64,000 nucleotides of DNA, from NCBI RefSeq assembly GCF_000744775.1, contig NZ_JQMP01000004.1:124001-188000 (forward strand). Reading direction: 5' to 3'. The translations under genes were made by a program, and so were the position numbers. Numbering within the stretch: position 1 is the first letter of the stretch; each line of letters starts with the position of its first letter. The notes under the pieces are model-generated. The model did no database searches and was not told where the DNA came from. It saw nothing but the letters and a program-made list of their open reading frames with translations. Below are positions 1 through 64,000 of this stretch, piece after piece. The stretch comes from Thermorudis peleae (GTDB taxonomy: Bacteria; Chloroflexota; Chloroflexia; Thermomicrobiales; Thermomicrobiaceae).

Positions 1-958
1 AGTGCGGCGGCAGCTGCACAAAGGCGTGCTCTTCGTTGAGCCGCGTGATCACGGCATCCGGGCACTCGACGAGGTAGCCGTGCCCGTGTCGCCCCGGCGG
101 TGGCGGATCCATGGCAAGCGTCTTTGAGCCAGCATCGAGGATGGCACGGTCGGGCGCGGGCCGGCTGATCACCGTCGTGAGGATGCGCAAGGCACAGCGC
201 TCCGGACCGATCCGGCCGAAGCGGAACGACGCCGCGTCGTAGAACACGTACGTGCCCGGGCGCATTTCCGTGATCCCCGGGACAGCGGTGGTCACGAAGG
301 CCGCCGGCGTTGAACCAACACTGACCACCTCAACCGGAATACCCGACCGGCGCAGCAGCTCAGCCGTCGCCACCATCGCCTCACCAGCGGCACGCCCAAG
401 CCGCTCGAGCTCAGCAGTATCAGCGGCCCGGCCAGCATGTCCTTCGTGCGTCATCAGCCCGCGCAGCCGGAGCCCCGGCATCTGCACGACTTCCCGGGCA
501 AGGCGCAAGGCAGGCTCCCCGGGCAGCACGCCCGCGCGGCCAAGGCCAGCGTCAATCTCCAGCAGCACATCCAGCACCGTGCCAGCCGCCTGCATCGCCC
601 GCGAGAGCGGCTCGGCCACGGCCACGCTGTCGACGGCGACGGTCACGTGCACGCGCTCCATCAGGTTCAGCAGGCGACGGATCTTCGCCTCGCCAACAAT
701 CTCATAGGCGATCAACACGTCATGCAGCACGCCAGCATCAGCCAACGCTTCCGCTTCACCGAGCTTGGCGCACGTATGGCCAACCGCGCCGAGCTCAGCC
801 TGGCGGCGCGTGATCTCAGCAGTCTTGTGCGTCTTAATGTGGGGGCGCAAGGCGAGGCCATGCGCCCGGGCATAGCTCGCCATCTCCGTCAAGTTCTGCT
901 CCAGCACATCGTCGAAGACGACCAGGCAGGGCGTATCAAGCATCTCCCGATAGGACAC
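1..958 (-). CDS. PLP-dependent alanine-racemase-fold enzyme (D-threonine aldolase / D-serine dehydratase-like), 3' end outside window
   Basis: Fold-type III PLP enzyme acting on an amino acid, probably a D-hydroxy amino acid. I translated it by hand because it runs off the left edge. The N-terminus reads [16 protein letters not shown], followed by RPHIKTHKT, whose second Lys is the usual PLP Schiff-base lysine of the D-threonine aldolase/DSD1 group. Further on are LLEIDAGLGRAG, RLRGLMTHEGHAG and EMRPGTYVFYDA, all typical of this group. The last visible part, NEEHAFVQLPPH, precedes the expected metal-binding C-terminal segment, which is outside the window. The GTG at 958 is preferred because AAAGGAG lies 8 bases upstream; an in-frame ATG at 976 has no ribosome site. 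It overlaps the end of purN by 23 bases, so the two are probably translationally coupled. The substrate cannot be read from the sequence. Confidence 0.8.
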   Translation of the reverse strand, partial: MSYREMLDTPCLVVFDDVLEQNLTEMASYARAHGLALRPHIKTHKTAEITRRQAELGAVGHTCAKLGEAEALADAGVLHDVLIAYEIVGEAKIRRLLNLMERVHVTVAVDSVAVAEPLSRAMQAAGTVLDVLLEIDAGLGRAGVLPGEPALRLAREVVQMPGLRLRGLMTHEGHAGRAADTAELERLGRAAGEAMVATAELLRRSGIPVEVVSVGSTPAAFVTTAVPGITEMRPGTYVFYDAASFRFGRIGPERCALRILTTVISRPAPDRAILDAGSKTLAMDPPPPGRHGHGYLVECPDAVITRLNEEHAFVQLPPH

Positions 959-1616
959 GAGGGTCACTCCTTTCATCAGCCGGAGCCGGTGGCAGAATGC
1001 GCACCCGCCGACCCTCGATCCGCAACCGGCCAGCAGCGTAGAGCCGAATCGCCTCAGGGTAGAGGCGGCATTCTTCGGCGAAGACCCGGGCCCCTAATGT
1101 CTCTGGTGTATCGTCGTCTTCCACCGGGACACACGCCTGCAAGATAATCGGCCCAGCGTCGAGTTCATCCGTCACGAAGTGCACCGTGCATCCACTGACC
1201 TTGACGCCAGCCTCGAGCACGGCCTGGTGCACACGCTCGCCGTACATCCCTTTGCCACCAAACAGCGGGAGCAGCGAGGGATGGATGTTGATGACCCGGC
1301 CAGCGTACGCCGGCCGCACCGGCAAGCGCTTGAGAAACCCAGCCATCACCACGAGATCGACAGCATACTGGTCGAGCGCAGCGTAGACCGCCTCCGCGAA
1401 CGCCGAGCCCTTCACCTGCCGCGCATCAACGACGACCAGGGGAACGCCAAACTGCGCCGCAAAGGCGTTCCCCGGCGCATCCGCTCGGCTGCTCACGATG
1501 ACAACGACCTCGGCTGGCAACGCCCCCGCCTGCTGCTGACGCAACAGATTGAGCAACGTCCGTCCAGTGCCTGAGATCAACACGCCGAGTCGCAACCGGC
1601 GCACGCAATCCCCCAT
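936..1616 (-). CDS. purN: Phosphoribosylglycinamide formyltransferase
   Basis: Transfers a formyl group from 10-formyltetrahydrofolate to glycinamide ribonucleotide, the third step of purine synthesis, in the cytoplasm. About 226 residues, slightly longer than the usual 190-215. The N-terminal [15 protein letters not shown] is the phosphate-binding loop. INIHPSLLP carries the catalytic Asn and His, and TDELDAGPI carries the catalytic Asp. The chosen ATG at 1616 gives [12 protein letters not shown]; an open frame extends much further upstream, but only as antisense to guaA. It is divergent from guaA with about 110 bases between the starts, and it ends inside the start region of the next minus-strand gene. 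Confidence 0.95.
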
Positions 1617-1727
1617 CCACGATGCAGAGCGCAGCAGCCGCTGCCCCCGCGGGATAGAATGGAGGACAGCGCGCCATTGCGCAAGGGCGCGCGGCACAGG
1701 CACATGATGAAGGAGCAAGCACGTCGT

Positions 1728-3308
1728 ATGGAGCAGACCGCTAACGCCGCCGCGCTGGGTCGCCCGGCAACTGGTGTCGACGCGGTGGTCGTACTTGACT
1801 ACGGCTCCCAGTACAGCCAGCTGATTGTGCGCCGGGTACGCGAAGCCCACGTCTACGCCGAACTCTGGCCGCATGATGTGGCCTGGGAAGACGTTGCACC
1901 GCTGCAGCCGAAAGGCGTGATCCTCTCGGGCGGACCCGCAAGCGTCTACGAGCCCGGTGCGCCACAGCTGCCACGTTGGGTCCTCGAGCGTCGCCTCCCT
2001 GTCCTCGGCATTTGCTACGGCCTGCAACTCCTCGTCCAGGCGCTCGGCGGACAGGTCGCGCCAGCCGCCGCGCGCGAATACGGACCAGCCACGCTCGAGG
2101 TCGTGGCCGACCACCCGCTCTTCGCCGGCCTGCCCGCACGCTCGACAGTGTGGATGAGCCATGGCGACCAGGTAACCGCGTTGCCACCCGGCTGGGAGCC
2201 GCTGGCACGCAGCGACAACGCCCCGTATGCCGCCTGCGGGCACGATGGGCTGATCGGCGTGCAATTCCACCCTGAAGTTGCCCATACCGAGTACGGCCAG
2301 GCGATCATCGCTAACTTCCTCTTTCGCGTCTGCGGCTGCCGCCCAACGTGGACACCAGGCTCGTTCATCGAGCAGACGACGGCGGCGATCCGCGAGCGCG
2401 TGGGCTCCGAGCGCGTGCTGCTCGCGCTCTCCGGCGGTGTCGACAGCGCCGTCGCGGCCGTGCTGATCCACCGGGCAATCGGCGAGCAACTCACGCCCGT
2501 GTTCGTCGATACCGGCCTGCTCCGCGCTGGCGAGCCTGAGACGGTTGTCACGGTCTTCCGTGAGCACTTCCAGATGCCGCTGGTCGTCGTCAACGCGGCC
2601 GAGCGCTTCTTCGCCCGGCTGCGCGGCGTCGTCGACCCCGAAGAAAAGCGGCGAGTTATCGGCGAGGAGTTTGTGCGCGTTTTCGAGGCCGTTGCGCGCG
2701 AGCACGGGCCGTTTCGCTTCCTCGCGCAGGGCACGCTCTACCCTGACGTGATCGAGAGCGCTGGCCCCGTTTCCAAAACCGCTGCGAAAATCAAGACGCA
2801 CCACAACGTCGGCGGGCTTCCCCCCGACCTCGCCTTCGAGTTGCTTGAGCCGCTGCGCTGGCTCTTCAAAGATGAAGTGCGCGCCATCGGCCGAGCGCTT
2901 GGCCTTCCAGAGGTGATCGTCCAGCGCCAGCCGTTCCCCGGCCCTGGCCTCGCCGTGCGCGTCATCGGCGAAGTCACCCCCGAGGCCGTCGCCATGGCCC
3001 GCCAGGCCGACGCCATTGTCCGGCAGGAGATCGAGGCAGCAGGCCTCGCTTCCCAGCTCTGGCAGTTCTTCGCCGTCGTCCTGCCGACGGTACGGACAAC
3101 CGGCGTGATGGGCGATTTCCGCACCTACGCCAACCTGTGTGCTATCCGCGCGGTCCAGAGCACCGACGCCATGACGGCTGATTGGGCTCGACTGCCAGCC
3201 GACCTCCTGGCGCGAATCAGCCAGCGGATCGTCAACGAAGTGCCGGGGATTAACCGCGTGGTCTACGACATTACCAGCAAGCCCCCGGCGACCATCGAAT
3301 GGGAGTGA
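1728..3308 (+). CDS. guaA: GMP synthase (glutamine-hydrolysing)
   Basis: Converts XMP to GMP with glutamine and ATP. About 526 residues, a normal length. The N-terminal class I glutamine amidotransferase has GICYGLQLL (nucleophile Cys near residue 96) and FHPEVAHT (His-Glu of the triad). The ATP pyrophosphatase domain has the P-loop SGGVDS at residues 235-240. The C-terminal dimerisation domain ends in the conserved [12 protein letters not shown] chose the ATG at 1728, which has AGGAG 12 bases upstream; an ATG at 1704 is possible but has no better site. purD starts only 4 bases after the stop, so guaA and purD form an operon. Confidence 0.97.
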
Positions 3309-3312
3309 CGCG

Positions 3313-4581
3313 ATGCGCGTACTGGTCGTGGGAAGCGGCGGACGCGAACACGCGCTTGCGTGGGCACTGGCCCACTCGCCACACGTCACCGACCTGCTGA
3401 TCGCCCCCGGCAACGCTGGCACTGCCGAACTCGGCGAGAATGTGCCCGTTCCGGCCAATGACATCGCTGGGCTGACAGCGCTCGCGCGGGAACGTCGCGT
3501 CGAGCTCGTCGTCGTCGGCCCGGAAGAGCCGTTGGCGCGCGGCCTGGCTGACCAGCTGCGCGCCGCCGGGATTCCAACGCTGGGGCCAGATGCTGCCGGT
3601 GCGCGCATTGAAAGCAGTAAAGCCTGGGCCAAGGAGGTGATGGCCGCAGCTGGCGTGCCGACGGCGCGGGCCCAACGCTTCACACGGCTCGCTGACGCGC
3701 TCGCGGCGCTGGCCGACTGGCCGACGCCAGTCGTGGTCAAAGCCAGCGGCCTCGCTGCCGGCAAGGGCGTGATTGTGGCTGGCAGTCGCGCTGAGGCTGA
3801 ACAGGCCCTGCGCTGGATGCTCGAGGCTGGCGGGCTTGGCGAGGCGGGACGCGAAGTCTTGCTTGAGGAATACCTGGAAGGTCGCGAAGTCTCCTGCTTT
3901 GCGCTGACCGACGGCGAGAGCGTCGTCCCGCTGCTGCCGGCCTGCGACTACAAACGCGTCGGCGACAACGATACCGGCCCGAACACCGGTGGCATGGGCG
4001 CGTACAGCCCGGTTCCCTGGCTCGATGCATCCCAGCAGCAGGTCGTCCTTGAGCGGATCATGCGGCCGACGCTGGCCGAACTCGCCCAGCGCGGCATCCG
4101 CTACCGCGGCATCCTCTACGCCGGGCTCATGATGACGGCTGACGGGCCGAAGGTGCTGGAATTCAACTGTCGACTCGGGGATCCAGAAGCACAGGCGGTG
4201 CTACCGTTGCTCGCGAGCGACGCCGCCGCACTCTTCGCAGCTGCAGCGCTGGGCGAGCTTGCCCATCAGCCGTTGCCGCAGTGGCACGACGGCGCGGCCG
4301 TGACCGTTGTCCTCGCCTCCGGCGGCTATCCCGGCCCCTCTGAGACCGGCAAGCCGATCAGCGGGTTAGCGGATCTCCCAGAAGGCGTGCTCGCGTTCCA
4401 CGCCGGCACGCGCCGCGACCCGGACGGCACGCTCCGCACCGCTGGCGGCCGGGTGCTCGCGCTCACCGCTCGTGGACGCACCATCGCCGAGGCACGGGCG
4501 CTGGCCTACGCTGCCGTTGCGCGTGTCCAGTTCCCCGGCATGCACTACCGGCGAGACATCGCTGCCCGCGAGCTACGCTGA
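3313..4581 (+). CDS. purD: Phosphoribosylamine-glycine ligase
   Basis: ATP-grasp ligase joining 5-phosphoribosylamine and glycine, the second step of purine synthesis. 422 residues, the normal size. The N-terminal Rossmann-like domain begins MRVLVVGSGGREHALAW. Family motifs follow: VVGPEEPLARGL, the ATP-grasp segment VVKASGLAAGKGVIVA, NTGGMGAYSPVP and FNCRLGDPEAQAVLP. The start sits 4 bases after guaA, so the pair is co-transcribed. With purN just upstream on the other strand, three purine genes share this locus. It converges on the response regulator gene with only a 4-base gap and no visible terminator between them. Confidence 0.97.
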   Translation: MRVLVVGSGGREHALAWALAHSPHVTDLLIAPGNAGTAELGENVPVPANDIAGLTALARERRVELVVVGPEEPLARGLADQLRAAGIPTLGPDAAGARIESSKAWAKEVMAAAGVPTARAQRFTRLADALAALADWPTPVVVKASGLAAGKGVIVAGSRAEAEQALRWMLEAGGLGEAGREVLLEEYLEGREVSCFALTDGESVVPLLPACDYKRVGDNDTGPNTGGMGAYSPVPWLDASQQQVVLERIMRPTLAELAQRGIRYRGILYAGLMMTADGPKVLEFNCRLGDPEAQAVLPLLASDAAALFAAAALGELAHQPLPQWHDGAAVTVVLASGGYPGPSETGKPISGLADLPEGVLAFHAGTRRDPDGTLRTAGGRVLALTARGRTIAEARALAYAAVARVQFPGMHYRRDIAARELR

Positions 4582-4585
4582 GGCG

Positions 4586-5299
4586 CTACGCCGAAAGCGA
4601 CACGCCCGGTTCACCAGCTGGCGGCTGGAACAGCACGAGCCGGCGTTGCGCCGCGTTTAAGATCGCCTCCAGGCGATCGCTGGCCTGCAGCTTGCGGAGC
4701 ACCGTCGTGATGTGGTTCTTGACCGTCTGCTCGGTGATGAACAGCGCATCGGCAATCTCTTTATTGGAGAGGCCTTGCGCCATGCAATCGAGCACTTCGA
4801 TCTCGCGCATCGTCAGCGGTTCAGCGGCGCAGGCGGGAACAGCCTGCAGCTCACGCAACACCTGGCGCGCGACCGCCGGGTTGGCCAGGAGCGCTTGCGC
4901 CAACGGCTGCTCGCCCGCGGCCACCCGCTCAAGCGTGGCCAGCAACGCATCGACCGGGGCCGTCTTAGCGATATGGGCTGCTGCCCCAACCCGCGCTGCC
5001 TCGACGAGCCAGGTCGGATCTTCCAGCGCGGACAGCATCACGACAGCCAACCGTGGGCGCTGCCGCCGGAGCAAGCGCGCCAGCTCAATCCCGGTAACGC
5101 CGGGAAGATGGATATCCACCAGCGCGATATCCGGCTGGTGCACCTCGGTGGCATGGATCGCCTCGTAGACGGCCGAGGCCTCAGCAACCACCTGATACTG
5201 CGGCGCAAGGGCCAGCACCTGCCGTAGCCCGCGCCGGAACAACGGGTGGTCATCAACAATCAACACCCGGGTCGCCCCACGGGCTTCTCGTCTCCCCAT
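4586..5299 (-). CDS. NarL/FixJ-type response regulator (REC-LuxR)
   Basis: Two-component transcription regulator of about 237 residues. The receiver domain starts RVLIVDDHPLFRRGL (acidic pocket) and has the phospho-acceptor Asp in IALVDIHLPG; a Ser follows in VVMLSALED and a Lys in HIAKTAPVD. The C-terminal LuxR-type helix-turn-helix reads LTMREIEVLDCMAQGLSNKE and continues with EQTVKNHITTVLRKL. The longer open frame has 27 extra N-terminal residues rich in Phe/Leu/Trp that do not belong to the fold, so I use the ATG at 5299, preceded by AAGGGG. No histidine kinase gene is nearby, so it is an orphan here and its signal is unknown. Confidence 0.93.
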   Translation of the reverse strand: MGRREARGATRVLIVDDHPLFRRGLRQVLALAPQYQVVAEASAVYEAIHATEVHQPDIALVDIHLPGVTGIELARLLRRQRPRLAVVMLSALEDPTWLVEAARVGAAAHIAKTAPVDALLATLERVAAGEQPLAQALLANPAVARQVLRELQAVPACAAEPLTMREIEVLDCMAQGLSNKEIADALFITEQTVKNHITTVLRKLQASDRLEAILNAAQRRLVLFQPPAGEPGVSLSA

Positions 5300-5690
5300 G
5301 CCAACCCCTTCCCCCTGATAACGCCGGATAACACCGGACAACCAGAAAAACAAGAAGCTCATTGGCAAGTATCGACGCAATCACCAGGATTTGCTATGAG
5401 GAAAACGGTTGAGACACACAAGGCAAGAGTCCTAGTCCGCCTAGTACGTGCGGGCCAGTCAACCCGGTGTCCATACACTGAAACTGTAGCATGTTCCAGC
5501 ACGCTCGCCCCGGCCCCGCTGCCACGAGGGGCGCCAATCGACAAAAAGCGCGTCCGCTCCCAAACAGCCGAGCCCGGTCTGCCCGCCGCTGTCACCCGGG
5601 CTGCCAATAGACACGAGGCGCGACACACGGCACGCGTGTGCCGATGCAGGACTGCGAGCGCATCCGCTGGCTGCTCAGCCAGCCGGCGCC
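5300..5690. other. Intergenic region between response regulator and NUDIX gene
   Basis: About 390 bases without a convincing gene. It must hold the promoter of the response regulator on its left side. The plus-strand open frame across it has low-complexity composition and no ribosome site. The only structure I see is a pair of imperfect 37-base direct repeats, listed separately. Confidence 0.5.
5516..5622. repeat. Two imperfect 37-base direct repeats, 70 bases apart
   Basis: Copy 1 starts at 5516 and copy 2 at 5586. Both begin CCGCTG, contain GCCAAT followed by GACA, and end GCGCG. About three quarters of the aligned positions agree by eye. They lie in the non-coding gap downstream of the NUDIX gene and could be remnants of a tandem duplication or binding sites. 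Confidence 0.4.
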
Positions 5691-6260
5691 TCAGCTTCCC
5701 GCCCCGTTCAACCGTGGGATACCGCCGAAGTGCACGCCGAGTGCGACCAGCGTCTTGGCGTCGGCAATCTCGCGCTGGCGGACGAGCCGTGGCAACGCCT
5801 CAGGATCGACAATGACCACATCGATCCGCTCATCGTCAGCTGGACGGGCCGCGCCAGCCCGCAGACCCATGGCTCGGTAGACGATCAATTCCTCGTTGGC
5901 CCAGCCGGGTGAGACGTAGAAGCGAGCAAGTTCTTCAAAGCGCGCGGCCTGATAGCCCGTCTCCTCGAAGAGCTCGCGCTGTGCGGTAGCTAACGGCGAT
6001 TCACCGGGCTCACGCGTGCCAGCCGGCACCTCAAGCAACGTCCGGCCGACAGCATGGCGGTACTGCCGGACGAGCACGAGTTGTCCGCTCGGCAACACCG
6101 GCAGAATCGCAACGGCACCGGGGTGCTCGGCAACTTCGCGCGTATGCTCCTGTCCATCGGGCGTGCGCACCTGATCGACCCGGACACGGATCAGCCGGCC
6201 CTGGAACGCGACCCGGGACGACACCGGCTGCTCGGGTGGCTCGGTCGCTGGTTCTGGCAT
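5691..6260 (-). CDS. NUDIX hydrolase, ADP-ribose pyrophosphatase type
   Basis: Hydrolyses a nucleoside diphosphate derivative, most likely ADP-ribose to AMP and ribose 5-phosphate. 189 residues, normal for the NudF group. After RTPDGQEHTREVAEHPGAV comes LVRQYRHAVGRTLLEVPAGT. The Nudix box spans the following residues from GTREPGE to RELFEETGY and has the Gly, both Glu and the Arg-Glu-x2-Glu-Glu in place. The Pro-Gly in FYVSPGWANE fits the ADP-ribose branch. The start ATG lies next to a GGAGGAG-type site (complement of ctcctcc at 6263-6269). It is a single gene, transcribed divergently from the LPXTG protein gene. Confidence 0.9.
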   Translation of the reverse strand: MPEPATEPPEQPVSSRVAFQGRLIRVRVDQVRTPDGQEHTREVAEHPGAVAILPVLPSGQLVLVRQYRHAVGRTLLEVPAGTREPGESPLATAQRELFEETGYQAARFEELARFYVSPGWANEELIVYRAMGLRAGAARPADDERIDVVIVDPEALPRLVRQREIADAKTLVALGVHFGGIPRLNGAGS

Positions 6261-6465
6261 GTCTCCTCCTTTCGCGGCGAGTGTACCACCGATGGGAACG
6301 TCGGCTGGGGCAGGGCGTTGCTCGAAGCCCTGGTCGCGTTTCCCCCTCGTTGGGTCAGCTGCTGCTCGCGTTTTCTAAGGCAGATTGACGGGAAGCGGTG
6401 CGGGGACAGGAACGCGCACGTAGGTGCGGATCGCAACCGGAAAAATAGTGCAAAGTTTTTTACTA

Positions 6466-6494
6466 TTTCCAGTACTTCTGGGCCTGGTTATGAT
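6466..6494 (+). promoter_or_regulatory. Sigma-70-like promoter for the LPXTG protein leader
   Basis: TTTCCA at 6466-6471 and TATGAT at 6489-6494 with a 17-base spacer; the local sequence is AT-rich compared with its surroundings. Transcription would start near 6501, about 260 bases before the ATG at 6764. Confidence 0.5.
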
Positions 6495-6527
6495 CCGACA
6501 GTTCCGTTAGAATCGTACTAGCCGATT

Positions 6528-6545
6528 GGTGGGGGGTACCCCACC
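6528..6545 (+). promoter_or_regulatory. Small perfect hairpin in the leader
   Basis: GGTGGGG and CCCCACC pair perfectly around a GGTA loop. It lies close to the predicted transcript start, so it may protect the 5' end or form part of a larger fold. Confidence 0.45.
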
Positions 6546-6624
6546 CAAAGGTCACAGGAACCGACCATCCGGAGGCGATGACGCGCAGGCAGTAGCAGTG
6601 GGCGCCGAGCCTGCGCTGAGCCAG

Positions 6625-6670
6625 TGGCGCACCCGGCCGGAGACCAACGCTCTCGAGGCCGGGTGCGCCA
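6625..6670 (+). promoter_or_regulatory. Strong 14-bp hairpin in the leader (attenuator or regulatory RNA)
   Basis: TGGCGCACCCGGCC (6625-6638) pairs perfectly with GGCCGGGTGCGCCA (6657-6670) around an 18-base loop that can add a GAGA/TCTC inner pair. TGTGGTTTTCG follows the stem, a weak T-run, so it may act as an attenuating terminator ahead of the surface protein gene. Confidence 0.5.
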
Positions 6671-6763
6671 TGTGGTTTTCGTGGAGGGGGATAGACATGC
6701 ACTGTTGTGACTGGTGGCGAGCACATCGCGAACACACCCTGGAGGGGAAAGGGGAGTATAGCC

Positions 6764-8482
6764 ATGCCTAAACTATTCCGCGGGAAACGACCGCCTCACT
6801 CAATAGTTGGAATCCAGTTCTTGATTGCACTACTACTTACGTTGGGGGTGGTTCTTGGGAATCTTCCCACCTTTTCCGTTGCTGCATCGAGTGGAAAGTC
6901 AGAACCATCAAATTCAGAGACATCAACATTACAGACAATCCCTGTCAAGCAAAGCCAAATCGGCACCACAGGCTGCCAGTCAGCCGATACCATGCTCTGG
7001 CACTTCATCATCAATCAAATCGATACTCCGAGCGACGCACCAGGCTCAATCACTGTCACGTTCCAGCAAGCTGGCACAAAGACGGTAAACCTCTACACAG
7101 TTACCAATGGCGGAACCGCGCACTACATCGTCCAAACCGGACCAGGGGACACGCTCCTGAACGCCACCGCGCAGATCTACAAAGACTGGAGCGGGCAGTT
7201 CAATCTGAGCAGCCCAAAATGTCATCCAGCCCCCACACCCACGCCAACCAAGACACCGACGGCGACGCCAACCAACACGGCGACCCCAACCGCGACCCCG
7301 ACGAAGACACCGACCCCAACGCCATGCTGTAAGTGCGATGACGAAGATGAGCACTGCACACCCACGCCAACGGTAACGGCAACGGCGACCCCGACGGAGA
7401 CGCCAACGGCCACGCCAACTGAGACACCAACGGCCACGCCAACGGCCACCCCAACTCAGACGCCAACGGCAACCCCGACGGCGACGCCGACTGAGACGCC
7501 GACGGCAACCCCAACTGAGACCCCGACGGCGACGCCGACTGAGACGCCGACGGCAACCCCAACCGAGACACCGACGGCGACACCGACTGAGACGCCGACG
7601 GCGACACCAACTGAGACGCCAACAGCCACGCCGACGGCAACCCCGACTGAGACGCCAACGGCAACCCCGACGGAGACGCCAACAGCGACGCCGACGGCGA
7701 CACCGACACCGGTGACGCCCACGCCAACGCCGGTGACGCCAACACCCACGGCCACACCAACGCCGACGGTGCCGATCACGCCGAGCGCGCCGATCTTGAC
7801 GCTCACTAAGGTCTGGAGCGGTACGCCGACCGTTGGCAGCGTCACGATCCAGGTCACGACCAGCAACGGCACGACGACCGTCACCTGCTCTGGCTCAGTG
7901 CAGAGCGGGGCAACCTGGAACTGCAGCCCAGCCGTGACCCTGCCCGCTAACCCGAACGCGCAGGTGACGATCATCGAGACAACCGCGCTACCCGGCACCT
8001 GGTCGATCGCTGGCACTGGCACCTACACGGTCAGCCAGCTCTGCGGCAACGCCACCGCCTGCAGCCACGCCGTCACCAACACCCGCACGACGACGCCGCC
8101 ACCGCCGCCGACTGGTGGAGGCGCGCCACCGCCGGTGATCGTGATCCCGCCGGTCTCCCAGGCATCGCCAATCGTCGGTACGCCGACACCGACGGCAACG
8201 GCAACCGCGACGGCGACGAGCACGCCGACGCCGGTCTCGCAGCCATCGCCGATCACGGCTACGGCGACCACACCGGCAGTCAGCCAGGCCTCACCGGCGG
8301 TCAGCACGCCAACGACGGTGAGCCAAGCTTCCCCGGCGACCGGCACGCCGGTGCCACAGGTGCTGCCGAAGACCGGTCAGGCGCAGGACAGCAGCCCGTT
8401 CTGGGTGCTCACGATTGCCGGCCTGGCCTTGCTCTCGCTCGGGACGGCTGCGAAGCTCCGCCGGCGCGCTGGCATCCGCTAA
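6764..8482 (+). CDS. LPXTG-anchored surface protein with Thr/Pro stalk
   Basis: Cell-surface protein of 572 residues, probably sortase-anchored. An N-terminal signal segment is rich in Leu/Val ([16 protein letters not shown]). A globular domain of about 120 residues follows, then a long low-complexity stalk of T-A-T-P-T-E-T-P units. The stalk is broken once by a Cys/Asp/Glu cluster, [12 protein letters not shown] second folded domain starts near [11 protein letters not shown] and has paired Cys, resembling Cna-B-like surface folds. Short VSQASP repeats come next, then LPKTG, a hydrophobic helix and the tail KLRRRAGIR. The ATG at 6764 has GGGGAG 7 bases upstream. The gene is followed by a clear terminator at 8512. 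The ligand or partner is unknown; no sortase gene is in the window. Confidence 0.88.
7231..7770 (+). repeat. Degenerate tandem repeats encoding the Thr/Pro stalk
   Basis: Repeats of about 12 or 24 bases built from ACNCCNACNGCNACNCC and ACNGAGACNCC units, encoding TATPTETP. Third codon positions vary between units, so the protein repeat is selected rather than the DNA being a fresh expansion. It is interrupted near 7325-7360 by the Cys-rich segment. Confidence 0.85.
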
Positions 8483-8511
8483 GCTGCTCATCACGCTAAC
8501 GACGGCTCCTC

Positions 8512-8555
8512 GATGGCCCGTGGAATCCCCCCTCCACGGGCCATCATTCTTTCGT
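8512..8555 (+). terminator. Rho-independent terminator after the LPXTG protein
   Basis: GATGGCCCGTGGA (8512-8524) and TCCACGGGCCATC (8533-8545) form a perfect 13-bp stem with an 8-base loop. ATTCTTTCGT follows. It lies 29 bases after the stop at 8482. Confidence 0.85.
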
Positions 8556-8642
8556 ACACCGGGGGAGCGCGGTTACATCGAGGTTACCGAAGAGGGCTAT
8601 CGTGGAAGCAGTGGGGCGACGGTCACGGAAGGGGGCGGAGCA

Positions 8643-9569
8643 ATGCGACGGCCGGCGTCCTGGGGGTGGATCTGCTGGATGGTTGCGCTCCTCTGTCTGC
8701 CCGCGTGCCTCTCCCCTGCCCCGCGCACACCAGATGCTCCCGCGATGCCTGCCAGCACACCAAGCGCTCACCTTCTCGCCGTCACCCCTCCCCCTCCTCC
8801 CCTCACCGCCGCAACTCCCTTCCCCCTCACACCGTCGAGTCATGCCGGTGTCGACGCCTTCATCGACCCAGGTCACGGTGGTGTCGATGATGGCGCCACC
8901 GGCGTGACCTCCGACGGTCGCCCGGTCGCTGAGAAGACAATCACGCTCGCGATTGCGCTGCAAACTGCGGCCATGCTCGAAGCCGACGGCTTTCGCGTCG
9001 CGCTCTCGCGCACTGACGATTCCCTGCCCGACTTGCAGCCGAGCGACCTGACAGCCGAGGGCGATGCCCTCACGCCCGACGGCGTGCTCCACGACCTCCA
9101 ACGCCGCATCGACCGGGCAAACGCCAGCGGGGCACGCGTGCTCCTGAGCATTCACCTCAATAGCTTCGATGACCCGGAGGTTGGGGGCGCTGAAACGATC
9201 TATGACGCCAGCCGCCCGTTCGCTGACCAAAACCTGCAGTTCGCGCAGCTTGTCCAGCAGCACGTTGTCGCGGCGCTACACCAGGCCGGCTATCCCGTCG
9301 ATGATCGGGGAGTAGTGAACGACAGCGACCTCACTGGCGGCGAATCCTTCGGCGTGCTCCCGGCAAGCTATAACCACCTCGTCCTGCTCGGCCCGGAACT
9401 GCCCGGGCTGGTCAATCCGAGCCAGATGCCGGGAGCGCTCAGTGAACCGCTCTTCATCTCGAACCCCGAGGAAGCAACGCTCGCCACCAACCCGGCTATC
9501 CAGCAGGCACTCGCGCGTGCATATGCCGATGCGATCGAGGCGTTTCTGCGCGGGGCAACGGCCAATTAG
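8643..9569 (+). CDS. N-acetylmuramoyl-L-alanine amidase (Amidase_3), lipoprotein
   Basis: Zinc amidase that cleaves the bond between MurNAc and L-Ala in peptidoglycan, at the outer face of the membrane. 308 residues. The signal peptide ends with the lipobox LPAC, followed by a Pro/Ser/Thr-rich linker of about 50 residues. The catalytic domain begins FIDPGHGGVDDGATG (first zinc His), then EKTITLAIA (zinc Glu), LLSIHLNSF (second zinc His), and FISNPEEATLA with the likely catalytic Glu. The ATG at 8643 is preceded by GGCGGAG. It follows the surface protein gene after a terminator, so it probably has its own promoter. Its stop overlaps that of map by four bases. Confidence 0.92.
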   Translation: MRRPASWGWICWMVALLCLPACLSPAPRTPDAPAMPASTPSAHLLAVTPPPPPLTAATPFPLTPSSHAGVDAFIDPGHGGVDDGATGVTSDGRPVAEKTITLAIALQTAAMLEADGFRVALSRTDDSLPDLQPSDLTAEGDALTPDGVLHDLQRRIDRANASGARVLLSIHLNSFDDPEVGGAETIYDASRPFADQNLQFAQLVQQHVVAALHQAGYPVDDRGVVNDSDLTGGESFGVLPASYNHLVLLGPELPGLVNPSQMPGALSEPLFISNPEEATLATNPAIQQALARAYADAIEAFLRGATAN

Positions 9570-10315
9570 AGTTCGGTCAGGATCTCCGGGCCATTCTCGG
9601 TAATCGCGACGGTATGCTCGAACTGGGCCGCGAGGCTACCGTCCGCTGTCACGATGGTCCAGTTATCGGGCAACACGCGCGTTTCGGGCCGTCCTGCGGT
9701 AATCATCGGCTCAATGGTCAGCACCATACCGGGGCGCAGCAACGGGCCTTGTCCTGGCGGGCCATAGTGGGGCAGCAACGGCTCCTCGTGCAGCGCGCGG
9801 CCAATGCCGTGGCCGTAGAGATCACGCACGACGGAAAAGCCCTGCGCTTCGACGTACTGTTGAATCACTGCCGAGATATCGGTCAGCCGCCGTCCCGCGC
9901 GGGCTTGCTCGATGCCACGTGCTAACGCCTCACGGCAGACGGCAATCAGCCGCGCAGCTTCCGGCGAGATTTCCCCAACGGGTACGGTAATGGTCGCGTC
10001 ACCATGGTAGCCGCGGTAGCGCGCGCCAATATCGATGCTGACAATGTCGCCGTCGCGCAGCACGCGCGGGCCAGGAATGCCGTGGACGACCTCGTCATTG
10101 ACGGAGATGCAGGTGCTTGCCGGAAAGCCGCGGTAGCCTTTAAACGACGGAACGGCGCCGTAGCGACGGATCGTCCGCTCAGCTAAGGCATCAAGTTCAG
10201 CCGTCGTGATACCGGGCCGGACAGCAGCCTCGAGGACGCGGAGCGTCTCAGCGACAATCTTGCCAGCTTCGCGCATCAGTCGCAGCTGTTCCGGCTGCTT
10301 CAGCGAGATCGCCAT
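9566..10315 (-). CDS. map: Methionine aminopeptidase, type I
   Basis: Removes the initiator methionine from new proteins. About 249 residues, the normal size for type Ia. The five metal ligands are visible: Asp in VSIDIGARY, Asp in YHGDATITV, His in YGHGIGRALHEEP, Glu in LTIEPM and Glu in FEHTVAIT. The start at 10315 (MAISLKQPEQ) is preferred over the ATG three codons upstream because AAGGAT lies about 8 bases before it, while the upstream ATG would sit on the ribosome site. It converges on the amidase gene with shared stop bases TTAG. It is not beside adk or secY, as it often is. Confidence 0.96.
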   Translation of the reverse strand: MAISLKQPEQLRLMREAGKIVAETLRVLEAAVRPGITTAELDALAERTIRRYGAVPSFKGYRGFPASTCISVNDEVVHGIPGPRVLRDGDIVSIDIGARYRGYHGDATITVPVGEISPEAARLIAVCREALARGIEQARAGRRLTDISAVIQQYVEAQGFSVVRDLYGHGIGRALHEEPLLPHYGPPGQGPLLRPGMVLTIEPMITAGRPETRVLPDNWTIVTADGSLAAQFEHTVAITENGPEILTEL

Positions 10316-10518
10316 TGGTTCCATCCTTCACCATGGGCACACAGCAGGCCCATACCACATCGTCTAAGTGTACTCCGGAAGGGATCCGGGCCATGCGTGC
10401 CCACGGGCAATCCAACGCCCATGCTTCTACGTATGGACTGGTGAGGACAACCAGCGTAGCAGGACGGCAGCGGCAGTGAGCCCGTGGCGTGATAGCGGGG
10501 AGTGAAGGAGGATCAAGA

Positions 10519-11046
10519 ATGCGGCGGTGGTTTCTCGCGCTCGGCGGTGTCCTCATTGCCCTTCTGCTCACAGCCAGCATGGTCGCAGCGCAACAGAGCA
10601 TTACGATTACCCTCAGTCAACAGAACAATTCTGGCGAATCAGGAACCGCAACCTTGACCGCGGTCGGCACCAATCAGACGCGTGTGGTAATCCAGCTGAA
10701 GGGTGCGCCGGCGAATGTCGCCCAGCCAGCCCACATCCATGAGGGAACCTGCGCCAACCTTAATCCCGTACCCAAGTATCCGCTCAACAACGTGGTCAAT
10801 GGTATGTCGGATACGACGGTGAACGTCGCGCTGAGTGACCTCCTTGCCAAGCCATTCGCCATCAACGTGCACAAGTCAGCGCAGGAGATTCAGACCTACG
10901 TCGCATGCGGCAACATCGTTGGTTCAGTAGCGCCTGCAACTGGCCAGCCACGGGCCACACTCGGCTTGCTGCCGGTAGCCCTTGCTGCAGTTGCGGGGCT
11001 CGGGCTGATCGCAGCTGGCCTTGGGCTGCGGCGCGTGCGCGGATAG
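10519..11046 (+). CDS. Exported CHRD / Cu-Zn SOD-like fold protein, membrane anchored
   Basis: 175 residues, function not established. A signal segment (LALGGVLIALLLTASMVAAQ) is followed by a beta-rich domain with PAHIHEGTC near the middle, then INVHKSAQEIQTYVACGNI. His-x-His, two Cys and Asn-Val-His in this spacing resemble CHRD and SOD-like exported domains. A C-terminal hydrophobic helix with the tail LGLRRVRG anchors it to the membrane. AGGAGG at 10506 sets the ATG at 10519. The cupredoxin gene follows after 34 bases, which suggests a shared extracellular copper or redox role (inference). Confidence 0.65.
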   Translation: MRRWFLALGGVLIALLLTASMVAAQQSITITLSQQNNSGESGTATLTAVGTNQTRVVIQLKGAPANVAQPAHIHEGTCANLNPVPKYPLNNVVNGMSDTTVNVALSDLLAKPFAINVHKSAQEIQTYVACGNIVGSVAPATGQPRATLGLLPVALAAVAGLGLIAAGLGLRRVRG

Positions 11047-11080
11047 CGAGTGACGGTAGGCCAGTTACGCGAGGAGAACG

Positions 11081-11671
11081 GTGAACAGCATGCCGCGATG
11101 CCGGATGCCCTGGCTACTCTGGTTGTCCCTCATCGTGTTGCTTGCTGGTTGCGGCTCTGGGAGCGCAACGCCGTCGTACTCCGGCGCGTCCGGAGCCGCA
11201 CCAGCCTCGCCGACAGTTTCCCCGTCCACAGCGGTCACGCCGGTGAGCTCGCCGAGCACGAGCAGCGCAGGCGGGCTTGCGAACCCGACGGTGACGACAG
11301 GGGCGACTGCTCCGGCAGTACCGACGCCGGCTCCGACAGCATCGCCGACCGCAACCTCGCCCGCTTCACCGTCGCCAACGCCTGTACCGCAGCCTTCACC
11401 CATTCCAACTTCGAGTGGCCCGAAAACGGTCCAGGTCGCCATCTATGACTTTGGTTTCAATCCCGCGACGATCACGGTTGCGCCGGGAACGACGGTCGTC
11501 TGGGTGAATACGGGCGCAGTCCAGCATACCGTCGCCGACAAGCAACTCACCTGGAGTTCATCGATCCTCGATCCGGGTGCACGGTTCGAGCACACCTTCA
11601 CCCAACCTGGTGAATACGCGTACTGGTGCACCCTCCACCCAACTATGCTCGGCACGGTGATCGTTCGGTAG
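11081..11671 (+). CDS. Plastocyanin-like cupredoxin lipoprotein
   Basis: Small electron carrier with a type 1 copper site, tethered outside the membrane by a lipid. 196 residues. The lipobox is LLAGC and a linker of about 90 residues rich in Ser/Thr/Pro/Ala follows. The cupredoxin domain is about 80 residues and shows the copper ligands in order: His in VQHTV, Cys in YWCTLHP, His in the same motif, and Met in TMLGTVIV. The start is GTG at 11081 with GAGGAG 4 bases upstream; an ATG at 11090 is the alternative. It sits in an apparent operon with the preceding exported protein. Its redox partner is not evident. Confidence 0.9.
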   Translation: MNSMPRCRMPWLLWLSLIVLLAGCGSGSATPSYSGASGAAPASPTVSPSTAVTPVSSPSTSSAGGLANPTVTTGATAPAVPTPAPTASPTATSPASPSPTPVPQPSPIPTSSGPKTVQVAIYDFGFNPATITVAPGTTVVWVNTGAVQHTVADKQLTWSSSILDPGARFEHTFTQPGEYAYWCTLHPTMLGTVIVR

Positions 11672-11697
11672 CCATAGCGTTGCCAGGGGGATGCTCG

Positions 11698-11767
11698 CCA
11701 GACGCCTCAGGCATGTCGGGGAGCACGCTGTTTCATGCTGCTGTGCAGCCTGTGATAATCCGTCTGG
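11698..11767 (+). promoter_or_regulatory. Possible folded RNA element before the M20 hydrolase
   Basis: CCAGACG (11698-11704) can pair with CGTCTGG (11761-11767), enclosing AGGC/GCCT and GCATG/CATGC pairs. A further GGC-TGAC/GTCA-GCC hairpin follows directly. It may be the terminator region of the cupredoxin operon or part of a leader. There is no clear T-run and no match to a known class. Confidence 0.3.
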
Positions 11768-11900
11768 CCTGACGAGGTCAGCCGTTGTGACTCAGGGCTC
11801 TCCGGCCGACGCCTTCCGGCTGGCTTGTGCTACCATGCCGGCGCAGTCGCCTGACCGGTGACTGTCGGAGAAGGGGAGTCTGAAAGGAGAGCAAGAGCCG

Positions 11901-13169
11901 ATGTCAACACCTCAGGTCGCGATCACACCCGAACTCGACGCGTGGTTGCGTGAAACCCGTCGCTATCTGCACATGCACCCCGAGCTGTCACTGGAAGAGA
12001 CCAACACCGCCCGGTTTGTCGCCGGACACCTGCGGGAACTCGGGATTCCGCATCGCACTGGCGTCGGTGGCGATGGTCGCCCACTCCATCTCCCACCCGA
12101 ACTGCTGGCTGCCGCAGGCATCACGCCGAAGCCGACGACCGGCGGCAACGGTGTCGTGGCGCTGATCGAAGGCGGTCGCCCGGGGAAAACGCTCCTGCTG
12201 CGCGCTGACATGGACGCGCTGCCGATCGAGGAGCAGAACGACGTGCCTTATCGCTCGCAGCGGCCAGGGGTGATGCACGCCTGTGGGCATGACGCCCATA
12301 CCACGATCTTGCTGGGCGTTGCCGAAGTGCTCAACAGCCTGAAAGCGCACCTGCCAGGGCGAGTCAAGCTCATGTTCCAGCCTGCCGAGGAAGGCCCGGC
12401 TGGCGCGCTCGCGATGATCCACGACGGCGTGCTCGATGATCCACCGGTCGACGCCGCCCTGGCACTGCACGTCGACCCAAGCCATCGCGCTGGCGAGATT
12501 GCGGTTTCCGGTGGCCCATCCACCGCCGCTGCGGATACGTTCACGATTACCGTGCGTGGATTCGGCGGACATGCCGCACGGCCGCAGGCAGCGGTCGATC
12601 CGATCGTCATTGCCGCTCAACTCGTCGTCGCCCTGCAGACGCTCGTCAGCCGGGAGATCGATCCCCTCAAGCCTGCAGTCGTGACCGTCGGGCGGCTGAC
12701 CGCCGGCACGACCGATAACGTGATTCCCAACGAGGCCACGCTCGAAGGCACCGTCCGCACGTACGACGCAGCGGTGCGGGATCATCTTGAGCGGCGCATC
12801 GGTGAGCTCGCACGCGGACTCGCGCAGGCGATGCGCGCCGAGGCCAATGTCATCTACCTGCGCGGCTATCCGCCACTCTACAACGACCCAGCCCTCGCAG
12901 CGCTGGTCCAGGAGGTCGGCCGCGAACTGCTTGGTCCTGAGCACGTCTACGAGCGCGCGCCGATTATGGCCGCCGAAGACTTCGCCTACATTGCTGAGCG
13001 TGTGCCTGCGTGCATGTTCAGTTTAGGCGTGGCCAACCCTGAACGCGGCATCCGCTATCCCGTGCACCATCCACGCTTTGACCTGGACGAAGACGCGCTT
13101 GTGGTCGGCGTCCGCGTCATGGCCACCGCGGCCTTGCGCTGGCTCGAAGCGCACGCGCAAGACAACTGA
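11901..13169 (+). CDS. M20 family metallo-amidohydrolase (HipO/AmaA type)
   Basis: Zinc- or manganese-dependent hydrolase removing an acyl group from N-acyl amino acids or related amides. 422 residues. The N-terminal motif is YLHMHPELSLEE, then RADMDALPIEEQ, MHACGHDAHTT (metal His and the variable Cys), FQPAEEGPAGA and, near the end, AAEDFAYI. The dimerisation domain starts at TFTITVRGFGGHAARPQ. Compared with typical relatives there is an extra stretch of about 25 residues between the N-terminal helices and the first metal motif (GVGGDGRPLHLPPEL onward). The start has GAAAGGAGAG upstream. It is a single gene; its substrate cannot be read from the context. Confidence 0.88.
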   Translation: MSTPQVAITPELDAWLRETRRYLHMHPELSLEETNTARFVAGHLRELGIPHRTGVGGDGRPLHLPPELLAAAGITPKPTTGGNGVVALIEGGRPGKTLLLRADMDALPIEEQNDVPYRSQRPGVMHACGHDAHTTILLGVAEVLNSLKAHLPGRVKLMFQPAEEGPAGALAMIHDGVLDDPPVDAALALHVDPSHRAGEIAVSGGPSTAAADTFTITVRGFGGHAARPQAAVDPIVIAAQLVVALQTLVSREIDPLKPAVVTVGRLTAGTTDNVIPNEATLEGTVRTYDAAVRDHLERRIGELARGLAQAMRAEANVIYLRGYPPLYNDPALAALVQEVGRELLGPEHVYERAPIMAAEDFAYIAERVPACMFSLGVANPERGIRYPVHHPRFDLDEDALVVGVRVMATAALRWLEAHAQDN

Positions 13170-13261
13170 CACCACGATGGCGATAGGGTGAGCCGGTTTT
13201 GCGTCCTTGCCAGCTGGCCTACACTCAACAGCACAATACCGTTGCTGAGAGGATGGAGTGT

Positions 13262-14602
13262 ATGGTTCGTCAACGTGAAAGCCACCGGCTCACCCGCCGC
13301 TCCCTTCTGACGGCAGCGCTTGGAGTGGGGCTACTCGCGTGCGGCCGCAGCGCCGCGCCAAGCCCAACGCCAGCTCCGGCGAGCCCGGCGCCAGCTCATG
13401 CGAGCTCGGCGACAGCAGCGGCCCCCTCGACCTCGACACCGCCGCCGTCATCAGCCCGTGCTGCATCACCAACGATGACCATCGCGAGTTCGCCAAGCGC
13501 AGGCGTGTCGCCAACTCCCGCACCACCGACCGCGACCCCGGCACCACGCGGTCCTGTGCCGGTCACCGTCACAACTTTCCTGTCTAACCTCGAAGTGCCG
13601 TGGGATATCGCCTTCGCTCCTGATGGCCGCATCTTCATCACCGAGCGGCCTGGACGGCTACGCGTGGTGATCCAAAACCAGCTGCGTCCCGAGCCGGTCG
13701 CGACGCTCAGCGACGTCGCCGCAACTGGCGAGGGCGGCCTGCTCGGGCTTGCGCTCGACCCCGACTTCACCCACAATCATTACCTCTACCTCTACTACAC
13801 GACGCACACAGCCAATGGCACACTGGTCAACCGTGTCGTCCGCTTCACCGAGCACGATAATCAACTGACTGATCCGACCGTGCTGCTCGACGGTATCCCT
13901 GGCGCTGTCCTGCACAATGGCGGGCGCATCGCCTTCGGACCCGATGGGAAGCTCTATATTACAGTTGGCGACGCACGGAACCCCAACGCTGCACAGGATT
14001 TGCGTTCCCCGTCGGGCAAGATCTTGCGCATCAATCCCGATGGTTCAATCCCGTCCGACAACCCGTTTCCCAACTCGCCAATCTGGTCGTATGGCCATCG
14101 CAACCCGCAAGGGCTTGCCTGGCGTCCTGGCACTGGCCAGCTCTACGAGACGGAGCACGGCCCGTCTGGCGAATTTGGTCTGTATGCCCACGACGAGCTG
14201 AACCTGATTGAACCCGGGAAGAACTACGGCTGGCCGGCCTACGCGAGCGACGTGCGGATTAGCGGCGGTGTCGATGCCGTTCCACCACTGCTCGACAGTG
14301 GCAACCAGACGTGGGCACCGTCTGGCATGACGTTTGTCAGCCATGACCGCATTCCGCAATGGCAAGGCAGCCTGCTTTTTGCCGGCCTGCGCGGTGAAGG
14401 GCTCTGGCGCGTCACGCTCTCTGCAGATGGGCGACGCGTCACTGGAACCGAAGTGCTCTACCAGGGCCAGTTCGGCCGGCTCCGCACGGTCGTTGAAGGG
14501 CCAGACGGCACCCTCTCTGTGCTCACCAATAACCGCGATGGCCGGGGTCGTCCACAACAAGGCGACGACCGGGTCCTGCTGATCAAGCCAGCAGGAAGCT
14601 AA
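13262..14602 (+). CDS. PQQ-dependent aldose sugar dehydrogenase-like lipoprotein (GSDH family)
   Basis: Six-bladed beta-propeller quinoprotein, probably oxidising sugars outside the membrane. 446 residues. The N-terminus LTRRSLLTAALGVGLLACG combines a twin-arginine-like motif with a lipobox, then a Pro/Ala/Ser-rich linker of about 80 residues. The GSDH domain starts near LEVPWDIAFAPDGRIFITER and shows EGGLLGLALDPDF, HNGGRIAFGPDGKLYI, YGHRNPQGLAW, ELNLIEPGKNYGWP and LFAGLRGEGLWR, all usual for the family including the conserved His. The ATG at 13262 is the third in-frame Met and is chosen for its position before the signal peptide. No PQQ synthesis genes are in the window. Confidence 0.9.
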   Translation: MVRQRESHRLTRRSLLTAALGVGLLACGRSAAPSPTPAPASPAPAHASSATAAAPSTSTPPPSSARAASPTMTIASSPSAGVSPTPAPPTATPAPRGPVPVTVTTFLSNLEVPWDIAFAPDGRIFITERPGRLRVVIQNQLRPEPVATLSDVAATGEGGLLGLALDPDFTHNHYLYLYYTTHTANGTLVNRVVRFTEHDNQLTDPTVLLDGIPGAVLHNGGRIAFGPDGKLYITVGDARNPNAAQDLRSPSGKILRINPDGSIPSDNPFPNSPIWSYGHRNPQGLAWRPGTGQLYETEHGPSGEFGLYAHDELNLIEPGKNYGWPAYASDVRISGGVDAVPPLLDSGNQTWAPSGMTFVSHDRIPQWQGSLLFAGLRGEGLWRVTLSADGRRVTGTEVLYQGQFGRLRTVVEGPDGTLSVLTNNRDGRGRPQQGDDRVLLIKPAGS

Positions 14603-14608
14603 CTTAAC

Positions 14609-14629
14609 CGCTGCATTGCCCACGCAGCG
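14609..14629. terminator. Short bidirectional hairpin between convergent genes
   Basis: CGCTGC (14609-14614) pairs with GCAGCG (14624-14629) across a 9-base loop, in the 28-base gap between the sugar dehydrogenase and the EamA gene. The flanks AACTTAAC and ATTATG are AT-rich for the region but lack a real T-run. Confidence 0.4.
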
Positions 14630-14630
14630 A

Positions 14631-15587
14631 TTATGTCGACGCGTCAGCGGACGGCCGCGGCGACTGAGCCAGCGCAACACCGAGGCAGACGATGCCGCCG
14701 CCAAGGAGTTGCAGCCAACTGGGCCGCTCGCCGAGCAGTGGCCACGCCAGGAGAATAGCCCCGACCGGCTGGAGGTAGAAGTAGGCGAGGGTTGCCACCG
14801 TCCCTAAGCGATGCGCCGCTTGCTGCCAGAGCGCATTCGCTAGGGCCATTGCAATCACGGAACTGTAGAGCAGCGAGAGCCAGGGCAGCAACCCAGGCGG
14901 ATGCCGCACAATCTGGATCAGTTCGCGCCAGGCTGGTGGCAGTAACACCGTCGCACTCGCCGCGAGCATCCACATGGTGATCCGCACGGCGCCATAGCGG
15001 GCGACTAACGGCTGCGGCAGCACCGTTACGCCGACCCAGCCAAGTGCGGCCAGCAACGTGAGCGCGTCGCCAAGCAGCGTCACGCCTGCCCCTGACGAGC
15101 GATCGAGCACGACGAGGCCGACGCCGAGAAAGCCGCAGAGCAGGCCAAGGGCAGCCCGGCGTGTCAGGGGCACGACCCCAGCTACGGCCAGCAAGGGTGC
15201 GCCAAGCAGCGGACTTGCGCAGAGGAGCAGCGCACTATGCCCAGCGCTTGTCCGGGCCAGGCCGTACAGGAAGCTCGCTTGAAACACAGCCATGCCAGCA
15301 TAGCCCGCAAGGAGCAACCGCGGCCAATCGCGGCGTTCGACAAGGACCGGCTGATGTTGCCAACCAAGCACCAGCAGGAGCGCGAGGACCGACAGCACTG
15401 GCCGCAGGGCAGCGTAGGCAAGCGGCGGGAAGCCTTCATAGCCTACTTTGATCACGGGAAAGGCTGCGCCCCAAATTGCGACCGCGACCAGCGCCGGTAG
15501 GTCAATGACCCGAGCGACCTTCTTCGTCCAGGTTGCGAGTCGGCCGGCCTTTGCTGCCTCCGCTGCGCCTGCTCGTTGTGCGTCCAT
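14631..15587 (-). CDS. EamA/DMT-family membrane transporter
   Basis: Drug/metabolite exporter family protein of about 318 residues with ten predicted membrane helices in two EamA repeats. The first helix, LVAVAIWGAAFPVIKVGYE, carries the usual Trp-Gly-x-x-Phe signature. The second repeat begins after VVLDRSSGAGVT, and the C-terminus reads PVGAILLAWPLLGERPSWLQ, typical of EamA. The ATG at 15587 follows GGGGGAAGG; 21 more upstream codons are open but hydrophilic. It is divergent from the MoaD gene, with a perfect 14-base palindrome between the two. The substrate is unknown. Confidence 0.9.
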   Translation of the reverse strand: MDAQRAGAAEAAKAGRLATWTKKVARVIDLPALVAVAIWGAAFPVIKVGYEGFPPLAYAALRPVLSVLALLLVLGWQHQPVLVERRDWPRLLLAGYAGMAVFQASFLYGLARTSAGHSALLLCASPLLGAPLLAVAGVVPLTRRAALGLLCGFLGVGLVVLDRSSGAGVTLLGDALTLLAALGWVGVTVLPQPLVARYGAVRITMWMLAASATVLLPPAWRELIQIVRHPPGLLPWLSLLYSSVIAMALANALWQQAAHRLGTVATLAYFYLQPVGAILLAWPLLGERPSWLQLLGGGIVCLGVALAQSPRPSADAST

Positions 15588-15625
15588 GCCTTCCCCCTGC
15601 CCATCGCTGGCATGCTGAGGCATAC

Positions 15626-15639
15626 TAGGCAATTGCCTA
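15626..15639. promoter_or_regulatory. Perfect 14-base palindrome in a divergent intergenic region
   Basis: TAGGCAATTGCCTA reads the same on both strands. It lies in the 81-base gap between the divergent EamA and MoaD/AOR genes, a likely operator position. The binding protein is unknown. Confidence 0.45.
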
Positions 15640-15668
15640 CCAGGGCGCAATGATGGAGTGTACTCTGC

Positions 15669-15962
15669 ATGCGACCAACATCAGCCCAACAACCAACAGT
15701 CACGGTAGAATTGTTCGGCGTGCCACAGCTCTTGGCTCAAACCCGGCAGGTCGAGCTCTCGGCCGCGACGTTGCACGAGCTTGCCCAGCAACTCGCGACA
15801 CGCCTCCCCGCGCTTGCAGGCAGCGTGGTCGATCGCGCTACCGGCTGGCTCCTGCCGGGCTACATCTTCGTCGTCGATGGGCGCTTCACGCGCGATCCGA
15901 ACTACCAGCTCGCCCGTGGCGCACGTGTCCTTTTAGTCGCCGCACAAGCGGGAGGCATGTGA
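15669..15962 (+). CDS. MoaD/ThiS-like sulfur-carrier protein linked to AOR
   Basis: Small ubiquitin-fold protein of 97 residues, probably donating sulfur during molybdopterin or tungstopterin assembly. It starts VTVELFGVPQLL, has the helix ATLHELAQQLATRLPAL, and ends with VLLVAAQAGGM. Family members normally end in Gly-Gly; here one Met follows (codons GGA GGC ATG TGA), so the C-terminus would need trimming before activation. The bases encoding Gly-Gly also form the GGGAGG ribosome site of the next gene, whose ATG begins one base after the stop. The context with aldehyde:ferredoxin oxidoreductase strongly supports a pterin-cofactor role. Confidence 0.85.
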   Translation: MRPTSAQQPTVTVELFGVPQLLAQTRQVELSAATLHELAQQLATRLPALAGSVVDRATGWLLPGYIFVVDGRFTRDPNYQLARGARVLLVAAQAGGM

Positions 15963-15963
15963 G

Positions 15964-17796
15964 ATGAAGGCCGTACACGGCCAGTGCCTCGTGGTCGACC
16001 TCTCCGATGGCACTGCGACCGCAGTTGCATTACCTGAGCTGGTCTTTGCCAGCGTCTTGGGCGGGAACGGTCTTGCCAGCTACCTGCTGTACCGGTTCTG
16101 CCCGCCCGGGGCCGATCCGCTTGGGCCAGAAAACCCCCTGATCTTTGCGACAAGTCCTTTCCTCGGCACTGGGCTCACGACATCGAGCAAGCTTGCGTTG
16201 GCCGCCAAGTCACCGCAAACCGAGCGCATTGGCGATTCAATTTCCTCAAGCTACCTTGCACTTGCGCTGAAGCATACTGGCTTCGATGCCCTGGTCATTC
16301 GCGGGCAAGCGCGAGACTGGTCCGTCTTGATCGTCGAAGACGACCAGGTACGCCTTGAGCCTGCTGACGACATGCTCGGGCTTGACCCCACGGCAACCGC
16401 TGACGCACTGCGGGCGCGCCTCGGACGGGGCTTTCGCGTCGCGGCCATCGGGCTTGCCGGTGAGCGCGGCGTCCGCTTTGCGTCGATCAGCAACGATGGG
16501 CGCCTGGCTGGTCGCACGGGCCTCGGTGCCGTGATGGGACAGAAACGGTTGAAGGCTGTTGCCGTGCGTGGCACGCGCCCGCTGCCGTCAGTGGCTGATC
16601 CGGCGGCGGTCGCTGCGGCTGCGCGGGCCCTCGCGGCACGGAGTCAGGGGCCGGAGACAGCGAAGTACCGCGTGCTCGGCACGGTTGCCAACGTTGCGCT
16701 GTTCAACCGGCTCGGCGTGCTCCCAACACGCAACTTCCAGGCTGGACAGTTTGAGGGGGCCGAGGAACTGAGCGGTGAACATCTCGTTACCACGCGCCGC
16801 GTCGATACCCATGCCTGCGCTGCCTGCACGATTGGCTGTGAGCATCATTTCCTTGCGAAAGGCAATGGGGCAAAGGCGCGGCTCGAGTATGAAACGCTTT
16901 ACGCCCTCGGCCCGCTTTGTGGCATCGCCGACCCTGATATCGTGGTGCAAGCCGCAGCCCTCTGCGATCGCTACGCGATGGACGCCATCAGCGCCGGCGG
17001 CACGATTGCGTGGGCAATGGAGTGTGTTGAACGCGGGATTGCCCTCCCTGGTGATCCCGCAGACTGGCCTCGTTTCGGCGATGGCCCAAGCCTCTTGCGC
17101 GCCCTCAACCTGATCGGCCAACGGCAGGGGCCACTTGGTGCGCTGCTGGCTGAAGGCTCGCGCCGCGCTGCGCACGTGCTTGGTCAGGGCAGCGAGGCAT
17201 GGGCCATGCATGTCAAGGGGCTCGAGCTGCCCGGCTACGACCCGCGTAAGCTCAAGACGATGGCGTTAGGGCTGGCAGTCGCAACCCGGGGGGCGTGTCA
17301 CAACCGCTCTTCAGCCTATGAAGTCGATTTCTCCGATCAGCTTCCGCCCGATGCCGCAGCACGCGCGCGTGCGGAAGCCGCTGTCCGGGCGGAAGATACC
17401 GCAGCCGTTATCGACTCGTTGACACTCTGCAAGTTCTTGCGCCACTGCTTCGACGACCTCTTTGCAGAGGCTGCCCACCTCTGGACGCTCGTTACTGGCT
17501 TACCCCTTGATGCTGATGGCCTTCGGCAAGCTGGTACACGGATTAACACTCTGAAGAAAGCCTTTAACCTTCGCGAGGGATGGACGCGCCACGAGGACAC
17601 GCTGCCGCCACGCCTCCTGCAGAGCCCCGACTCGCTCGTTGATGGCACTGAACTTGACCGTCTTGTCGCGGCATACTATGCAGTGCGCGGCTGGGACGAC
17701 GCCGGGCGGATTCCGTTGCCCCAGTGGCGCGCACTGGGGCTTGAGGCACTCCTCGGCCCCCTTGAAGGGGTGTGCGGCGGCTATGCTCGACGATGA
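15964..17796 (+). CDS. Aldehyde:ferredoxin oxidoreductase family (tungsten/molybdenum pterin enzyme)
   Basis: Oxidises aldehydes to acids, passing electrons to ferredoxin through a [4Fe-4S] cluster next to a bis-pterin W or Mo centre. 610 residues, the normal size. N-terminal domain: VVDLSDGTAT, FASVLGGNGLASYLL, then GTGLTTSSKLALAAKSP and LKHTGFDALVIRGQA. The cluster ligands are CAACTIGC near residues 284-291 and the later Cys in SLTLCKFLRHC. VKGLELPGYDPRKLKTM and TRGACHNRS are also typical. GGGAGG at 15951 is the ribosome site. The gene is coupled to the MoaD-like gene upstream and overlaps a small coiled-coil gene downstream by 14 bases. The aldehyde substrate is unknown. Confidence 0.93.
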   Translation: MKAVHGQCLVVDLSDGTATAVALPELVFASVLGGNGLASYLLYRFCPPGADPLGPENPLIFATSPFLGTGLTTSSKLALAAKSPQTERIGDSISSSYLALALKHTGFDALVIRGQARDWSVLIVEDDQVRLEPADDMLGLDPTATADALRARLGRGFRVAAIGLAGERGVRFASISNDGRLAGRTGLGAVMGQKRLKAVAVRGTRPLPSVADPAAVAAAARALAARSQGPETAKYRVLGTVANVALFNRLGVLPTRNFQAGQFEGAEELSGEHLVTTRRVDTHACAACTIGCEHHFLAKGNGAKARLEYETLYALGPLCGIADPDIVVQAAALCDRYAMDAISAGGTIAWAMECVERGIALPGDPADWPRFGDGPSLLRALNLIGQRQGPLGALLAEGSRRAAHVLGQGSEAWAMHVKGLELPGYDPRKLKTMALGLAVATRGACHNRSSAYEVDFSDQLPPDAAARARAEAAVRAEDTAAVIDSLTLCKFLRHCFDDLFAEAAHLWTLVTGLPLDADGLRQAGTRINTLKKAFNLREGWTRHEDTLPPRLLQSPDSLVDGTELDRLVAAYYAVRGWDDAGRIPLPQWRALGLEALLGPLEGVCGGYARR

Positions 17797-18118
17797 TGAA
17801 CTCCTCTTGCTCGAACTGGAGCGGGTGCGTCTTCCCTCTCCAGTCCTGAGTCGCATCGAAGAACTGGCAGAAGAGCGACGTCAGCTCTTGCGCGCGATCG
17901 CGGATATGCCATTTTCGCCCGAACGGGACGCTGCCCTGCGCCGCGTTACCGAACTGAGCCTTGAACTGGAACGGCTCTGGGATCTGCGCCGTCGCGAGCT
18001 GCTCTTCGTCCGTCAGGCGTTGCATCCCGAACAACCAGACGAGCCAACGACGCTGGAAGAGGTCGAAGAGCAAGCCAGCCTGGACGAGCAGTCAGCGGAA
18101 CACTCGCACGGCGAATAG
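17783..18118 (+). CDS. Small charged coiled-coil protein coupled to AOR
   Basis: 111 residues, no family recognised. It begins MLDDDELLLLELERVRLP and is almost entirely helical by composition, with Leu/Glu/Arg heptad-like runs (RIEELAEERRQLLRAIA, TELSLELERLWDLRRREL). The acidic tail is rich in Glu and ends SAEHSHGE. The ATG lies inside the AOR coding end (14-base overlap), so translation is probably coupled. It could be an AOR accessory or a short-lived adaptor; no iron-sulfur Cys motif is present, so it is not the AOR ferredoxin partner. Confidence 0.75.
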   Translation: MLDDDELLLLELERVRLPSPVLSRIEELAEERRQLLRAIADMPFSPERDAALRRVTELSLELERLWDLRRRELLFVRQALHPEQPDEPTTLEEVEEQASLDEQSAEHSHGE

Positions 18119-18133
18119 CCAGTCGCGCTCGGT

Positions 18134-18592
18134 TTACTCAACTTCGACGATCGCCTCGATCTCGACGGTAATGCCGTGTGGCAGTGAGCCCATGCCGACA
18201 GCCGAGCGGGCATGACGGCCTCGGTCGCCGAAGACTTCGACAAACAGATCAGAGCAGCCGTTGATCACCGCCGGATGCTCACCGAAATCCGGCGCAGCAT
18301 TCACCATCCCAAAGACCTTGACAACTCGCCGGACGCGGTCAAGGTCACCGAGATGCTCCTTGAGCACTGCAAGCAGCGTCAGCCCAACCGAGCGGGCATG
18401 CTGGTACGCTTCGGCAGTCGTCACATCGCGCCCAACTTTACCGATCGGCACTGTCCCATCAGGATTGAGCGGCCCTTTGCCCGAGAGGAAAACCAGATTC
18501 CCCGTTTGGACAGCGTGGACATAGTTGCCAGCAGGCTCTGGCACCTTGGGGAGCGTAATGCCGAGTTCAGCAAGCCGTCGTTCGACTTCCAC
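18134..18592 (-). CDS. RidA/YjgF-family enamine deaminase
   Basis: Trimeric RidA-fold protein of 152 residues, of the group with the N-terminal segment VERRLAELGITLP. The middle reads VFLSGKGPLNPDGTV, and the C-terminal signature HARSAVGMGSLPHGITVEIEAI carries the Arg that binds the substrate carboxylate in RidA. Relatives hydrolyse reactive enamine/imine intermediates from PLP enzymes. The start is GTG at 18592 with AAGGAG 6 bases upstream. It converges on the coiled-coil gene (15-base gap) and is divergent from the DedA gene. Confidence 0.9.
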   Translation of the reverse strand: MEVERRLAELGITLPKVPEPAGNYVHAVQTGNLVFLSGKGPLNPDGTVPIGKVGRDVTTAEAYQHARSVGLTLLAVLKEHLGDLDRVRRVVKVFGMVNAAPDFGEHPAVINGCSDLFVEVFGDRGRHARSAVGMGSLPHGITVEIEAIVEVE

Positions 18593-18647
18593 TGGATTCT
18601 CCTTCCACGTCTCAGTATTCGTAACAGAACGTTTACCGCCTGCCGGG

Positions 18648-18653
18648 TATACT
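18648..18653 (+). promoter_or_regulatory. Probable -10 box for the DedA gene
   Basis: TATACT at 18648-18653, 85 bases before the DedA start, preceded by CTGCCGGG. No good -35 box is visible at 16-18 bases. The nearly identical CTGCCGGTTATACT stands before the glutamine-synthetase-like gene. Confidence 0.35.
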
Positions 18654-18737
18654 TCGGCTGGCGGCGCTGTCGAGGCTAATCGCCATGACAGGAGCTGTCA
18701 AGGGCCGAAGTCCGGCTCAGGAAGTGGAAGGGAGACC

Positions 18738-19385
18738 ATGCCCCATTTCGATCTTGTGAAGCTGATCGAAGCCGTGGGACTACTCGGCGTTGCGGCCATC
18801 GTGTTTGCGGAAAGTGGCATCCTCATCGGCTTCTTCCTCCCTGGTGATAGCCTGCTGTTTACCGCTGGCTTCCTTGCTTCTCAAGGCTTCCTCAATATCT
18901 GGTGGCTGATTGTCCTGGCTGCCCTCGCGGCCATTCTCGGCGACTCCACGGGCTATAGCTTTGGCGCGCGCGTTGGCCGCCGCCTGTTCGAGCGTGAACA
19001 GTCACGTTTCTTTAAGCGACAGTATCTCGAGCAGGCGGAAGCGTTCTTCCTGCGGCACGGTGGGAAGGCCATCCTACTCGCTCGTTTCATCCCCATTGTG
19101 CGCACTGGTACGCCGATCATCGCTGGCATCGGCCGGATGCCGTATCGTCGTTTCCTCGCATTCAATGTCGTCGGCGGTATCCTTTGGGGATGCGGTGTGC
19201 CACTCGCTGGCTATTTTCTTGGCCAGGCGATCCCCAACATCGACCGCTACCTGCTGCCGATTGTCTTGCTCATTATCGTCGTCTCCATTGCCCCGTCGGC
19301 GATCCATCTCTGGCGCGAGAACGGCTCAGCGATCATTGCGGCGATCCGGCGGCGACTCGCTCGCGCCCCGGAACCAGAGCAGTAG
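18738..19385 (+). CDS. DedA-family membrane protein
   Basis: Polytopic membrane protein of 216 residues of the DedA/SNARE-associated family; some members flip polyprenyl or other phospholipids. Motifs in order: FAESGILIGFFLPGDSLLF, then ILGDSTGYSFGARVGRRLF, LLARFIPIVRTGTPIIAG with the conserved Arg, and NVVGGILWGCGVPLAGYFLG. The ATG at 18738 follows GAAGGGAG. The C-terminus is Arg-rich and cytoplasmic. It is a single gene ahead of the hut-related cluster. Confidence 0.93.
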   Translation: MPHFDLVKLIEAVGLLGVAAIVFAESGILIGFFLPGDSLLFTAGFLASQGFLNIWWLIVLAALAAILGDSTGYSFGARVGRRLFEREQSRFFKRQYLEQAEAFFLRHGGKAILLARFIPIVRTGTPIIAGIGRMPYRRFLAFNVVGGILWGCGVPLAGYFLGQAIPNIDRYLLPIVLLIIVVSIAPSAIHLWRENGSAIIAAIRRRLARAPEPEQ

Positions 19386-19393
19386 CGGGAGGC

Positions 19394-19433
19394 TTGCCGC
19401 CAGCCCCCACCTGCCGGTTATACTGCCGGCAGG
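19394..19433 (+). promoter_or_regulatory. Promoter with overlapping inverted repeat for the GS-like gene
   Basis: TTGCCG (19394-19399) and TATACT (19419-19424) form a promoter with a 19-base spacer. The -10 box sits in the centre of CCTGCCGG-TTATACTG-CCGGCAGG (19410-19433), a perfect 8-bp inverted repeat. A protein bound there would block RNA polymerase. Confidence 0.5.
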
Positions 19434-19445
19434 AATGGGGGAAAG

Positions 19446-20798
19446 ATGGACTCTCGTACGATCGTCCGGCTGCTTGCAGCCGCTGGTGTCCGGCTTGTTC
19501 GCATCGAAATGGCTGATACACACGGCATCGCTCGGTCAAAGACCGTCGCGCTGGAACGCTTTGCCGATTATGTCAACAAAGGTGGCATCAATTTCTATGG
19601 GGGCATGTTGCTTCAAGATGCCTCGGGGTGGGATATTCCGCCCGAGGACCAGCTCCCGCCGCCCGATTATCAACTCCGCCCCGATCTCGACACGCTCGCC
19701 GTTCTTCCCTACGCGCCTGGCGAAGCGCGGGTCATTGGCGATCTCTACCGTGATGCCCAGCCCGCGCCTGAGGATCCGCGTGTTGTCTGCCGCCGCCTTG
19801 TCGAACGGTTTCAGTCGGCCGGCTGGTTGCCGCGTAGCGCGTTTGAGTATGAGTTCTATCTCATCGACCGCGTCAGCCGGTCTCCGGCATTCCCCGACCG
19901 CCAAATCTGCTCGACCATCCGCAACAACATGTTGCCGGAATGGCGTGACGAGGTACTGCGCGCTCTGGCCGCCTTCGGGATCGGGTTTTCGACGCTCAGC
20001 GTGGAAAATGCCCCTGGCCAGTTTGAGATTACGTTTACGCCAGCCGACGGTCTGACAGCGGCCGACCAGGCATTTAGTTTCCGCACTGCACTCAAAGAAA
20101 TTTCGCGCCGCTACGGCTATGACGCGCCGTTCATGACCAAGCCCTTTATCAACCAACCAGCATCAGGCTGTCATCTTCACCACAGCCTGATCGACCCAAC
20201 CACCGGCGCCAACCTTTTCGCCGATCCCACTGATCCCTACGGCCTTTCTCCGCTTGCCTGGCACTTCTTAGGCGGATTGCTTGTTCACGCGCCAGCACTC
20301 GTCGCACTGCTTTCTCCCACACCGAATGATTACAAGCGATACCAGCCAGGCTTCTTTGCGCCGACGCATCTCTGCTGGGGGCCCGACAACCGCGCTGCCG
20401 CCGTGCGCATCCCGGCCGACGCCCACGGCGCTGCAACACGCATTGAGAACCGCTTCGGTGGTGCCGCCGCAAACCCGTACATCGCCCTCGCCGCGTCGCT
20501 CGCTGCTGGCTGGGATGGCATCGAGCGCGCGTTGCAGCCACCACCGCCAGTCTGCGACGATCCACGGCGCGTTGCGGGCTTGCCAACCTTGCCGCGTTCG
20601 CTGGAGGAAGCACTCGACGCCCTCGAGGCCGACGAGCGGCTCTGCGCGCTCCTTGGCGAGCCCTTCATCACGACGTACGTCCGCGTCAAGCGCTGGGACG
20701 TCGAGAAAGCACGCCAGCACGTGCCAGACTACGGCACGGAGGCCTGGCAGAGCCGCATCGATCCCTACGAGTGGGCCGAATACGGCGAACTGATCTAG
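19446..20798 (+). CDS. Glutamine synthetase-family gamma-glutamyl ligase
   Basis: ATP-dependent ligase joining glutamate to ammonia or an amine. 450 residues, close to type I glutamine synthetase. Key motifs are present: AFEYEFYLID (metal Glu), SVENAPGQFEITF, SGCHLHHSL (metal His), NDYKRYQPG and RIENRFGGAAANPYIALAA. The N-terminal beta-grasp domain starts RLVRIEMADTHGIARSK. The adenylylation loop of the main GlnA enzymes is not evident, so a specialised role such as a gamma-glutamylamide or polyamine ligase is likely (inference). GGGGGAAAG precedes the ATG. The neighbouring IclR regulator and hut genes suggest nitrogen catabolism. Confidence 0.85.
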   Translation: MDSRTIVRLLAAAGVRLVRIEMADTHGIARSKTVALERFADYVNKGGINFYGGMLLQDASGWDIPPEDQLPPPDYQLRPDLDTLAVLPYAPGEARVIGDLYRDAQPAPEDPRVVCRRLVERFQSAGWLPRSAFEYEFYLIDRVSRSPAFPDRQICSTIRNNMLPEWRDEVLRALAAFGIGFSTLSVENAPGQFEITFTPADGLTAADQAFSFRTALKEISRRYGYDAPFMTKPFINQPASGCHLHHSLIDPTTGANLFADPTDPYGLSPLAWHFLGGLLVHAPALVALLSPTPNDYKRYQPGFFAPTHLCWGPDNRAAAVRIPADAHGAATRIENRFGGAAANPYIALAASLAAGWDGIERALQPPPPVCDDPRRVAGLPTLPRSLEEALDALEADERLCALLGEPFITTYVRVKRWDVEKARQHVPDYGTEAWQSRIDPYEWAEYGELI

Positions 20799-20899
20799 TC
20801 CCGTTGGCGCCATCGCCTCGGCAGTGATGGCGAAGCTTCCAGCGAAGTTGCCAGGCAGCACCCCGATCGCTTGTCGCCCCTGGGTGATCTCACAATGTG

Positions 20900-20938
20900 A
20901 GAGAACCCTCTTGCTCTTTGAGAGTTCTCTGCTATGCT
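20900..20938 (+). promoter_or_regulatory. Promoter and inverted repeat before the IclR regulator
   Basis: TTGCTC (20911-20916) and TATGCT (20933-20938) with a 16-base spacer. AGAGAAC (20900-20906) and GTTCTCT (20924-20930) form an inverted repeat flanking and overlapping it, a fit for autoregulation by the IclR protein. Confidence 0.5.
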
Positions 20939-20967
20939 CTCCTCGAAACGACGCAAGGACGGGGGCA

Positions 20968-21753
20968 ATGGCACAGCGGGTAGCAGCAGCTTCAGGCGCA
21001 CGCATTATCGAGTTGTTGCTGACGATTGCCGAGAGCAAGCATCCCCTCTCGGCCCGGGAGCTGGCTGAGCGCATGCGTCTACCGTTAAGCACGATCTACC
21101 GCTATCTCAGCGTGCTGCGGGCGCAGGGATTGGTCTGGAGCGTTGGCAACGGACACTATGCCGTTGGGCCGCGGGTTGTCCAACTGGCACGGAGCTTTGA
21201 GGAAACCTTCAGCGTCGCGGCCGTCTGCCGCCCGGTCATGCAGCGTCTTGCGCGTGAAACGCAGGAGACTGTGGCATTCGTGGTACCCGTTGGCGAGCGC
21301 GCTGTCTGCGTCGAAACGGTCGAAAGCACGCAGGCCCTGCGCTACTCCTTCACCCGCGGAGCCGTCCTCCCGCTCTTACGCGGTGCGTCGGCAAAAGCCT
21401 TGCTCCCCTATCTCCCACGGACGAGGGTTGAACGGGCGATGAGCCAGGCCGGCTTGAGCGAAGAGGCTCAAGCTGCGCTCTGGGACGACATTGCCCGTAT
21501 TGCAGCCAGAGGGTACGCCGAAAGCGAAGGTGAGGTTGACACTGGAGTCTGGGCCGTCGGCGTGCCCGTCTTTGGCCCGAGCGATGAACTGCTTGGCGCG
21601 CTCAGCGTCATTGCCCCGGTCGCCCGGCTGACCCCTGAGCGCCGCGCCGCCCTGATCCAACGCGCAGTCGCGGCAGCTGACCAGCTCACCACGTTGGTGC
21701 AAGGGGAAACGCTTGTGCATCAAGCAGGATCAGATTATGCACGCCGAATCTAG
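20968..21753 (+). CDS. IclR-family transcriptional regulator
   Basis: 261-residue regulator. The N-terminal winged helix-turn-helix is LSARELAERMRLPLSTIYRY followed by LSVLRAQGLVW, then the link YAVGPRVVQLA. The C-terminal effector domain has VAFVVPVGERAVCVET, a Gly-Ala-Ser segment (RGASAKALLPYLP), GYAESEGEVDTGVWAVGVPV and LLGALSVIAPVARL. The ATG at 20968 has AAGGA upstream. It stands between the GS-like gene and the ABC importer/hutH operon, so it is the prime candidate regulator for this catabolic cluster. The effector may be histidine, urocanate or a related compound (inference). Confidence 0.93.
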   Translation: MAQRVAAASGARIIELLLTIAESKHPLSARELAERMRLPLSTIYRYLSVLRAQGLVWSVGNGHYAVGPRVVQLARSFEETFSVAAVCRPVMQRLARETQETVAFVVPVGERAVCVETVESTQALRYSFTRGAVLPLLRGASAKALLPYLPRTRVERAMSQAGLSEEAQAALWDDIARIAARGYAESEGEVDTGVWAVGVPVFGPSDELLGALSVIAPVARLTPERRAALIQRAVAAADQLTTLVQGETLVHQAGSDYARRI

Positions 21754-21836
21754 ATGCTTGAGAAAGCAGCATGGTACGATACGGCAGTAGTAATGTGGGC
21801 GTTTCTGGACTTTTCAGGCAGTGAGGAGGATCCATC

Positions 21837-22979
21837 ATGACGCGATCGACCTCAGTCATGCGCATTTCGGTGCTGAGTGTGCTCCTGCTCATCCTCAGCA
21901 TCCTTGCAAGTGCCTGTGGCGGTGCTGCAGCGACACCAACCCCCACAGCAGCGCCACGTGCGGCGACGTCACCAACCACGGCTGCGAGCACGAGCGCAAG
22001 CCCGACGGCTGCAGCGGCAAGTCCAACGAAAGCGGCCACGACCCCAACGACGATGGCAGCAGGCAAGCCATCGTATGACAAGCCCGTGCGTATTTCGTTC
22101 TCAACCTGGACGGGCTATGGACTGATCTGGCTGGCGAAGGATAAGGGCTTCTTTAAGCAGAACGGCATCGACGTGCAGATCCAACTGATTGAAAGTCCTG
22201 GCGAACGGTTCAACGCGTTAGCGGCCGGCTCGCTTGATGGCATGGCCTCTAGCCTCGATGCCTTCACCCGGGTTGGCGCCCAAGGCATTCCGGTTGTCCA
22301 AGTTGTCGGGCTCGATGAATCGCTGGGCGGCGATGGCATCGTGGCCAAGAAAGAGATTCAGAGCATCAAGGATCTGAAGGGCAAGACCGTTGCCGTGAAC
22401 ATCGGCTCGACCAGCCACTGGTTCCTGGCCAACGTGCTCGCCCAGAACGGCATGTCACTCAACGACGTCAAGATTCAGGACATGACGGCGGGCGACGCTG
22501 GCGCAGCGTTCGTGGCCGGCAAAGTCGACGCTGCAGTCACGTGGGAGCCCTGGCTCAGCCGCGCTCAAAAGACCGACTTTGGCCACACCCTGGTCACGAC
22601 CAAGGACTACCCCGGCTTGATCGTCGACACGTTCGGCTTCCGCCGAGATTTTGCCCAGCAGCATCCGGATGTTGTCGTCGCATTCCTCAAGGGCTTGGCC
22701 CAGGCTTATGATTACTGGCAGAAGAACCCAGATGACGCAATCCAGGTGATGGCCACGGAGTTCAAGCAGAAGCCAGAAGACGTCAAGGCTGATCTGCAGA
22801 CAATCAAGCTGTTCTCGATCGCTGACTCGAAGCAGTACTTTGGTACGCCACAAAACCCCGGACCGATCTACAAGGTGTCGGAGCAGATCGCAGACTTCTG
22901 GATGCAGATTAAGGTGATTGACAAGAAGCCAGACGTCAACCAGTTGATTGATCCATCCTTCTTGCAGCAGGTGTCGTAG
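21837..22979 (+). CDS. ABC importer substrate-binding lipoprotein, NMT1/SsuA type
   Basis: Extracellular binding protein of 380 residues. The signal ends ILASACGG (lipobox), followed by a linker of about 50 Ala/Thr/Pro/Ser residues. The binding domain begins RISFSTWTGYGLIWLAKDKG and has ERFNALAAGSLDGMASSLDA, GKTVAVNIGSTSHWFLANVL and KVDAAVTWEPWL, typical of the nitrate/sulfonate/taurine/pyrimidine-precursor family. GTGAGGAGG precedes the start. Permease and ATPase genes follow in the same operon, then hutH. The usual ligands of the family are small organic acids, amines or sulfonates; a histidine-related ligand is inferred only from context. Confidence 0.92.
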   Translation: MTRSTSVMRISVLSVLLLILSILASACGGAAATPTPTAAPRAATSPTTAASTSASPTAAAASPTKAATTPTTMAAGKPSYDKPVRISFSTWTGYGLIWLAKDKGFFKQNGIDVQIQLIESPGERFNALAAGSLDGMASSLDAFTRVGAQGIPVVQVVGLDESLGGDGIVAKKEIQSIKDLKGKTVAVNIGSTSHWFLANVLAQNGMSLNDVKIQDMTAGDAGAAFVAGKVDAAVTWEPWLSRAQKTDFGHTLVTTKDYPGLIVDTFGFRRDFAQQHPDVVVAFLKGLAQAYDYWQKNPDDAIQVMATEFKQKPEDVKADLQTIKLFSIADSKQYFGTPQNPGPIYKVSEQIADFWMQIKVIDKKPDVNQLIDPSFLQQVS

Positions 22980-23002
22980 GATACCGGAGAAAGGGCGTAC
23001 CC

Positions 23003-23902
23003 TTGTCACGCGACCGTACCGCCGCAAAGCTGGACGAAACAGCTGTCCCCGCAGGTTCCACCATACCTGCGGGGACAGCCGAGCAGCCGTTGCCACGCGA
23101 ATCGTGGGTGGCACGCTACCTAACGCCCAAGCGGAGCATTCCCAGCGGCGTCTACGCCATTGCATCAATGCTCGGCTTCCTGGGCGTACTGGCAGTTTGG
23201 TCAGCGCTGAGTTACAGCCATATCGTCGCCCCGCTCTTCTTGCCGACGCCGACCGAGGCACTCCGAGCACTCTGGGACTTGTTCATCCACTATGGCTTTC
23301 TGCGGGATGTTTGGGCGAGTACCTACCGCATCCTCGCCGGGTTTGCAATCGCGGCCGTTGTTGGCGTGCCACTCGGCGTCCTGATGGGCAGTTTCAAGCT
23401 GTTTGAGGCGCTGTTTGAGCGACTGATTGGCGTCATTCGCTACTTGCCAGCCTCTGCGTTCATCCCGCTCTTCATCTTGTGGATCGGTATTGGCGATGCC
23501 GAGAAGATCGCGGTCATCGTCTTTGGATCATTTTTCCCACTCGTCCTGCTGATTATGGACGTGGCCGCGAACGTGCCGCGCGATTTTCTCGACATTGCCT
23601 ACACCCTTGGGGCGTCACGCTGGCAGGTGTTCTGGAAAGTGCTGATTCCAGCGAGCCTGCCGGGAATTGTCGAAAGCCTGCGCACGATCCTTGGCTGGGC
23701 ATGGACCTACTTGATTGTTGCCGAACTCGTCGCCGCAGAAACAGGCATCGGTCACGTGATTTTGCAATCACAGCGCTACATTGAAACGCCGCGGATCATC
23801 GCGGGCATTGTCACCATTGGCGTGCTTGGGCTGATCAGCGACGCGCTCTTCAAGCTGCTGTATTCGTGGCTCTTCCCCTACGTTGAGAGGGTGAACCTGT
23901 GA
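23003..23902 (+). CDS. ABC importer permease, SsuC/TauC type
   Basis: Inner membrane permease of 299 residues with about six helices. The BPD_transp_1 domain has the EAA loop AYTLGASRWQVFWKVLIPASL and ends FPYVERVNL. The start is uncertain: TTG at 23003 has AAGGG 7 bases upstream, but the first 35 or so residues are hydrophilic and their DNA contains a perfect 15-bp hairpin (23042-23079). A start after the hairpin, for example GTG at 23105, lacks a ribosome site. Its end overlaps the ATPase start (GTGA). It works with the flanking binding protein and ATPase. Confidence 0.9.
   Translation: MSRDRTAAKLDETAVPAGSTIPAGTAEQPLPRESWVARYLTPKRSIPSGVYAIASMLGFLGVLAVWSALSYSHIVAPLFLPTPTEALRALWDLFIHYGFLRDVWASTYRILAGFAIAAVVGVPLGVLMGSFKLFEALFERLIGVIRYLPASAFIPLFILWIGIGDAEKIAVIVFGSFFPLVLLIMDVAANVPRDFLDIAYTLGASRWQVFWKVLIPASLPGIVESLRTILGWAWTYLIVAELVAAETGIGHVILQSQRYIETPRIIAGIVTIGVLGLISDALFKLLYSWLFPYVERVNL
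23042..23079 (+). promoter_or_regulatory. Perfect 15-bp hairpin at the binding-protein/permease junction
   Basis: GCTGTCCCCGCAGGT (23042-23056) pairs with ACCTGCGGGGACAGC (23065-23079) around an 8-base loop, 62 bases after the binding-protein stop. No T-run follows. It is well placed to block 3' decay of the upstream message or to lower downstream expression. Confidence 0.6.
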
Positions 23903-24699
23903 GCGATATCCGCATCGACCAGGTCGAAATGGTGTATCAGGCACGGCGCGGCACACCGCCCGTCGTCGCGCTCCAGGCTATTTCCATGACCGTGGCTGAT
24001 GGCGAGTTTGCCTGCATTGTTGGCCCCTCAGGATGTGGGAAATCGACGCTGCTCAAAGTCATTGCCGGGCTTGCACGACCAAGCAGCGGGCGCGTCTTGG
24101 TTGGCGGCCGTCCAGTGCTTGGCCCGGGGGCTGATCGTGGGATGGTTTTTCAGTCGTACACGCTCTACCCCTGGCTCAGCGTCCGCCGCAATATCGAGTT
24201 TGGGCTTGAATTGCGCGGGGTGCCGCGTGAAGAGCGGCAGCGCATCTCAAGTCGCTTGCTCACCCTGATGGGCTTGGATGGCTTTGCCGACGCGTATCCC
24301 AAGGCGCTTTCCGGCGGCATGCAACAGCGCGTTGCCATTGCCCGGGCGCTGGCCAACGATCCAGAGGTGCTGCTGATGGACGAGCCATTCGGTGCGCTCG
24401 ATGCGCAGACACGCACCGTGATGCAGGAGTTGTTAACCCAGATTTGGGAGCAGTATCACAAGACGGTTCTCTTCGTCACGCACGACATCGAGGAGGCCGT
24501 CTTCCTTGGCGATGTTGTCTACGTCATGACCGCTCGGCCAGGACGCATTCGCGCGCGTATTCCGATCGATCTGCCACGCCCCCGCACGTTTGAGACGATG
24601 ACCAGCGATGCATTCGCACGCTACCGCAACCAGATCCTCAGTCTCATCCATGAGGAGAGTCTGAAAGCCGCCCAGCTGCGCGTTCAAGAACCAGCTTGA
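23899..24699 (+). CDS. ABC importer ATPase, SsuB/TauB type
   Basis: ATPase subunit of 266 residues powering the importer. Walker A is GPSGCGKSTLLKV, the Q-loop is in GMVFQSYTLYPWL, the signature is ALSGGMQQRVAIARAL, and Walker B is VLLMDEPFGALDAQTR with the H-loop in LFVTHDIEEAVFLGD. The start is GTG at 23899, overlapping the permease stop by four bases. hutH begins 41 bases downstream on the same strand with no terminator between, so importer and hutH are probably one transcript. Confidence 0.95.
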   Translation: MSDIRIDQVEMVYQARRGTPPVVALQAISMTVADGEFACIVGPSGCGKSTLLKVIAGLARPSSGRVLVGGRPVLGPGADRGMVFQSYTLYPWLSVRRNIEFGLELRGVPREERQRISSRLLTLMGLDGFADAYPKALSGGMQQRVAIARALANDPEVLLMDEPFGALDAQTRTVMQELLTQIWEQYHKTVLFVTHDIEEAVFLGDVVYVMTARPGRIRARIPIDLPRPRTFETMTSDAFARYRNQILSLIHEESLKAAQLRVQEPA

Positions 24700-24740
24700 G
24701 CGGGGCGGTTCTGCCGGGAACAGAAGGAGGAATGAACGCT

Positions 24741-26282
24741 GTGCACACCGTGTGGCTCGGCCGTCAGCCGCTACGCCTCGACGATCTCGTCACAATCGCT
24801 GAACGGCCTGATGCAATCGACGTCCGCCTGGCGCCAGAAACGTCTGAGCGGCTCCAAGCCAAGCGCGCCCTCGTTGATCAGCTGAGCGATGAAGCCCGGC
24901 CGGTCTATGGTGTGACCACAGGATTCGGCGCACTTGCGCAAACGCGTATTCCGGCCCCGGCCCGTCGCGCGCTCCAGCACGCGCTGGTGCGATCACACGC
25001 TGCGGGGATGGGCGCACCGCTGCCACGCCCATTCGTACGGGCGATGATGCTTGCACGGGCCAACAGCCTCGCGCAGGGATACTCTGGCGTGCGTCCAGTC
25101 GTTATCGAGCAACTGCTTGCGCTCCTGCGCCATGACATTATCCCGTATGTGCCACGTTATGGCTCTCTGGGCGCAAGCGGTGACCTTGCTCCCCTTGCGC
25201 ACATTGCGCTGTGCTTGACTGGCGAAGGGTGGATCCTTGGGCCGGATAATACGCCACAACCAACCGCACCGGCACTGATTGCGCATGGTATTGAACCGCT
25301 GGCCCTCGAGGCCAAAGAAGGACTCGCCCTCGTCAACGGCACCGATGGCATGGCAGCCTTGCTCGCCCTCGCCTGTGCCGCCGCACGGCGTCTCTTCAAG
25401 ACGGCTGATGTGGCGTGTGCGATGAGCGTCGAAGCGCTTTTCGGCACTGATCGCCCCTTCGCGCCAGAGATCCAGGCGCTGCGCCCGCATCCGGGAGCAC
25501 TGGCAAGCGCGGCCAATATTCGCCGTCTCCTTGCCAACTCGGACATTGTGCGTTCGCACCGCGATTCGCCTCATCTCGTCCAGGATGCCTACTCACTGCG
25601 CTGCCACGCCCAGGTTGCCGGAGCGGCCCGTGACACGCTCACGTTTGCCGAGGATGTGCTGGGACGCGAACTCGGCGCGGCCGTCGACAATCCGGTTATA
25701 CTCGACGATGGGCGCGTTGAATCAACGGGCAACTTTCACGGCGAACCGCTCGCCTTTGCCGCCGACTTCCTCAGCATCGCGGTCGCTGAGATTGGCGCCA
25801 TTGCCGAACGACGCATTGACCGCCTGCTTGATCCAACACGCTCACAGGGGCTCCCAGCGTTCCTCACGCCGGAACCGGGGGTGAACTCCGGCCTGATGAT
25901 CGCCCACTACACAGCTGCGGCGCTCGCTGCTGAATGCCGGCGTCTGGCCCAGCCAGCGAGCGTGGAATCGCTGCCAACCTCCGCGATGCAAGAAGATCAC
26001 GTGTCGATGGGGTGGAATGCCGCGCTCAAACTGCACGAGGCACTCGACTGCTGCACACGCATTCTTGCCGTCGAAGTCCTTGCGGCAACCTACGGGCAGG
26101 TCTTCCGTCGCCCACTCGAGCCGGCAGCGGGGACCGGTGCGGTCGCCCAACTCGTTCTCGACCATGTGCCACCGCCCGGGCCAGACCTCTTCCTTGCGCC
26201 AATCTTAGCGACGGTCGAGGAACTGGTACGCGAAGGCGCGGTTCTCGCCGCGGCCGAACGCGCCATCGGCCCGCTGGCGTAG
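24741..26282 (+). CDS. hutH: Histidine ammonia-lyase
   Basis: Deaminates histidine to urocanate, the first step of the hut pathway. 513 residues from the GTG at 24741, which has AGGAGG 10 bases upstream; the ATG at 24732 is only one base from that site, so it is less likely. All lyase motifs are intact: Tyr in VYGVTTGFGALAQT, the MIO-forming Ala-Ser-Gly at residues 145-147 in GSLGASGDLAPLAH, ALVNGTDG, VQDAYSLRCHAQV, VDNPVI and the Glu in AMQEDHVSMGW. It follows the ABC importer. hutU and hutI lie 8 kb downstream, beyond an inserted block. Confidence 0.95.
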   Translation: MHTVWLGRQPLRLDDLVTIAERPDAIDVRLAPETSERLQAKRALVDQLSDEARPVYGVTTGFGALAQTRIPAPARRALQHALVRSHAAGMGAPLPRPFVRAMMLARANSLAQGYSGVRPVVIEQLLALLRHDIIPYVPRYGSLGASGDLAPLAHIALCLTGEGWILGPDNTPQPTAPALIAHGIEPLALEAKEGLALVNGTDGMAALLALACAAARRLFKTADVACAMSVEALFGTDRPFAPEIQALRPHPGALASAANIRRLLANSDIVRSHRDSPHLVQDAYSLRCHAQVAGAARDTLTFAEDVLGRELGAAVDNPVILDDGRVESTGNFHGEPLAFAADFLSIAVAEIGAIAERRIDRLLDPTRSQGLPAFLTPEPGVNSGLMIAHYTAAALAAECRRLAQPASVESLPTSAMQEDHVSMGWNAALKLHEALDCCTRILAVEVLAATYGQVFRRPLEPAAGTGAVAQLVLDHVPPPGPDLFLAPILATVEELVREGAVLAAAERAIGPLA

Positions 26283-26415
26283 CACTAACATTACGTAGCC
26301 TGCCCAGACTTTGCTTTACAGCACTGCAGCGATTCAGGAAGGAGGTGAACAGAAAGCAGAGCGAACCATCTTCCGCCAGATTTTCAGCTGATCGCTTGAT
26401 GATAAGGAGGGGAGA

Positions 26416-26895
26416 ATGCTGCGACCAATATCTCTTCCTCAGCATGCAGAAGAAGCAGAACGCCGTGCTTTTCTCCGACTTCGTCCACTGACGCCTTCCT
26501 ACCAGACAGCACCAATTACCACAGCATTCAACTGGGACGAAGCCCTCGCAGATATTGAAACAGGAGAATGGTACCTTGTCGTCTTCCGTTCCCAGCGCAA
26601 AACAACAGCAAACGAAGTCCTACTCACCGAGTTCGACGACGAAGCCTATGAAGAGGCGATGGCCACCGGCGGGTTACTCTGCTACTTCGCCGGAGAACTG
26701 GATGATGAACGATACTGCCTCTCATTCTGCGTCTGGCGTTCCCAGGCTGATGCGCAGCGGTCAGCTCGGTTGCCGAAGCACGCCCGCGCTGCGCAACTTG
26801 CGCCAGAGACCTATACATGGTTTGTCCTCGAGCGTTATCGGCTCTTTAAAGAAGCAGGTGACCCCAAAGTAAAGATTGAACCACTCATGTCCTGA
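26416..26895 (+). CDS. Hypothetical protein, possible dimeric alpha/beta-barrel (ABM-like) fold
   Basis: 159 residues, function unknown. A hydrophilic N-terminal part of about 45 residues is followed by GEWYLVVFRSQRK, then LLCYFAGELDDERYCLSFCV, RSQADAQRSARLPKHARAA and TWFVLERYRL. A beta strand, a helix with paired basic residues and a closing strand with WxxLERY recall small ABM/ferredoxin-like folds, but I cannot name a family. AGGAGG lies 5 bases before the ATG. It is the first gene of the lower-GC block and is followed by its own terminator at 26902. A role linked to amino acid catabolism is only suggested by position. Confidence 0.75.
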   Translation: MLRPISLPQHAEEAERRAFLRLRPLTPSYQTAPITTAFNWDEALADIETGEWYLVVFRSQRKTTANEVLLTEFDDEAYEEAMATGGLLCYFAGELDDERYCLSFCVWRSQADAQRSARLPKHARAAQLAPETYTWFVLERYRLFKEAGDPKVKIEPLMS

Positions 26896-26901
26896 CTCGG
26901 C

Positions 26902-26957
26902 GCTGGCCGGTAGCAGGCTGTATGCGGATGCATACCGGCCAGCACATTCTGTTTCTC
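26902..26957 (+). terminator. Rho-independent terminator after the hypothetical gene
   Basis: GCTGGCCGGTA (26902-26912) pairs perfectly with TACCGGCCAGC (26933-26943), with a 20-base loop. ACATTCTGTTTCTC follows as a T-rich tail. It separates the hypothetical gene from the peptide importer operon. Confidence 0.75.
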
Positions 26958-27005
26958 ACTATATGAGAATAGATTCTTGCATTGTAGATATTCACATCGC
27001 ATACT
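26953..27005 (+). promoter_or_regulatory. Operator-like palindrome and promoter for the peptide ABC/hut operon
   Basis: TTCTCA-CTATA-TGAGAA (26953-26969) is a perfect 6-bp inverted repeat. TTGCAT (26977-26982) and CATACT (27000-27005) with a 17-base spacer form a moderate promoter just after it. The first start codon is at 27081, so the transcript would have a leader of about 70 bases. Confidence 0.45.
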
Positions 27006-27080
27006 CATCGCAGTCCAGGGACGAGCCATCAAGGCATCCTGGCGAACACTAACCGGCATGCAGCACTCGAGGAGGAAGAT

Positions 27081-28799
27081 ATGTCCCGCGACGCTGAACT
27101 CCGTCAGAAACTTCATCCCATTGCAAATCATCTCATCGACGAATACCAGGCAGGCAGACTGACAAGACGAGAATTTGTTCGCCGCCTATCGGTATTGGGA
27201 ATTAATCTCTCCTTTGCCAACTTCCTTGCAAGCGCTTGTGGCGGTGGGCAGAACGCGGCGAGCCCAACAGCAGCGGTGCCACAAACGGGGTCACCTGCAC
27301 CACAACCAACGCTGAACGCCACGCCAGCAGGTGCTGGTACACCTGGCAGCGTCCCTGTCGTGCGAGCGGCAGTGTTCATGCCCGCTGGAAAGATTGACCC
27401 TATTACGATTGCGGATGAAGGTGGTCTTTGCTTACTTAGCCAGACAGGAGAATATCTCTGTTGGGCCGATGAGCAACTTAACCTTCGGCCAGAGCTTGCT
27501 ACGTCGTGGCAACCTAACGATAACGCGAGTGTCTGGACATTTACCCTGCGTCAAGGGGTAACATTCCACAACGGCAAGCCTCTTCGAGCCCAAGATGTTG
27601 TCGCCACCTTCAAGCGGCTCACCGATCCCAATAGTGGATCAAACGCCTTGTCAGCGTTTCAAGGAGTTATCACCCCGGATGGAATCAAAGCAAAAGATGA
27701 ATACACTGTTGTCTTCGAACTGCAACGACCGTTTAGTAATTTCCCATACCTGGTTAGCTCAGATAACTACAACACCATTATCCTGCCCGAAGAGTATGAT
27801 GGAAATTATGAGAGCACATTTATTGGTACCGGAGCGCTCAAGCTTAAGGAATATCAGCCACGTAGCAAGGCTGTCTTCGTCCGCAATCCAACGTACTGGG
27901 GTAAACCAGCAATTCCTGATATGGTGGAGTTACGATTCTACGAAGACGAGAGCGCGCGCATTCTTGCCTTCCAAGGTCGCGAAGTCGACGTCGTAACCCA
28001 TGTCACTGCATCCAATGGGCAACCGCTTTTCAAGGATTCAACGACCCAAATGATTGAATTCTCATCCACCACCCATCTCCAGGTGCATATGCGTACCGAC
28101 ACCAAGCCCTTTGATGACCGCCGCGTACGACAAGCAATAGCTTTGCTACTCGATCGACCTGCAATCATCAACGGAATTTTGCTTGGCAAAGCTGATATCG
28201 GGAACGATCATCCGTTTGCCCCTGTGTACCCGTCAACTGACAAGACTGTCGCGCAGCGGCAGCAAGATCTCGCCAAAGCCCGGAGCTTGCTCCAGGCAGC
28301 TGGGTATGGTGACGGCTTCTCGATCAAGCTCGTGAGCTGGCGTGGACTGGCTATTCCAGACCTTGCCGCAGTTATTCAGCAGGCAGCCCAGCAAGTTCGT
28401 ATTCGTATCGATATTGAATTAACCGATGCTGGTACCTACTATGGCAAAGCGGTCTTTGGGGAATCACCTTGGCTTGATTCGACACTTGGTATCACTGATT
28501 ATGGACACCGCGGTGCGCCGGACGTCGTTCTCCGGGCAGCCCTTCGGAGTGACGGTGTCTGGAATGCTGCACATTTCAAAAATACCACCTACGACCGACT
28601 TGTTGACGACTATGCGGCGGCAACCGATCTGCAGCGGCAACGACAAATCGCGAAAAATATTGAAGAACTCCTTCTTGAAGAAACCCCGCTCCTTATTACG
28701 TTCTTTGAACGCTACTTGATCGCTGCACGGCGCGGATTAAGTGGAATCGAACCGGGAGCAGTTGGCCATCTGCGTCTGGCTCATGCGCGCTTTAGCTAG
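27081..28799 (+). CDS. Oligopeptide-type (family 5) ABC substrate-binding lipoprotein
   Basis: Extracellular binding protein of 572 residues. The N-terminus has TRREFVRRLSVLGINL and the lipobox LASAC, with a short Pro/Ala/Thr linker. The SBP_bac_5 domain shows ATSWQPNDNASVWTFTLRQG, VTFHNGKPLRAQDVVATFKR and RRVRQAIALLLDRPAIINGI, all family hallmarks. Family ligands include di- and oligopeptides, nickel complexes and opines. GAGGAAG precedes the ATG. Base composition is clearly less GC-rich than the flanking genes. It heads an operon with two permeases, a double ATPase and a HutH-like protein, so the ligand may be a histidine-containing peptide or analogue (inference). Confidence 0.92.
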   Translation: MSRDAELRQKLHPIANHLIDEYQAGRLTRREFVRRLSVLGINLSFANFLASACGGGQNAASPTAAVPQTGSPAPQPTLNATPAGAGTPGSVPVVRAAVFMPAGKIDPITIADEGGLCLLSQTGEYLCWADEQLNLRPELATSWQPNDNASVWTFTLRQGVTFHNGKPLRAQDVVATFKRLTDPNSGSNALSAFQGVITPDGIKAKDEYTVVFELQRPFSNFPYLVSSDNYNTIILPEEYDGNYESTFIGTGALKLKEYQPRSKAVFVRNPTYWGKPAIPDMVELRFYEDESARILAFQGREVDVVTHVTASNGQPLFKDSTTQMIEFSSTTHLQVHMRTDTKPFDDRRVRQAIALLLDRPAIINGILLGKADIGNDHPFAPVYPSTDKTVAQRQQDLAKARSLLQAAGYGDGFSIKLVSWRGLAIPDLAAVIQQAAQQVRIRIDIELTDAGTYYGKAVFGESPWLDSTLGITDYGHRGAPDVVLRAALRSDGVWNAAHFKNTTYDRLVDDYAAATDLQRQRQIAKNIEELLLEETPLLITFFERYLIAARRGLSGIEPGAVGHLRLAHARFS

Positions 28800-28812
28800 T
28801 TGAGGATACGCG

Positions 28813-29778
28813 ATGCGCTGGATTCGACAGTACGGCATACCCCTTCTCCGTCGCCTGGGCAGTAGTGTGCTGACACTTTGGCTCATTACGATCGTTGTCT
28901 TTGCCATGACGAATGTACTGCCCGGAGATGTAGCACGGCGCATTCTTGGCCCGTTTGCTGATGAACGAGCAGTTGCAGCATTAAACCATCAGCTTGGCAC
29001 TGATCGCCCTCTTCCTGAGCAATACATTCATTGGCTCAGCCGGTTAGCTCACGGTGATCTTGGAACATCGCTCGCGATGCGCCGGCCTGTCGCGCAACTG
29101 CTGCTTCCAGCCCTAGCCAATTCAGCAAAATTAGCCGGTAGTGCTCTGCTTGTTATCCTTCCCCTGAGCATTTTTCTCGGGCTCGTCGCTGCATTTTCCG
29201 AGGGCAAGGCTCTTGATTTTCTTATCCGTCTAAGCGGACTGGTCACGACGGTACTGCCTGAATTCGTGACAAGCATTGCTGTTATCTTGCTGTTTGCCAT
29301 TGCGATCCCGCTCTTTCCGGTCACAGCCGTTGCCCCACCTCACAGTAGCCTACCTACTCAAATCTACTACCTGATCCTGCCAATTACGCCAGTCACCTTA
29401 GTCCTTGTTGGATATCTCTGTCGGGTTATGCGAAGCAGTGCCGTCGAGATACTGCATACGAACTATATTCGCGCCGCAGAGTTGAAAGGCCTTTCTCGCT
29501 GGCGCCTCTTGTTCTGGCATCTCCTGCCGAACGCGCTTCCACCCGTCATTGCTGTTACTGCCAATCAGCTGGGGTACCTTCTTGGTGGCTTGGTCGCGAT
29601 TGAGGCTGTCTTTAACTACCCAGGTTTGGGTCAACTCCTTTTAACCGCCGGGCGACAAAAAGACTTCCCTGTCCTGCAATCGGGGGTTCTCCTGGTCGGT
29701 CTGACCTACGTGCTTGCCAACACGTTCGCCGATCTCCTCTACTGGCTTCTGAATCCTCGACTGCGTGAAAGGGGGTAA
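28813..29778 (+). CDS. ABC permease, DppB type
   Basis: Inner membrane permease of 321 residues. The N-terminal helix (SSVLTLWLITIVVFAMTNVL) and the following PGDVARRILGPFADERAVAAL are typical of DppB. LNHQLGTDRPLPEQYIHWL comes next, and the EAA loop is YIRAAELKGLSRWRLLFWHL. The C-terminus is LLNPRLRERG. The ATG at 28813 has GAGG 8 bases upstream, 13 bases after the binding-protein stop. It pairs with the DppC-like protein just downstream. Confidence 0.93.
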   Translation: MRWIRQYGIPLLRRLGSSVLTLWLITIVVFAMTNVLPGDVARRILGPFADERAVAALNHQLGTDRPLPEQYIHWLSRLAHGDLGTSLAMRRPVAQLLLPALANSAKLAGSALLVILPLSIFLGLVAAFSEGKALDFLIRLSGLVTTVLPEFVTSIAVILLFAIAIPLFPVTAVAPPHSSLPTQIYYLILPITPVTLVLVGYLCRVMRSSAVEILHTNYIRAAELKGLSRWRLLFWHLLPNALPPVIAVTANQLGYLLGGLVAIEAVFNYPGLGQLLLTAGRQKDFPVLQSGVLLVGLTYVLANTFADLLYWLLNPRLRERG

Positions 29779-29783
29779 TTTTC

Positions 29784-30623
29784 GTGGTGGTACTCCTGGT
29801 CTCCTCTTCTCATTACCGTCAGGCATGGCATTGGCTTCGACAGCACCCGGTTTTTCTCTGTGGCTTCTTGCTGGTGGCATTCTGGGCATGCTGTGCCATG
29901 GCTTTCCCGCTCCTTGCACCGTATGATCCCTATGCGGTTGACCCTCTTCACCGACTCAATCCGCCATCAGCGAGCCATTGGCTTGGTACAGACCGACTGG
30001 GACGTGACGTACTTAGCCGAATCCTCGGTGGAGCACGCGAGGTTTTTCTTATTGCCCCCATCGCCTCATTTCTCGGCACGCTAGCTGGCACCCTTCTTGC
30101 TCTGATTGGTGGATACTGGGGAGGTCTCGTCGATGAAGCGCTTAACCGTATCGCCGACGCGCTTCTGGCGATTCCCCTAATTCTCCTTGGGCTACTGATT
30201 TTGACTGCCGTAGGTCCTTCACGTATCGCAGTGATTTTGGTTATTGCAGCAATTTTCACACCGCTCGTTATGCGCACTATTCGATCAGCTGTCCTCAGCG
30301 AGCGAGAGAAAGACTATGTACAGCTCGCGCTTCTTCGGGGAGAAAGTCCATGGTACATCTGCGTCAGAGAAATCCTCCCAAACGTCTTTCACCTTGTGAT
30401 TATCGAATTCACCACACGAACGGGATATGCCATTTTTACCAGCGCAACCCTATCGTTCCTTGGACTTGGCCTTCAACCGCCTTCGTCTGAGTGGGGAGTG
30501 ATCATATTCGAGCACTACAGCTTTCTGTCTGCGGGTATCTGGTGGCCTGTTGTGTTTCCAGCATTCGCAATCTCGAGTCTCATCATTGGGTTCACTTTCC
30601 TAGCCGAAGGGTTGAATTTATGA
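29784..30623 (+). CDS. ABC permease, DppC type
   Basis: Second permease, 279 residues. It has PLLAPYDPYAVDPLHRLNPP, the DppC hallmark HWLGTDRLGRDVLSRILGGA, and an EAA loop region reading YVQLALLRGESPWYICVREI. The start is GTG at 29784 with AGGGGG 8 bases upstream. The C-terminus is shorter than in many DppC proteins and ends FTFLAEGLNL. It overlaps the ATPase start by four bases (ATGA), so translation is coupled. Confidence 0.92.
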   Translation: MVVLLVSSSHYRQAWHWLRQHPVFLCGFLLVAFWACCAMAFPLLAPYDPYAVDPLHRLNPPSASHWLGTDRLGRDVLSRILGGAREVFLIAPIASFLGTLAGTLLALIGGYWGGLVDEALNRIADALLAIPLILLGLLILTAVGPSRIAVILVIAAIFTPLVMRTIRSAVLSEREKDYVQLALLRGESPWYICVREILPNVFHLVIIEFTTRTGYAIFTSATLSFLGLGLQPPSSEWGVIIFEHYSFLSAGIWWPVVFPAFAISSLIIGFTFLAEGLNL

Positions 30624-32689
30624 CAACTGTCCGCTCATCGCCTGTTCTTCATCTTGATCAACTCACTGTCGACTATCGCGTCGATGGTGAGTGGCGACTG
30701 GCGCTCACAAACATCTCACTGTCAATCGCTCCTGGTGAAACCTATGGACTTGTTGGAGAGTCTGGGAGCGGCAAAACAACACTTGCTGCGGCTGTCGCTG
30801 GCTTCTTGCCTAAAAACAGTCGCATACGCGGCGGTCACATCTACGTTCTTGATCATGATGTCACGCGATACTCTCGACGTGAATGGCAACGCCTCTGGCG
30901 TCATACTCTTGCGGTTGTGTTCCAAAACCCAGGGGCAAGCCTCAACCCCGCCCTGCGCATTCAAACCCAGCTCGCTGAGTCATTTCGCGCAGCAGGGTTG
31001 ACCGGCCCTGACGTTTATGCCTCGATGATCAGCCTTTTAGAACAGCTTCGCCTTCGTGATCCGAAGCGAGTGCTTACGAGCTATCCCCATCAATTGTCCG
31101 GAGGAATGCAACAGCGTGTTGCAATTGCCATTGCCCTTGCACGACAACCATCACTACTCATCCTTGATGAGCCAACGACAGGACTCGATGCAACTGTTGC
31201 GGCCGACGTTCTCGAGTTGATTAGTGAGCTACAGACGCAATACCGAACGGCCATCCTTTTCATCTCGCACGACCTCCATGCTGTGGCGCGAACCTGCAAT
31301 CGAGTCGGCGTTCTTTATGCTGGCCGTCTGGTCGAAGAAGGCCCCGTGCAGGAGATTGTGAATCACCCAAGCCACCCATATACGGTGAGCTTGCTCCGAT
31401 GTCTCCCTCGTTTTGGCATGCGAAAGACTCAACAGCAACTGTTGAGTTTACCAGGAGATCCAATCGCTGCCTGGCAAGTTCTTCAGGGATGTGCCTTTGC
31501 CAGCCGCTGCTATGCGGCAGCACCACTGTGTGCTGACCAGTCCCCGGCAGCACATTTTGTTTCCCGAGAGCACTATAGCGTCTGCCACTTCGCCCCGCAT
31601 CTTCCCCCCCCACCGGTCAACTCGCGTACTGCCAGCACGCAACAGCCTTCATTACCAAGCCCTTCTCACAAGACTGCACCTCTGCTCACACTTGAACGTG
31701 TGAGGAAAACTTACGAGAGACAAGGACACAAGACACTTGCGGTTAATCACGTGTCCTTCTCTCTGGCCGCAGGAGAAACTATTGGTCTTATCGGCGAGTC
31801 CGGCAGCGGAAAGTCAACTCTTGCTCGTATTATTGTCGGCTTGCAGTCCCCTGACGCTGGCAGCCGTCTTGTATTTGATGGACAACCGCTTGCCGACCGT
31901 GTTCGCCAACGGAGTGCTTCGCAGCGTCAGCGCGTGCAACTTATCTTTCAAAATCCAGAACTCGTTCTTAACCCTCGACGTCGTATTGGCGACATCCTTC
32001 ACCGCGCGATCGTCAAACTAGGAAGCCAACGCGGCGCGGCTGCTCATGCAGCTGTTCGTAGTCTGGCCCAACAGGTGCAGTTTCCCCTCCATCTCTTGCA
32101 AGCACGTCCAGCGGCAATTTCTGGTGGACTCAAACAACGAGCGGCGATCGCTCACGGATTAGCCGGCCATCCACAATTGCTCGTCCTTGATGAACCCACT
32201 TCATCGCTTGACGTTTCAACTCAAGCTGCGATTCTGAACCTCCTTGTTGATCTGCAACAACAGACATCCATGGCGTACCTCTTCATCTCGCACGATCTTG
32301 CACTCGTGCATTACATAGCCGACCGGATCATCGTCTTGTTCGCCGGATCAGTCATGGAATGCATCCCGGCAGACTACCTCTTTGACGCTCCGCTACACCC
32401 CTATACCGCGGCACTCTTGACAAGTGGTCTACGGCAGAACGTGGCAATTCGTGCCAGCGAACATCAAGCATTGACGCTTACACCTTCACCTGAGGGCTGT
32501 CCGTATGTTCAGCAGTGCCCTCTTGCTATTCCTGGCATTTGCGACCAACAGTTTCCGCCTTGTCAAGAACCACAACGTAATCACCAAATTTTTTGCCACG
32601 CTCCACTCGAGCATCTCCCACGCATCACGCGAGTAGCGGAATCAGAAAACAGCATAACGCTTATTTTTCCCCATGCGAATGAGAGGTAA
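30620..32689 (+). CDS. Fused double ABC ATPase (DppD-DppF fusion)
   Basis: 689 residues with two complete nucleotide-binding domains in one chain. Domain 1: Walker A GESGSGKTTLAA, signature LSGGMQQRVAIAIAL, Walker B LLILDEPTTGLDA, H-loop LFISHDLHAVAR, then the oligopeptide-type C-terminal Cys region (GCAFASRCYAAAPLC). A Ser/Pro-rich linker of about 30 residues follows. Domain 2: Walker A GESGSGKSTLAR, signature ISGGLKQRAAIAHGL, slightly off consensus, Walker B LLVLDEPTSSLD and its own Cys-rich tail (CPYVQQCPLAIPGICD). Two DppB/C permeases precede it, so one polypeptide replaces the usual DppD plus DppF. Confidence 0.93.
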   Translation: MTTVRSSPVLHLDQLTVDYRVDGEWRLALTNISLSIAPGETYGLVGESGSGKTTLAAAVAGFLPKNSRIRGGHIYVLDHDVTRYSRREWQRLWRHTLAVVFQNPGASLNPALRIQTQLAESFRAAGLTGPDVYASMISLLEQLRLRDPKRVLTSYPHQLSGGMQQRVAIAIALARQPSLLILDEPTTGLDATVAADVLELISELQTQYRTAILFISHDLHAVARTCNRVGVLYAGRLVEEGPVQEIVNHPSHPYTVSLLRCLPRFGMRKTQQQLLSLPGDPIAAWQVLQGCAFASRCYAAAPLCADQSPAAHFVSREHYSVCHFAPHLPPPPVNSRTASTQQPSLPSPSHKTAPLLTLERVRKTYERQGHKTLAVNHVSFSLAAGETIGLIGESGSGKSTLARIIVGLQSPDAGSRLVFDGQPLADRVRQRSASQRQRVQLIFQNPELVLNPRRRIGDILHRAIVKLGSQRGAAAHAAVRSLAQQVQFPLHLLQARPAAISGGLKQRAAIAHGLAGHPQLLVLDEPTSSLDVSTQAAILNLLVDLQQQTSMAYLFISHDLALVHYIADRIIVLFAGSVMECIPADYLFDAPLHPYTAALLTSGLRQNVAIRASEHQALTLTPSPEGCPYVQQCPLAIPGICDQQFPPCQEPQRNHQIFCHAPLEHLPRITRVAESENSITLIFPHANER

Positions 32690-32694
32690 GCTGT

Positions 32695-34152
32695 ATGCTT
32701 AGGTTAGGTGAACAATCGCTTACAATTCAGGACGTTGTCCGCGTTGCTGTTCAACACGAACCAGTTTCGTTGGCTCCCTCAGTGATCAATCGCGTCCAGC
32801 AAGCCTGGGAGATTACCCAAGCATGTGCTCAGGATGGGACGCCTCTCTACGGGATCACTACGGGCGTTGGGGCACTTCGTGATCAGACAGTGGCGGGTGA
32901 AGTACAGCAGCAGTTTAACCAGCGATTACTTTGGTCTCACAGTGTTGCCTCCGGTGAATGGAGTTCAGTTGAAGCCGGGAGAGCTGCATTACTGTGTCTT
33001 CTCAATCAGCTCAGTACGGGTTTCGCCCCAATTCGTCCACAAACGCTCATGGTCATTGTCGAGGCACTTAACACCCAAATTCCTCTACGATTTCGACTGA
33101 GTGGCTCTATCGGCGCATCTGATCTTGCTGCCAATGCTGACCTCGTCAGCCCTCTTTTTACCACAGTCCCTCTCTACCCAGGTGAAGGTCTTATCCTCCT
33201 TAACCACACTAGTCCGACAATTGGTCTCGCCAGTCTGGCAATTTGGGAAACACAAAAACTACTTCGTGCGGGCGAACTTGTTCTTGCAACAAGCTTAGAG
33301 GCGTTTGGAGCAAACCTCGGTGCATATCATCCCGCTATTGCGCAGGCTCGACACTCGGCTATGCTCGCCTCGACCATGCGTCGACTCACCGCACATCTCG
33401 AAGGAAGCCAGCTCTGGAATAGTGGCACCGCACGAATGCTGCAGGATCCGCTTTCGTTCCGCTGTGGAGCACAACTCTTCAGTACGGCGTGGGAATCTCT
33501 GGCTACGGCAACCGACTACGTGATCCGCTGGCTGAATACCTATCATGGCAACCCAATGGTTATTCCAGAAGAGCGTCGGCTGGTGTCGTGCGGCAATTTT
33601 GAATCAGCTGATATCAGTACTGCGCTTGATTACCTCCGCTGCGCGCTTGTGCCGTTACTGCAAGCCTCAGCCGAGCGTAGCACGAAATTGTTGAATTCGC
33701 CCTGGTCTGGCTTGCCTACAGGCCTTACCACCGTCACAACGCTTCCCGATTCTGGATATGCCATCCTTGAAATCGCTGCGCATGCATTGGTTACCGAAGC
33801 CCGCACGCTCGCTGCCCCCGTCGCGCTTGAGCCGGTAAGTGGCGCCATTGCTGCAGGGATTGAGGATCGTGGTTCCTTTGCTCTACTCGCAGCTCGTCGT
33901 CTCGTTGAGCAACTTGAGATTGCTTGGAGGATCATCAGCATCGAACTACTTGTTTCCCATCATGCACTCCTTCTGCGGCGTCCAGTGCGGATTGGCAAGA
34001 GCATTCAGTCCCTGCAAAACGCGCTTCTGGACGAGGGCATTACCCAAGAGGTCTCCGATTCTCCAGCTGACCAACTCATTCGCGTCCGCCGCTGTCTCCA
34101 CTCGTGGTTTGATCAGAGCACGGAAGTACCGCAAGGAACGGAGGGATTTTGA
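32695..34152 (+). CDS. HutH-like aromatic amino acid lyase paralogue lacking the canonical MIO triad
   Basis: 485 residues, homologous end to end with HutH. The catalytic-loop Tyr is kept ([12 protein letters not shown]). Where HutH has Ala-Ser-Gly-Asp, this protein reads [14 protein letters not shown], so the Gly of the MIO-forming triad is gone (residues 141-143 are Ala-Ser-Asp). The usual QDxYSxR is QDPLSFR (Tyr to Leu) and QEDHVSM is replaced by IEDRGSF. NGT has become NHT. It therefore either makes no MIO or uses altered chemistry. GAGAGG lies 8 bases before the ATG, 5 bases after the ATPase stop, and its stop overlaps the hutU start (TGATG). Pseudomonas hut loci also carry a second HutH paralogue near transporter genes, whose role is unclear to me. 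Confidence 0.85.
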
Positions 34153-35852
34153 TGAGTAAGTTGCCACCAGGGCCACGGGTTGTGCGAGCGCCACGCGGCA
34201 GCGAGCTGCACTGCCGCGGCTGGGAACAGGAAGCGGCGCTGCGCATGCTCATGAACAACCTTGATCCAGACGTCGCGGAGCGGCCTGATGAGTTAATCGT
34301 GTACGGCGGAAGCGGCAAGGCCGCGCGATCATGGGAAGCGTTTGACGCCATCGTGCGCGAACTGCAGCAACTCGGCGATGACGAGACGCTCGTCGTCCAA
34401 AGCGGCAAGCCCGTTGCGGTCTTCCAGACACATCCTGACGCACCACGCGTCCTCATCGCAAACGCCCTCCTCGTACCACACTGGGCGACGGCCGCTGAAT
34501 TCGACCGGCTCGCCGCGCTCGGGCTGACTATGTATGGCCAAATGACGGCCGGCTCATGGATCTACATCGGGACACAAGGCATTCTGCAGGGAACATATGA
34601 AACGTTCGCTGCGGTCGCGCGTCAGCACTTTGGCGGAACACTGCGTGGCCGGCTCGTTGTCACCGCTGGACTTGGCGGGATGGGCGGCGCGCAGCCTCTG
34701 GCCGTGACAATGAACGAAGGCGTCGCGCTCTGTATCGAAGTTGATCCTGCCCGCGCTGAGCGGCGGCACGCACTCCGGTATGTCGATCGCGTAACAGCAA
34801 ACCTCGATGAGGCAATCCGCTGGGCTGAAGACGCGCGTCGCGCTGGCCGCCCACTCAGCATCGCGCTGATCGGCAACGCAGCCGAGGTGCACCACGCACT
34901 CCTGGCGCGCAACCTTCGGGTCGACGTCGTCACCGACCAGACGCCCGCACACGAACCGTGTGACTACGTTGCCGAGGGCCTCTCACCGGAAGAAGCCCGG
35001 GCCCTCGCCAAAGCTGATCCTGAGGACTACCGCCAGCGCGCACGACAGAGCATGGCAAAGCACCTACGCGCGATGGTCGAATGGCAGCGGCGTGGCGCCA
35101 TTGTCTTCGACTATGGGAATAATCTCCGGGCGCAGGGTGAGCTTGGGGGCGTGCCCCATGAGGAAGCCTTTAGCTACCCAGGCTTCGTCCCAGCCTATAT
35201 CCGGCCGCTCTTCTGTGAGGGCAAGGGCCCGTTCCGTTGGGTAGCGCTGTCAGGGGATCCAGAGGATATTTACCGCACGGACGAAGCGATTGCTGAACTC
35301 TTCCCCGAAAACACGAGCCTGCGACGCTGGTTGGAAATGGCCCAAGAGCGTGTCGCTTTCCAGGGTCTGCCAGCCCGCATCTGCTGGCTCGGCTATGGCG
35401 AGCGTGACAAGGCCGGCCTGCTCTTCAACGACCTTGTGCGCCGCGGGGTGCTCAAAGGGCCAATCGTGATTGGCCGCGACCACCTCGACGCCGGATCGGT
35501 GGCATCACCATACCGTGAGACTGAAGCCATGCGCGATGGCTCGGACGCGATTGCCGACTGGCCGATCCTCAATGCACTGCTCAATACTGCTGCAGGCGCG
35601 AGCTGGGTCAGTGTCCATCACGGGGGCGGTGTCGGCATCGGCTACTCGATTCACGCTGGGATGGTCGTTGTTGCTGATGGGAGTGAGCGCGCTGCGCGGA
35701 AGCTGGCACGCGTCCTGCGTACTGATCCTGGGATGGGCGTGGTTCGCCACGCCGACGCAGGCTATGCTCGCGCGCTTCGCACAGCTCGGGCAATGGGCAT
35801 CCGTCTTCCCTCGCCTCCAACGGTCCCGCCTGAGCCAGAAACGGAGGCGTAG
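34152..35852 (+). CDS. hutU: Urocanate hydratase
   Basis: Converts urocanate to imidazolonepropionate using tightly bound NAD. 566 residues, the normal size. Motifs include [48 protein letters not shown], the Gly-rich NAD site [14 protein letters not shown] and, near the C-terminus, [20 protein letters not shown]. The ATG at 34152 shares its A with the stop codon of the HutH-like gene. GC returns to the regional norm here after the lower-GC block. hutI starts four bases downstream. Confidence 0.97.
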
Positions 35853-35855
35853 ATC

Positions 35856-37142
35856 GTGGGCCAGCGCGTTGCCCACCTCCTGGTTGTCCACGCCGCTGAG
35901 CTCGTTACGCTCGCCGGCCCACCCGGTCCGCGTGCCGGTGCGGCCCAGTCGCAGCTTGCGATTGTCGAAGACGGCGCCGTCGCGATTGGCGCTGACGGCC
36001 GCATCATAGCGGTTGGGCCAACAGCGCACGTGCGCGACGAGGTCACGCTTGCCCCTGATGCGCTCGTCCTCGATGCCCATGGGCGGACCGTGCTACCCGG
36101 CTTTGTTGATCCACATACCCATGCGGTGTTTGCAGGAGACCGTGTTGCCGAATTTGAGCAGCGGCTCGCCGGAGCTGACTATTTGGCGATTCTTGCTGCC
36201 GGTGGCGGCATTCTCCAGACCGTGCGTGCGACTCGCGCTGCCTCGTTTGATGACCTCTTCACACGAGCCGATCACGTGCTTGACCGTATGCTCCTTGCCG
36301 GCACAACCGCGCTCGAAATCAAGACAGGCTATGGCCTGAATACGGAAACTGAACTAAAGCAGCTTCGTGTCATTGCTCAACTCGCGCAGCAGCGTCCGCA
36401 GGCGATTGTTGGCACGCTGCTTGCCGCCCACGCTGTTCCGCCAGAATTCCATGGCGACCCTGATGCCTACGTGGACGTGGTCTGCACGGAGACCATTCCA
36501 GCTGCGGCTACACTCGGGATTGCCCGATTCTGCGACGTGTTCTGTGAAGCCGGCGTCTTCTCGGTCGAACAAGCACGCCGGGTGCTTGAAGTCGGGCTGC
36601 GTTACGGGCTGCGTCCCAAGCTGCACGCCGAACAAAAGCATCACCTCGGCGGCGCTCAGCTTGCGGCGACGCTCGGTGCTATCAGCGCCGACCACCTTGA
36701 ATATGCTGAGGACACGGATCTGGTTGCCATGCGCGATGCTGGCGTGATCGCCGTATTGCTCCCCGGCGCAGCCTTTTTCTTACGAGAACAGCGGCACGCG
36801 CCAGCTCGGCGCATGGTCGAACTCGGTGTGCCTGTCGCGCTCGGGACCGATTTCAATCCAGGCTCGAGCCCAATCTGGTCAATGTCCCTGGCGATTGGCC
36901 TCGCCTGTCTCGAGCAAGGACTTACGCCAGCAGAAGCGATTGTGGCTGCCACCATCAACGCTGCCTACGCGATCGGTCTTGGGGAATCTCACGGCAGCCT
37001 TGAGCCGGGCAAATATGGCAATCTCGTCATCCTCGACGCGCCAAGCTACCGCTACCTTCCCTATTACTTTGGCGCGCCACTCGTCGACACCGTTGTTCTC
37101 AACGGGCAGGTTGTGGTACAGGAAGGACGGCTTTGCCGATGA
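35856..37142 (+). CDS. hutI: Imidazolonepropionase
   Basis: Metal-dependent amidohydrolase that opens imidazolonepropionate to formiminoglutamate. 428 residues. The metal site begins LPGFVDPHTHAVFAGDRVAE, then EIKTGYGLNTETELKQL, AAHAVPPEF, KLHAEQKHHLGGAQLAA and VALGTDFNPGSSP, all characteristic. The start is GTG at 35856 with GGAGG 8 bases upstream. The next gene overlaps its stop (ATGA). It is part of hutU-hutI-hutF-like. Confidence 0.97.
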   Translation: MGQRVAHLLVVHAAELVTLAGPPGPRAGAAQSQLAIVEDGAVAIGADGRIIAVGPTAHVRDEVTLAPDALVLDAHGRTVLPGFVDPHTHAVFAGDRVAEFEQRLAGADYLAILAAGGGILQTVRATRAASFDDLFTRADHVLDRMLLAGTTALEIKTGYGLNTETELKQLRVIAQLAQQRPQAIVGTLLAAHAVPPEFHGDPDAYVDVVCTETIPAAATLGIARFCDVFCEAGVFSVEQARRVLEVGLRYGLRPKLHAEQKHHLGGAQLAATLGAISADHLEYAEDTDLVAMRDAGVIAVLLPGAAFFLREQRHAPARRMVELGVPVALGTDFNPGSSPIWSMSLAIGLACLEQGLTPAEAIVAATINAAYAIGLGESHGSLEPGKYGNLVILDAPSYRYLPYYFGAPLVDTVVLNGQVVVQEGRLCR

Positions 37143-38473
37143 CGTGGATTCTTGCCCCTGAACTGCTGCTCGATGGCCTCGAGGCACGAGCAGGCTGGGG
37201 CATCGCGATTGATCACGGGACGATTGTCGCGCTTGGCCCGGTAGCAGCACTCCAGGCAGCACATCCTGGCGCAACGACGACGGCAGCCCCTGGCATGCTT
37301 GCAGTGCCAGGGACGATCAATGCGCACAGCCACTCCTTTCAGTCGCTCTTACGTGGCTTAGGAGACGATCAGCCATTCAACGCGTGGCGCCACGTTCTGT
37401 ATCACTTTATGCCGCGTCTTGATGAAGAGGGCGTCTACACCGCCGCGCTCTTTGCCTTCGCGGAGATGCTGCGGGGCGGCATCACGACGGTCTGTGATTT
37501 CTTCTACCTGCACCACGGCGGCAACGCCCACGATCTTGCCGTCGCCCAAGCTGCGCGCGACCTCGGTATTCGTCTTGTGCTCGGGCGCACGATGATGGAC
37601 TGGCACGTCGCGCCGGCAGCGTTCCGCGAGACGGTCGAGCAAGCCGTGACGAACGGTCGCGCGTTAGCGGCTGCCCTGCAAGGCGATCCGCTCGTTACGG
37701 TCATTCCCGCGCCGCACAGTCCACATGGCGCGTCCGGTGAGATGATTCAAGCTGGGGCGCGGCTCGCGGCTGAATGGCAAACGCCCTGGCACATCCATGT
37801 CGCCGAAGCGCCGTACGAAGGAGCGGAGACACGCCGCCGCTATGGCTGTGGCCCGCTGGCCTGGATCGCTCAACTCGGCGCGCTTGATGAACGGATCCGG
37901 ATTGTTCACGGTGTCTGGCTCGAGGACGAGGAGATCGCCGCTCTTGGTCGCGCCGGAGGAGGCTTAATTCATTGTCCCGGATCCAACCTGTTCCTTGGGG
38001 ACGGCATCGCACCGGTGCCGAAATACCTGCAGGCCGGGGTTACCGTTACCCTTGGCTGTGACAGCGGCTCAGCAAACAATCGGCTTTGTCTCTTTGACGA
38101 GATGCGCCTTGCCGCCACATTGCAGAAAGGGCTGGCTGGCAATGGCGCAGCGCTCACCGCCACCGATGTTTTCATGATGGGCACAGCCAACGGTGAGCAT
38201 GTGACCGGCCTGCCGGTTGGCAAACTTGCTCCAGGGTACCGCGCGGACATCGTGCTGCTTCGCCTGCGCGACCTGTCCCTCCAACCGCCGCATGATCTTG
38301 TCCGCAACCTGGTGTATGCGCTTAACCATCGAGCAATCGCCTCTGTCTATGTCAACGGCGAGCTGGTTGTTCGTGACGGGCTGCTCGTTCGGGTACCCGA
38401 AGAGCAGATCGTCGCCCGGGTGCGAGCGTTGACCGAGGCGTGGGCACACGAAGCAGCCCAGATCCTATCCTGA
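37139..38473 (+). CDS. Amidohydrolase, probable formimidoylglutamate deiminase (HutF-like)
   Basis: 444 residues, amidohydrolase superfamily. The metal site is VPGTINAHSHSFQSLLRG, with CDFFYLHHGG, WHIHVAEAP, IVHGVWL and LGCDSGSANN. HSHxFQ followed by a Phe-Tyr-x-His-His segment resembles HutF, which turns formiminoglutamate into formylglutamate and ammonia. The operon position directly after hutI supports this. Guanine or adenosine-type deaminases of the SsnA/TrzN group remain possible. No hutG gene is in the window, so the last step would be encoded elsewhere. The ATG at 37139 overlaps the hutI stop by four bases. Confidence 0.75.
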   Translation: MTWILAPELLLDGLEARAGWGIAIDHGTIVALGPVAALQAAHPGATTTAAPGMLAVPGTINAHSHSFQSLLRGLGDDQPFNAWRHVLYHFMPRLDEEGVYTAALFAFAEMLRGGITTVCDFFYLHHGGNAHDLAVAQAARDLGIRLVLGRTMMDWHVAPAAFRETVEQAVTNGRALAAALQGDPLVTVIPAPHSPHGASGEMIQAGARLAAEWQTPWHIHVAEAPYEGAETRRRYGCGPLAWIAQLGALDERIRIVHGVWLEDEEIAALGRAGGGLIHCPGSNLFLGDGIAPVPKYLQAGVTVTLGCDSGSANNRLCLFDEMRLAATLQKGLAGNGAALTATDVFMMGTANGEHVTGLPVGKLAPGYRADIVLLRLRDLSLQPPHDLVRNLVYALNHRAIASVYVNGELVVRDGLLVRVPEEQIVARVRALTEAWAHEAAQILS

Positions 38474-38778
38474 CGGCACAGGTGTGTCCGGCGACAGCCG
38501 CGTGTTGTCTGAGAGACAAGGCGGGGCAGAGGCTGGTATCACGTTTGCCTTCGGCCTCTGCCCCGCCTCACACACGAGTCCGCAACGATAGCGTACTGGT
38601 CAACCTGCCTCATTGCCCGTGTATTACCCTGCGCACGCTGGGCAGATCGGGCATCATGCGCCGTGATCAGGCCTCTTCCTCCCCGGTGCGCAGGGAGAGG
38701 GCGGCATACCGATTTGTTCTGGCGCCGTGCGCCATCAGCGTCACGCTCCGTCACGCACGATGAAGCGCGCTCCTGCGT
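38474..38778. other. Intergenic region between convergent hut operon and ALDH
   Basis: About 305 bases with no supportable gene. The only clear element is the 15-bp stem at 38519-38568. The rest has no ribosome site or coding pattern that I trust. Confidence 0.5.
38519..38568 (+). terminator. Strong 15-bp hairpin after the hut operon
   Basis: AGGCGGGGCAGAGGC (38519-38533) pairs perfectly with GCCTCTGCCCCGCCT (38554-38568), loop 20 bases. It lies 45 bases after the HutF-like stop, between convergent genes. There is no T-run, so termination may be Rho-assisted or the stem may stabilise the 3' end. Confidence 0.6.
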
Positions 38779-40254
38779 CTACTGGGCTGGTGGCATATCG
38801 AGATACACGGTCTTCACCTGCGTGAAAAATTCCATCGCAGCGCGGCCCTGCTCGCGCGAGAATGAGCTGGACTCTTTCATGCCGCCAAAGGGTACATGTG
38901 GCTCAGCACCTGCCGTCTCCGAATTGACGTGAACAACACCAGCTTCAATCTCGCGAGCAAAGTAGAACGCCTTGCGGATATCGCGCGTCACAATTGAGGC
39001 GGAGAGGCCATACCGCACGCTATTGGCAATGGCGATCGCTTCATCCAGCGTTCGAGCCCGAAGAATCCCGACAACCGGCCCAAAGATCTCCTCCTGAGCA
39101 ATGCGCATCTGCGGCTCGACGTCGGCAAAGACTGTTGGGGCAACGTAGTAGCCGTAGGCATACTCGCCTTCACTCAGCGCTGTGCCGCCGGTGAGCAGCT
39201 TGGCTCCCTCTTGCTTTCCGATTTCGATATACTGCAACACCTTCTCACGCTGGTCTTCCGAGACGAGCGGCCCCATGTAGGTATCCGGACGAATGCCTGG
39301 GCCAACACGAAGCGACTGTGCCCGCTCCACCAGCTTCGCAGTGAAGTCCTTCAGCACCGGCTCAAGAACAATGACGCGAGACGTCGCCGTGCACTTCTGG
39401 CCAGTTGAGCGGAACGCGCCGGATGTGACGATTTCGACTGCCAGATCGAGATCCGCATCGTCGGCGATAATCACAGGGTTCTTGCCACCGAGCTCAAGCT
39501 GCACTTTCGCCCCACGCTCACTGGCGACCTGATAGACGTGCCGCCCGACTGTGCCTGACCCGGTGAAGGTAATCGCATTGACCTTGGGATGGCGTGCAAT
39601 TGCCTCGCCAACCACCGACCCGGAGCCGTGGACAAGGTTGAGCACGCCAGCCGGTAGCCCAGCCTCGATAAAGACCTCGGTAATCAGATGCGCGGTGAGG
39701 GGCGTCAGCTCAGCCGGTTTGAAGACCGCCGTGTTGCCGTACGCAATGCACGGAGCGAGCTTCCACAACGGAATCGCGACCGGGAAGTTCCATGGCGTAA
39801 TGACGCCGACAACGCCGAGCGGCACCCGTTCTGCCCACAGGAACGTCTCTGGGTTCGTCGCCGAGAAGACTTCGCCGATGGGCCGAACGGGCTCGCCGGC
39901 AAAGAAGCGGAGAATCGCGACACCGCGCAGAACTTCACCGACCCCCTCGCCGATGGTCTTGCCTTCTTCGCGGGTGAGCGCTTCGCCAATTTCTTGAGCA
40001 CGCTGCTCAAGGATATTGGCAGCCTTGTGGAGAATCGCGGAACGCTGTGGCCCTGAGGTCCGGCGCCAGGTTTTGAACGCCTCCGCTGCCGCTTCAACCG
40101 CGCGATTCACGTCCTCGGCTGTGGACCGCGGGAAAAGACCAAGAATTTCACGGGTATCGGCCGGATTTTCATCGGGTCGCACCTCATTGCCGCTTGGCTC
40201 GACCCACTCGCCGCCAATGTAGTTCTTGTACTGTTGCGCAACCGTTGTCGTCAT
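38779..40254 (-). CDS. Aldehyde dehydrogenase, 2-oxoglutarate-semialdehyde dehydrogenase-like
   Basis: NAD(P)-dependent oxidation of an aldehyde to an acid. 491 residues, the normal size. It shows VVGVITPWNFPVAIPLWK, the nucleotide-binding TFTGSGTVGRHVY, the catalytic Glu in VQLELGGKNP, the catalytic Cys in RSTGQKCTATSRVIV and FGPVVGILR. The N-terminus YKNYIGGEWVEPSGNE matches the ketoglutarate-semialdehyde branch used in pentose and hydroxyproline breakdown. The ATG at 40254 is chosen; the open frame upstream has no family match. It converges on the hut operon. The exact substrate is uncertain. Confidence 0.85.
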   Translation of the reverse strand: MTTTVAQQYKNYIGGEWVEPSGNEVRPDENPADTREILGLFPRSTAEDVNRAVEAAAEAFKTWRRTSGPQRSAILHKAANILEQRAQEIGEALTREEGKTIGEGVGEVLRGVAILRFFAGEPVRPIGEVFSATNPETFLWAERVPLGVVGVITPWNFPVAIPLWKLAPCIAYGNTAVFKPAELTPLTAHLITEVFIEAGLPAGVLNLVHGSGSVVGEAIARHPKVNAITFTGSGTVGRHVYQVASERGAKVQLELGGKNPVIIADDADLDLAVEIVTSGAFRSTGQKCTATSRVIVLEPVLKDFTAKLVERAQSLRVGPGIRPDTYMGPLVSEDQREKVLQYIEIGKQEGAKLLTGGTALSEGEYAYGYYVAPTVFADVEPQMRIAQEEIFGPVVGILRARTLDEAIAIANSVRYGLSASIVTRDIRKAFYFAREIEAGVVHVNSETAGAEPHVPFGGMKESSSFSREQGRAAMEFFTQVKTVYLDMPPAQ

Positions 40255-40270
40255 GTTCGCCCTGCCTCCC

Positions 40271-41677
40271 CTACCAATGTTGACCCACAACGGGCACGGA
40301 CAGCGATTGCATTTCCTGTCGAAGGTCCATGATAACGCGATCGGGACGAAGGGGAACGGGAAGCCGGCTTGCGGACGGGATACCGGCAGCTGTGGCAATG
40401 CTGGCAATCAGCGGATCCGGCGTCACGACCTGGAGCTGACTGGTTGTCTCTATACTTTGCTCAACCAGCAGGCTCAATGCCGGGAGATCATCCCACGTCA
40501 GCGCATTGGGCTGGACCAACAGCACGAGCGTCCGCCGCGGCCGCTGCTGCAGATATTCGCGGAGTAACGGCACATCATCGCGATGCCGCACCAGCACAAT
40601 TTCACGGGGCGGTGGATGCCGTAACTCTTCAACGATCGCGAGCACAATGATTTTCAACGCAGCCAGCGTCGGCACGGCCAGGAGCAGGCCAAGGAAACCA
40701 GCCAAACTCGCCCCAGCCAGCACAGCAAAGATAACCAGCACGGGATGAAGGCGGATAAAGTGGCCAACCAGTTGCGGAATCACGAACTGGTCTTCCAGGA
40801 TGCGCAGGGCAAAGTAGATCGCAGCGATCACCAGCGCCAGCTCAAGCGAGGACCAGCCGAACGGTGCCGTTCCTTGCGCCAAGGCCACGATCACTGCCGT
40901 TGCGCCCGCAATCCAGGGGCCAACAAACGGCACCAGTTCAAGCACACCAGTTGCAAACGCTAACGCGAGCGCATAGCGCACCTGGAGCACTGTCAGGGCG
41001 ATGAAGCTGGCCGTTGTCATGATCAGGAGCAGCAACAACTGCGTGCGGATATACGCGCCAAACGTGGCATTCACCTGCGAGAGAATGCGGTGGATCGTGC
41101 GCTGGTACCGCCGCGGGGCAAGACGACGCAGGTGTGCGATCAATTGCCGCCCATGCAGGAGGAAGTAGAAGCTTGAGACAGCGAAGACGAAAAACTTGAT
41201 GACGACTTCGAAGGTCGCAAGCACAATCGGTACCGCTTGTGTACCGAAGCGCTCCGCCAGGGCTTGTGTGACGGCAACAAGCCGTTGCGAGATCATTTCC
41301 GTACTAATAGCAATCTCCCCGAAACGGAGGAACGGCAGATTGGTCAGTCGTTGTTGGGCTTGTTCGATCACATTCGGCAAGAACTTGAAGAAGGCTTGAA
41401 CCTGAGAAGCAAACGCCGGAACCAGCAGAAAGCCAGCCAGCACAAGGAGGCCGAGGAAAACAACGTAGAGCAGCAGGATGATCAAGACGCGTGGTAAGAC
41501 TGTCTTGCGCTCGAGCCAGTCAACAAGGGGGTGGAGCACGTATGCAAAAATTGCCGCGAGGATAAATGGCGTGAGGATCGAGCTGACCTGGAGCAGGACA
41601 TAGCCCCCGACCAGGATCGCGATCCCAAGAATGACCATGAGCCCAGGCGATGTGCGGATCCGTTCAAAGGCGTCCAT
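40271..41677 (-). CDS. AI-2E/PerM-family membrane protein with extra C-terminal soluble domain
   Basis: 468 residues. The first 350 or so are a typical AI-2E family (YdiK/PerM) membrane domain: helices from LMVILGIAILVGGYVLLQ onward, then the hallmark LELVPFVGPWIAGATAVIVA and the loop DQFVIPQLVGHFIRLHPVLV. Residues about 355-468 add a soluble domain with alternating strands and helices (REIVLVRHRDDVPLLREYL, TLVLLVQPNALTWDD, LQVVTPDPLIASIATAAGI) that the family normally lacks. The start MDAFERIR at 41677 is preferred over the ATG 12 codons upstream. Family members are exporters or antiporters of varied substrates; the substrate here is unknown. Confidence 0.85.
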   Translation of the reverse strand: MDAFERIRTSPGLMVILGIAILVGGYVLLQVSSILTPFILAAIFAYVLHPLVDWLERKTVLPRVLIILLLYVVFLGLLVLAGFLLVPAFASQVQAFFKFLPNVIEQAQQRLTNLPFLRFGEIAISTEMISQRLVAVTQALAERFGTQAVPIVLATFEVVIKFFVFAVSSFYFLLHGRQLIAHLRRLAPRRYQRTIHRILSQVNATFGAYIRTQLLLLLIMTTASFIALTVLQVRYALALAFATGVLELVPFVGPWIAGATAVIVALAQGTAPFGWSSLELALVIAAIYFALRILEDQFVIPQLVGHFIRLHPVLVIFAVLAGASLAGFLGLLLAVPTLAALKIIVLAIVEELRHPPPREIVLVRHRDDVPLLREYLQQRPRRTLVLLVQPNALTWDDLPALSLLVEQSIETTSQLQVVTPDPLIASIATAAGIPSASRLPVPLRPDRVIMDLRQEMQSLSVPVVGQHW

Positions 41678-41755
41678 GTGTCTCTCGGATGTCCTTACGT
41701 CCAGCAGCCGCAATACCGCAAGATAACTCTATCAAACTTGTCCGCGATTCGTACG

Positions 41756-43120
41756 CTACCGAAGCGACACGCGACGCAAGCGAGACGATGCACGAACCTG
41801 CGGCGTCCGCCGAACCTCGGGGAGCATGCCACTGGTCAATACTGCGGCCAGCGCAAGGGCAAGGGTAACAAGAAACAGGACAAGAAAGCCAAAGTGATCA
41901 AGCAGCACACCACCGAGTGGAGGAGTGAGCGAGACAAGAGCAATAGCAGTGTTCGAAAGGCCGATAAAGGCTGGGCGTGTCGTTGGTTCCGCAATCTCCA
42001 GCGGATAGGTGAGGTTCGTCAGCCCCTGGCCACTGAGGACAGCTCCGTAGAGCGCGAAGATCAAGCTATAGAACAATAGGATCACAGGCGGATCGCTCAC
42101 CGGCAATCGATCAGCGATGACCGTCCAGCTCAGTAACGGCGGGAGCGCGAGTGCCAGAAGGGGCATGAGCGCACGGAGGAGCGCAATGAGCTGGAGCGCT
42201 AGCCGATTTCCCCATCGCTCAACGATCCACCCCCAGACTGGGCTACTGGCAAACCGGCACGCCGCCATGATCATCAGGGCAAGCCCAAGAAACTGAGCAG
42301 GCGCCCCGAGAACGAGCTGCGCATAGATAAGAAAAAAGGGATCAGCGAGACTCGCGAGGGTTACCAGCGTACGGTAGCTCAGAAACCGGCGGAATGCCGA
42401 CTGTCGCAGGACGATTGGCAAATCCGCGACCCAGCTTTGGACTGGCTCAGCCGTTTGCATAGACGGGCGACGCCGCAGCGGCGGATCGCTCACCCGTGCA
42501 CCGGCGTAGCTCGCTAACGCAAGCGCAGCAAAGCTTGCAAGAAAAATCGTGCCGTACGCAGCGCGTGTTGCGCCCTGCGCGTTGCTCACGGCACGCGCTA
42601 CGAGGAGGCCAGCTAGGAACGCAAGAGCACTGCCCCACACGTTGCGCTGGCTAAAAAAACGGGCACGGACATCGGCAGGAATCGCGCGGGTAAGCTGTTC
42701 GACGAGCGGGACAAACGCGAAGCCAGCCGCAAGATTGTAGATGGCGTAGGCAAGCGGGATCAGCCAGAGCAGCACGTGCTGCTGTGCCCCCACGAGGGCC
42801 ACCAGGCCGAGGGGCAGGATTGCCCAGGCACGGAGGAGTCCCGGCCAACCGGCCCACGCACGGAGCCGCCGGCGACGCTGAATGACTGCCGCCGCTACAG
42901 CCTGTGGAAGGAGCCAGAAGCCCGTGTTGATAGCTGGCATGAGACCGGCAAGGACATTCGAACCGCCGAGTTCGCTGATGAGCGGAGCAAGCACCAGTGT
43001 CGGATGGATCAGCGTGTCGCCGAGGACGAGGAGTGCGCCGTTCGCGATTCCGAAAACGACATCGCGGCGTGTTCGCGCACGGGTTGTCTCCCTCCTACCC
43101 GGAGATGCCGGCTCATGCAT
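41756..43120 (-). CDS. Major facilitator superfamily transporter
   Basis: Polytopic transporter of 454 residues with about twelve helices. It begins VVFGIANGALLVLGDTLIHP, the first-half loop has VIQRRRRLRAWAG, and the second half begins after a basic loop (SDPPLRRRPSMQT) with FRRFLSYRTLVTLASLADPF. The basic C-terminus ends SSRLRRVSLR. GGAGGAG lies upstream of the ATG. The substrate is unknown. It is followed on the same strand by the AI-2E family gene and preceded by pdxH with a 45-base gap. Confidence 0.85.
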   Translation of the reverse strand: MHEPASPGRRETTRARTRRDVVFGIANGALLVLGDTLIHPTLVLAPLISELGGSNVLAGLMPAINTGFWLLPQAVAAAVIQRRRRLRAWAGWPGLLRAWAILPLGLVALVGAQQHVLLWLIPLAYAIYNLAAGFAFVPLVEQLTRAIPADVRARFFSQRNVWGSALAFLAGLLVARAVSNAQGATRAAYGTIFLASFAALALASYAGARVSDPPLRRRPSMQTAEPVQSWVADLPIVLRQSAFRRFLSYRTLVTLASLADPFFLIYAQLVLGAPAQFLGLALMIMAACRFASSPVWGWIVERWGNRLALQLIALLRALMPLLALALPPLLSWTVIADRLPVSDPPVILLFYSLIFALYGAVLSGQGLTNLTYPLEIAEPTTRPAFIGLSNTAIALVSLTPPLGGVLLDHFGFLVLFLVTLALALAAVLTSGMLPEVRRTPQVRASSRLRRVSLR

Positions 43121-43165
43121 TCGCCTCGCTCCTCCTCAGTCGAGGATCGGCTGCGCATGCCTGCC

Positions 43166-43795
43166 TTACGGCTGCAGCCGCTCAATCTGCCATTGCCCAT
43201 CGGCCTGGCGGCGATAGCGAAAACGATCGTGCAGCCGATCGCGCCGCCCCTGCCAGAACTCAAATGTCTCGGGGACAACCCGAAAGCCGCCCCAGAACGG
43301 GGGACGGGGAACAGCACCTTCGGGAAACGCTTGGGCAAGTGCTGCGTGGCGCTCCTCAAGCGCGGCCCGGCTGTCAATCGGCTGGCTTTGCTGCGACGCC
43401 CATGCACTGAGCTGAGAGCCATAGGGACGAGACGCAAAGTAGGCATCTGATTCAGCCGAGCTGACACGCTCAACCAAGCCGCTCACGCGCACTTGCCGCT
43501 CGAGGGCATCCCAGTAGAAGAGCAACGCAGCTCGCGGATTAAGCGCAAGCTCTTTGCCTTTTTGGCTTTCATAGTTGGTGTAGAACACAAACCCACGCTC
43601 ATCAACGCCGCGCAGCAAGACCATGCGTACCGAGGGCACTCCATCGGGCGTGGCCGTCGCGAGCGCCATCGCGTTGGGATAGCGGATGCCGGCTTGTTCA
43701 GCGTCAGCAAACCATGCAGCAAACTGCTGAAACGGGTCATCGGCGAGGTCATGGCGGCAGAGCGGGCGATCAAGACTTGGGACTCGCGTCTGCAC
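43166..43795 (-). CDS. pdxH: Pyridoxamine 5'-phosphate oxidase
   Basis: FMN enzyme forming pyridoxal 5'-phosphate from PNP or PMP. 209 residues from the GTG at 43795, which has AAGGA 7 bases upstream; another GTG at 43819 extends it by 8 residues without a ribosome site. Motifs: [72 protein letters not shown] and the C-terminal [10 protein letters not shown], all conserved in PdxH. It is divergent from the HIT gene. Confidence 0.95.
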
Positions 43796-43904
43796 TCCTC
43801 CATCCTTTCGCTGCAACACGGCACGCTTAGGCCGCTGACTGCGCTAAGGATAGAGCGGAACAGCCAGACCGTGTATTGTTCGCCAGCGAGGAAAGGAGCC
43901 TGCT

Positions 43905-44393
43905 ATGTCGCGATCGTGCCCGTTTTGTGCCATCGCCACGGGTGCAGCACCAGCTGAGATTGTGTACGCCGACGATCACGTCGTGGCCTTCCTCGATCAC
44001 CGTCCGCTCTTCCTCGGCCATACCCTTGTCATTCCCCGTGAACACTACGCGACGTTGCCTGACTTGCCACCAGCGCTGATCCCCCCTCTCTTCGGCGTTG
44101 TCCAGCGCCTGGCACAAGCAGTGCCACAGGCGCTCAACGCTGATGGCAGCTTCATCGCCATCAACAACCGCGTGAGCCAGAGCGTTCCGCATCTCCACGT
44201 TCACGTCGTTCCGCGTCGCCGCGGCGATGGCCTCCGCGGTTTCTTTTGGCCGCGGACGCGCTATGCCAGCCCAGAGGATATGGCAGCCATCGGCGCACGT
44301 ATCCGTGCAGCGCTTGTCACCCTCATAACTCTGCCCGAGGGAGAATCCTCCACCCGGGCAGAGTATCGGCACGACTGTGACCGTGAACGCTAG
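43905..44393 (+). CDS. HIT-family nucleotide hydrolase
   Basis: 162-residue histidine-triad protein. The N-terminus CPFCAIATG carries the zinc-type Cys pair of the Hint branch. The core has [20 protein letters not shown], and the catalytic triad is [13 protein letters not shown]. Such proteins hydrolyse AMP-amino or dinucleoside polyphosphate compounds. AGGAAAGGAG precedes the ATG. The C-terminal 20 residues are polar and overlap argG only at the shared stop CTAG. It is divergent from pdxH. Confidence 0.92.
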
Positions 44394-45613
44394 GAGGATT
44401 GGCGACGCTGTTTGGCGAATGCAGCAACCGTGAGTGGCAAGCCGAAGAGGTTAATGAACCCTTCGGCATCCTTTTGGTTATAGACTGCATCAGCGCCAAA
44501 CGTGGCCAGCGACTCCTGATAGAGGCTATAGGGCGAGCGGCGACCGAGGACGATGCAGTTTCCTTTGTACAGCTTCAGTCGGACTTCGCCAGTAACTGTC
44601 CGCTGGGTCACGTCAACGAAGGCATCGAGCGCCTCACGGAGCGGAGTGAACCAGAGGCCATAGTAGACAAGCTCAGCGTACTTCTGGGCCACGAGGTCTT
44701 TGTAGTGCAGGGTCTCGCGATCGAGCGTGATTGATTCCAGCTCGTTATGAGCAATCGCCAAAATCGTTGCCCCAGGCTGCTCATAGACGCCACGGCTTTT
44801 CATGCCGACGAGGCGGTTTTCAACCAGGTCGATGCGTCCAATACCGTGCTCACCGCCCAGCTGGTTGAGCTTCTCGAGGAGCGTCACCGGATCAAGTCGC
44901 TCGCCATTCAGGCTGACGGGATAGCCCTGCTCAAAGCCAAGCGTGATCTCAACCGGCGTATCGGGCGCAGCTTCCGGGCTCTTCGTCAGCTGGAACATGT
45001 CCTCGCGCGGAGCAGTCCAGGGATCCTCAAGCGGTCCACCTTCGTGGCTAAGATGCCACAGGTTTTGGTCGCGGCTGTAGATGTTTTCGCGCGATTGGCT
45101 TACGGGGATACCACGCGAGGCGGCATACTCGAGCAACGCTTCACGCCCGCTCAAGTCCCACTCACGCCACGGAGCTATGACTTTGAGTTCGGGGGCCAGC
45201 GCCTTGTATGTCAGCTCAAAGCGAACCTGATCGTTCCCTTTGCCGGTACAGCCGTGCGCGACAGCATCAGCGCCCTCTTTCTTGGCGATCTCGACCTGGT
45301 ACTTTGCGATGAGCGGTCGCGCAAAGCTCGTGCCTAACAGATACTTGCGCTCGTAAACCGCACCAGCGCGCAAGGTCGGAAATGCGTATTGTGTTAAGAA
45401 CTCTTCTTTCAGGTCAAGGACATAGGCCTTTGAAGCGCCCGTCGCCAGGGCCTTCTGCTCGATCTGCGAAAGATCATCACCTTGGCCAATATCGGCTGTG
45501 AAGGTGATGACCTCGCACTGGTACGTCTCCTTGATCCACTTCAAGATGGTCGACGTATCGAGCCCGCCAGAATACGCCAGGACGACTTTCTTCACTGTCG
45601 GCTTCTCGCCCAT
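44390..45613 (-). CDS. argG: Argininosuccinate synthase
   Basis: Joins citrulline and aspartate with ATP in arginine synthesis. 407 residues, the normal size. The P-loop is [17 protein letters not shown], then [60 protein letters not shown] and [20 protein letters not shown]. The ATG at 45613 has AAAGGAG about 9 bases upstream. No argH follows, so the arginine genes are scattered. Its stop shares four bases with that of the HIT gene. Confidence 0.97.
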
Positions 45614-45806
45614 CGGAACATGCTCCTTTCTGTCAGTACCGGCCAAGCTCCGACAACGTGCGTACTATGCCGCTTGGCCTGACTCGTCCTGGCAGGTGGT
45701 GTCGAATCACGCTGTCCTCCCACACCCTCCGAACCATAACCTTCCCAAGCCTAACAACGCGCGTCAGTGTGCGCAAGACGCAGAGCCTGTGCCACGCGTC
45801 GCATGC

Positions 45807-45812
45807 TATCAT
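45807..45812 (+). promoter_or_regulatory. Possible extended -10 promoter for the propeller/GT operon
   Basis: TGCTATCAT has a TATCAT box at 45807-45812 preceded by TG, an extended -10, 54 bases before the GTG start. No convincing -35 box is visible. Confidence 0.35.
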
Positions 45813-45865
45813 TCTTCAGGGCAGAGAGGCCGAGGGCAGGGGAGGGATTGCGGGAAGGACCCTCA

Positions 45866-47800
45866 GTGCGACTTGGCTCCGTTCAGCGAACGCTGCGGAC
45901 GCTGGCCTGGCTCCTGATCCTGACAGCGTTTGTCGGCGTCGGTCTAGTCGCTGCCGCATCACCACAAGCTTCGCCATCGACCACTCCACGACCTCTCGCT
46001 TTCCTGGCACGCGACCAATCGTTATGGTTTGGCGATGACCAGCACGGTCCAACGCGCCAAGTGACACACGACCTTGCCGTTCGCGACGTTGTCTGGGCAC
46101 CGAGCGGCGATGCCGTCGCCTTGACCGCAGACCAAAACGGCCAGGCTATTGTTGCGATTGCTGACCTCGGGACAGGCTCAGTCCATCTGCTTGGACCGGG
46201 CGCTCAGCCAAGCTGGACCGCTGATGGCAGCCGGCTCGCGTATCTTGATCACGGAACAATCCGCGTTGTTGACCACACCGGAGCGCCACTTGCCACCTAT
46301 GCCGTCGGCGCATCGGCAATTCGCTGGGCCCCGGACGGACACGCCATCGGCTTTACACAGCCGGCTGGCGGAACTCAGCTCGCTCCTGAGTGTCCAAGCC
46401 AGGTGCTCGGTTGGATTGACACTGCAACCGGGCAGGCTCGGCCAATCGGAACAAGCTTTGGCGACTTTGCCTGGCAAGGGACTGGAAGCGCCATCCTCTA
46501 CGTTTCTGGACAAGATGCCACGCTCTGGCGCTACGACCTTACAAGCGGTAAAGCTCAGCAACTCCTCGCCCGCACCCCTGATGTCTGCCACAGCGATCTC
46601 ATTATGTCGGCTGATGGCACAACCGTGTTCTTCCTCGACGCGACGTCATCTGGGCGAACGCTCATCGCGCTCTCCCTGGCCTCTGGGCGGGTACGGGAGT
46701 ATCCCAATCTGCCGATCGGCTACCCTGGCCAGCACTTGCCCCACGCCTATCTCTGGATCGACCCAACGGCTCAGGTTGCGTATGTCACCCAAAGTTATCC
46801 CACCACGGTAACGCGCATTGATCTGGCTTCGGGAGCCCAGACGACGCTGCTGCAAAACGACTACCGCATGCTGCTCGCTGTTGCGCCAGATGGGCAGACG
46901 CTGGCACTCCTGGATAACCCGACTGGCAAACCACCGATTGTGACACTCCTTGATCTCACGACACGGCAGACGCACGCGTTGAACGGCATCGGCTGGCTGG
47001 CATGGCAGCCTCCAGCCCTCACACCACTAACGTTCCAGGCATGGCAGGCGGTCTGGGACCGCGAAGATCGCCCGGTCGCTGCAGGAGCGGCCCAGCGAAC
47101 CTGGATGTGGGGTCCACAACCCTTCGCGGTTTTCGAAGAACCCTATGCGGACGCCACTGGCGGTCATCGCGCAGTCGAGTACTGGGACAAAGCGCGGATG
47201 GAGGTTAATCAACCGAGGGCGGATCGATCGAACCGCTGGTATGTGACGAACGGTTTGCTTGTCCGTGAGCTGATCACCGGCCAGTTGCAGGTCGGCGACA
47301 ACCAGTTCATTCCGCGCGCTCCGGCGCAGATCCCGGTTGCTGGCGATCCTGATGACCAGACAGGTCCAACCTACGCGACGCTCGCCCGTGTCCTGGCCAC
47401 TCCACCCACGCCGGTCGGTGCAGAGATCCGGCAGCGGCTTCACCGAGACGGCACCGTGACGCAAGACGGTCCCGGCGGGGTTCATGCGGCCTACCTTGTG
47501 CCCCAAACGCAGCACACGATCGCCGACGTTTTCTGGGCATATCTCCAAAGCGAAGGGCCGATCTGGAACGGCCAAGCGTTTGTCACTGGAAAGCTCTTCG
47601 ATCCGCTCTTCTTCGCGACTGGATACCCGATTACTGAGGCATACTGGGCACAGGTGAAAGTTGGTGGGCAGGTAAAGGACGTGCTCATTCAGTGTTTTGA
47701 ACGACGCTGTTTGACGTACACCCCATCGAACCCACCAGGCTGGCAAGTGGAAATGGGCAATGTCGGTTGGCACTACGCACGCTGGCGCTACGGCTTCTAA
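45866..47800 (+). CDS. Exported beta-propeller protein with C-terminal Chloroflexota module
   Basis: 644 residues. The N-terminal hydrophobic segment LAWLLILTAFVGVGLVAAAS serves as signal or anchor. A TolB/WD-like propeller follows with blades ending in motifs such as VVWAPSGDAVALTADQNGQA, SWTADGSRLAYLDHG and IRWAPDGHAIGFTQP. The last 250 residues form a separate module (EEPYADATGGHRAVEYWDKA to GWHYARWRYGF) that also occurs in the gene at 53674-55491. The start is GTG at 45866 with GAAGGA 7 bases upstream. The glycosyltransferase downstream overlaps by 41 bases. Function unknown; an extracellular binding role is plausible. Confidence 0.8.
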   Translation: MRLGSVQRTLRTLAWLLILTAFVGVGLVAAASPQASPSTTPRPLAFLARDQSLWFGDDQHGPTRQVTHDLAVRDVVWAPSGDAVALTADQNGQAIVAIADLGTGSVHLLGPGAQPSWTADGSRLAYLDHGTIRVVDHTGAPLATYAVGASAIRWAPDGHAIGFTQPAGGTQLAPECPSQVLGWIDTATGQARPIGTSFGDFAWQGTGSAILYVSGQDATLWRYDLTSGKAQQLLARTPDVCHSDLIMSADGTTVFFLDATSSGRTLIALSLASGRVREYPNLPIGYPGQHLPHAYLWIDPTAQVAYVTQSYPTTVTRIDLASGAQTTLLQNDYRMLLAVAPDGQTLALLDNPTGKPPIVTLLDLTTRQTHALNGIGWLAWQPPALTPLTFQAWQAVWDREDRPVAAGAAQRTWMWGPQPFAVFEEPYADATGGHRAVEYWDKARMEVNQPRADRSNRWYVTNGLLVRELITGQLQVGDNQFIPRAPAQIPVAGDPDDQTGPTYATLARVLATPPTPVGAEIRQRLHRDGTVTQDGPGGVHAAYLVPQTQHTIADVFWAYLQSEGPIWNGQAFVTGKLFDPLFFATGYPITEAYWAQVKVGGQVKDVLIQCFERRCLTYTPSNPPGWQVEMGNVGWHYARWRYGF

Positions 47801-48779
47801 CGACACGCGAACGCTCTGGGTGATTATCGTCAGCTACAACGCTGCGCAGTTGCTCGACCGTTGTCTGCGCTGCGTGCTGGCAAGCCAGCTGGACCGGCGC
47901 TTGATTGTCTATGTCGTTGACAATGCCTCGACTGATGACAGCATGACCGTCGCCCGAACCTATAGTAGCGATCCCCGACTGCGCATTCGCCCATTGGACA
48001 CCAACCTCGGCTTTGCCCGGGCAAATAACGTGGTGCTGCGGGAGATTTTGGCCGAAGGGTCTCACCAACACGATCTTGTGCTCCTGTTGAACAACGACTG
48101 TTTCGTCGAGCCAGAGACCCTTCAGCGCTTAGCGCTGTTCCTCGACAAGCATCCCGATGCCGGTATTGTCGGCCCGAAGCTCATCTTGCCTACCGGCGCG
48201 CTTGACTTAGCCTGCCGTCGTGCATTTCCGACACCAGCGAACGCGCTGTGGAAATTCCTCGGGCTAGCACGCTGGTTCCCACACCATCCGCGATTCGGTC
48301 AATACAACCTGACCTACACCGACCCGAACCAGACGCTCGAGGTCGATGCAGTCAGCGGCGCATGCATGGCTATCCGTCTCGCTGCAATCGCTGACGTCGG
48401 CCTGTTGGATGAAGCGTTCTTCATGTATGGCGAAGATCTCGACTGGGCTTACCGCGTGAAGCAGGCAGGTTGGCGCGTCTTCTACTATCCAGCCGTGCAG
48501 GCACTGCACCTCAAGGGCGGGTCAGGGGGACGACGCACGCCACAGTCTGTCCGCGCCTTTTACCAGGCGATGGCGCTTTTCTACCGCAAACACTATGCCG
48601 CGCGCTCACCGGCCTGGCTTAACGCGCTGGTGATGCTCGGCATCACGCTCTTCGGCGGCATCGCATATGCCCGCGCCCTTCTCCACGCGGGATCACTCAC
48701 CTCGTCGAGCATCCCTACGCCCCAGCAGCCGGCTCATGAACTCGGCCGTCCCCTCTCCTCACGCCATTCAGTGAAGTGA
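47760..48779 (+). CDS. Family 2 glycosyltransferase (rhamnosyltransferase-like)
   Basis: Cytoplasmic or membrane-attached sugar transferase of 339 residues. The GT-A fold starts LWVIIVSYNAAQLLDRCL, then VYVVDNASTDDS, NLGFARANNV, and the metal motif region LLLNNDCFVEPETLQRL. VDAVSGACMAIR and MYGEDLDWAYRVKQAGWRVF are the acceptor-side hallmarks. A hydrophobic stretch near the end (LNALVMLGITLFGGIAYARAL) may dip into the membrane. The start overlaps the propeller gene by 41 bases and has a weak ribosome site, so translation is probably coupled. Confidence 0.9.
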   Translation: MSVGTTHAGATASNDTRTLWVIIVSYNAAQLLDRCLRCVLASQLDRRLIVYVVDNASTDDSMTVARTYSSDPRLRIRPLDTNLGFARANNVVLREILAEGSHQHDLVLLLNNDCFVEPETLQRLALFLDKHPDAGIVGPKLILPTGALDLACRRAFPTPANALWKFLGLARWFPHHPRFGQYNLTYTDPNQTLEVDAVSGACMAIRLAAIADVGLLDEAFFMYGEDLDWAYRVKQAGWRVFYYPAVQALHLKGGSGGRRTPQSVRAFYQAMALFYRKHYAARSPAWLNALVMLGITLFGGIAYARALLHAGSLTSSSIPTPQQPAHELGRPLSSRHSVK

Positions 48780-48869
48780 GACCATCAGCTTCTGGCCGAT
48801 CGAAAGCTGCACCGTGCGCTGCTCCCTGAACATCTTGCCGTCGCAACATGTATGACTGGGGAAGCAGCG

Positions 48870-49199
48870 TCATTCCTGGGCTTCGTCACGCGCACGGTCG
48901 ATAGCATATGCCAGGCGTTCACGGCGTTGGATTGCTTCGGGATCGATGTGGAGTTGTTCGCCGAGGGCTACAAGATAGGCGTCGAAAGATACGGCGCCAA
49001 GCTCACGGGGTTGTGCTTGCGCAGTCAGGACATCGGCGCACGATGGACTACAGGCCAGTAAAATGGGCCCGACACTCACGGCGTCGAGCGGCCACAGCGC
49101 GAAACTGACTTCATCGCTCCTCGAGAGCAGACGTCCGCAGGCGTCGCAGCGTCCGTCGGGGAAGAACGTATCATGTTCTCGTCGCATCACCAGCGGCAT
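48870..49199 (-). CDS. Small protein with CxxC...CxxxC zinc-finger-like pattern
   Basis: 109 residues, family not recognised. It begins MPLVMRREHDTFFPDGRCDAC, and CDACGRLL pairs with LLACSPSCADVL about 35 residues later, a four-Cys pattern suited to one zinc ion. The C-terminal half is helical and charged and ends RARDEAQE. GAGGAA lies 6 bases before the ATG at 49199; upstream in-frame ATGs have poorer sites. The Cys spacing and codon pattern make me accept it as a real gene. It is divergent from the small membrane protein gene. Confidence 0.6.
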   Translation of the reverse strand: MPLVMRREHDTFFPDGRCDACGRLLSRSDEVSFALWPLDAVSVGPILLACSPSCADVLTAQAQPRELGAVSFDAYLVALGEQLHIDPEAIQRRERLAYAIDRARDEAQE

Positions 49200-49273
49200 G
49201 TGTACTTCCTCACCTCCACTGTCTGCTTTTGCTTTCATGATTATGCGGCGCGAGCAAGACGGGGGGAAGGAGC

Positions 49274-49765
49274 ATGATAGGACTTTGGTTTGCATTTGGC
49301 TCGGTTGTCCTCTGGGGATTTCTCGCAACCATCATCTTGACGTTGACACTCCGGATGAGTCAGGCTATCGGCCTGACCCGGATGGACATTCCGCTTATCC
49401 TTGGGCTGCTCTTCACGCCAGACCGTGAGCGCGCCAAAGTGTATGGCGTGCTGATTCATGTGCTGAACGGTTGGCTCATTGCCTTCCTCTATGCCGCGTA
49501 CTTCCGGCTCCTCGGCCACGCGTCCTGGGAATGGGGCTTGCTCGGCGGGCTGCTGCACGGCGTTGTCGTCGTCATGCTTGTATTGCCAATCCTGCCGGGG
49601 ATTCACCCACGGATGGCAAGTGAGACAACCGGGCCAGAGCCAACGCGCCACTTGCAAGCCCCTGGCTTTCTCGGCTTAAACTACGGTCGCCGGACTGCGC
49701 TTGCCACCCTGGCAACCCATGCGCTGTACGGGGTGATTCTTGGCATTGGCCTCGGTCTACACTAA
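49274..49765 (+). CDS. Small integral membrane protein
   Basis: 163 residues with about four membrane helices: FAFGSVVLWGFLATIILTLT, GVLIHVLNGWLIAFLYAAYF, GLLGGLLHGVVVVMLVLPIL and ATLATHALYGVILGIGLGLH. No family is assigned with confidence. The loop between helices 3 and 4 has HPRMASETTGPEPTRHLQAP. GGGGGAAGGAG precedes the ATG. Its stop shares four bases (CTAA) with the GH15 gene on the other strand. Confidence 0.75.
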   Translation: MIGLWFAFGSVVLWGFLATIILTLTLRMSQAIGLTRMDIPLILGLLFTPDRERAKVYGVLIHVLNGWLIAFLYAAYFRLLGHASWEWGLLGGLLHGVVVVMLVLPILPGIHPRMASETTGPEPTRHLQAPGFLGLNYGRRTALATLATHALYGVILGIGLGLH

Positions 49766-51597
49766 CAGCAGCGTTCCTGGAGCGTTAGCGCAGCACTGAT
49801 AAGCCCCAGATGGCTGAACGCCTGCGGGAAGTTACCCAGCTGCTCACCAGTTTCCGGATGCAACTCCTCAGCCAGGAGGCCAAGGTCATTGGCGCGCTTC
49901 AGCAGCCGCTCGAAATACGTGGTCGCCTGGTCACAGCGGCCGAGCCGTGCAAGGGCCTCAACTAACCAGAAGGAACAGATGACAAACGCGCCTTCGCGCC
50001 CTGGCAAGCCATCATCACGCCGATAGCGGTAGACAAGCTCATCCTGGCCAAGTTCACGGATGACCGCGTCCACTGTTCCAACAATCCGCGGGTCAGTTGG
50101 AGGCAGGAAATGGTCGAGCAGCGCAAGCCACAGCAATGCCGCATCCATCCCCCCACCAGGCGTGCTAACGAACGCACCGCGCTTGGGATCGAAGCCGTGC
50201 TGCTCAATCCAATCCAGCATAGCCCGCTCGGCCTGCTCCATGGCTGTCAGGGGCAGCGTGAACCCATCGAACGCCGCCAGCTCACGCGCGCAGCGAAGCG
50301 CGGCATAGCACATCGCTTTCGAGTGGGTATGGTGTGCCCGGCCACTGCGCGGCTCCCAGATACCATCGTCAGGCTCGGCCCAGCGTCGTAGCACGGTTTG
50401 CACCAGCCCACGAATGAACCGCTGGGCATCGCGATCAAACGGCCGCCCAGAGACCCGGCGATATTGCCACAGCGCCAGCATCACCTCGCCATAGACGTCA
50501 AGCTGCAGCTGGTCGCTGGCAGCATTGCCCACACGGACAGGCCGTGCCCCACCATACCCCTCGAGGTCAAGCAGCTCCCGTTCAGGAATATGCGCTTCGC
50601 CATAGAGCGTGTAGACAACCTGCAGCTCCGGATGCGTCAGGTGGGTTGCGTAGAGCAGCCAATCGACGAACGCTTCGGCCTCGCGATGGTAGCCAAGCTC
50701 AAGCAGGACGCGCACCGTGAATGCTGCGTCACGCAGCCAGCAATAGCGATAATCCCAATTCCGCACCCCACCGGGCCATTCTGGCAGTGACGTCGTTGGC
50801 GCTGCCACAATGGCCCCACTGGGAGCATAGGTGAGGAGTTTGAGGGTAATCGCGCTCCGCACCACTGCTTCGTGATACGGGCCGGTGTACGCACAGCGAT
50901 TTGCCCACGCACGCCAGAATCGCTCCGTTGCGTGCTCGAATCGATCGAGAAGCTGCGGAACGGGTAGTTCGGCTGGCGCTTCCATCGAGTACGCGAGCAC
51001 AAGGTCGAGTTGCTCGCCCGCTTGCAGCGTTACCTCGCCGGTCAAGACGCCACCTCGCACCCGCAAGGGATGAGAGCAGTACGCCATGCACAGTTGATCA
51101 GCCCAGCCAATCGTAGCCAGCGTCGGAATAACCTGGCGCACCTCCGGCGTGCTCCGCCCAAAGTTCGGGCGCAACCGCACGCTCACCTGCAGCGGAACGC
51201 GCCCCTGTGTGCACCGTACCCGGCGGATAATCGCACGCGGCGGGACGGGGAGCTGGCGCTTCTCCGCCTCAGTCAACGCTGGCATGAAATCGCTTACCAC
51301 CACGCAACCATCGTCGGTCTGGAATGTTGTGTCGAGAATTGCCGTACCAGGGCGATAACAGCGGGAAACGGTTGCTGAGACGCTCGGTGTGATGACACAG
51401 GAGCCACCGACATCAGCGTCAAGCAGGCGAGCCAACACCGGATCGCCATCAAAGCGCGGCAGACACCACCAGTCGATCGAGCCAAGGAGCGAGACCAGCG
51501 CGACACTGCGGCAGTCGCCGATGACACCATAGGCGCCGATCGGCAGGTATCGCGCTGTTCGCAGTTCCTCCGTCCGCTGCAGCGCTCGTTGCTCCAC
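49762..51597 (-). CDS. Glycoside hydrolase family 15 (glucoamylase/trehalase-like)
   Basis: Intracellular alpha-glucosidase of the GH15 group, possibly a trehalase or dextran glucosidase. 611 residues from the GTG at 51597, which has GGGAGG 5 bases upstream; an ATG at 51627 has no ribosome site. The N-terminal trehalase-like domain reads YLPIGAYGVIGDCRSVALVS and SIDWWCLPRFD. The catalytic (alpha/alpha)6 barrel has GGVRNWDYRYCWLRDAAFTV, the general acid region DDGIWEPRSGRAHHTHSKAM, and the C-terminal base region HPETGEQLGNFPQAFSHLGL. No signal peptide. It is divergent from the creatininase-family gene. Confidence 0.93.
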   Translation of the reverse strand: MEQRALQRTEELRTARYLPIGAYGVIGDCRSVALVSLLGSIDWWCLPRFDGDPVLARLLDADVGGSCVITPSVSATVSRCYRPGTAILDTTFQTDDGCVVVSDFMPALTEAEKRQLPVPPRAIIRRVRCTQGRVPLQVSVRLRPNFGRSTPEVRQVIPTLATIGWADQLCMAYCSHPLRVRGGVLTGEVTLQAGEQLDLVLAYSMEAPAELPVPQLLDRFEHATERFWRAWANRCAYTGPYHEAVVRSAITLKLLTYAPSGAIVAAPTTSLPEWPGGVRNWDYRYCWLRDAAFTVRVLLELGYHREAEAFVDWLLYATHLTHPELQVVYTLYGEAHIPERELLDLEGYGGARPVRVGNAASDQLQLDVYGEVMLALWQYRRVSGRPFDRDAQRFIRGLVQTVLRRWAEPDDGIWEPRSGRAHHTHSKAMCYAALRCARELAAFDGFTLPLTAMEQAERAMLDWIEQHGFDPKRGAFVSTPGGGMDAALLWLALLDHFLPPTDPRIVGTVDAVIRELGQDELVYRYRRDDGLPGREGAFVICSFWLVEALARLGRCDQATTYFERLLKRANDLGLLAEELHPETGEQLGNFPQAFSHLGLISAALTLQERCC

Positions 51598-51677
51598 TCG
51601 GCCCTCCCGCGCTTTTCCGCCACTCATGGTACTATGGCGCGTTGAGATAACGGCGCAGAAGCCGAGAGGGAAATGTG

Positions 51678-52508
51678 ATGGAAGAGCGACCAAACCGTTA
51701 CGTTCTGTGGGAAATGACCTGGCCGGAACTCGAAGCAGCCAGTAACGAGATTACGCTGGTGGTCATCCCCGTTGGTTCAACCGAGCAGCACGGGCCAAAC
51801 AGTACGTTTGGCACTGACAGCATCCGTGCCTATGAGTTTGCGTTACGGCTTGCTGAACGCCTCTATCCGGAAGTCCTGGTTGCACCAGTCATGCCCTATG
51901 GCATTTCACCGCACCATATGGGCTTCCCCGGCACGATTACCCTGAGTGCTGAGACGTTTATGCAAGTCCTGTTCGAGGTCGTACAAAGCCTGACGCAACA
52001 TGGCTTTGAGCGCTTCTTGTTTCTTAATGGCCACGGGGGCAATCGCCCAGCACTTGAGCTGGTAAGCGCACGGATCCGCCGGGAGCTGGACGTCATTGCC
52101 GCCTGGGTCTCGATTACCGAACTCGCCAGCGACGTCGCCCGTCGGCGTAAGCGCGCTGAGGTAACCGGCCACGCGTGCGAAATCGAGACGAGCCAGCTGC
52201 TCTATCTCGCTCCCTGGGCCGTGCGGCACGATGCACTTTCGCCGGGCGAACTCCTTGGGCAGGAATATCCGCACGCACAGTGGTCAGGGCCTGTCCATGT
52301 GCCCTACTTGTTTGAGGAAATTACTGCCAACGGCGCCCTCGGTGATGCCCGAGCGGCATCAGCAGAACTCGGCCAGGAACTCATTGAAACGGCCCTCGAT
52401 CGACTGGTTGAGTTCATCGAGGCCTTCGTGGAAGATGAACTCACATATGAAGAAGAATTTGAGGACTTTAGCGAAGACGAAGATTTCACAGAAGACGAGG
52501 ATGAATAA
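51678..52508 (+). CDS. Creatininase-family amidohydrolase with acidic tail
   Basis: 276 residues. The creatininase fold is shown by VVIPVGSTEQHGPNSTFGTD (metal Glu, His and Asp), GISPHHMGFPGTITLS, and FLFLNGHGGNRPALEL. Family members hydrolyse cyclic amides such as creatinine or act on formamide intermediates. The last 35 residues are almost entirely Asp/Glu with Phe and Thr (VEDELTYEEEFEDFSEDEDF), an extension I do not know from the family. The ATG at 51678 has GAGGG 7 bases upstream. The substrate is unknown. Confidence 0.88.
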   Translation: MEERPNRYVLWEMTWPELEAASNEITLVVIPVGSTEQHGPNSTFGTDSIRAYEFALRLAERLYPEVLVAPVMPYGISPHHMGFPGTITLSAETFMQVLFEVVQSLTQHGFERFLFLNGHGGNRPALELVSARIRRELDVIAAWVSITELASDVARRRKRAEVTGHACEIETSQLLYLAPWAVRHDALSPGELLGQEYPHAQWSGPVHVPYLFEEITANGALGDARAASAELGQELIETALDRLVEFIEAFVEDELTYEEEFEDFSEDEDFTEDEDE

Positions 52509-52895
52509 CTGGCAATGGTATGGCAACATTGCCAAGCAGAGAAGCGCGCAGATCGCCCGAGCGCAAGCGTACGCACAGGGTAAGCGCGTTGAACCGTAGC
52601 GGAGAGCAGGTCCGGTTCGAGACGGCATGAGAATCCGCCTTGTTCATGCTTGCTCACAGCTGGATCACGGCCGGGCGCCGCGTGCGCTCTGGCACCGTTA
52701 TGCCTGCCTTGCCCCTGACCCTACGCGGCGGCCTCCGGTGCGCCAGCGCGCGTAAGCGCTGCACCGCCCCCGCGCCCGAGGCCGCCGCAGTACCGTAGCA
52801 CCCCACGGAACAACCAAGAGCAGCTGTCACTGACACGTCGATCGTCACAACGCCGAGTCGGTAGAGAAGCGCAGTTGGGTACGGAGGACAGAACC
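52509..52895 (+). other. Intergenic region between creatininase-family gene and proC
   Basis: About 387 bases without a supportable gene. A 32-codon frame at 52501 overlaps the creatininase stop but has no proper ribosome site. The main feature is the folded element at 52725-52788. The proC ribosome site GGAGG is at 52883. Confidence 0.5.
52725..52788 (+). promoter_or_regulatory. 64-base highly structured GC-rich element before proC
   Basis: Outer stem GCGGCGGCCTC (52725-52735) with GAGGCCGCCGC (52778-52788), 11 bp perfect. Inside, CGGTG/CACCG and CAGCGC/GCGCTG form a second arm closed by GCGTAA. A C-rich strand, CCCCCGCGCCC, is left unpaired on the 3' side. No T-run follows. It may be a Rho-type terminator stem, a small RNA or a leader element for proC, 107 bases upstream of its start. 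Confidence 0.5.
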
Positions 52896-53753
52896 GTGCA
52901 ACGTGAGCATCAAGCGATCCTGCAAGGAAAGCGGCTTGCCTTCATTGGCTGTGGCGTGATGGCCGAAGCGATTGCCTCTGCTTTGCTCCGCGCCGAACTT
53001 GTCGATAGCCACCAGCTGACCGGCGGCGAACCCAACGCCCGGCGACGGCAGGAGCTGAGCACGCGCCTGGGCATCCGCATTGTTCCAGATAACCGCGAGG
53101 CGGCGCGCGACGCTGACCTCGTTGTGCTATCGATCAAGCCCCAGACGCTCGAGACCGTCATGCGTGAACTTCATGGGCAACTTGCTCCGCACCAGGTTGT
53201 TCTGTCGATCATTCCGGGAGCAACCATTGCGCGGCTAACGAGCGGCCTTGGACATCCCCTCGTCGTCCGTTCCATGCCCAATACGCCCGCGCAGATCGGC
53301 TATGGCATGACGGTCTGGCACCCTGCGCCCGCAGTTGACGAAGCTGGTTGCGCCATGGTGCAGGCCGTGCTCGAGGCGATGGGGCAGGCAATTCGCGTCG
53401 AGGACGAGGATGCGATTGATATGGCGACAGCCTTAAGCGGCACCGGGCCAGCGTACGTCTTCCTCGTGATGGAAGCACTCATTGACGCTGGTGTGCACCT
53501 TGGCTTTCCGCGCGCGATTGCTGAGCAACTGGTGTACCAAACGATGCTTGGAGCAGTGCTCTACGCCAAGGAGTCGCGCAAGCATCCGGCCGAACTGCGC
53601 AATATGGTCACAACGCCTGGCGGGACATCAGCCGCCGCGCTGTATGAGCTCGAGAAAGGCGGCCTACGGACCGTTATCGCCCGCGGGGTGTGGGCAGCGT
53701 ACCGCCGAGCCCAGGAATTGGGCCAGGGGCGAAGAGTCGCCCAACCTGAATAG
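52896..53753 (+). CDS. proC: Pyrroline-5-carboxylate reductase
   Basis: Last step of proline synthesis, NAD(P)H-dependent. 285 residues from the GTG at 52896, which has GGAGG 8 bases upstream. The Rossmann motif is LAFIGCGVMAEAIASAL. LVVLSIKPQTLETVM, RSMPNTPAQIGYGMT, the catalytic-domain motif ATALSGTGPAYVFLVMEAL and TTPGGTSAAALYELEKGG are family signatures. The last 80 bases overlap the 3' end of the convergent propeller gene, although the ProC protein there (RGVWAAYRRAQELGQG) is within the normal length. Confidence 0.95.
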   Translation: MQREHQAILQGKRLAFIGCGVMAEAIASALLRAELVDSHQLTGGEPNARRRQELSTRLGIRIVPDNREAARDADLVVLSIKPQTLETVMRELHGQLAPHQVVLSIIPGATIARLTSGLGHPLVVRSMPNTPAQIGYGMTVWHPAPAVDEAGCAMVQAVLEAMGQAIRVEDEDAIDMATALSGTGPAYVFLVMEALIDAGVHLGFPRAIAEQLVYQTMLGAVLYAKESRKHPAELRNMVTTPGGTSAAALYELEKGGLRTVIARGVWAAYRRAQELGQGRRVAQPE

Positions 53754-55491
53754 CTTGTCGGTTTGAGGGCGCCGGAATCACCTTGAGCACGCGGCCGGCA
53801 GCGCTTTCCACGATGTAGAGCGTGCCATCGAGCCCAACCGCCAACGCACTCGGCTGGGCAAGGCCGCTGATGAGCGTCGTGGTGCGCGGCGGCGTCGATC
53901 CAGTACCGGGCAGCAACTGATAGAGCACACCGGCAACTTGTCCTTGCGCAACAGTAAAAAGCGTGCCCGGGGGTGCTGCTGGCCAAAACCGCGCAGTGTA
54001 GAGCAGGGCAGCCGTCGTGACATTGCCCGACGGAAGGGCAAATGCGGCACTCGTCGCGGTGGTAGCACCCTCACTCCCGATTTGCACGATGCGCGGATGC
54101 TGGGCATCGTGCGCCTGGTCAAAGGCGAACACGAGGTTGCCCCATGTAAAGACCGGTCCCGTGAGCGTCAACGGGGGAGAGACCGGCATTGCGCCGGTCA
54201 GCCCGACCTGGAAGAGCTGTGGCTGTCCGGCTGCCCCCGTTGCACTCCGGGCTATACCAAGGAAAAAGATGCGGTCTGTACTATCAACGACCGGGGCGCC
54301 ATCCGTGCCCGGGACGGGCACCACCGTGGTACTCAACTGTTGACTTTGGTCAGCAATCCCATCGCCATTGAGATCACGAAACCGGCTAACGCCGTTATCA
54401 TCGGTCACGTACACCCACCCCTGGCTCACAGCGAGCCCCCTGGGGTTCCGTAGACCGCGCGTGAATGTCGTAAACCCAGCCGCCGTCCCATCGCTGTTTT
54501 CCCCAACGGCCTTGAGAATGGTGCCGTCAGCCGTCAGAATGAGTGGAAGCCCGTCGGGAGCAATGGCGACGCCAATTGGCCGGTCGAGCCCCTGGGCGAA
54601 GACACCAACAGTGGCATCGGCGGAAACCGTGAGGTCAGAGGCAGGCGCTCCCGGCTTTGGATTCGGCCACGGCTGTGTCGCTTCTTGACTATAGCGCCAG
54701 CGATAGTAGTGCCGCCCGATGCTCGGCAGAACGAATTGCTTCCCCTCCGGCAATTCCGGAATATAGACAAGCACACGACGCTGAAAGATCTGAAACAACG
54801 CTGGATACGCAATGGCATTCTGCCGGTAATAGCCCCAGTACGGCTCACTCAGTGGCAGGCCAAGCACATCAACCCAGGTGCGTTGCCCAAACGGTGACTG
54901 CGCAAAAAATGCCAGGGTAACATCTGGGAGATTATGCTGGGTATCAGCAATAAACTGCGCGCAATGGACAAGCGCTGGCGGCGGCCCATCATGCAGCGTA
55001 CCGTGCGCGTCAATCCACGTGGTGAGGAGCGGATGCAGTGTGCTGCAATCGCTCGCCGGCTGCTGCACCACTTGCGCAAAACTGGCGTAGGTTGGGACAC
55101 GGGGATCGGGATCGCCCCCATCGAGGGGGATGACTGGCGGAGGAAGTGGCGTGAAGAGTTCATCGCCGAGCGCAACGCGTCCGGTCACCAACTCCCAGGC
55201 CAGCAGGCCCTCGGTCACGCTCGGGTGATCTTGTGAGCTCCGGGTATCGAGCTCCATGCGGCCGCGATCGAAATACTGCACAAGGCGTTGTCCACCTGAA
55301 GCATCGGCATAGGGTTCAATGCGCCATGCGAGCGGTGTGTCTCCCCAGGGATCAAGGAGATCGCCACGGCTCTCCAGCCAGCGCGACTCAAACGTTGGCG
55401 TCGCAAATGGCGCACTTTCGGCCTGATGGACTGGAAGAAACGAGACGGCCACCAGAACGACAACGAGCAGAACGATCGCTTGTTTCCACAC
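53674..55491 (-). CDS. Exported protein: N-terminal Chloroflexota module plus NHL-like propeller
   Basis: 605 residues. The signal peptide VLLVVVLVAVSFLPVHQAES is followed by the module IEPYADASGGQRLVQYFDRG to SIGRHYYRWRY, clearly related to the C-terminal module of the protein at 45866-47800. A propeller of about 300 residues follows, with blades such as GLDRPIGVAIAPDGLPLILT, GLRNPRGLAVSQGWVYVTDD and GLAQPSALAVGLDGTLYIVE. The start is GTG at 55491 with GGGAG 6 bases upstream. The final 27 residues, past the last blade, are antisense to proC. Function unknown; extracellular. Confidence 0.8.
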   Translation of the reverse strand: MWKQAIVLLVVVLVAVSFLPVHQAESAPFATPTFESRWLESRGDLLDPWGDTPLAWRIEPYADASGGQRLVQYFDRGRMELDTRSSQDHPSVTEGLLAWELVTGRVALGDELFTPLPPPVIPLDGGDPDPRVPTYASFAQVVQQPASDCSTLHPLLTTWIDAHGTLHDGPPPALVHCAQFIADTQHNLPDVTLAFFAQSPFGQRTWVDVLGLPLSEPYWGYYRQNAIAYPALFQIFQRRVLVYIPELPEGKQFVLPSIGRHYYRWRYSQEATQPWPNPKPGAPASDLTVSADATVGVFAQGLDRPIGVAIAPDGLPLILTADGTILKAVGENSDGTAAGFTTFTRGLRNPRGLAVSQGWVYVTDDNGVSRFRDLNGDGIADQSQQLSTTVVPVPGTDGAPVVDSTDRIFFLGIARSATGAAGQPQLFQVGLTGAMPVSPPLTLTGPVFTWGNLVFAFDQAHDAQHPRIVQIGSEGATTATSAAFALPSGNVTTAALLYTARFWPAAPPGTLFTVAQGQVAGVLYQLLPGTGSTPPRTTTLISGLAQPSALAVGLDGTLYIVESAAGRVLKVIPAPSNRQAIQVGRLFAPGPIPGLGGTLPTPRGR

Positions 55492-55626
55492 ACACAGCTC
55501 CCGACGACATCAGGTGGGGTGCCACGCTATACCCCTCTGAAGGAAGATAACGGCTTACGCGCCAAAAGGTTGCATAGCGAGCAAGATTGCGATTAGCATG
55601 AACAAGACGACAGTGAGGGGGATGCG

Positions 55627-56295
55627 ATGCGGAACTTTCTGAGCCAGTTTGAAGCGATTGTCTTTGATCTCTATGGAACACTGGTTGACCTGAGCGCCTT
55701 GCCGCGACTCTTCCCGTCCTATCCCCCGGAATTCTTTTCCTACTGGCGCACCAAGCAATTGGAGCATACGTTTCTCCGCACCCTCGTGAACAATTATCGC
55801 GATTTCTGGCAGGTCACGGCTGAAACGCTCGAGATTGCCTCTGCCACCTTTTCGCTTGGCCTTTCGGCTGCCGATCGTGACGTGCTCCTGCAGGCATGGC
55901 TTCGTCTGCCAGTCTTTGCCGAGGTGCCTGAAGCGCTCCTCGGGCTCGCACGCAACCATAGCCTTGCGATCCTTTCAAATGGAACGCTCCAAATGATCAA
56001 GGACGTCCTTGAAGCGAACCATCTTATCCACTACTTCCAAAACCTCATCAGCGCTGATAGCGTGCAACGCTACAAGCCCGCGCGTGAGGTCTACGCCCTT
56101 GCCCCGAGCGCACTCCTCACGACGCCGAACCGCATTCTGTTTTGCAGCGCCAATGGCTTCGACCTTGCGGGCGCAGCGCACTTCGGCTTTGTGACCTGCT
56201 GGGTTAACCGATCTGGGCTCGAGCCCACCCAGCTCGACATGTTGGGGCTCACGCCCGATATCAGCGTGCACGGGCTCGATGAATTGCTGAAGTAG
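55627..56295 (+). CDS. HAD-superfamily hydrolase, haloacid dehalogenase type II-like
   Basis: 222 residues. The nucleophile motif is IVFDLYGTLVDLSALPRLF, the second motif ILSNGTLQMIKDVL, the Lys motif VQRYKPAREVYALAP, and the last motif LFCSANGFDLAGAAHFGF. The Ser-Asn-Gly and Lys-Pro-Ala arrangement matches L-2-haloacid dehalogenases, but small phosphatases share it. GAGGGGG lies directly before the ATG. The sugar kinase gene follows after 15 bases, so the two are probably one operon. Confidence 0.9.
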   Translation: MRNFLSQFEAIVFDLYGTLVDLSALPRLFPSYPPEFFSYWRTKQLEHTFLRTLVNNYRDFWQVTAETLEIASATFSLGLSAADRDVLLQAWLRLPVFAEVPEALLGLARNHSLAILSNGTLQMIKDVLEANHLIHYFQNLISADSVQRYKPAREVYALAPSALLTTPNRILFCSANGFDLAGAAHFGFVTCWVNRSGLEPTQLDMLGLTPDISVHGLDELLK

Positions 56296-56310
56296 CGAGG
56301 AGGAAGTGCT

Positions 56311-57282
56311 GTGGAGGCGACGCCGCGCTGGGACGTCGTCAGCTTTGGCGAGACGATGATCCGCCTTTCCCCACCCCTTGGTGAACGACTCGAGACGGCA
56401 ACACGACTCGATGTCCGCATTGGCGGCACAGAGTCAAATGTTGCCGTTGCCCTAGCCCGCCTTCGCCATCCGGTCGCCTGGTGTTCGGCCTTGCCTGACA
56501 ACCCGCTTGGTCGACGGATCGCAGCAGAGCTGCGCTGGCACGGCGTCGATGTCTCGCTCGTTCACTGGGTCGAGGGTGGACGCGTGGGCGTCTATTACCT
56601 TGATGTCGGCATTGCCCCACGGCCGACGCAGGTTCTCTATGACCGGGCGGGGTCAGCAGTTGCCACGATCGACCCCACCTGCATCGACCCTACCATCGTT
56701 CGATACGCGCGCTGGCTGCACCTCACCGGCATCACCCCCGCGTTGAGCCCGAATTGCCGAGCAATTGCTCACGCACTCGTTGAAGCCGCGCAGCAGGCAG
56801 AGATTCCCCTCTGTTTCGATGTCAATTACCGCAGTCTGCTCTGGTCACCAGAGGAAGCGGCCGAAACCCTTGCCCCTTTCTGCGCGAGTGCGACGGTGCT
56901 GATCTGTGGCCGTGCCGATGCCGAAACCCTCTGGGGGTTGCATGGCGCCCCGGAAGAGGTGCTCGTTGGCCTCGTCCAACGGTTTCATGCCCCAATCACC
57001 TTGCTAACGCTTGGCGACGGCGGCGTGCTGGCTGAAGCGAACGGCCAACGGTACCACGTGCCAGCGCTCCCGGCGACGGTTATCGACCGAATCGGCGCTG
57101 GTGACGCCTTCACCGCTGGCGTGCTGCACGGTCTCCTTGAGCGGGTGGATCTGGCACAAGCTTTGCGCTACGGCGTAGCCCTCGCCGCGTTGAAAATTAC
57201 GATGAATGGCGATCTGGCGCTGATCACCCGGCACGAACTTGAGGCTGCGCTGCGTGGCACAGCCCGAGCCGTCGTCCGCTAA
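56311..57282 (+). CDS. PfkB-family sugar kinase, 2-keto-3-deoxygluconate kinase-like
   Basis: 323 residues. The N-terminus has VVSFGETMIRLSPPLGERLE, the substrate motif RIGGTESNVAVALARLRHPV, and the C-terminal PfkB signature VIDRIGAGDAFTAGVLHGLL with the catalytic Asp. Pro-Pro-Leu-Gly-Glu-Arg after the Arg-Leu is typical of KDG kinases. The start is GTG at 56311 with GAGGAGG upstream. It converges on dcd with a 6-base gap. No KDG aldolase gene is nearby, so the exact sugar is inferred from sequence only. Confidence 0.85.
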   Translation: MEATPRWDVVSFGETMIRLSPPLGERLETATRLDVRIGGTESNVAVALARLRHPVAWCSALPDNPLGRRIAAELRWHGVDVSLVHWVEGGRVGVYYLDVGIAPRPTQVLYDRAGSAVATIDPTCIDPTIVRYARWLHLTGITPALSPNCRAIAHALVEAAQQAEIPLCFDVNYRSLLWSPEEAAETLAPFCASATVLICGRADAETLWGLHGAPEEVLVGLVQRFHAPITLLTLGDGGVLAEANGQRYHVPALPATVIDRIGAGDAFTAGVLHGLLERVDLAQALRYGVALAALKITMNGDLALITRHELEAALRGTARAVVR

Positions 57283-57288
57283 CCGCTG

Positions 57289-57804
57289 CTACGGATGCAG
57301 TTGCCGCTGGAACCGGCCGTTATACTCAGCTGAGCCGATGCACTGCTCAAGGATAATCTGGCAGATCGCGGTACCGGGGTGAATCGCTAATGGGATCGGC
57401 CCGGCATTGTTCATCTCGAGCACTTGACGCGTCTGGATGATTCCCGGCTGCATAAAGTTTGCGGTGACATGAACCATGAGGCCAAAGCGGGCAAAGCGAC
57501 TGCGACCCTGAATCCACCCGCAGATGTCGCCAGGCAGCGTAATTCGTTCTTCCGTCACCCCGAGGACAGCCTGGCCGGGAAGAAGCAGGAGATAGTCATC
57601 GACCACAACCAGATCTGTCACCGCCCGATGGTCTGCCTCGTCAGTCACATGGAAGATTTCCCGCGCCAGCTTGAAGACACGAAATTCCCGTCCGAGGTGC
57701 AAGTCAATCGACGCTGGCCCAACAGACGCGGGATCAAACGGGTCGATGACAATGTCGCCCGCTTCGATGCGGCGCAAAATCTCGGCGCGCGTAAGAACGG
57801 CCAT
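57289..57804 (-). CDS. dcd: dCTP deaminase
   Basis: Trimeric deaminase making dUTP from dCTP for thymidylate synthesis. 171 residues, typical. Motifs: PASVGPASIDLHLGREFRVF, LLLPGQAVLGVTEERITLP, GRSRFARFGLMVHVTANFMQ and the catalytic Glu in QVLEMNNAGPIPLAIHPG. The usual Ser-Leu in GRSSLARLG is Arg-Phe here, a small variation. The ATG at 57804 is preceded by GTAAGGAAGAG. The amidase gene lies 33 bases upstream on the same strand. Confidence 0.92.
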   Translation of the reverse strand: MAVLTRAEILRRIEAGDIVIDPFDPASVGPASIDLHLGREFRVFKLAREIFHVTDEADHRAVTDLVVVDDYLLLLPGQAVLGVTEERITLPGDICGWIQGRSRFARFGLMVHVTANFMQPGIIQTRQVLEMNNAGPIPLAIHPGTAICQIILEQCIGSAEYNGRFQRQLHP

Positions 57805-57837
57805 GACTCTCTTCCTTACAGTATCCAGCTTGACCGT

Positions 57838-59163
57838 CTAGCCATCGACAGCCAGCGAGGCAGCAACGATTGGCGGCGTTGGTAGCTCCGGCAGCACCTG
57901 CTCACACCATGCGGCAACGTGCAAGAGTCGCCGGTCGCAGGCACGCTGGCCGACCAGTTGCAAGCCAAGCGGCAAGCCATCAGGCGAGAGACCGCTTGGT
58001 AACGAGATGCTGGGCATACCCGTCAGGCTCCAGACAGCCTGGAACGAGCGGTCGCCTGTCGTTTCCAACCCGGGCGCTGGGCCAGAAACAGTTGGCAATA
58101 CCAAGGCATCAGCGGTCTGGGCAAGGTCGTTGAGTTGGCGAGTGATTTCACCGCGTAACCGGCGAGCGTGCAACGCGAGCGAGGCAGGAACGAGTTGGCC
58201 AGTCTCGACGGCTGCGCGAAGGCGCGGACCATACGCGTCGGGAAAAGCGTTGAGTTGCTGCCAATGCGCTGCAGCCATCTCGGTGAGCATGATGACGTGA
58301 TGGACATCGAGGATCAGGTCAAGGTCAATGGGCAAGCGCTGTTCGCGAACGTGAGCCCCGGCCGCGCGAAGCTGGTCAACTGTTGCGAGGAAGTGCTGGC
58401 GGGCAGCAGGCTCAGTGCGATCGAGAAAGTCCGTTAACACGACCAGGGAAGGCGCGACTTCTCGCCCAGTGGCATCGACGCGCTGCTCGCAGATCGCCGC
58501 GTAGGCAAGGGTGATATCACGCACACTGCGCGCAAAGAGCCCGAGGTGATCGAGCGACCAGGCCAGCGGCAAGGTGCCAGCGAGGGGGAACCAGTTGTAG
58601 GTCGGCTTAAAGCCAACGACGCCGCAGTATGCAGCCGGGCGGAGTACCGAGCCCGCCGTCTGGGTGCCAATGGCCAGTGGAATCATCCGCGCGGCCACGG
58701 CTGCCGCCGAACCAGAGCTCGAGCCACCTGGCGTGTGTTCAAGGTGCCACGGATTGCGCGTCGGTGCTGGATCAGCAAAGGCAAACTGGGTCGTGTGCGT
58801 CTTGCCGAGCAGGATCGCACCCAACGCACGCAGCCGCGCAACGATCGCCGCATCGTGCTGAGCGACGTGGTGAGCGCGCGGCGCAAAGCCCGCCTGCGTC
58901 GGCAAACCAGCAACGTCGATAATGTCTTTGACACCGACAGGGATGCCATGGAGTGGCAAGACAGCGCCACGCTGCGCAAGGTGATCGGTTGCCACCGCAG
59001 CCTGCCGTGCTCCGTCGGCATCAACCAGGGCCCAGGCCTGAATCTGTGGTTCGAGGGCAGCAATGCGCGCAAGCGATTGCTCGACGAGCGCACTGGCGGT
59101 CAACTCGCCGCGGCGGATCATGGCAACCGTCTCTGCGATCGTTCCTCGTTCAGGGTGGCTCAT
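57838..59163 (-). CDS. Amidase-signature hydrolase (AtzE/GatA-like)
   Basis: 441 residues of the amidase signature family with the Ser-cisSer-Lys triad: Lys in PVGVKDIIDVAGL, then the Gly/Ser-rich TPGGSSSGSAAAVAAR and the nucleophile region IGTQTAGSVLRPAAYCGVVG, GFKPTYNWFPLAGTLPLAWS. The AtzE/allophanate-type Gln-Thr-Ala-Gly-Ser replaces the more common Asp-Thr-Gly-Gly-Ser. Its ATG overlaps the stop of a 63-residue protein resembling a GatC/AtzG-type partner, so it may work as a heterodimer. dcd follows downstream. The natural amide substrate is unknown. Confidence 0.88.
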   Translation of the reverse strand: MSHPERGTIAETVAMIRRGELTASALVEQSLARIAALEPQIQAWALVDADGARQAAVATDHLAQRGAVLPLHGIPVGVKDIIDVAGLPTQAGFAPRAHHVAQHDAAIVARLRALGAILLGKTHTTQFAFADPAPTRNPWHLEHTPGGSSSGSAAAVAARMIPLAIGTQTAGSVLRPAAYCGVVGFKPTYNWFPLAGTLPLAWSLDHLGLFARSVRDITLAYAAICEQRVDATGREVAPSLVVLTDFLDRTEPAARQHFLATVDQLRAAGAHVREQRLPIDLDLILDVHHVIMLTEMAAAHWQQLNAFPDAYGPRLRAAVETGQLVPASLALHARRLRGEITRQLNDLAQTADALVLPTVSGPAPGLETTGDRSFQAVWSLTGMPSISLPSGLSPDGLPLGLQLVGQRACDRRLLHVAAWCEQVLPELPTPPIVAASLAVDG

Positions 59164-59351
59164 CCGTCAACTCCAGTCGTATCCAAGGGCAGGGCCGCGA
59201 GATCACGTTGCTCGGCGCTCAAGCGGGCCAGGGCTTTGGCCATTCGCGCAAGCTCATCGGCGATCGCTTCACGGCGCGCCGGGCCATAGAGCCGCTCAGC
59301 ATTCTCGCGCAGCCACTGCTCCCACCAGTCCTGATCCCACTGTGGGGTCAT
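59160..59351 (-). CDS. Small GatC/AtzG-like partner of the amidase
   Basis: 63 residues. It starts MTPQWDQDWWEQWLRENAER and continues with a helical hairpin rich in Ala/Leu/Arg (ELARMAKALARLSAEQRDL), ending ALPLDTTGVDG. The size, two-helix character and a C-terminal segment with Leu-Pro-Leu-Asp are like GatC and AtzG (DUF4089) subunits that wrap around GatA/AtzE-type amidases. The stop codon overlaps the amidase ATG (ATGA), giving strict coupling. The assignment is by context and pattern, not by a firm motif. Confidence 0.6.
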   Translation of the reverse strand: MTPQWDQDWWEQWLRENAERLYGPARREAIADELARMAKALARLSAEQRDLAALPLDTTGVDG

Positions 59352-59514
59352 CGCGTGCTGTTCCCTTCGCGTTTGCTCCCGTCCTCTCTGCAGTAGTGTG
59401 ACGGTTCAACGCCGACTGGTCAAGCAATGAGCGCAAAACCGGTACGCTATAGTTGCGCGCGGAGAGCGTTGCACAGTCACGGTGACCAGCAGTGACACAG
59501 GAAGGAAAAACCAG

Positions 59515-59853
59515 ATGACCGCGCCGGAAGGATACATCCCGACACTCGCTGCCGACGCTGTTCCCGAAGGAGCGCTTGTTCGAATTGAGGTCGATGAGGA
59601 GCCGAGGCTCCTCGTCAAGGTCAATGGGCGCATCTATTGCGTCTATGCGATCTGTACCCATGAGGAAGCGGATTTAGCTGATGGGGATCTCGAGGATACC
59701 ACGATCTATTGCCCGTTACATGGATCGGGCTTCGATCTCGAAACTGGCGCAGTGCGCTCGCTGCCGGCGACACACCCGCTTCCGGTCTATGACGTCCAAA
59801 TTCTTGACGGCACAATCTACGTCTCGCGCGATCCCAAGTATCATTTCTCGTAG
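59515..59853 (+). CDS. Rieske-type [2Fe-2S] ferredoxin
   Basis: Soluble electron carrier of 112 residues. The cluster motifs are CTHEEADLADGD (Cys-x-His) and YCPLHGSGFDLETGA (Cys-x-x-His), as in biphenyl and naphthalene dioxygenase ferredoxins. The ATG at 59515 has GGAAGGA 8 bases upstream; an in-frame GTG-type extension at 59482 has none. The reductase gene begins 27 bases later, so the two form an electron-transfer pair. No terminal oxygenase gene is in the window. Confidence 0.93.
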   Translation: MTAPEGYIPTLAADAVPEGALVRIEVDEEPRLLVKVNGRIYCVYAICTHEEADLADGDLEDTTIYCPLHGSGFDLETGAVRSLPATHPLPVYDVQILDGTIYVSRDPKYHFS

Positions 59854-59880
59854 TGGCGAGTCAATGAGAGGAGTACAGGC

Positions 59881-61125
59881 ATGACGACGCAACGGCCGCA
59901 CCTCGTCATCCTCGGCGGTGGGGTGGCAGGGTACAGCGCAGCCGACACGATCCGCGGAGCCGGCTTTGAGGGTGCAGTCACGCTGGTTTCGGCAGAAGCA
60001 GACCTCCCCTATGACCGCACGTATCTCTCCAAGGCCTACTTGCAAGGGAAAAAAGCCGATCCTGATGTGCTCTTCAAGCCAGCTGAGCACTACCGCAACC
60101 TCGGCATTGACCTCCATTTCGGCGATCCCGTTACCGCCGTTGACCTCGACCAGAAGCGTTTGACGTTCGCCTCTGGTGAACAGCTCAGCTTCGATCAGCT
60201 GCTCATTGCGACGGGGGCAGAGCCGATTCGTCTGAGCGGCCCGGGCTTCGATCTGCCCAACGTGCTCTATCTTCGCTCCTTAGCCGATGCCCGAGTGCTG
60301 CGTGAACGGCTCGAGCGGGCAGAGCGTGTGCTCGTCATTGGCGCTGGGTTCATCGGCTGCGAAATTGCTGCCAGCGCCCGCATTCTCGAGAAGTCGGTCG
60401 TTGTCGTCGATCCTGCCCCGGTTCCCCTCAGCCGCGCATTTAGCGAAGAGGTTGGCAACGCTGTCGTCAATATTCATCGGCAGCATGGCGTCGAATGGCG
60501 GCTCGGCCGCAAGGTGGCCGAGCTTCGCGGCCACGGCCAGGCTGAAGAAGCCGTTCTTGACGATGGTTCGCGCGTAGCCTGTGACCTTGTCGTGGTCGGC
60601 GTTGGCGTTCGTCCAGCGGACGAGCTCTTCGCCAACACGGCCCTGAAACGCGACAACGGCATCCTCGTGGATGAGTATTGCCAAACGAACCTTCCCGGCA
60701 TCTATGCCGTCGGAGACGTCGCCAACTGGTGGTCGCCGGCAGTGCAGCACCGCTTCCGCCTCGAACACTTCGACCATGCCGTCCACCATGGCGCTGCCGC
60801 TGCGAAGGTGATCGCTGGCGATCGGCAGCCCTATGATCCAGTACCGTACTTCTGGTCGGACCACTACGACCTGACGTTCGAATACACCGGGTATCCGTTG
60901 CCGTGGGATCAGGTCGTGATCCGCGGCGACCTGCAACAGCCTGCATTTACGGCGTTCTACCTGAAGGACGGTGTGATTCAGTCTGCTGTGGTGATTCGCC
61001 GCCCGCGGGAGCTGCGTGCCATCCAGCGACTGATTCGCGCGAAGGCACAGATCGATCCGGCACAGCTGGCTGACCCATCAGTCGACTTGCGGGAACTAGC
61101 GAAGGCGTATCAGCAGTCCGAATAA
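59881..61125 (+). CDS. NAD(P)H-dependent ferredoxin reductase (FAD, pyridine nucleotide-disulfide fold)
   Basis: 414 residues. The FAD motif is LVILGGGVAGYSAADTIRGA, followed by LPYDRTYLSKAYLQGK. The NAD(P) motif is VLVIGAGFIGCEIAASARIL. The second FAD motif is LPGIYAVGDVANW, then the reductase C-terminal domain from FEYTGYPLPWDQVVIRG. It matches the reductases of Rieske dioxygenase systems and has no redox-active Cys pair. It is co-transcribed with the Rieske ferredoxin, with GAGAGGAG before the ATG. The last 179 bases overlap the 3' end of the convergent glycosyltransferase gene. Confidence 0.93.
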   Translation: MTTQRPHLVILGGGVAGYSAADTIRGAGFEGAVTLVSAEADLPYDRTYLSKAYLQGKKADPDVLFKPAEHYRNLGIDLHFGDPVTAVDLDQKRLTFASGEQLSFDQLLIATGAEPIRLSGPGFDLPNVLYLRSLADARVLRERLERAERVLVIGAGFIGCEIAASARILEKSVVVVDPAPVPLSRAFSEEVGNAVVNIHRQHGVEWRLGRKVAELRGHGQAEEAVLDDGSRVACDLVVVGVGVRPADELFANTALKRDNGILVDEYCQTNLPGIYAVGDVANWWSPAVQHRFRLEHFDHAVHHGAAAAKVIAGDRQPYDPVPYFWSDHYDLTFEYTGYPLPWDQVVIRGDLQQPAFTAFYLKDGVIQSAVVIRRPRELRAIQRLIRAKAQIDPAQLADPSVDLRELAKAYQQSE

Positions 61126-62692
61126 GGAACAACTGGCCACTTTGCCAGCGGTAGGCCGCGCGGTCGGGATAGTACGCCAGGAGTTGTGCGTCGGCCGCCC
61201 CATGGTCAAGGGCATAGACAACGTCGCCGTCCAACCATGGCGAGTTTTCAACGAAGAACGGGGCGTAATCTGTCCATTTGGGGGCGACGACGAAGACAAC
61301 CGCGTGATGGATCCCGGCCGCGCGTACTGCCTGAATGCCTGCGCTGGTTACTCCGTACCAATTGCGATACGTGCGGAACTGCTGGGGGGTAAACACGAGG
61401 AGATTCCAGCTGATAAGCCCAGCCAGGACAAGGATTCCAAGCGCAGCGTATGCTCGGCCTCGTCTCCCCAAGCCGATCCGTTCCAGCAGGTGCATGCCAA
61501 GCGCATTGAGCCACAGCAGCCCGCGCGCACTCAGGAGCGCCAGCGCGCCAAGGCTTTCGAAGTAGTACCGCGGGCCATACATCTGGCCGCTGACCCAGTA
61601 CGCCATGTAGGCAACGATGAGACAGGCCGTGAGGCTAGCCAGCACGACATCCCAGGCGCATGCGCGGTCGCGCCGACCAGCAGCGAACTGGACGACAGCC
61701 TGAGCGACCCCCAAGAGTGGCGGTAGCACGCTGAGCGCACCAGGCCAGCCAAACAACCAGTGGGCCAGTGCATGCAGGTTTTCTTTCGTGTTTTGCCAGC
61801 CTTGGCCCAGCGTATGCTCGCCGCGCACGCCAATACCTGGCCCAAAGCCGATCCGATCAAACGGCCACCAGAGCTGATAGCCAAAGACGAGGGGATGCCC
61901 GGTCGTCAGGGCGTTATACCCGAGTAGCAAGACAAGCGCCAGGACGCTGATGAGCCCCATGACAAGCACGCCCACACGCCACGTCCGCCGTCGTGCCAGC
62001 CAGAGCGCCCACAAGGCACACGGCACGACAACAGCCACGGCGGTGAGCGGGCGACTGAGCCAGAGCCCGGTGAAGGCAACTCCGGCACCGGCGGCACTCC
62101 AGGGTGAGCCCGTCCGGGTAAAGTGTTCAAAGGCCAGCAACAAAAGGAGCACGAAGTCGAGGCAGACAACGTGCATGAGAAACGTCCCCGCCTGCAGTAA
62201 CACGAACGGCGAGAGCGCAAGAAGCACGGCCGCAAGCACTCCGGTGGTCATATCGAAGAGTTGCTGGCCGAGCTTGGCGGTGAGCACGACGGCCAGTCCA
62301 GCAGCCAGCGGATTCACCAGCCACGGCGCATGCAGCAGCACGCCGAGTGCCAGCACGAGCGAATAGCCAGGCGGGTATTTGCCAAACCAATGTCCCTGAT
62401 GCACAACAACGAACGGGATCCAGAAAAACGCGGGCAGTGCCGGCGCTGGTGCGAGCAGGTGACCGGCAGCGTAGGTGCGCGCCTGGAAGAGCAAGGCCAC
62501 TTCGTCTTCGAGATGCGGTACCCGCTCAAAGACCTTCGTCGCAATCCAGCCCGTTGCCAACACCGTCCATAACGCGAGCGCAAAGACGAAATCGGGCAGC
62601 GGTCTGGCTGTTCCCTCCGTCCTCGCGGGCTCCGGCGTCCTCGGCTTTGCCGTGATGACGAGCGTTCGCACTCGCGTTGACCAGTGGTGCAT
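60947..62692 (-). CDS. Polytopic membrane glycosyltransferase (GT39/ArnT-like)
   Basis: 581 residues with about ten membrane helices. The first extracytoplasmic loop carries VFERVPHLEDEVALLFQART with the acidic pair expected for PMT/ArnT-type enzymes, which use polyprenyl-phosphate sugars. FGKYPPGYSLVLALGVLL and GQMYGPRYYFESLGALALLS follow. The ATG at 62692 has GGAGGAGG upstream. The conserved protein seems to end around RWQSGQLFLIRTAD; the last 60 residues are antisense to the ferredoxin reductase and are Pro/Ser/Arg-rich, so they may be non-conserved read-through. Confidence 0.82.
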   Translation of the reverse strand: MHHWSTRVRTLVITAKPRTPEPARTEGTARPLPDFVFALALWTVLATGWIATKVFERVPHLEDEVALLFQARTYAAGHLLAPAPALPAFFWIPFVVVHQGHWFGKYPPGYSLVLALGVLLHAPWLVNPLAAGLAVVLTAKLGQQLFDMTTGVLAAVLLALSPFVLLQAGTFLMHVVCLDFVLLLLLAFEHFTRTGSPWSAAGAGVAFTGLWLSRPLTAVAVVVPCALWALWLARRRTWRVGVLVMGLISVLALVLLLGYNALTTGHPLVFGYQLWWPFDRIGFGPGIGVRGEHTLGQGWQNTKENLHALAHWLFGWPGALSVLPPLLGVAQAVVQFAAGRRDRACAWDVVLASLTACLIVAYMAYWVSGQMYGPRYYFESLGALALLSARGLLWLNALGMHLLERIGLGRRGRAYAALGILVLAGLISWNLLVFTPQQFRTYRNWYGVTSAGIQAVRAAGIHHAVVFVVAPKWTDYAPFFVENSPWLDGDVVYALDHGAADAQLLAYYPDRAAYRWQSGQLFLIRTADTPSLVPASRLMGQPAVPDRSVPSRESVAGWHAAPAGGESPQQTESHRPSGRTP

Positions 62693-62729
62693 CGCCTCCT
62701 CCGTCTGGAGTCTACCGCGTTTGGTGGGG

Positions 62730-62735
62730 TACAAT
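62730..62735 (+). promoter_or_regulatory. Possible -10 box for archease-rtcB
   Basis: TACAAT at 62730-62735, 72 bases before the archease GTG, in the divergent gap with the glycosyltransferase gene. The -35 region is poor. Confidence 0.35.
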
Positions 62736-62807
62736 GAGGTATCTGGTTGGCGTTGGGAACGGGGAGCAAGAAGCGTTCCTGCCCACAACGAATGGGAGGG
62801 CGCAGGC

Positions 62808-63233
62808 GTGCCGTATACCTATCTTGATCATCAAGCAGACATTGGACTCGAAGCGACAGGTGCCACGCTGGTTGAAGCGCTCGAAGATGCGGTGCGTGGT
62901 CTGCTCGGCTTGCTCGTTGACCTCGAGACGGTTGAGCCGCGAGAACAGGTGCCGATCCGGGCGGAAGCCGATGACCCCGGCGGCCTCTTCGTCGCCCTGT
63001 TAAACGCGGTGCTCGCGGCCATCGACCTGCACCGCATGTTCTTCCGTGATGTGTCGCTGACCCGCGTCGAGCAAACGCCAGAAGGGTGGGTTGCCGAGGG
63101 CACGCTCATCGGTGAACCGATTGACTTGTCAAAGCATGCCGTCGAAATCGAGGTCAAAGCCGCGACCTACGGCGGCTTCCTTGCCGAGCAGACCCCCGAA
63201 GGCTGGCGCTTTCGCTGCGTGCTCGACTTATAA
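62808..63233 (+). CDS. Archease
   Basis: Small activator of the RNA ligase RtcB; it promotes GMP transfer to the ligase and multiple turnover. 141 residues from the GTG at 62808, which has GGGAGGG 7 bases upstream. It begins PYTYLDHQADIGLEATGATL and ends AATYGGFLAEQTPEGWRFRC plus VLDL; His-Gln-Ala-Asp-Ile-Gly and the C-terminal Asp are family hallmarks. rtcB follows 26 bases downstream, the usual pairing. Confidence 0.92.
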   Translation: MPYTYLDHQADIGLEATGATLVEALEDAVRGLLGLLVDLETVEPREQVPIRAEADDPGGLFVALLNAVLAAIDLHRMFFRDVSLTRVEQTPEGWVAEGTLIGEPIDLSKHAVEIEVKAATYGGFLAEQTPEGWRFRCVLDL

Positions 63234-63259
63234 ACCACTCATACCAAGGAGGCAACGCG

Positions 63260-64000
63260 ATGAGTCAGAAGGCGGAGCAGATCACGCTGCGCAAAGTGAC
63301 CGACTATCTCTTTGAAATCCCAAAGCATGGCAAGATGCGGGTGCCGGCTCGCATCTTCGCTGACGAGCGGGCAATCCGCGACCTCACGTCGCAAAGCAGC
63401 CAGGATTGGAACGCGCTCCAGCAACTTGAGCACGTTGCCATGCTGCCCGGCATTCAGAAGGCCGCGATGGCCATGGCCGACGTCCACCCCGGCTATGGCT
63501 TCCCGATCGGCGGTGTCGCCGCCTTTGACCCCAAAGAGAACGGCGTCATCAGCGTGGCTGGCGTCGGCTTTGACATCAACTGCGGCGTACGCTGCCTGCG
63601 CACGATCCTCACCCGCAAGGATCTTGCAGGCAAAGAAGAACAACTCGCCGACACGATGTACAAGGTCATTCCGGCGGGTTTGGGCAGCACCGGCGAGCTC
63701 AAGCTGAGCGTCAAAGAGATCGACCGCGTGCTGCGTGAAGGCGCGCACTATGCGGTGCGGCTTGGCTATGGGCGCGAGGAGGACCTTGAGTATATCGAAG
63801 AGACTGGCCGGCTGGCTGATGCAGATCCGACCGTTGTCAGCAACACGGCCAAGCAACGCCAGCTCGCCCAGGTCGGCACCCTTGGTTCCGGCAACCATTA
63901 TGTCGAAGTCCAGGTCGTTGACCAGATCTACAACGCCCAGGCAGCCGAAGCGTTTGGTCTTGAGCTTGGGCAAATCGTCATCATGCTCCATACGGGCAGC
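63260..64000 (+). CDS. rtcB: RNA-splicing ligase RtcB, 3' end outside window
   Basis: GTP- and Mn-dependent ligase joining RNA 3'-phosphate (or 2',3'-cyclic phosphate) to 5'-OH ends. I translated 247 residues by hand; the gene continues past the right edge. AAGGAGG lies 7 bases before the ATG. Motifs: MADVHPGYGFPIGGVAAF, SVAGVGFDINCGVRCLRT with the metal Asp and Cys, and VGTLGSGNHYVEVQVVDQ. It is in an operon with archease. No RtcR or RtcA gene is seen, so RNA repair or tRNA maturation are both possible roles. Confidence 0.96.
   Translation, partial: MSQKAEQITLRKVTDYLFEIPKHGKMRVPARIFADERAIRDLTSQSSQDWNALQQLEHVAMLPGIQKAAMAMADVHPGYGFPIGGVAAFDPKENGVISVAGVGFDINCGVRCLRTILTRKDLAGKEEQLADTMYKVIPAGLGSTGELKLSVKEIDRVLREGAHYAVRLGYGREEDLEYIEETGRLADADPTVVSNTAKQRQLAQVGTLGSGNHYVEVQVVDQIYNAQAAEAFGLELGQIVIMLHTGS

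Follow-up and report, generated by a model that had tools for sequence, protein, structure and literature searches.

The question raised by this locus is how a MoaD-like sulfur-carrier protein, encoded with a methionine behind the Gly-Gly that should form its C-terminus, could serve the tungsten-type aldehyde:ferredoxin oxidoreductase (AOR) encoded next to it, and how that methionine came to be there. The locus lies in a window of 64,000 nt (the whole stretch of DNA that was analyzed) from Thermorudis peleae, and its features are collected in Table 1. The open reading frame was read as ending in LLVAAQAGGM, with GCG GGA GGC ATG TGA as its final codons. The encoded protein thus ends in Gly-Gly-Met rather than in the terminal Gly-Gly of the ThiS/MoaD family, which would be regained only if the Met were removed.

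Table 1. Features of the MoaD-AOR locus (positions are those of the window).
Feature	Position	Strand	Basis
MoaD-like sulfur carrier of 97 aa, ending in AQAGGM	15669..15962 (stop 15960-15962)	+	ORF call, Pfam, PDB profile matches, predicted fold
GGGAGG, ribosome-site-like sequence for AOR, within the Gly-Gly codons and 8 nt upstream of the AOR ATG	15950..15955	+	Sequence reading, codon-use comparison
Gly95-Gly96 codons (GGA GGC), invariant	15951..15956	+	17-row alignment
Extra Met codon (tail)	15957..15959	+	ORF reading, orthologue C-termini
AOR, 610 aa, sole AOR detected in genome	15964..17796	+	AFOR_N 215 bits, AFOR_C 349 bits
Third gene in the run (111 aa), without Pfam or NCBIfam family	17783..18118	+	Homologue at same place in Thermomicrobium loci

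Membership of the protein in the ThiS/MoaD family was supported both by sequence and by its predicted beta-grasp fold. Pfam returned a ThiS match (PF02597) of 28.2 bits against a cut-off of 22.5, and a profile built from 17 homologues matched PDB chains of MoaD-related proteins and of SAMP1 (1v8c, 2m19 and SAMP1). The fold was predicted with a mean pLDDT of 91, falling to about 64 in the last residues; when this model was submitted to Foldseek, SAMP1 and MoaD were the nearest solved folds (E-values of 9e-7 to 1e-4). A single nucleotide separates the MoaD stop from the AOR start codon (ATG TGA G ATG). Assignment to the AOR-linked MoaD set, which is associated with the tungsten cofactor, is based on strict adjacency and on the shared sequence profile. 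The initial annotation had reported both the AQAGGM end and the linkage to a tungsten-type AOR, and both were borne out, the latter by the AFOR_N and AFOR_C matches.

The gene order is that of Thermomicrobium roseum NC_011961, in which the MoaD/ThiS protein of the matching locus has a bare GG end. The third gene overlaps the 3' end of the AOR gene, and no family for its protein was found in Pfam or NCBIfam. Three Thermomicrobium-type loci (L109, L110 and L117) carry a homologue of it (68–74% identical) after the AOR gene, and a weak, broken homologue was seen in a further locus (L118).

The initial annotation had called for a survey of AOR-linked MoaD proteins for extra residues, and this was carried out at three levels. 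Within the bacterium's own family, 21 genomes were searched and the gene was found in 19; 13 of these genes end in bare GG and six encode one or two residues past it, namely M (the present genome), VS (G316), VA (G407), AS (G370 and G406) and VR (G410). The GG is kept in all six tailed members, and the residues behind it vary freely. A search of 400 genomes of the phylum returned 25 matches, 10 of them within the family, although one (L029) is a false match and four (L018, L030, L031 and L032) show no AOR link on the examined flank. Outside the family, the sole AOR-linked MoaD with a tail (17 residues) was that of G294; there, the MoaD stop overlaps the AOR start region, with the AOR ATG standing eight bases ahead of where that stop ends. 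A scan with the MoaD alignment found too little conserved to be of use. Named genomes were scanned with an AOR alignment, from which the best 80 of 578 loci were taken, a choice that leans the sample toward close AOR relatives. In these 80 loci, a same-strand MoaD matching the profile to its last column was found in 66 and no match in 14; all 66, which come from several phyla, carry the GG, and only two have a tail (VR in L110 and 17 residues in L126). These two are apparently the genomes G410 and G294 counted a second time. The basic 17-residue tail, ending in RRKKKLRHE, was seen in two AOR-linked loci (L126 and L201), in both of which the stop overlaps the AOR start. At the AOR locus of a Thermus plasmid, no MoaD is annotated beside AOR. 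On these counts, a tail on an AOR-linked MoaD is a rare variant.

The history of the tail was followed on an AOR tree of 20 sequences, from which G404 and G137 were left out because no AOR start satisfying the selection rule was found in either. Three changes of tail label were needed on the tree, of which well-supported branches force two; the position of our own sequence was not resolved. The dN/dS ratio was 0.11–0.30 in six pairs of tailed MoaD genes (G407 was left out), and the coding sequence is therefore under purifying selection where this could be tested. This ratio and the conservation of the GG speak against decay of the gene, as judged from sequence comparison; the latter is not a purely protein-level signal, since the Gly-Gly codons appear also to be held as a ribosome site. 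A sequencing or assembly error, or a decaying gene, could be entertained inasmuch as the genus is represented by one genome, but we give this practically no credence, and a frame error or pseudogene was rejected as the source of the Met: five orthologues from other genomes are tailed at the same place, the frame is intact, and selection is purifying.

That the Gly-Gly codons double as the AOR ribosome site had been proposed in the initial annotation, and codon use at the 66 loci with a MoaD (from the best 80 of 578 AOR loci) agrees with it. Of the 35 loci in which the AOR start lies 4–11 nt past the first five Gly-Gly bases, 23 use GGA for the penultimate Gly, compared to 3/31 of the other loci (Fisher p = 3e-6) and 35/244 of the internal Gly codons in these genes (p = 5e-10 vs. 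the near loci); the far loci showed no such GGA bias (p = 0.43). These Fisher tests ignore relatedness, and the AOR start was assigned automatically to whichever start codon lay closest to the match, with alternatives existing in several loci. Given the bias at in-range starts, reuse of the diglycine codons as a ribosome site for AOR looks widespread.

The same annotation had further suggested that the Met is a by-product of packing a ribosome site and a coupled start into the end of the gene. One part of this stood: in every tailed gene found, the MoaD stop codon lies at the AOR start or overlaps it. Among the tailed genes, ATGA or GTGA overlaps occur four times and TGATG once, the present genome has ATGTGAGATG, and G294 has a longer overlap. 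As long as the Gly codons hold the ribosome site in place, the ATGA, GTGA and TGATG overlaps force two codons past the GG. The distance between GGAGG and the AOR start codon fits this arithmetic: an ATGA or GTGA overlap at a 6-nt spacing requires exactly two extra codons, the arrangement seen in the four members of genus g3, and the 9 nt of G410 result from two codons and a TGATG overlap. In the present genome (8 nt), one codon and a one-base gap bring stop and start as close together as the overlaps do. The other part, a need for the Met in ribosome-site spacing, was rejected; bare-GG sisters in genera g2 and g4 have the same 8 nt (GGAGGC TGA nnnn ATG). An ATGA or GTGA overlap is also possible in some bare-GG genes (L022, L120, L150, L183 and others), and in these the AOR start stands directly behind the GG or is ambiguous.

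The company that the protein keeps in its genome bears on how a tail might be tolerated. Four ThiS-family proteins were detected by Pfam (a search that missed the AOR-linked MoaD in some family genomes, so that four is the number detected), and none of the four ends in bare GG. CysO ends in AMAGGR, the MoaD-MoaE fusion continues past GG as GGPFRV and is the sole MoaE detected in the genome, and ThiS has 20 residues past its GGG. The 3' end of this ThiS gene (L003, 1468–1749 on contig C3 of G000) overlaps a convergent ORF that is MGMT-like by sequence reading. In the family, a bare GGG end was found in 14 of the 15 ThiS proteins read, the exception being that of the present genome. In all 16 genomes where a CysO-type protein was read, it carries a tail or a fusion; MoaE was found in 19 of the 21 genomes, as a single copy that is in every case in frame with MoaD. 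All four further MoaD-like proteins of the family are tailed, with SAGR in L108 (G347) and L197 (G404), 18 residues in L198 (G405) and 31 residues in L199 (G400). In one CysO-type protein (L107, contig C34 of G405), a ThiF-like E1 domain is fused in frame past the GG. The genome of interest has two strong ThiF/MoeB (E1-like) genes.

A check of the genome for JAMM-type protease genes, also called for in the initial annotation, revealed one, with a Prok-JAB match of 93.8 bits and the motif HSHx7SxxD. By sequence, its product matched P. furiosus JAMM1 (PDB entries 5lda and 5ld9). Two features of a JAMM-processed Ubl precursor (of the HcyS, QbsE or MoaX type), residues past the Gly-Gly and a JAMM protease in the same genome, were both found. 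The JAMM gene is not part of the AOR operon, which counts against its acting on this tail: it lies beside cysO on contig C3, overlapping the cysO stop by ATGA, and AOR is on contig C4. Of the 21 family genomes, 19 gave a strong JAMM match, and the remaining pair have completeness values of 62% and 54%; matches above 50 bits were found in 7/7 tailed genomes and in most bare-GG genomes, including most of those tested outside the family. With JAMM in the tailed and in most of the bare-GG genomes, a presence/absence comparison has no power, and no statistic of dependence can be drawn from it.

The reading that we favor, with some reserve, is that the stop codon slid to the AOR start, that the short tail so created is trimmed by JAMM, and that the MoaD then supplies the sulfur of the AOR tungstopterin. 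In this lineage, the stop, once directly behind the Gly-Gly, would have moved up to the AOR start and left behind a tail that is short and variable (a single Met in the present gene), while the Gly-Gly codons would have been kept because they serve both sulfur carriage and the AOR ribosome site. The tail would be a minimal pro-peptide, removed by the genome's JAMM metalloprotease ahead of adenylation, and would be tolerated because that protease removes it. The same enzyme would be needed in any case to free the MoaD-MoaE fusion and CysO-Gly-Gly-Arg, which makes it the most economical candidate for the trimming. We infer that the cut would be followed by thiocarboxylation and by use of the trimmed protein in making the tungsten cofactor of the adjoining AOR; without its terminal Met, the protein would most likely work like a standard AOR-linked MoaD. 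A broader version, in which all sulfur carriers of this genome are made as precursors, one JAMM protease activates the thiamine, molybdenum-cofactor, tungsten-cofactor and cysteine routes, and this shared trimming lets stops drift beyond the diglycine as far as coupling with the following gene, is regarded as speculative and held only tentatively.

Two other accounts are both considered unlikely, to a similar degree. In the first, the Met is cut by a different peptidase, such as a general carboxypeptidase or another metalloprotease, and JAMM serves only CysO and the fusion. One or two small residues are within the reach of a general carboxypeptidase, and the location of the JAMM gene elsewhere on the genome fits such a division of labor; long extensions such as the MoaE domain or the 20-residue ThiS tail, however, could hardly be trimmed accurately to GG by an enzyme of that kind. 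In the second, the tail stays in place and the protein is no longer a sulfur carrier, being either redundant with the MoaD of the fusion or a partner protein of AOR. The presence of that second MoaD and the fact that the tail state has changed at least twice without apparent harm are in keeping with this, but the GG is retained in every tailed protein, the dN/dS values are low (0.11–0.30), and the gene sits beside AOR in 66 of the 80 best-matching loci (of 578). A function for the tail itself, for instance in delaying activation until AOR has been made, would be in keeping with the stops at or over the AOR start that accompany tails; it is very improbable, as neither the residues nor the length are conserved (M, VS, VA, AS, VR and 17 residues) and most relatives have no tail.

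If the favored reading is true, a signal for protein activation (the Gly-Gly) doubles as a ribosome site, a clean natural case of such reuse; loss of the exact C-terminus would be buffered by a protease, and several cofactor pathways would be predicted to be under the common control of a single JAMM enzyme. Automated sulfur-carrier calls should accordingly not require a terminal Gly-Gly. Two observations are of wider interest: diglycine codons serving as ribosome site, and the finding that every detected sulfur carrier of this genome is encoded with residues past its Gly-Gly.

Among the closest known systems is the distinct set of MoaD proteins described in 2006 as strictly adjacent to AOR, for which a role in the tungsten cofactor was suggested (PMC1779556). 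These share with the present protein the ThiS/MoaD family, a gene directly beside AOR and a C-terminal Gly-Gly; here, one residue follows the Gly-Gly, and tails on this set are not mentioned in the passages of that paper that were consulted. Its authors predicted that JAB peptidases free ThiS/MoaD proteins from fusions and, in the part concerned, stressed that JAB genes were absent from the Mo/W-cofactor operons surveyed, which counts against trimming by JAMM. Among the titles and abstract openings retrieved for MoaD C-terminal extensions, for AOR with MoaD, and for Thermomicrobium with AOR, no such tails were found. Precedents for such a cut exist: cleavage of M. tuberculosis MoaX between Gly82 and Ser83 is required for activity and is made by a protease that was not identified there (PMC4326299); DRJAMM cuts the Deinococcus MoaD-MoaE fusion so as to leave a C-terminal glycine and is needed for activation of the fusion (PMC8832034); and HvJAMM1 frees SAMP1-MoaE into active subunits (PMC4443979). 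In MoaX and the Deinococcus fusion, more protein follows the Gly-Gly and the glycine must be freed for activity; the present extension, by contrast, is one residue with no MoaE domain, on an AOR-linked protein. CysO with a JAMM protease and a cysteine synthase is listed as row 4c in the PMC1779556 table. That system is present in the same genome, where CysO ends in GGR and overlaps the JAMM gene, but it belongs to a different pathway and operon from the AOR-linked MoaD. The JAMM protease of the CysO system is of the Mec type. The best PDB sequence match of the profile, the Thermus thermophilus MoaD related protein (1v8c), has its Gly-Gly at 86–87 of 168 residues and thus carries about 81 further residues, compared to one here. 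HcyS and QbsE are sulfur carriers from which one or two residues past the Gly-Gly are removed by the JAMM proteases HcyD and QbsD; they serve methionine or siderophore synthesis, and the JAMM gene is in the same operon. Here, the partner is a tungsten enzyme and the JAMM gene lies outside the operon, although a same-operon JAMM gene does not hold for the DRJAMM and MoaX systems either. What the present protein has in common with HcyS and QbsE is a very short tail past the Gly-Gly.

Follow-up and report, generated by a model that had tools for sequence, protein, structure and literature searches.

Ergothionase, the ergothioneine trimethylamine-lyase, has the aromatic-lyase fold without the MIO triad (Ala-Ser-Gly) of true histidine ammonia-lyase (HutH), and it expels trimethylamine. 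PDB entries 6S7J and 6S7Q are the Treponema denticola enzyme, whose structure study reportedly described four catalytic residues. In ergothioneine utilisation loci, such a non-MIO lyase is followed by a urocanase-family hydratase and accompanied by an importer. The histidine betaine hercynine (N-alpha-trimethylhistidine) is made by fungi, actinobacteria and cyanobacteria, and the open-access literature that we searched yielded nothing on a hercynine lyase.

Here we describe a comparable arrangement within a hut operon of Thermorudis peleae, in a 64-kb window (the whole stretch of 64,000 nucleotides that was analysed). A cassette comprising an ABM-like protein (orf159), a family-5 ABC importer and a predicted cofactor-less lyase lies as an insertion between hutH and hutU, and its lyase gene overlaps the latter. 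Some ergothioneine utilisation loci carry the same importer clade, but the window has none of their other genes (thiohydantoin desulfurase, ErtD, ErtE) and hut enzymes stand in their place. The best explanation of the whole, which we hold with about even confidence, is a cassette for hercynine that feeds the native hut route.

A low-GC block interrupts a conserved hut operon

The native operon follows an IclR-type regulator (20824-21753, + strand, as are all features below; Pfam IclR_C and HTH_IclR) and opens with an SsuA/NMT1-type ABC importer of SBP, permease and ATPase (21837-24699). Next comes hutH (24696-26282, with TTG 24696 or ATG 24732 as start), a true MIO-type enzyme that scores 621 bits on TIGR01225 against a cut-off of 539. 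Beyond the block lie hutU, a canonical urocanase (34152-35852; TIGR01228, 933 bits), the imidazolonepropionase gene hutI (35856-37142; TIGR01224, 474 bits) and a HutF-like amidohydrolase (37133-38473) related to formimidoylglutamate deiminase models, though under their cut-offs. A genome of the same family (G016) holds the same operon, with the regulator at 68% identity, the importer genes in the same order at 70-85%, hutH at 77%, hutU at 92% and the amidohydrolase kept. Flank synteny is preserved there, and hutH and hutU are separated by a gap of only 42 bp, which represents the empty site.

In T. peleae this interval is filled exactly by the block (26283-34151; 7.9 kb), between the hutH stop TAG, which ends at 26282, and the hutU ATG at 34152, which overlaps the stop of the lyase-like gene as TGATG. 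The first-pass annotation had proposed a lower-GC block with precisely these limits and this overlap, and both stand. GC content is 53.3% in the block versus 61.1% in the left flank and 63.0% in the right, lower than the roughly 67% first estimated for the flanks, and a sliding profile revealed a step at each block edge. Third-position GC (GC3) is 0.49-0.53 in the block genes read in frame (the fused ATPase gene left out) versus 0.69 +/- 0.037 in 34 other window genes, the lowest of which is at 0.61. Among 91 tiles of block length sampled across about 0.44 Mb of T. peleae sequence (mean 59.8%, SD 3.4%), none was as low as the block, which stands at z = -1.9, and GC3 of 0.53 or less occurs in 6.6% of genes in the genome-wide sample. 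The contrast with the genome is thus moderate, and composition was downgraded as proof of acquisition after this sampling.

Horizontal gain of the block into an existing hut operon, as first suggested, is nonetheless well supported, because the case rests on the empty site, on absence from the family and order and on gene trees rather than on composition alone. No counterpart of the lyase-like gene was found in 60 family and order genomes, the six sampled relatives that keep hutH and hutU together have no block between them, and the gene trees of the block point to Actinomycetota and distant Chloroflexota. Of the two observations named at the outset as able to overturn a transfer, the same gene order in close relatives was not found, and an ordinary composition was approached in part, the block being only moderately unusual genome-wide.

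There are no mobility genes among the block genes and no tRNA within the window, and an Rfam search near the block returned no riboswitch or other known RNA. A promoter had also been proposed within the block, as had a terminator after its small gene; neither was confirmed, since a consensus scan gave no sigma-70 match for the block and the strong hairpin 3' of orf159 (at about 26902-26945; -29.5 kcal/mol, z -3.15) is without a T-run.

The lyase-like protein belongs to a cofactor-less branch

The last gene of the block (32695-34152) shares with HutH its Pfam family, its fold and a position directly before hutU, and it had been labelled HutH-like. That label is misleading, as the features that define HutH fail: the MIO triad is broken (GAS-DL, with the glycine of Ala-Ser-Gly absent, versus GASGDL in the neighbouring hutH), Tyr280 is replaced, and the score on TIGR01225 is 232.9 bits, far under the cut-off of 539.15. 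Its AlphaFold model (pLDDT 92.8) has as its best PDB fold in Foldseek that of ergothionase (6s7j, TM 0.90), and an alignment revealed LQDPLSFR, NFE and IED signatures common to ergothionase and the related loci. A careful tree of 45 rows, out of a 79-row set, placed it, with support of 100/100, among the non-MIO lyases and away from HutH. Together these results place the protein and 79 related loci on a cofactor-less branch, of which ergothionase is also a member; tree and motifs also rule out a HutH paralogue born by local duplication. Motif losses, tree, fold search and gene neighbourhoods lead us to propose that it is a hercynine trimethylamine-lyase.

It differs from T. denticola ergothionase in sequence (23% identity) and clade, in standing with canonical urocanase rather than thiourocanate hydratase, and in importer family. 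Its own branch is very long (1.95), its best identity is 41%, and it has a divergent NHT where its clade has an N-N/S-N-A-F motif. The reading frame is intact, and all near-invariant superfamily residues are kept.

Gene maps of the related loci, drawn with a simple ORF picker and thus including some spurious ORFs, revealed OpuA-type betaine importers, MttB, BHMT-like and MetE-like methyltransferases, or ergothioneine-pathway genes as neighbours of these lyases. In two separate lineages (L092, L097 and L099; L120 and L122) such a lyase and a canonical urocanase stand together, with a true HutH nearby; grouping of the window lyase with either of these hut-linked clades was rejected by an AU test. 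Its own clade of 35 loci is mostly without a urocanase nearby, an observation that counts against hercynine as substrate, as does the long branch, which may signal a different specificity or a decaying gene.

Importer, orf159 and lyase form a travelling module

The rest of the block encodes, as first described, a small ORF and a complete importer ahead of the aromatic-lyase-family protein. The product of orf159 (26416-26895; 159 aa) has an AlphaFold model with pLDDT 88 and Foldseek matches to ABM structures, dimeric alpha+beta-barrel proteins; the Pfam ABM model matches weakly, and only in homologues rather than in the window copy. The importer set is complete in one gene run: a family-5 SBP (27081-28799; PF00496, 260 bits), OppB/NikB-type (28813-29778) and OppC/NikC-type (29784-30623) permeases recognised by profile matches, and a fused OppD-OppF double ATPase (30620-32689) with two ABC_tran stretches and oligo_HPY, whose start was read from the sequence and overlaps the OppC gene as ATGA. 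Like Opp/Dpp/Nik importers, it combines SBP_bac_5, two BPD_transp_1 permeases and OppD- and OppF-type ATPases; unlike them, it has both ATPases in one chain, and its SBP groups (support 98) with those of lyase and methylamine loci.

Peptide-type was a fair first description, but of the protein family alone. The SBP and permeases score far under all equivalog cut-offs and so yield no substrate class, and the neighbourhoods of relatives point to quaternary amines over peptides. At one locus, G271, this importer has a non-MIO lyase next to it, together with ErtD-like and thiourocanate-hydratase-like genes. Relatives of the importer and of orf159 are likewise linked to lyases of this kind, and orf159 is a recurring partner of lyase and importer alike. 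The block is thus a recurring module that travels, and the early view of a transport-plus-lyase module was right. Membership of the peptide/nickel family, outside the known betaine families, is a further observation against hercynine.

Proposed function and alternatives

We propose that a histidine betaine, with hercynine as the likeliest candidate, enters through the importer and that the lyase would eliminate trimethylamine from it to give urocanate. Since trimethylamine is a good leaving group as it stands, such a lyase could do without the MIO electrophile. Urocanate would then pass into the native HutU-HutI-HutF route, so that HutH and the new lyase would feed one urocanase from two substrates. 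Judging from family and neighbourhoods, the substrate is probably a quaternary amine; urocanate as product is slightly favoured, and hercynine itself we regard as an even call. No EgtD was found in the genome, so that synthesis of its own hercynine is rejected, which is consistent with scavenging. Disposal of trimethylamine by MttB was also considered; the genome yielded no MttB that uses trimethylamine, and this counts against hercynine.

The strongest alternative, though unlikely, is that the lyase acts on a non-histidine betaine (e.g. an aromatic amino-acid betaine) and that the hut operon is a mere expressed landing site. Other members of its clade may act in this way, as same-clade relatives stand with MttB, enolase-superfamily and alcohol-dehydrogenase genes, mostly with no urocanase; against this, the insertion sits at the lyase-to-urocanase step with overlapping genes, the importer clade includes the ergothioneine-type locus G271, and canonical urocanase is paired with such lyases in two other lineages. 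Ergothioneine or S-methyl-ergothioneine as substrate, with thiourocanate handled by HutU or lost, fits the nearest solved fold and the G271 importer relative. We consider it improbable, as the hydratase of the window is a canonical urocanase (933 bits, versus 648 on the thiourocanate hydratase model with its cut-off of 930) and the block is without the three ergothioneine utilisation genes. A catalytically dead lyase, which might regulate or partner HutH or come from a gene in decay, beside a peptide importer that feeds HutH, would accord with the long branch and the NHT replacement, but is very improbable given the intact frame, confident fold, retained near-invariant residues, overlap with hutU and recurring partners.

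That no transfer took place, the family having had the block from its ancestor and every sampled relative having lost it, would sit with heterogeneous GC across the genome and with an orf159 homologue (69%) adjoining hutU-hutI-hutF in G007; it is highly improbable against the empty record of the 60 genomes, the uninterrupted hutH-hutU of six relatives, and nearest lyases and SBPs that belong to other phyla or to distant families. That the protein is simply another histidine ammonia-lyase next to a peptide importer, as the first wording implied and as Pfam family and fold would suggest, is scarcely credible given the missing MIO triad and Tyr280, a score of 233 bits versus a cut-off of 539 and a place outside the HutH clade.

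Returning to hercynine cleavage, we suggest tentatively, at a little under even confidence, that at least three bacterial lineages each arrived at this route (importer, cofactor-less lyase, ordinary urocanase) on their own, through addition of an ergothionase-branch lyase to hut genes with HutH kept. If true, the textbook histidine pathway would gain another way in, through a microbially made betaine, and trimethylamine would have a new biological origin. Annotations as HutH-like would then conceal a varied family of cofactor-less lyases that act on quaternary amines and that can be recognised by a single missing residue in the MIO motif.

A low-GC block interrupts the hut operon

The first-pass annotation had proposed that a lower-GC block (26283-34151), set exactly between hutH and hutU, was gained horizontally by an existing hut operon, and comparison with related genomes bears this out. 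A genome of the same family (G016) keeps the order IclR regulator, SsuA-type binding protein, permease, ATPase, hutH, hutU, hutI and HutF-like gene (68-93% identity) without the block, leaving 42 bp between hutH and hutU, and nucleotide similarity to the window stops near 26200 and restarts at 34170. The two genes are likewise together in five further relatives that we fetched, and in another genome (G007) they lie on separate contigs (L145, L149), one with hutH and the other with hutU, hutI, a HutF-like gene and a homologue of orf159. Searching 60 family and order genomes for relatives of the block's lyase (32695..34152, +) returned HutH-type proteins only. No recombinase genes were found in the block and no tRNA in the window. 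Gain by insertion is the simplest reading and very probably the correct one. The native operon opens with an SsuA/NMT1-type ABC importer (21837-24699) that G016 shares; the block's own set gives the operon a second importer.

Evaluating composition revealed a GC content of about 53% in the block against 61-63% beside it, with steps at the end of hutH (stop at 26282) and at the start of hutU, whose ATG (34152) sits within a TGATG overlap with the preceding lyase gene, so both edges fall where first proposed. Read in frame, block genes have a GC3 of 0.49-0.53, against a mean of 0.69 in the window's other genes. This contrast softens genome-wide: in a 0.44 Mb sample of the same genome all 91 tiles are higher in GC, but the block's shortfall from the mean is only 1.9 SD and 1 of 15 genes has an equally low GC3, such that composition is supportive of acquisition but not decisive. 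Elsewhere in the window, AT skew is unusually strong (0.52) and GC skew negative at 7001-8000, a stretch that falls within an ORF (6707-8482).

The block's lyase belongs to the non-MIO branch

The lyase had been called HutH-like, a description that did not survive closer comparison. The window's hutH contains the MIO-forming GASGDL and reaches 621 bits on the HutH model, whereas the block's lyase, at 233, falls short of the cut-off (539). It aligns as GAS-DL, lacking one residue of the MIO-forming Ala-Ser-Gly triad, and further differs from HutH in a shorter loop behind the triad, replacement of HAL Tyr280 (LQDPLSFR), and NFES and IEDR in place of NFHG and QEDH. Comparable departures occur in the Treponema denticola ergothionase, which aligns to it in a single stretch, and in related loci from one scan of 84,980 species; conservation of LQDPL was partly built into the scan patterns, whereas loss of the triad glycine was not, and that glycine is missing in every related locus with sequence over the site. 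The predicted model (pLDDT 92.8) best matches ergothionase in the PDB, with HAL narrowly behind. In a careful tree the non-MIO branch splits from HutH with full support, and the lyase groups with Actinomycetota and Chloroflexota sequences in a well-supported clade, where its own branch is very long (1.95) and its closest sequence is 41% identical. We place it on the non-MIO branch with near certainty; a HutH identity is ruled out by score, broken triad, replaced tyrosine and tree.

Surroundings of related lyases

Related loci showed three recurrent types of surroundings. The first is ergothioneine-pathway genes, namely thiourocanate hydratase or near relatives, thiohydantoin desulfurase, and ErtD- and ErtE-type hydrolases (L107, L115, L119, L121, L134, L137-L141). 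The second is canonical urocanase with HutF and HutI (L092, which adds an OpuA-type betaine importer, and L099; partially L095 and L097), also seen in L120 and L122 with a peptide-deformylase-like gene between lyase and HutF. A true HutH (GASGDL) lies near the lyase in L097 and L120, so the non-MIO enzyme there is not simply doing HutH's job. The L120 copy adjoins the cluster on the opposite strand, and both Acidimicrobiales clusters (L120:8272-14527, L122:7338-13602) read urocanase, lyase, peptide-deformylase-like, HutF-like, HutI.

The third type is found in the clade to which the window's lyase belongs, and comprises methyltransferases (MttB-type for trimethylamine, MetE-like, BHMT-like), a protein resembling sarcosine oxidase/TMAO demethylase, genes of the enolase superfamily and for alcohol dehydrogenase, and importers of OpuA or Opp type. 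These surroundings point to quaternary amines as likely substrates and trimethylamine as the leaving group. In L089 three consecutive MttB-family genes (4239-8563) lie two genes upstream of the lyase. A further non-MIO subfamily (GASDL, GNFHP) adjoins thiourocanate-hydratase-like genes (L209:11749-13290, -; L113:2547-4529), and L113 holds two different non-MIO lyases. Rhizobium and other alphaproteobacterial members (L096, L098, L100, L101, L103, L105, L109, L111, L112, L114) have V-M-D-R where others have I-E-D-R, thus losing the HAL Glu414 equivalent, and have ABC genes and an IclR regulator as neighbours but no urocanase.

Importer, orf159 and lyase travel together

A transport-plus-lyase module had also been suggested, and its parts do recur: 7 of 35 loci of the lyase's clade, versus 1 of 44 others, have a related binding protein no more than 5 kb from the lyase. 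The window's binding protein (27081..28799, +) is closest to those of three lyase loci (L078, L084, L070); in two of these loci the binding-protein gene begins some 140 bp away from the lyase. Among 301 sampled phylum genomes, its best five matches lie in G163, G271, G247, G095 and G251. These binding proteins group with it in one clade (SH-aLRT 98), separate from the background family-5 proteins. In G271 the importer is next to a non-MIO lyase, accompanied by ErtD-like and thiourocanate-hydratase-like genes. It lies about 10 kb from a lyase on the same contig in G247, shares a cluster with another degenerate aromatic-lyase-family gene in G095, and accompanies MttB and orf159 in G251; G163 has lyases on other contigs. 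Homologues of orf159 (26416..26895, +; predicted ABM-like barrel) lie some 0.15-1.1 kb from lyases in L077, L082, L123, L034 and L135, and join the importer in G095 and G251. Because of this shared clade, proximity and co-occurrence, importer, orf159 and lyase are partners that travel. The degenerate G095 protein (L201:4735-6414, -) has DLGSAGE where ASGD would stand, occurs alongside orf159 and an importer of the same type, is closer to HutH than it is to the ergothionase branch, and has a relative at L083:4029-5579.

A putative route from hercynine to urocanate

Ammonium leaves poorly, which is why HutH requires the MIO electrophile, whereas ergothionase manages without it because trimethylamine leaves readily. 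Release of trimethylamine by the MIO-less ergothionase is documented (PMC13405746). The parts of the block are of known kinds; their combination, an ergothionase-branch lyase in a hut operon, was not found described in the open-access literature searched. A quaternary amine is the probable substrate and urocanate the slightly favoured product, with hercynine itself, a histidine betaine, standing at about even odds. Substrate identity rests on operon position, on two further lineages that pair such a lyase with canonical urocanase, and on the importer link. The weakest point is that most loci of the lyase's clade have no urocanase nearby and that the window copy is very divergent; by AU test, those two lineages are not its clade.

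Given the lost MIO, the overlap with canonical urocanase, and importer relatives serving betaine-lyase loci (one ergothioneine-type), the most economical reading would be hercynine in, trimethylamine out and urocanate to HutU. Histidine betaine has been reported in a cyanobacterium, Synechococcus sp. PCC 7002 (PMC3826126). EgtD was not found in the host genome, so hercynine would be scavenged, taken up by the block's importer; the lyase would then split off trimethylamine, with no need of MIO. As MttB was not found in the host genome either, the trimethylamine would be excreted or otherwise used, and the resulting urocanate would pass to HutU.
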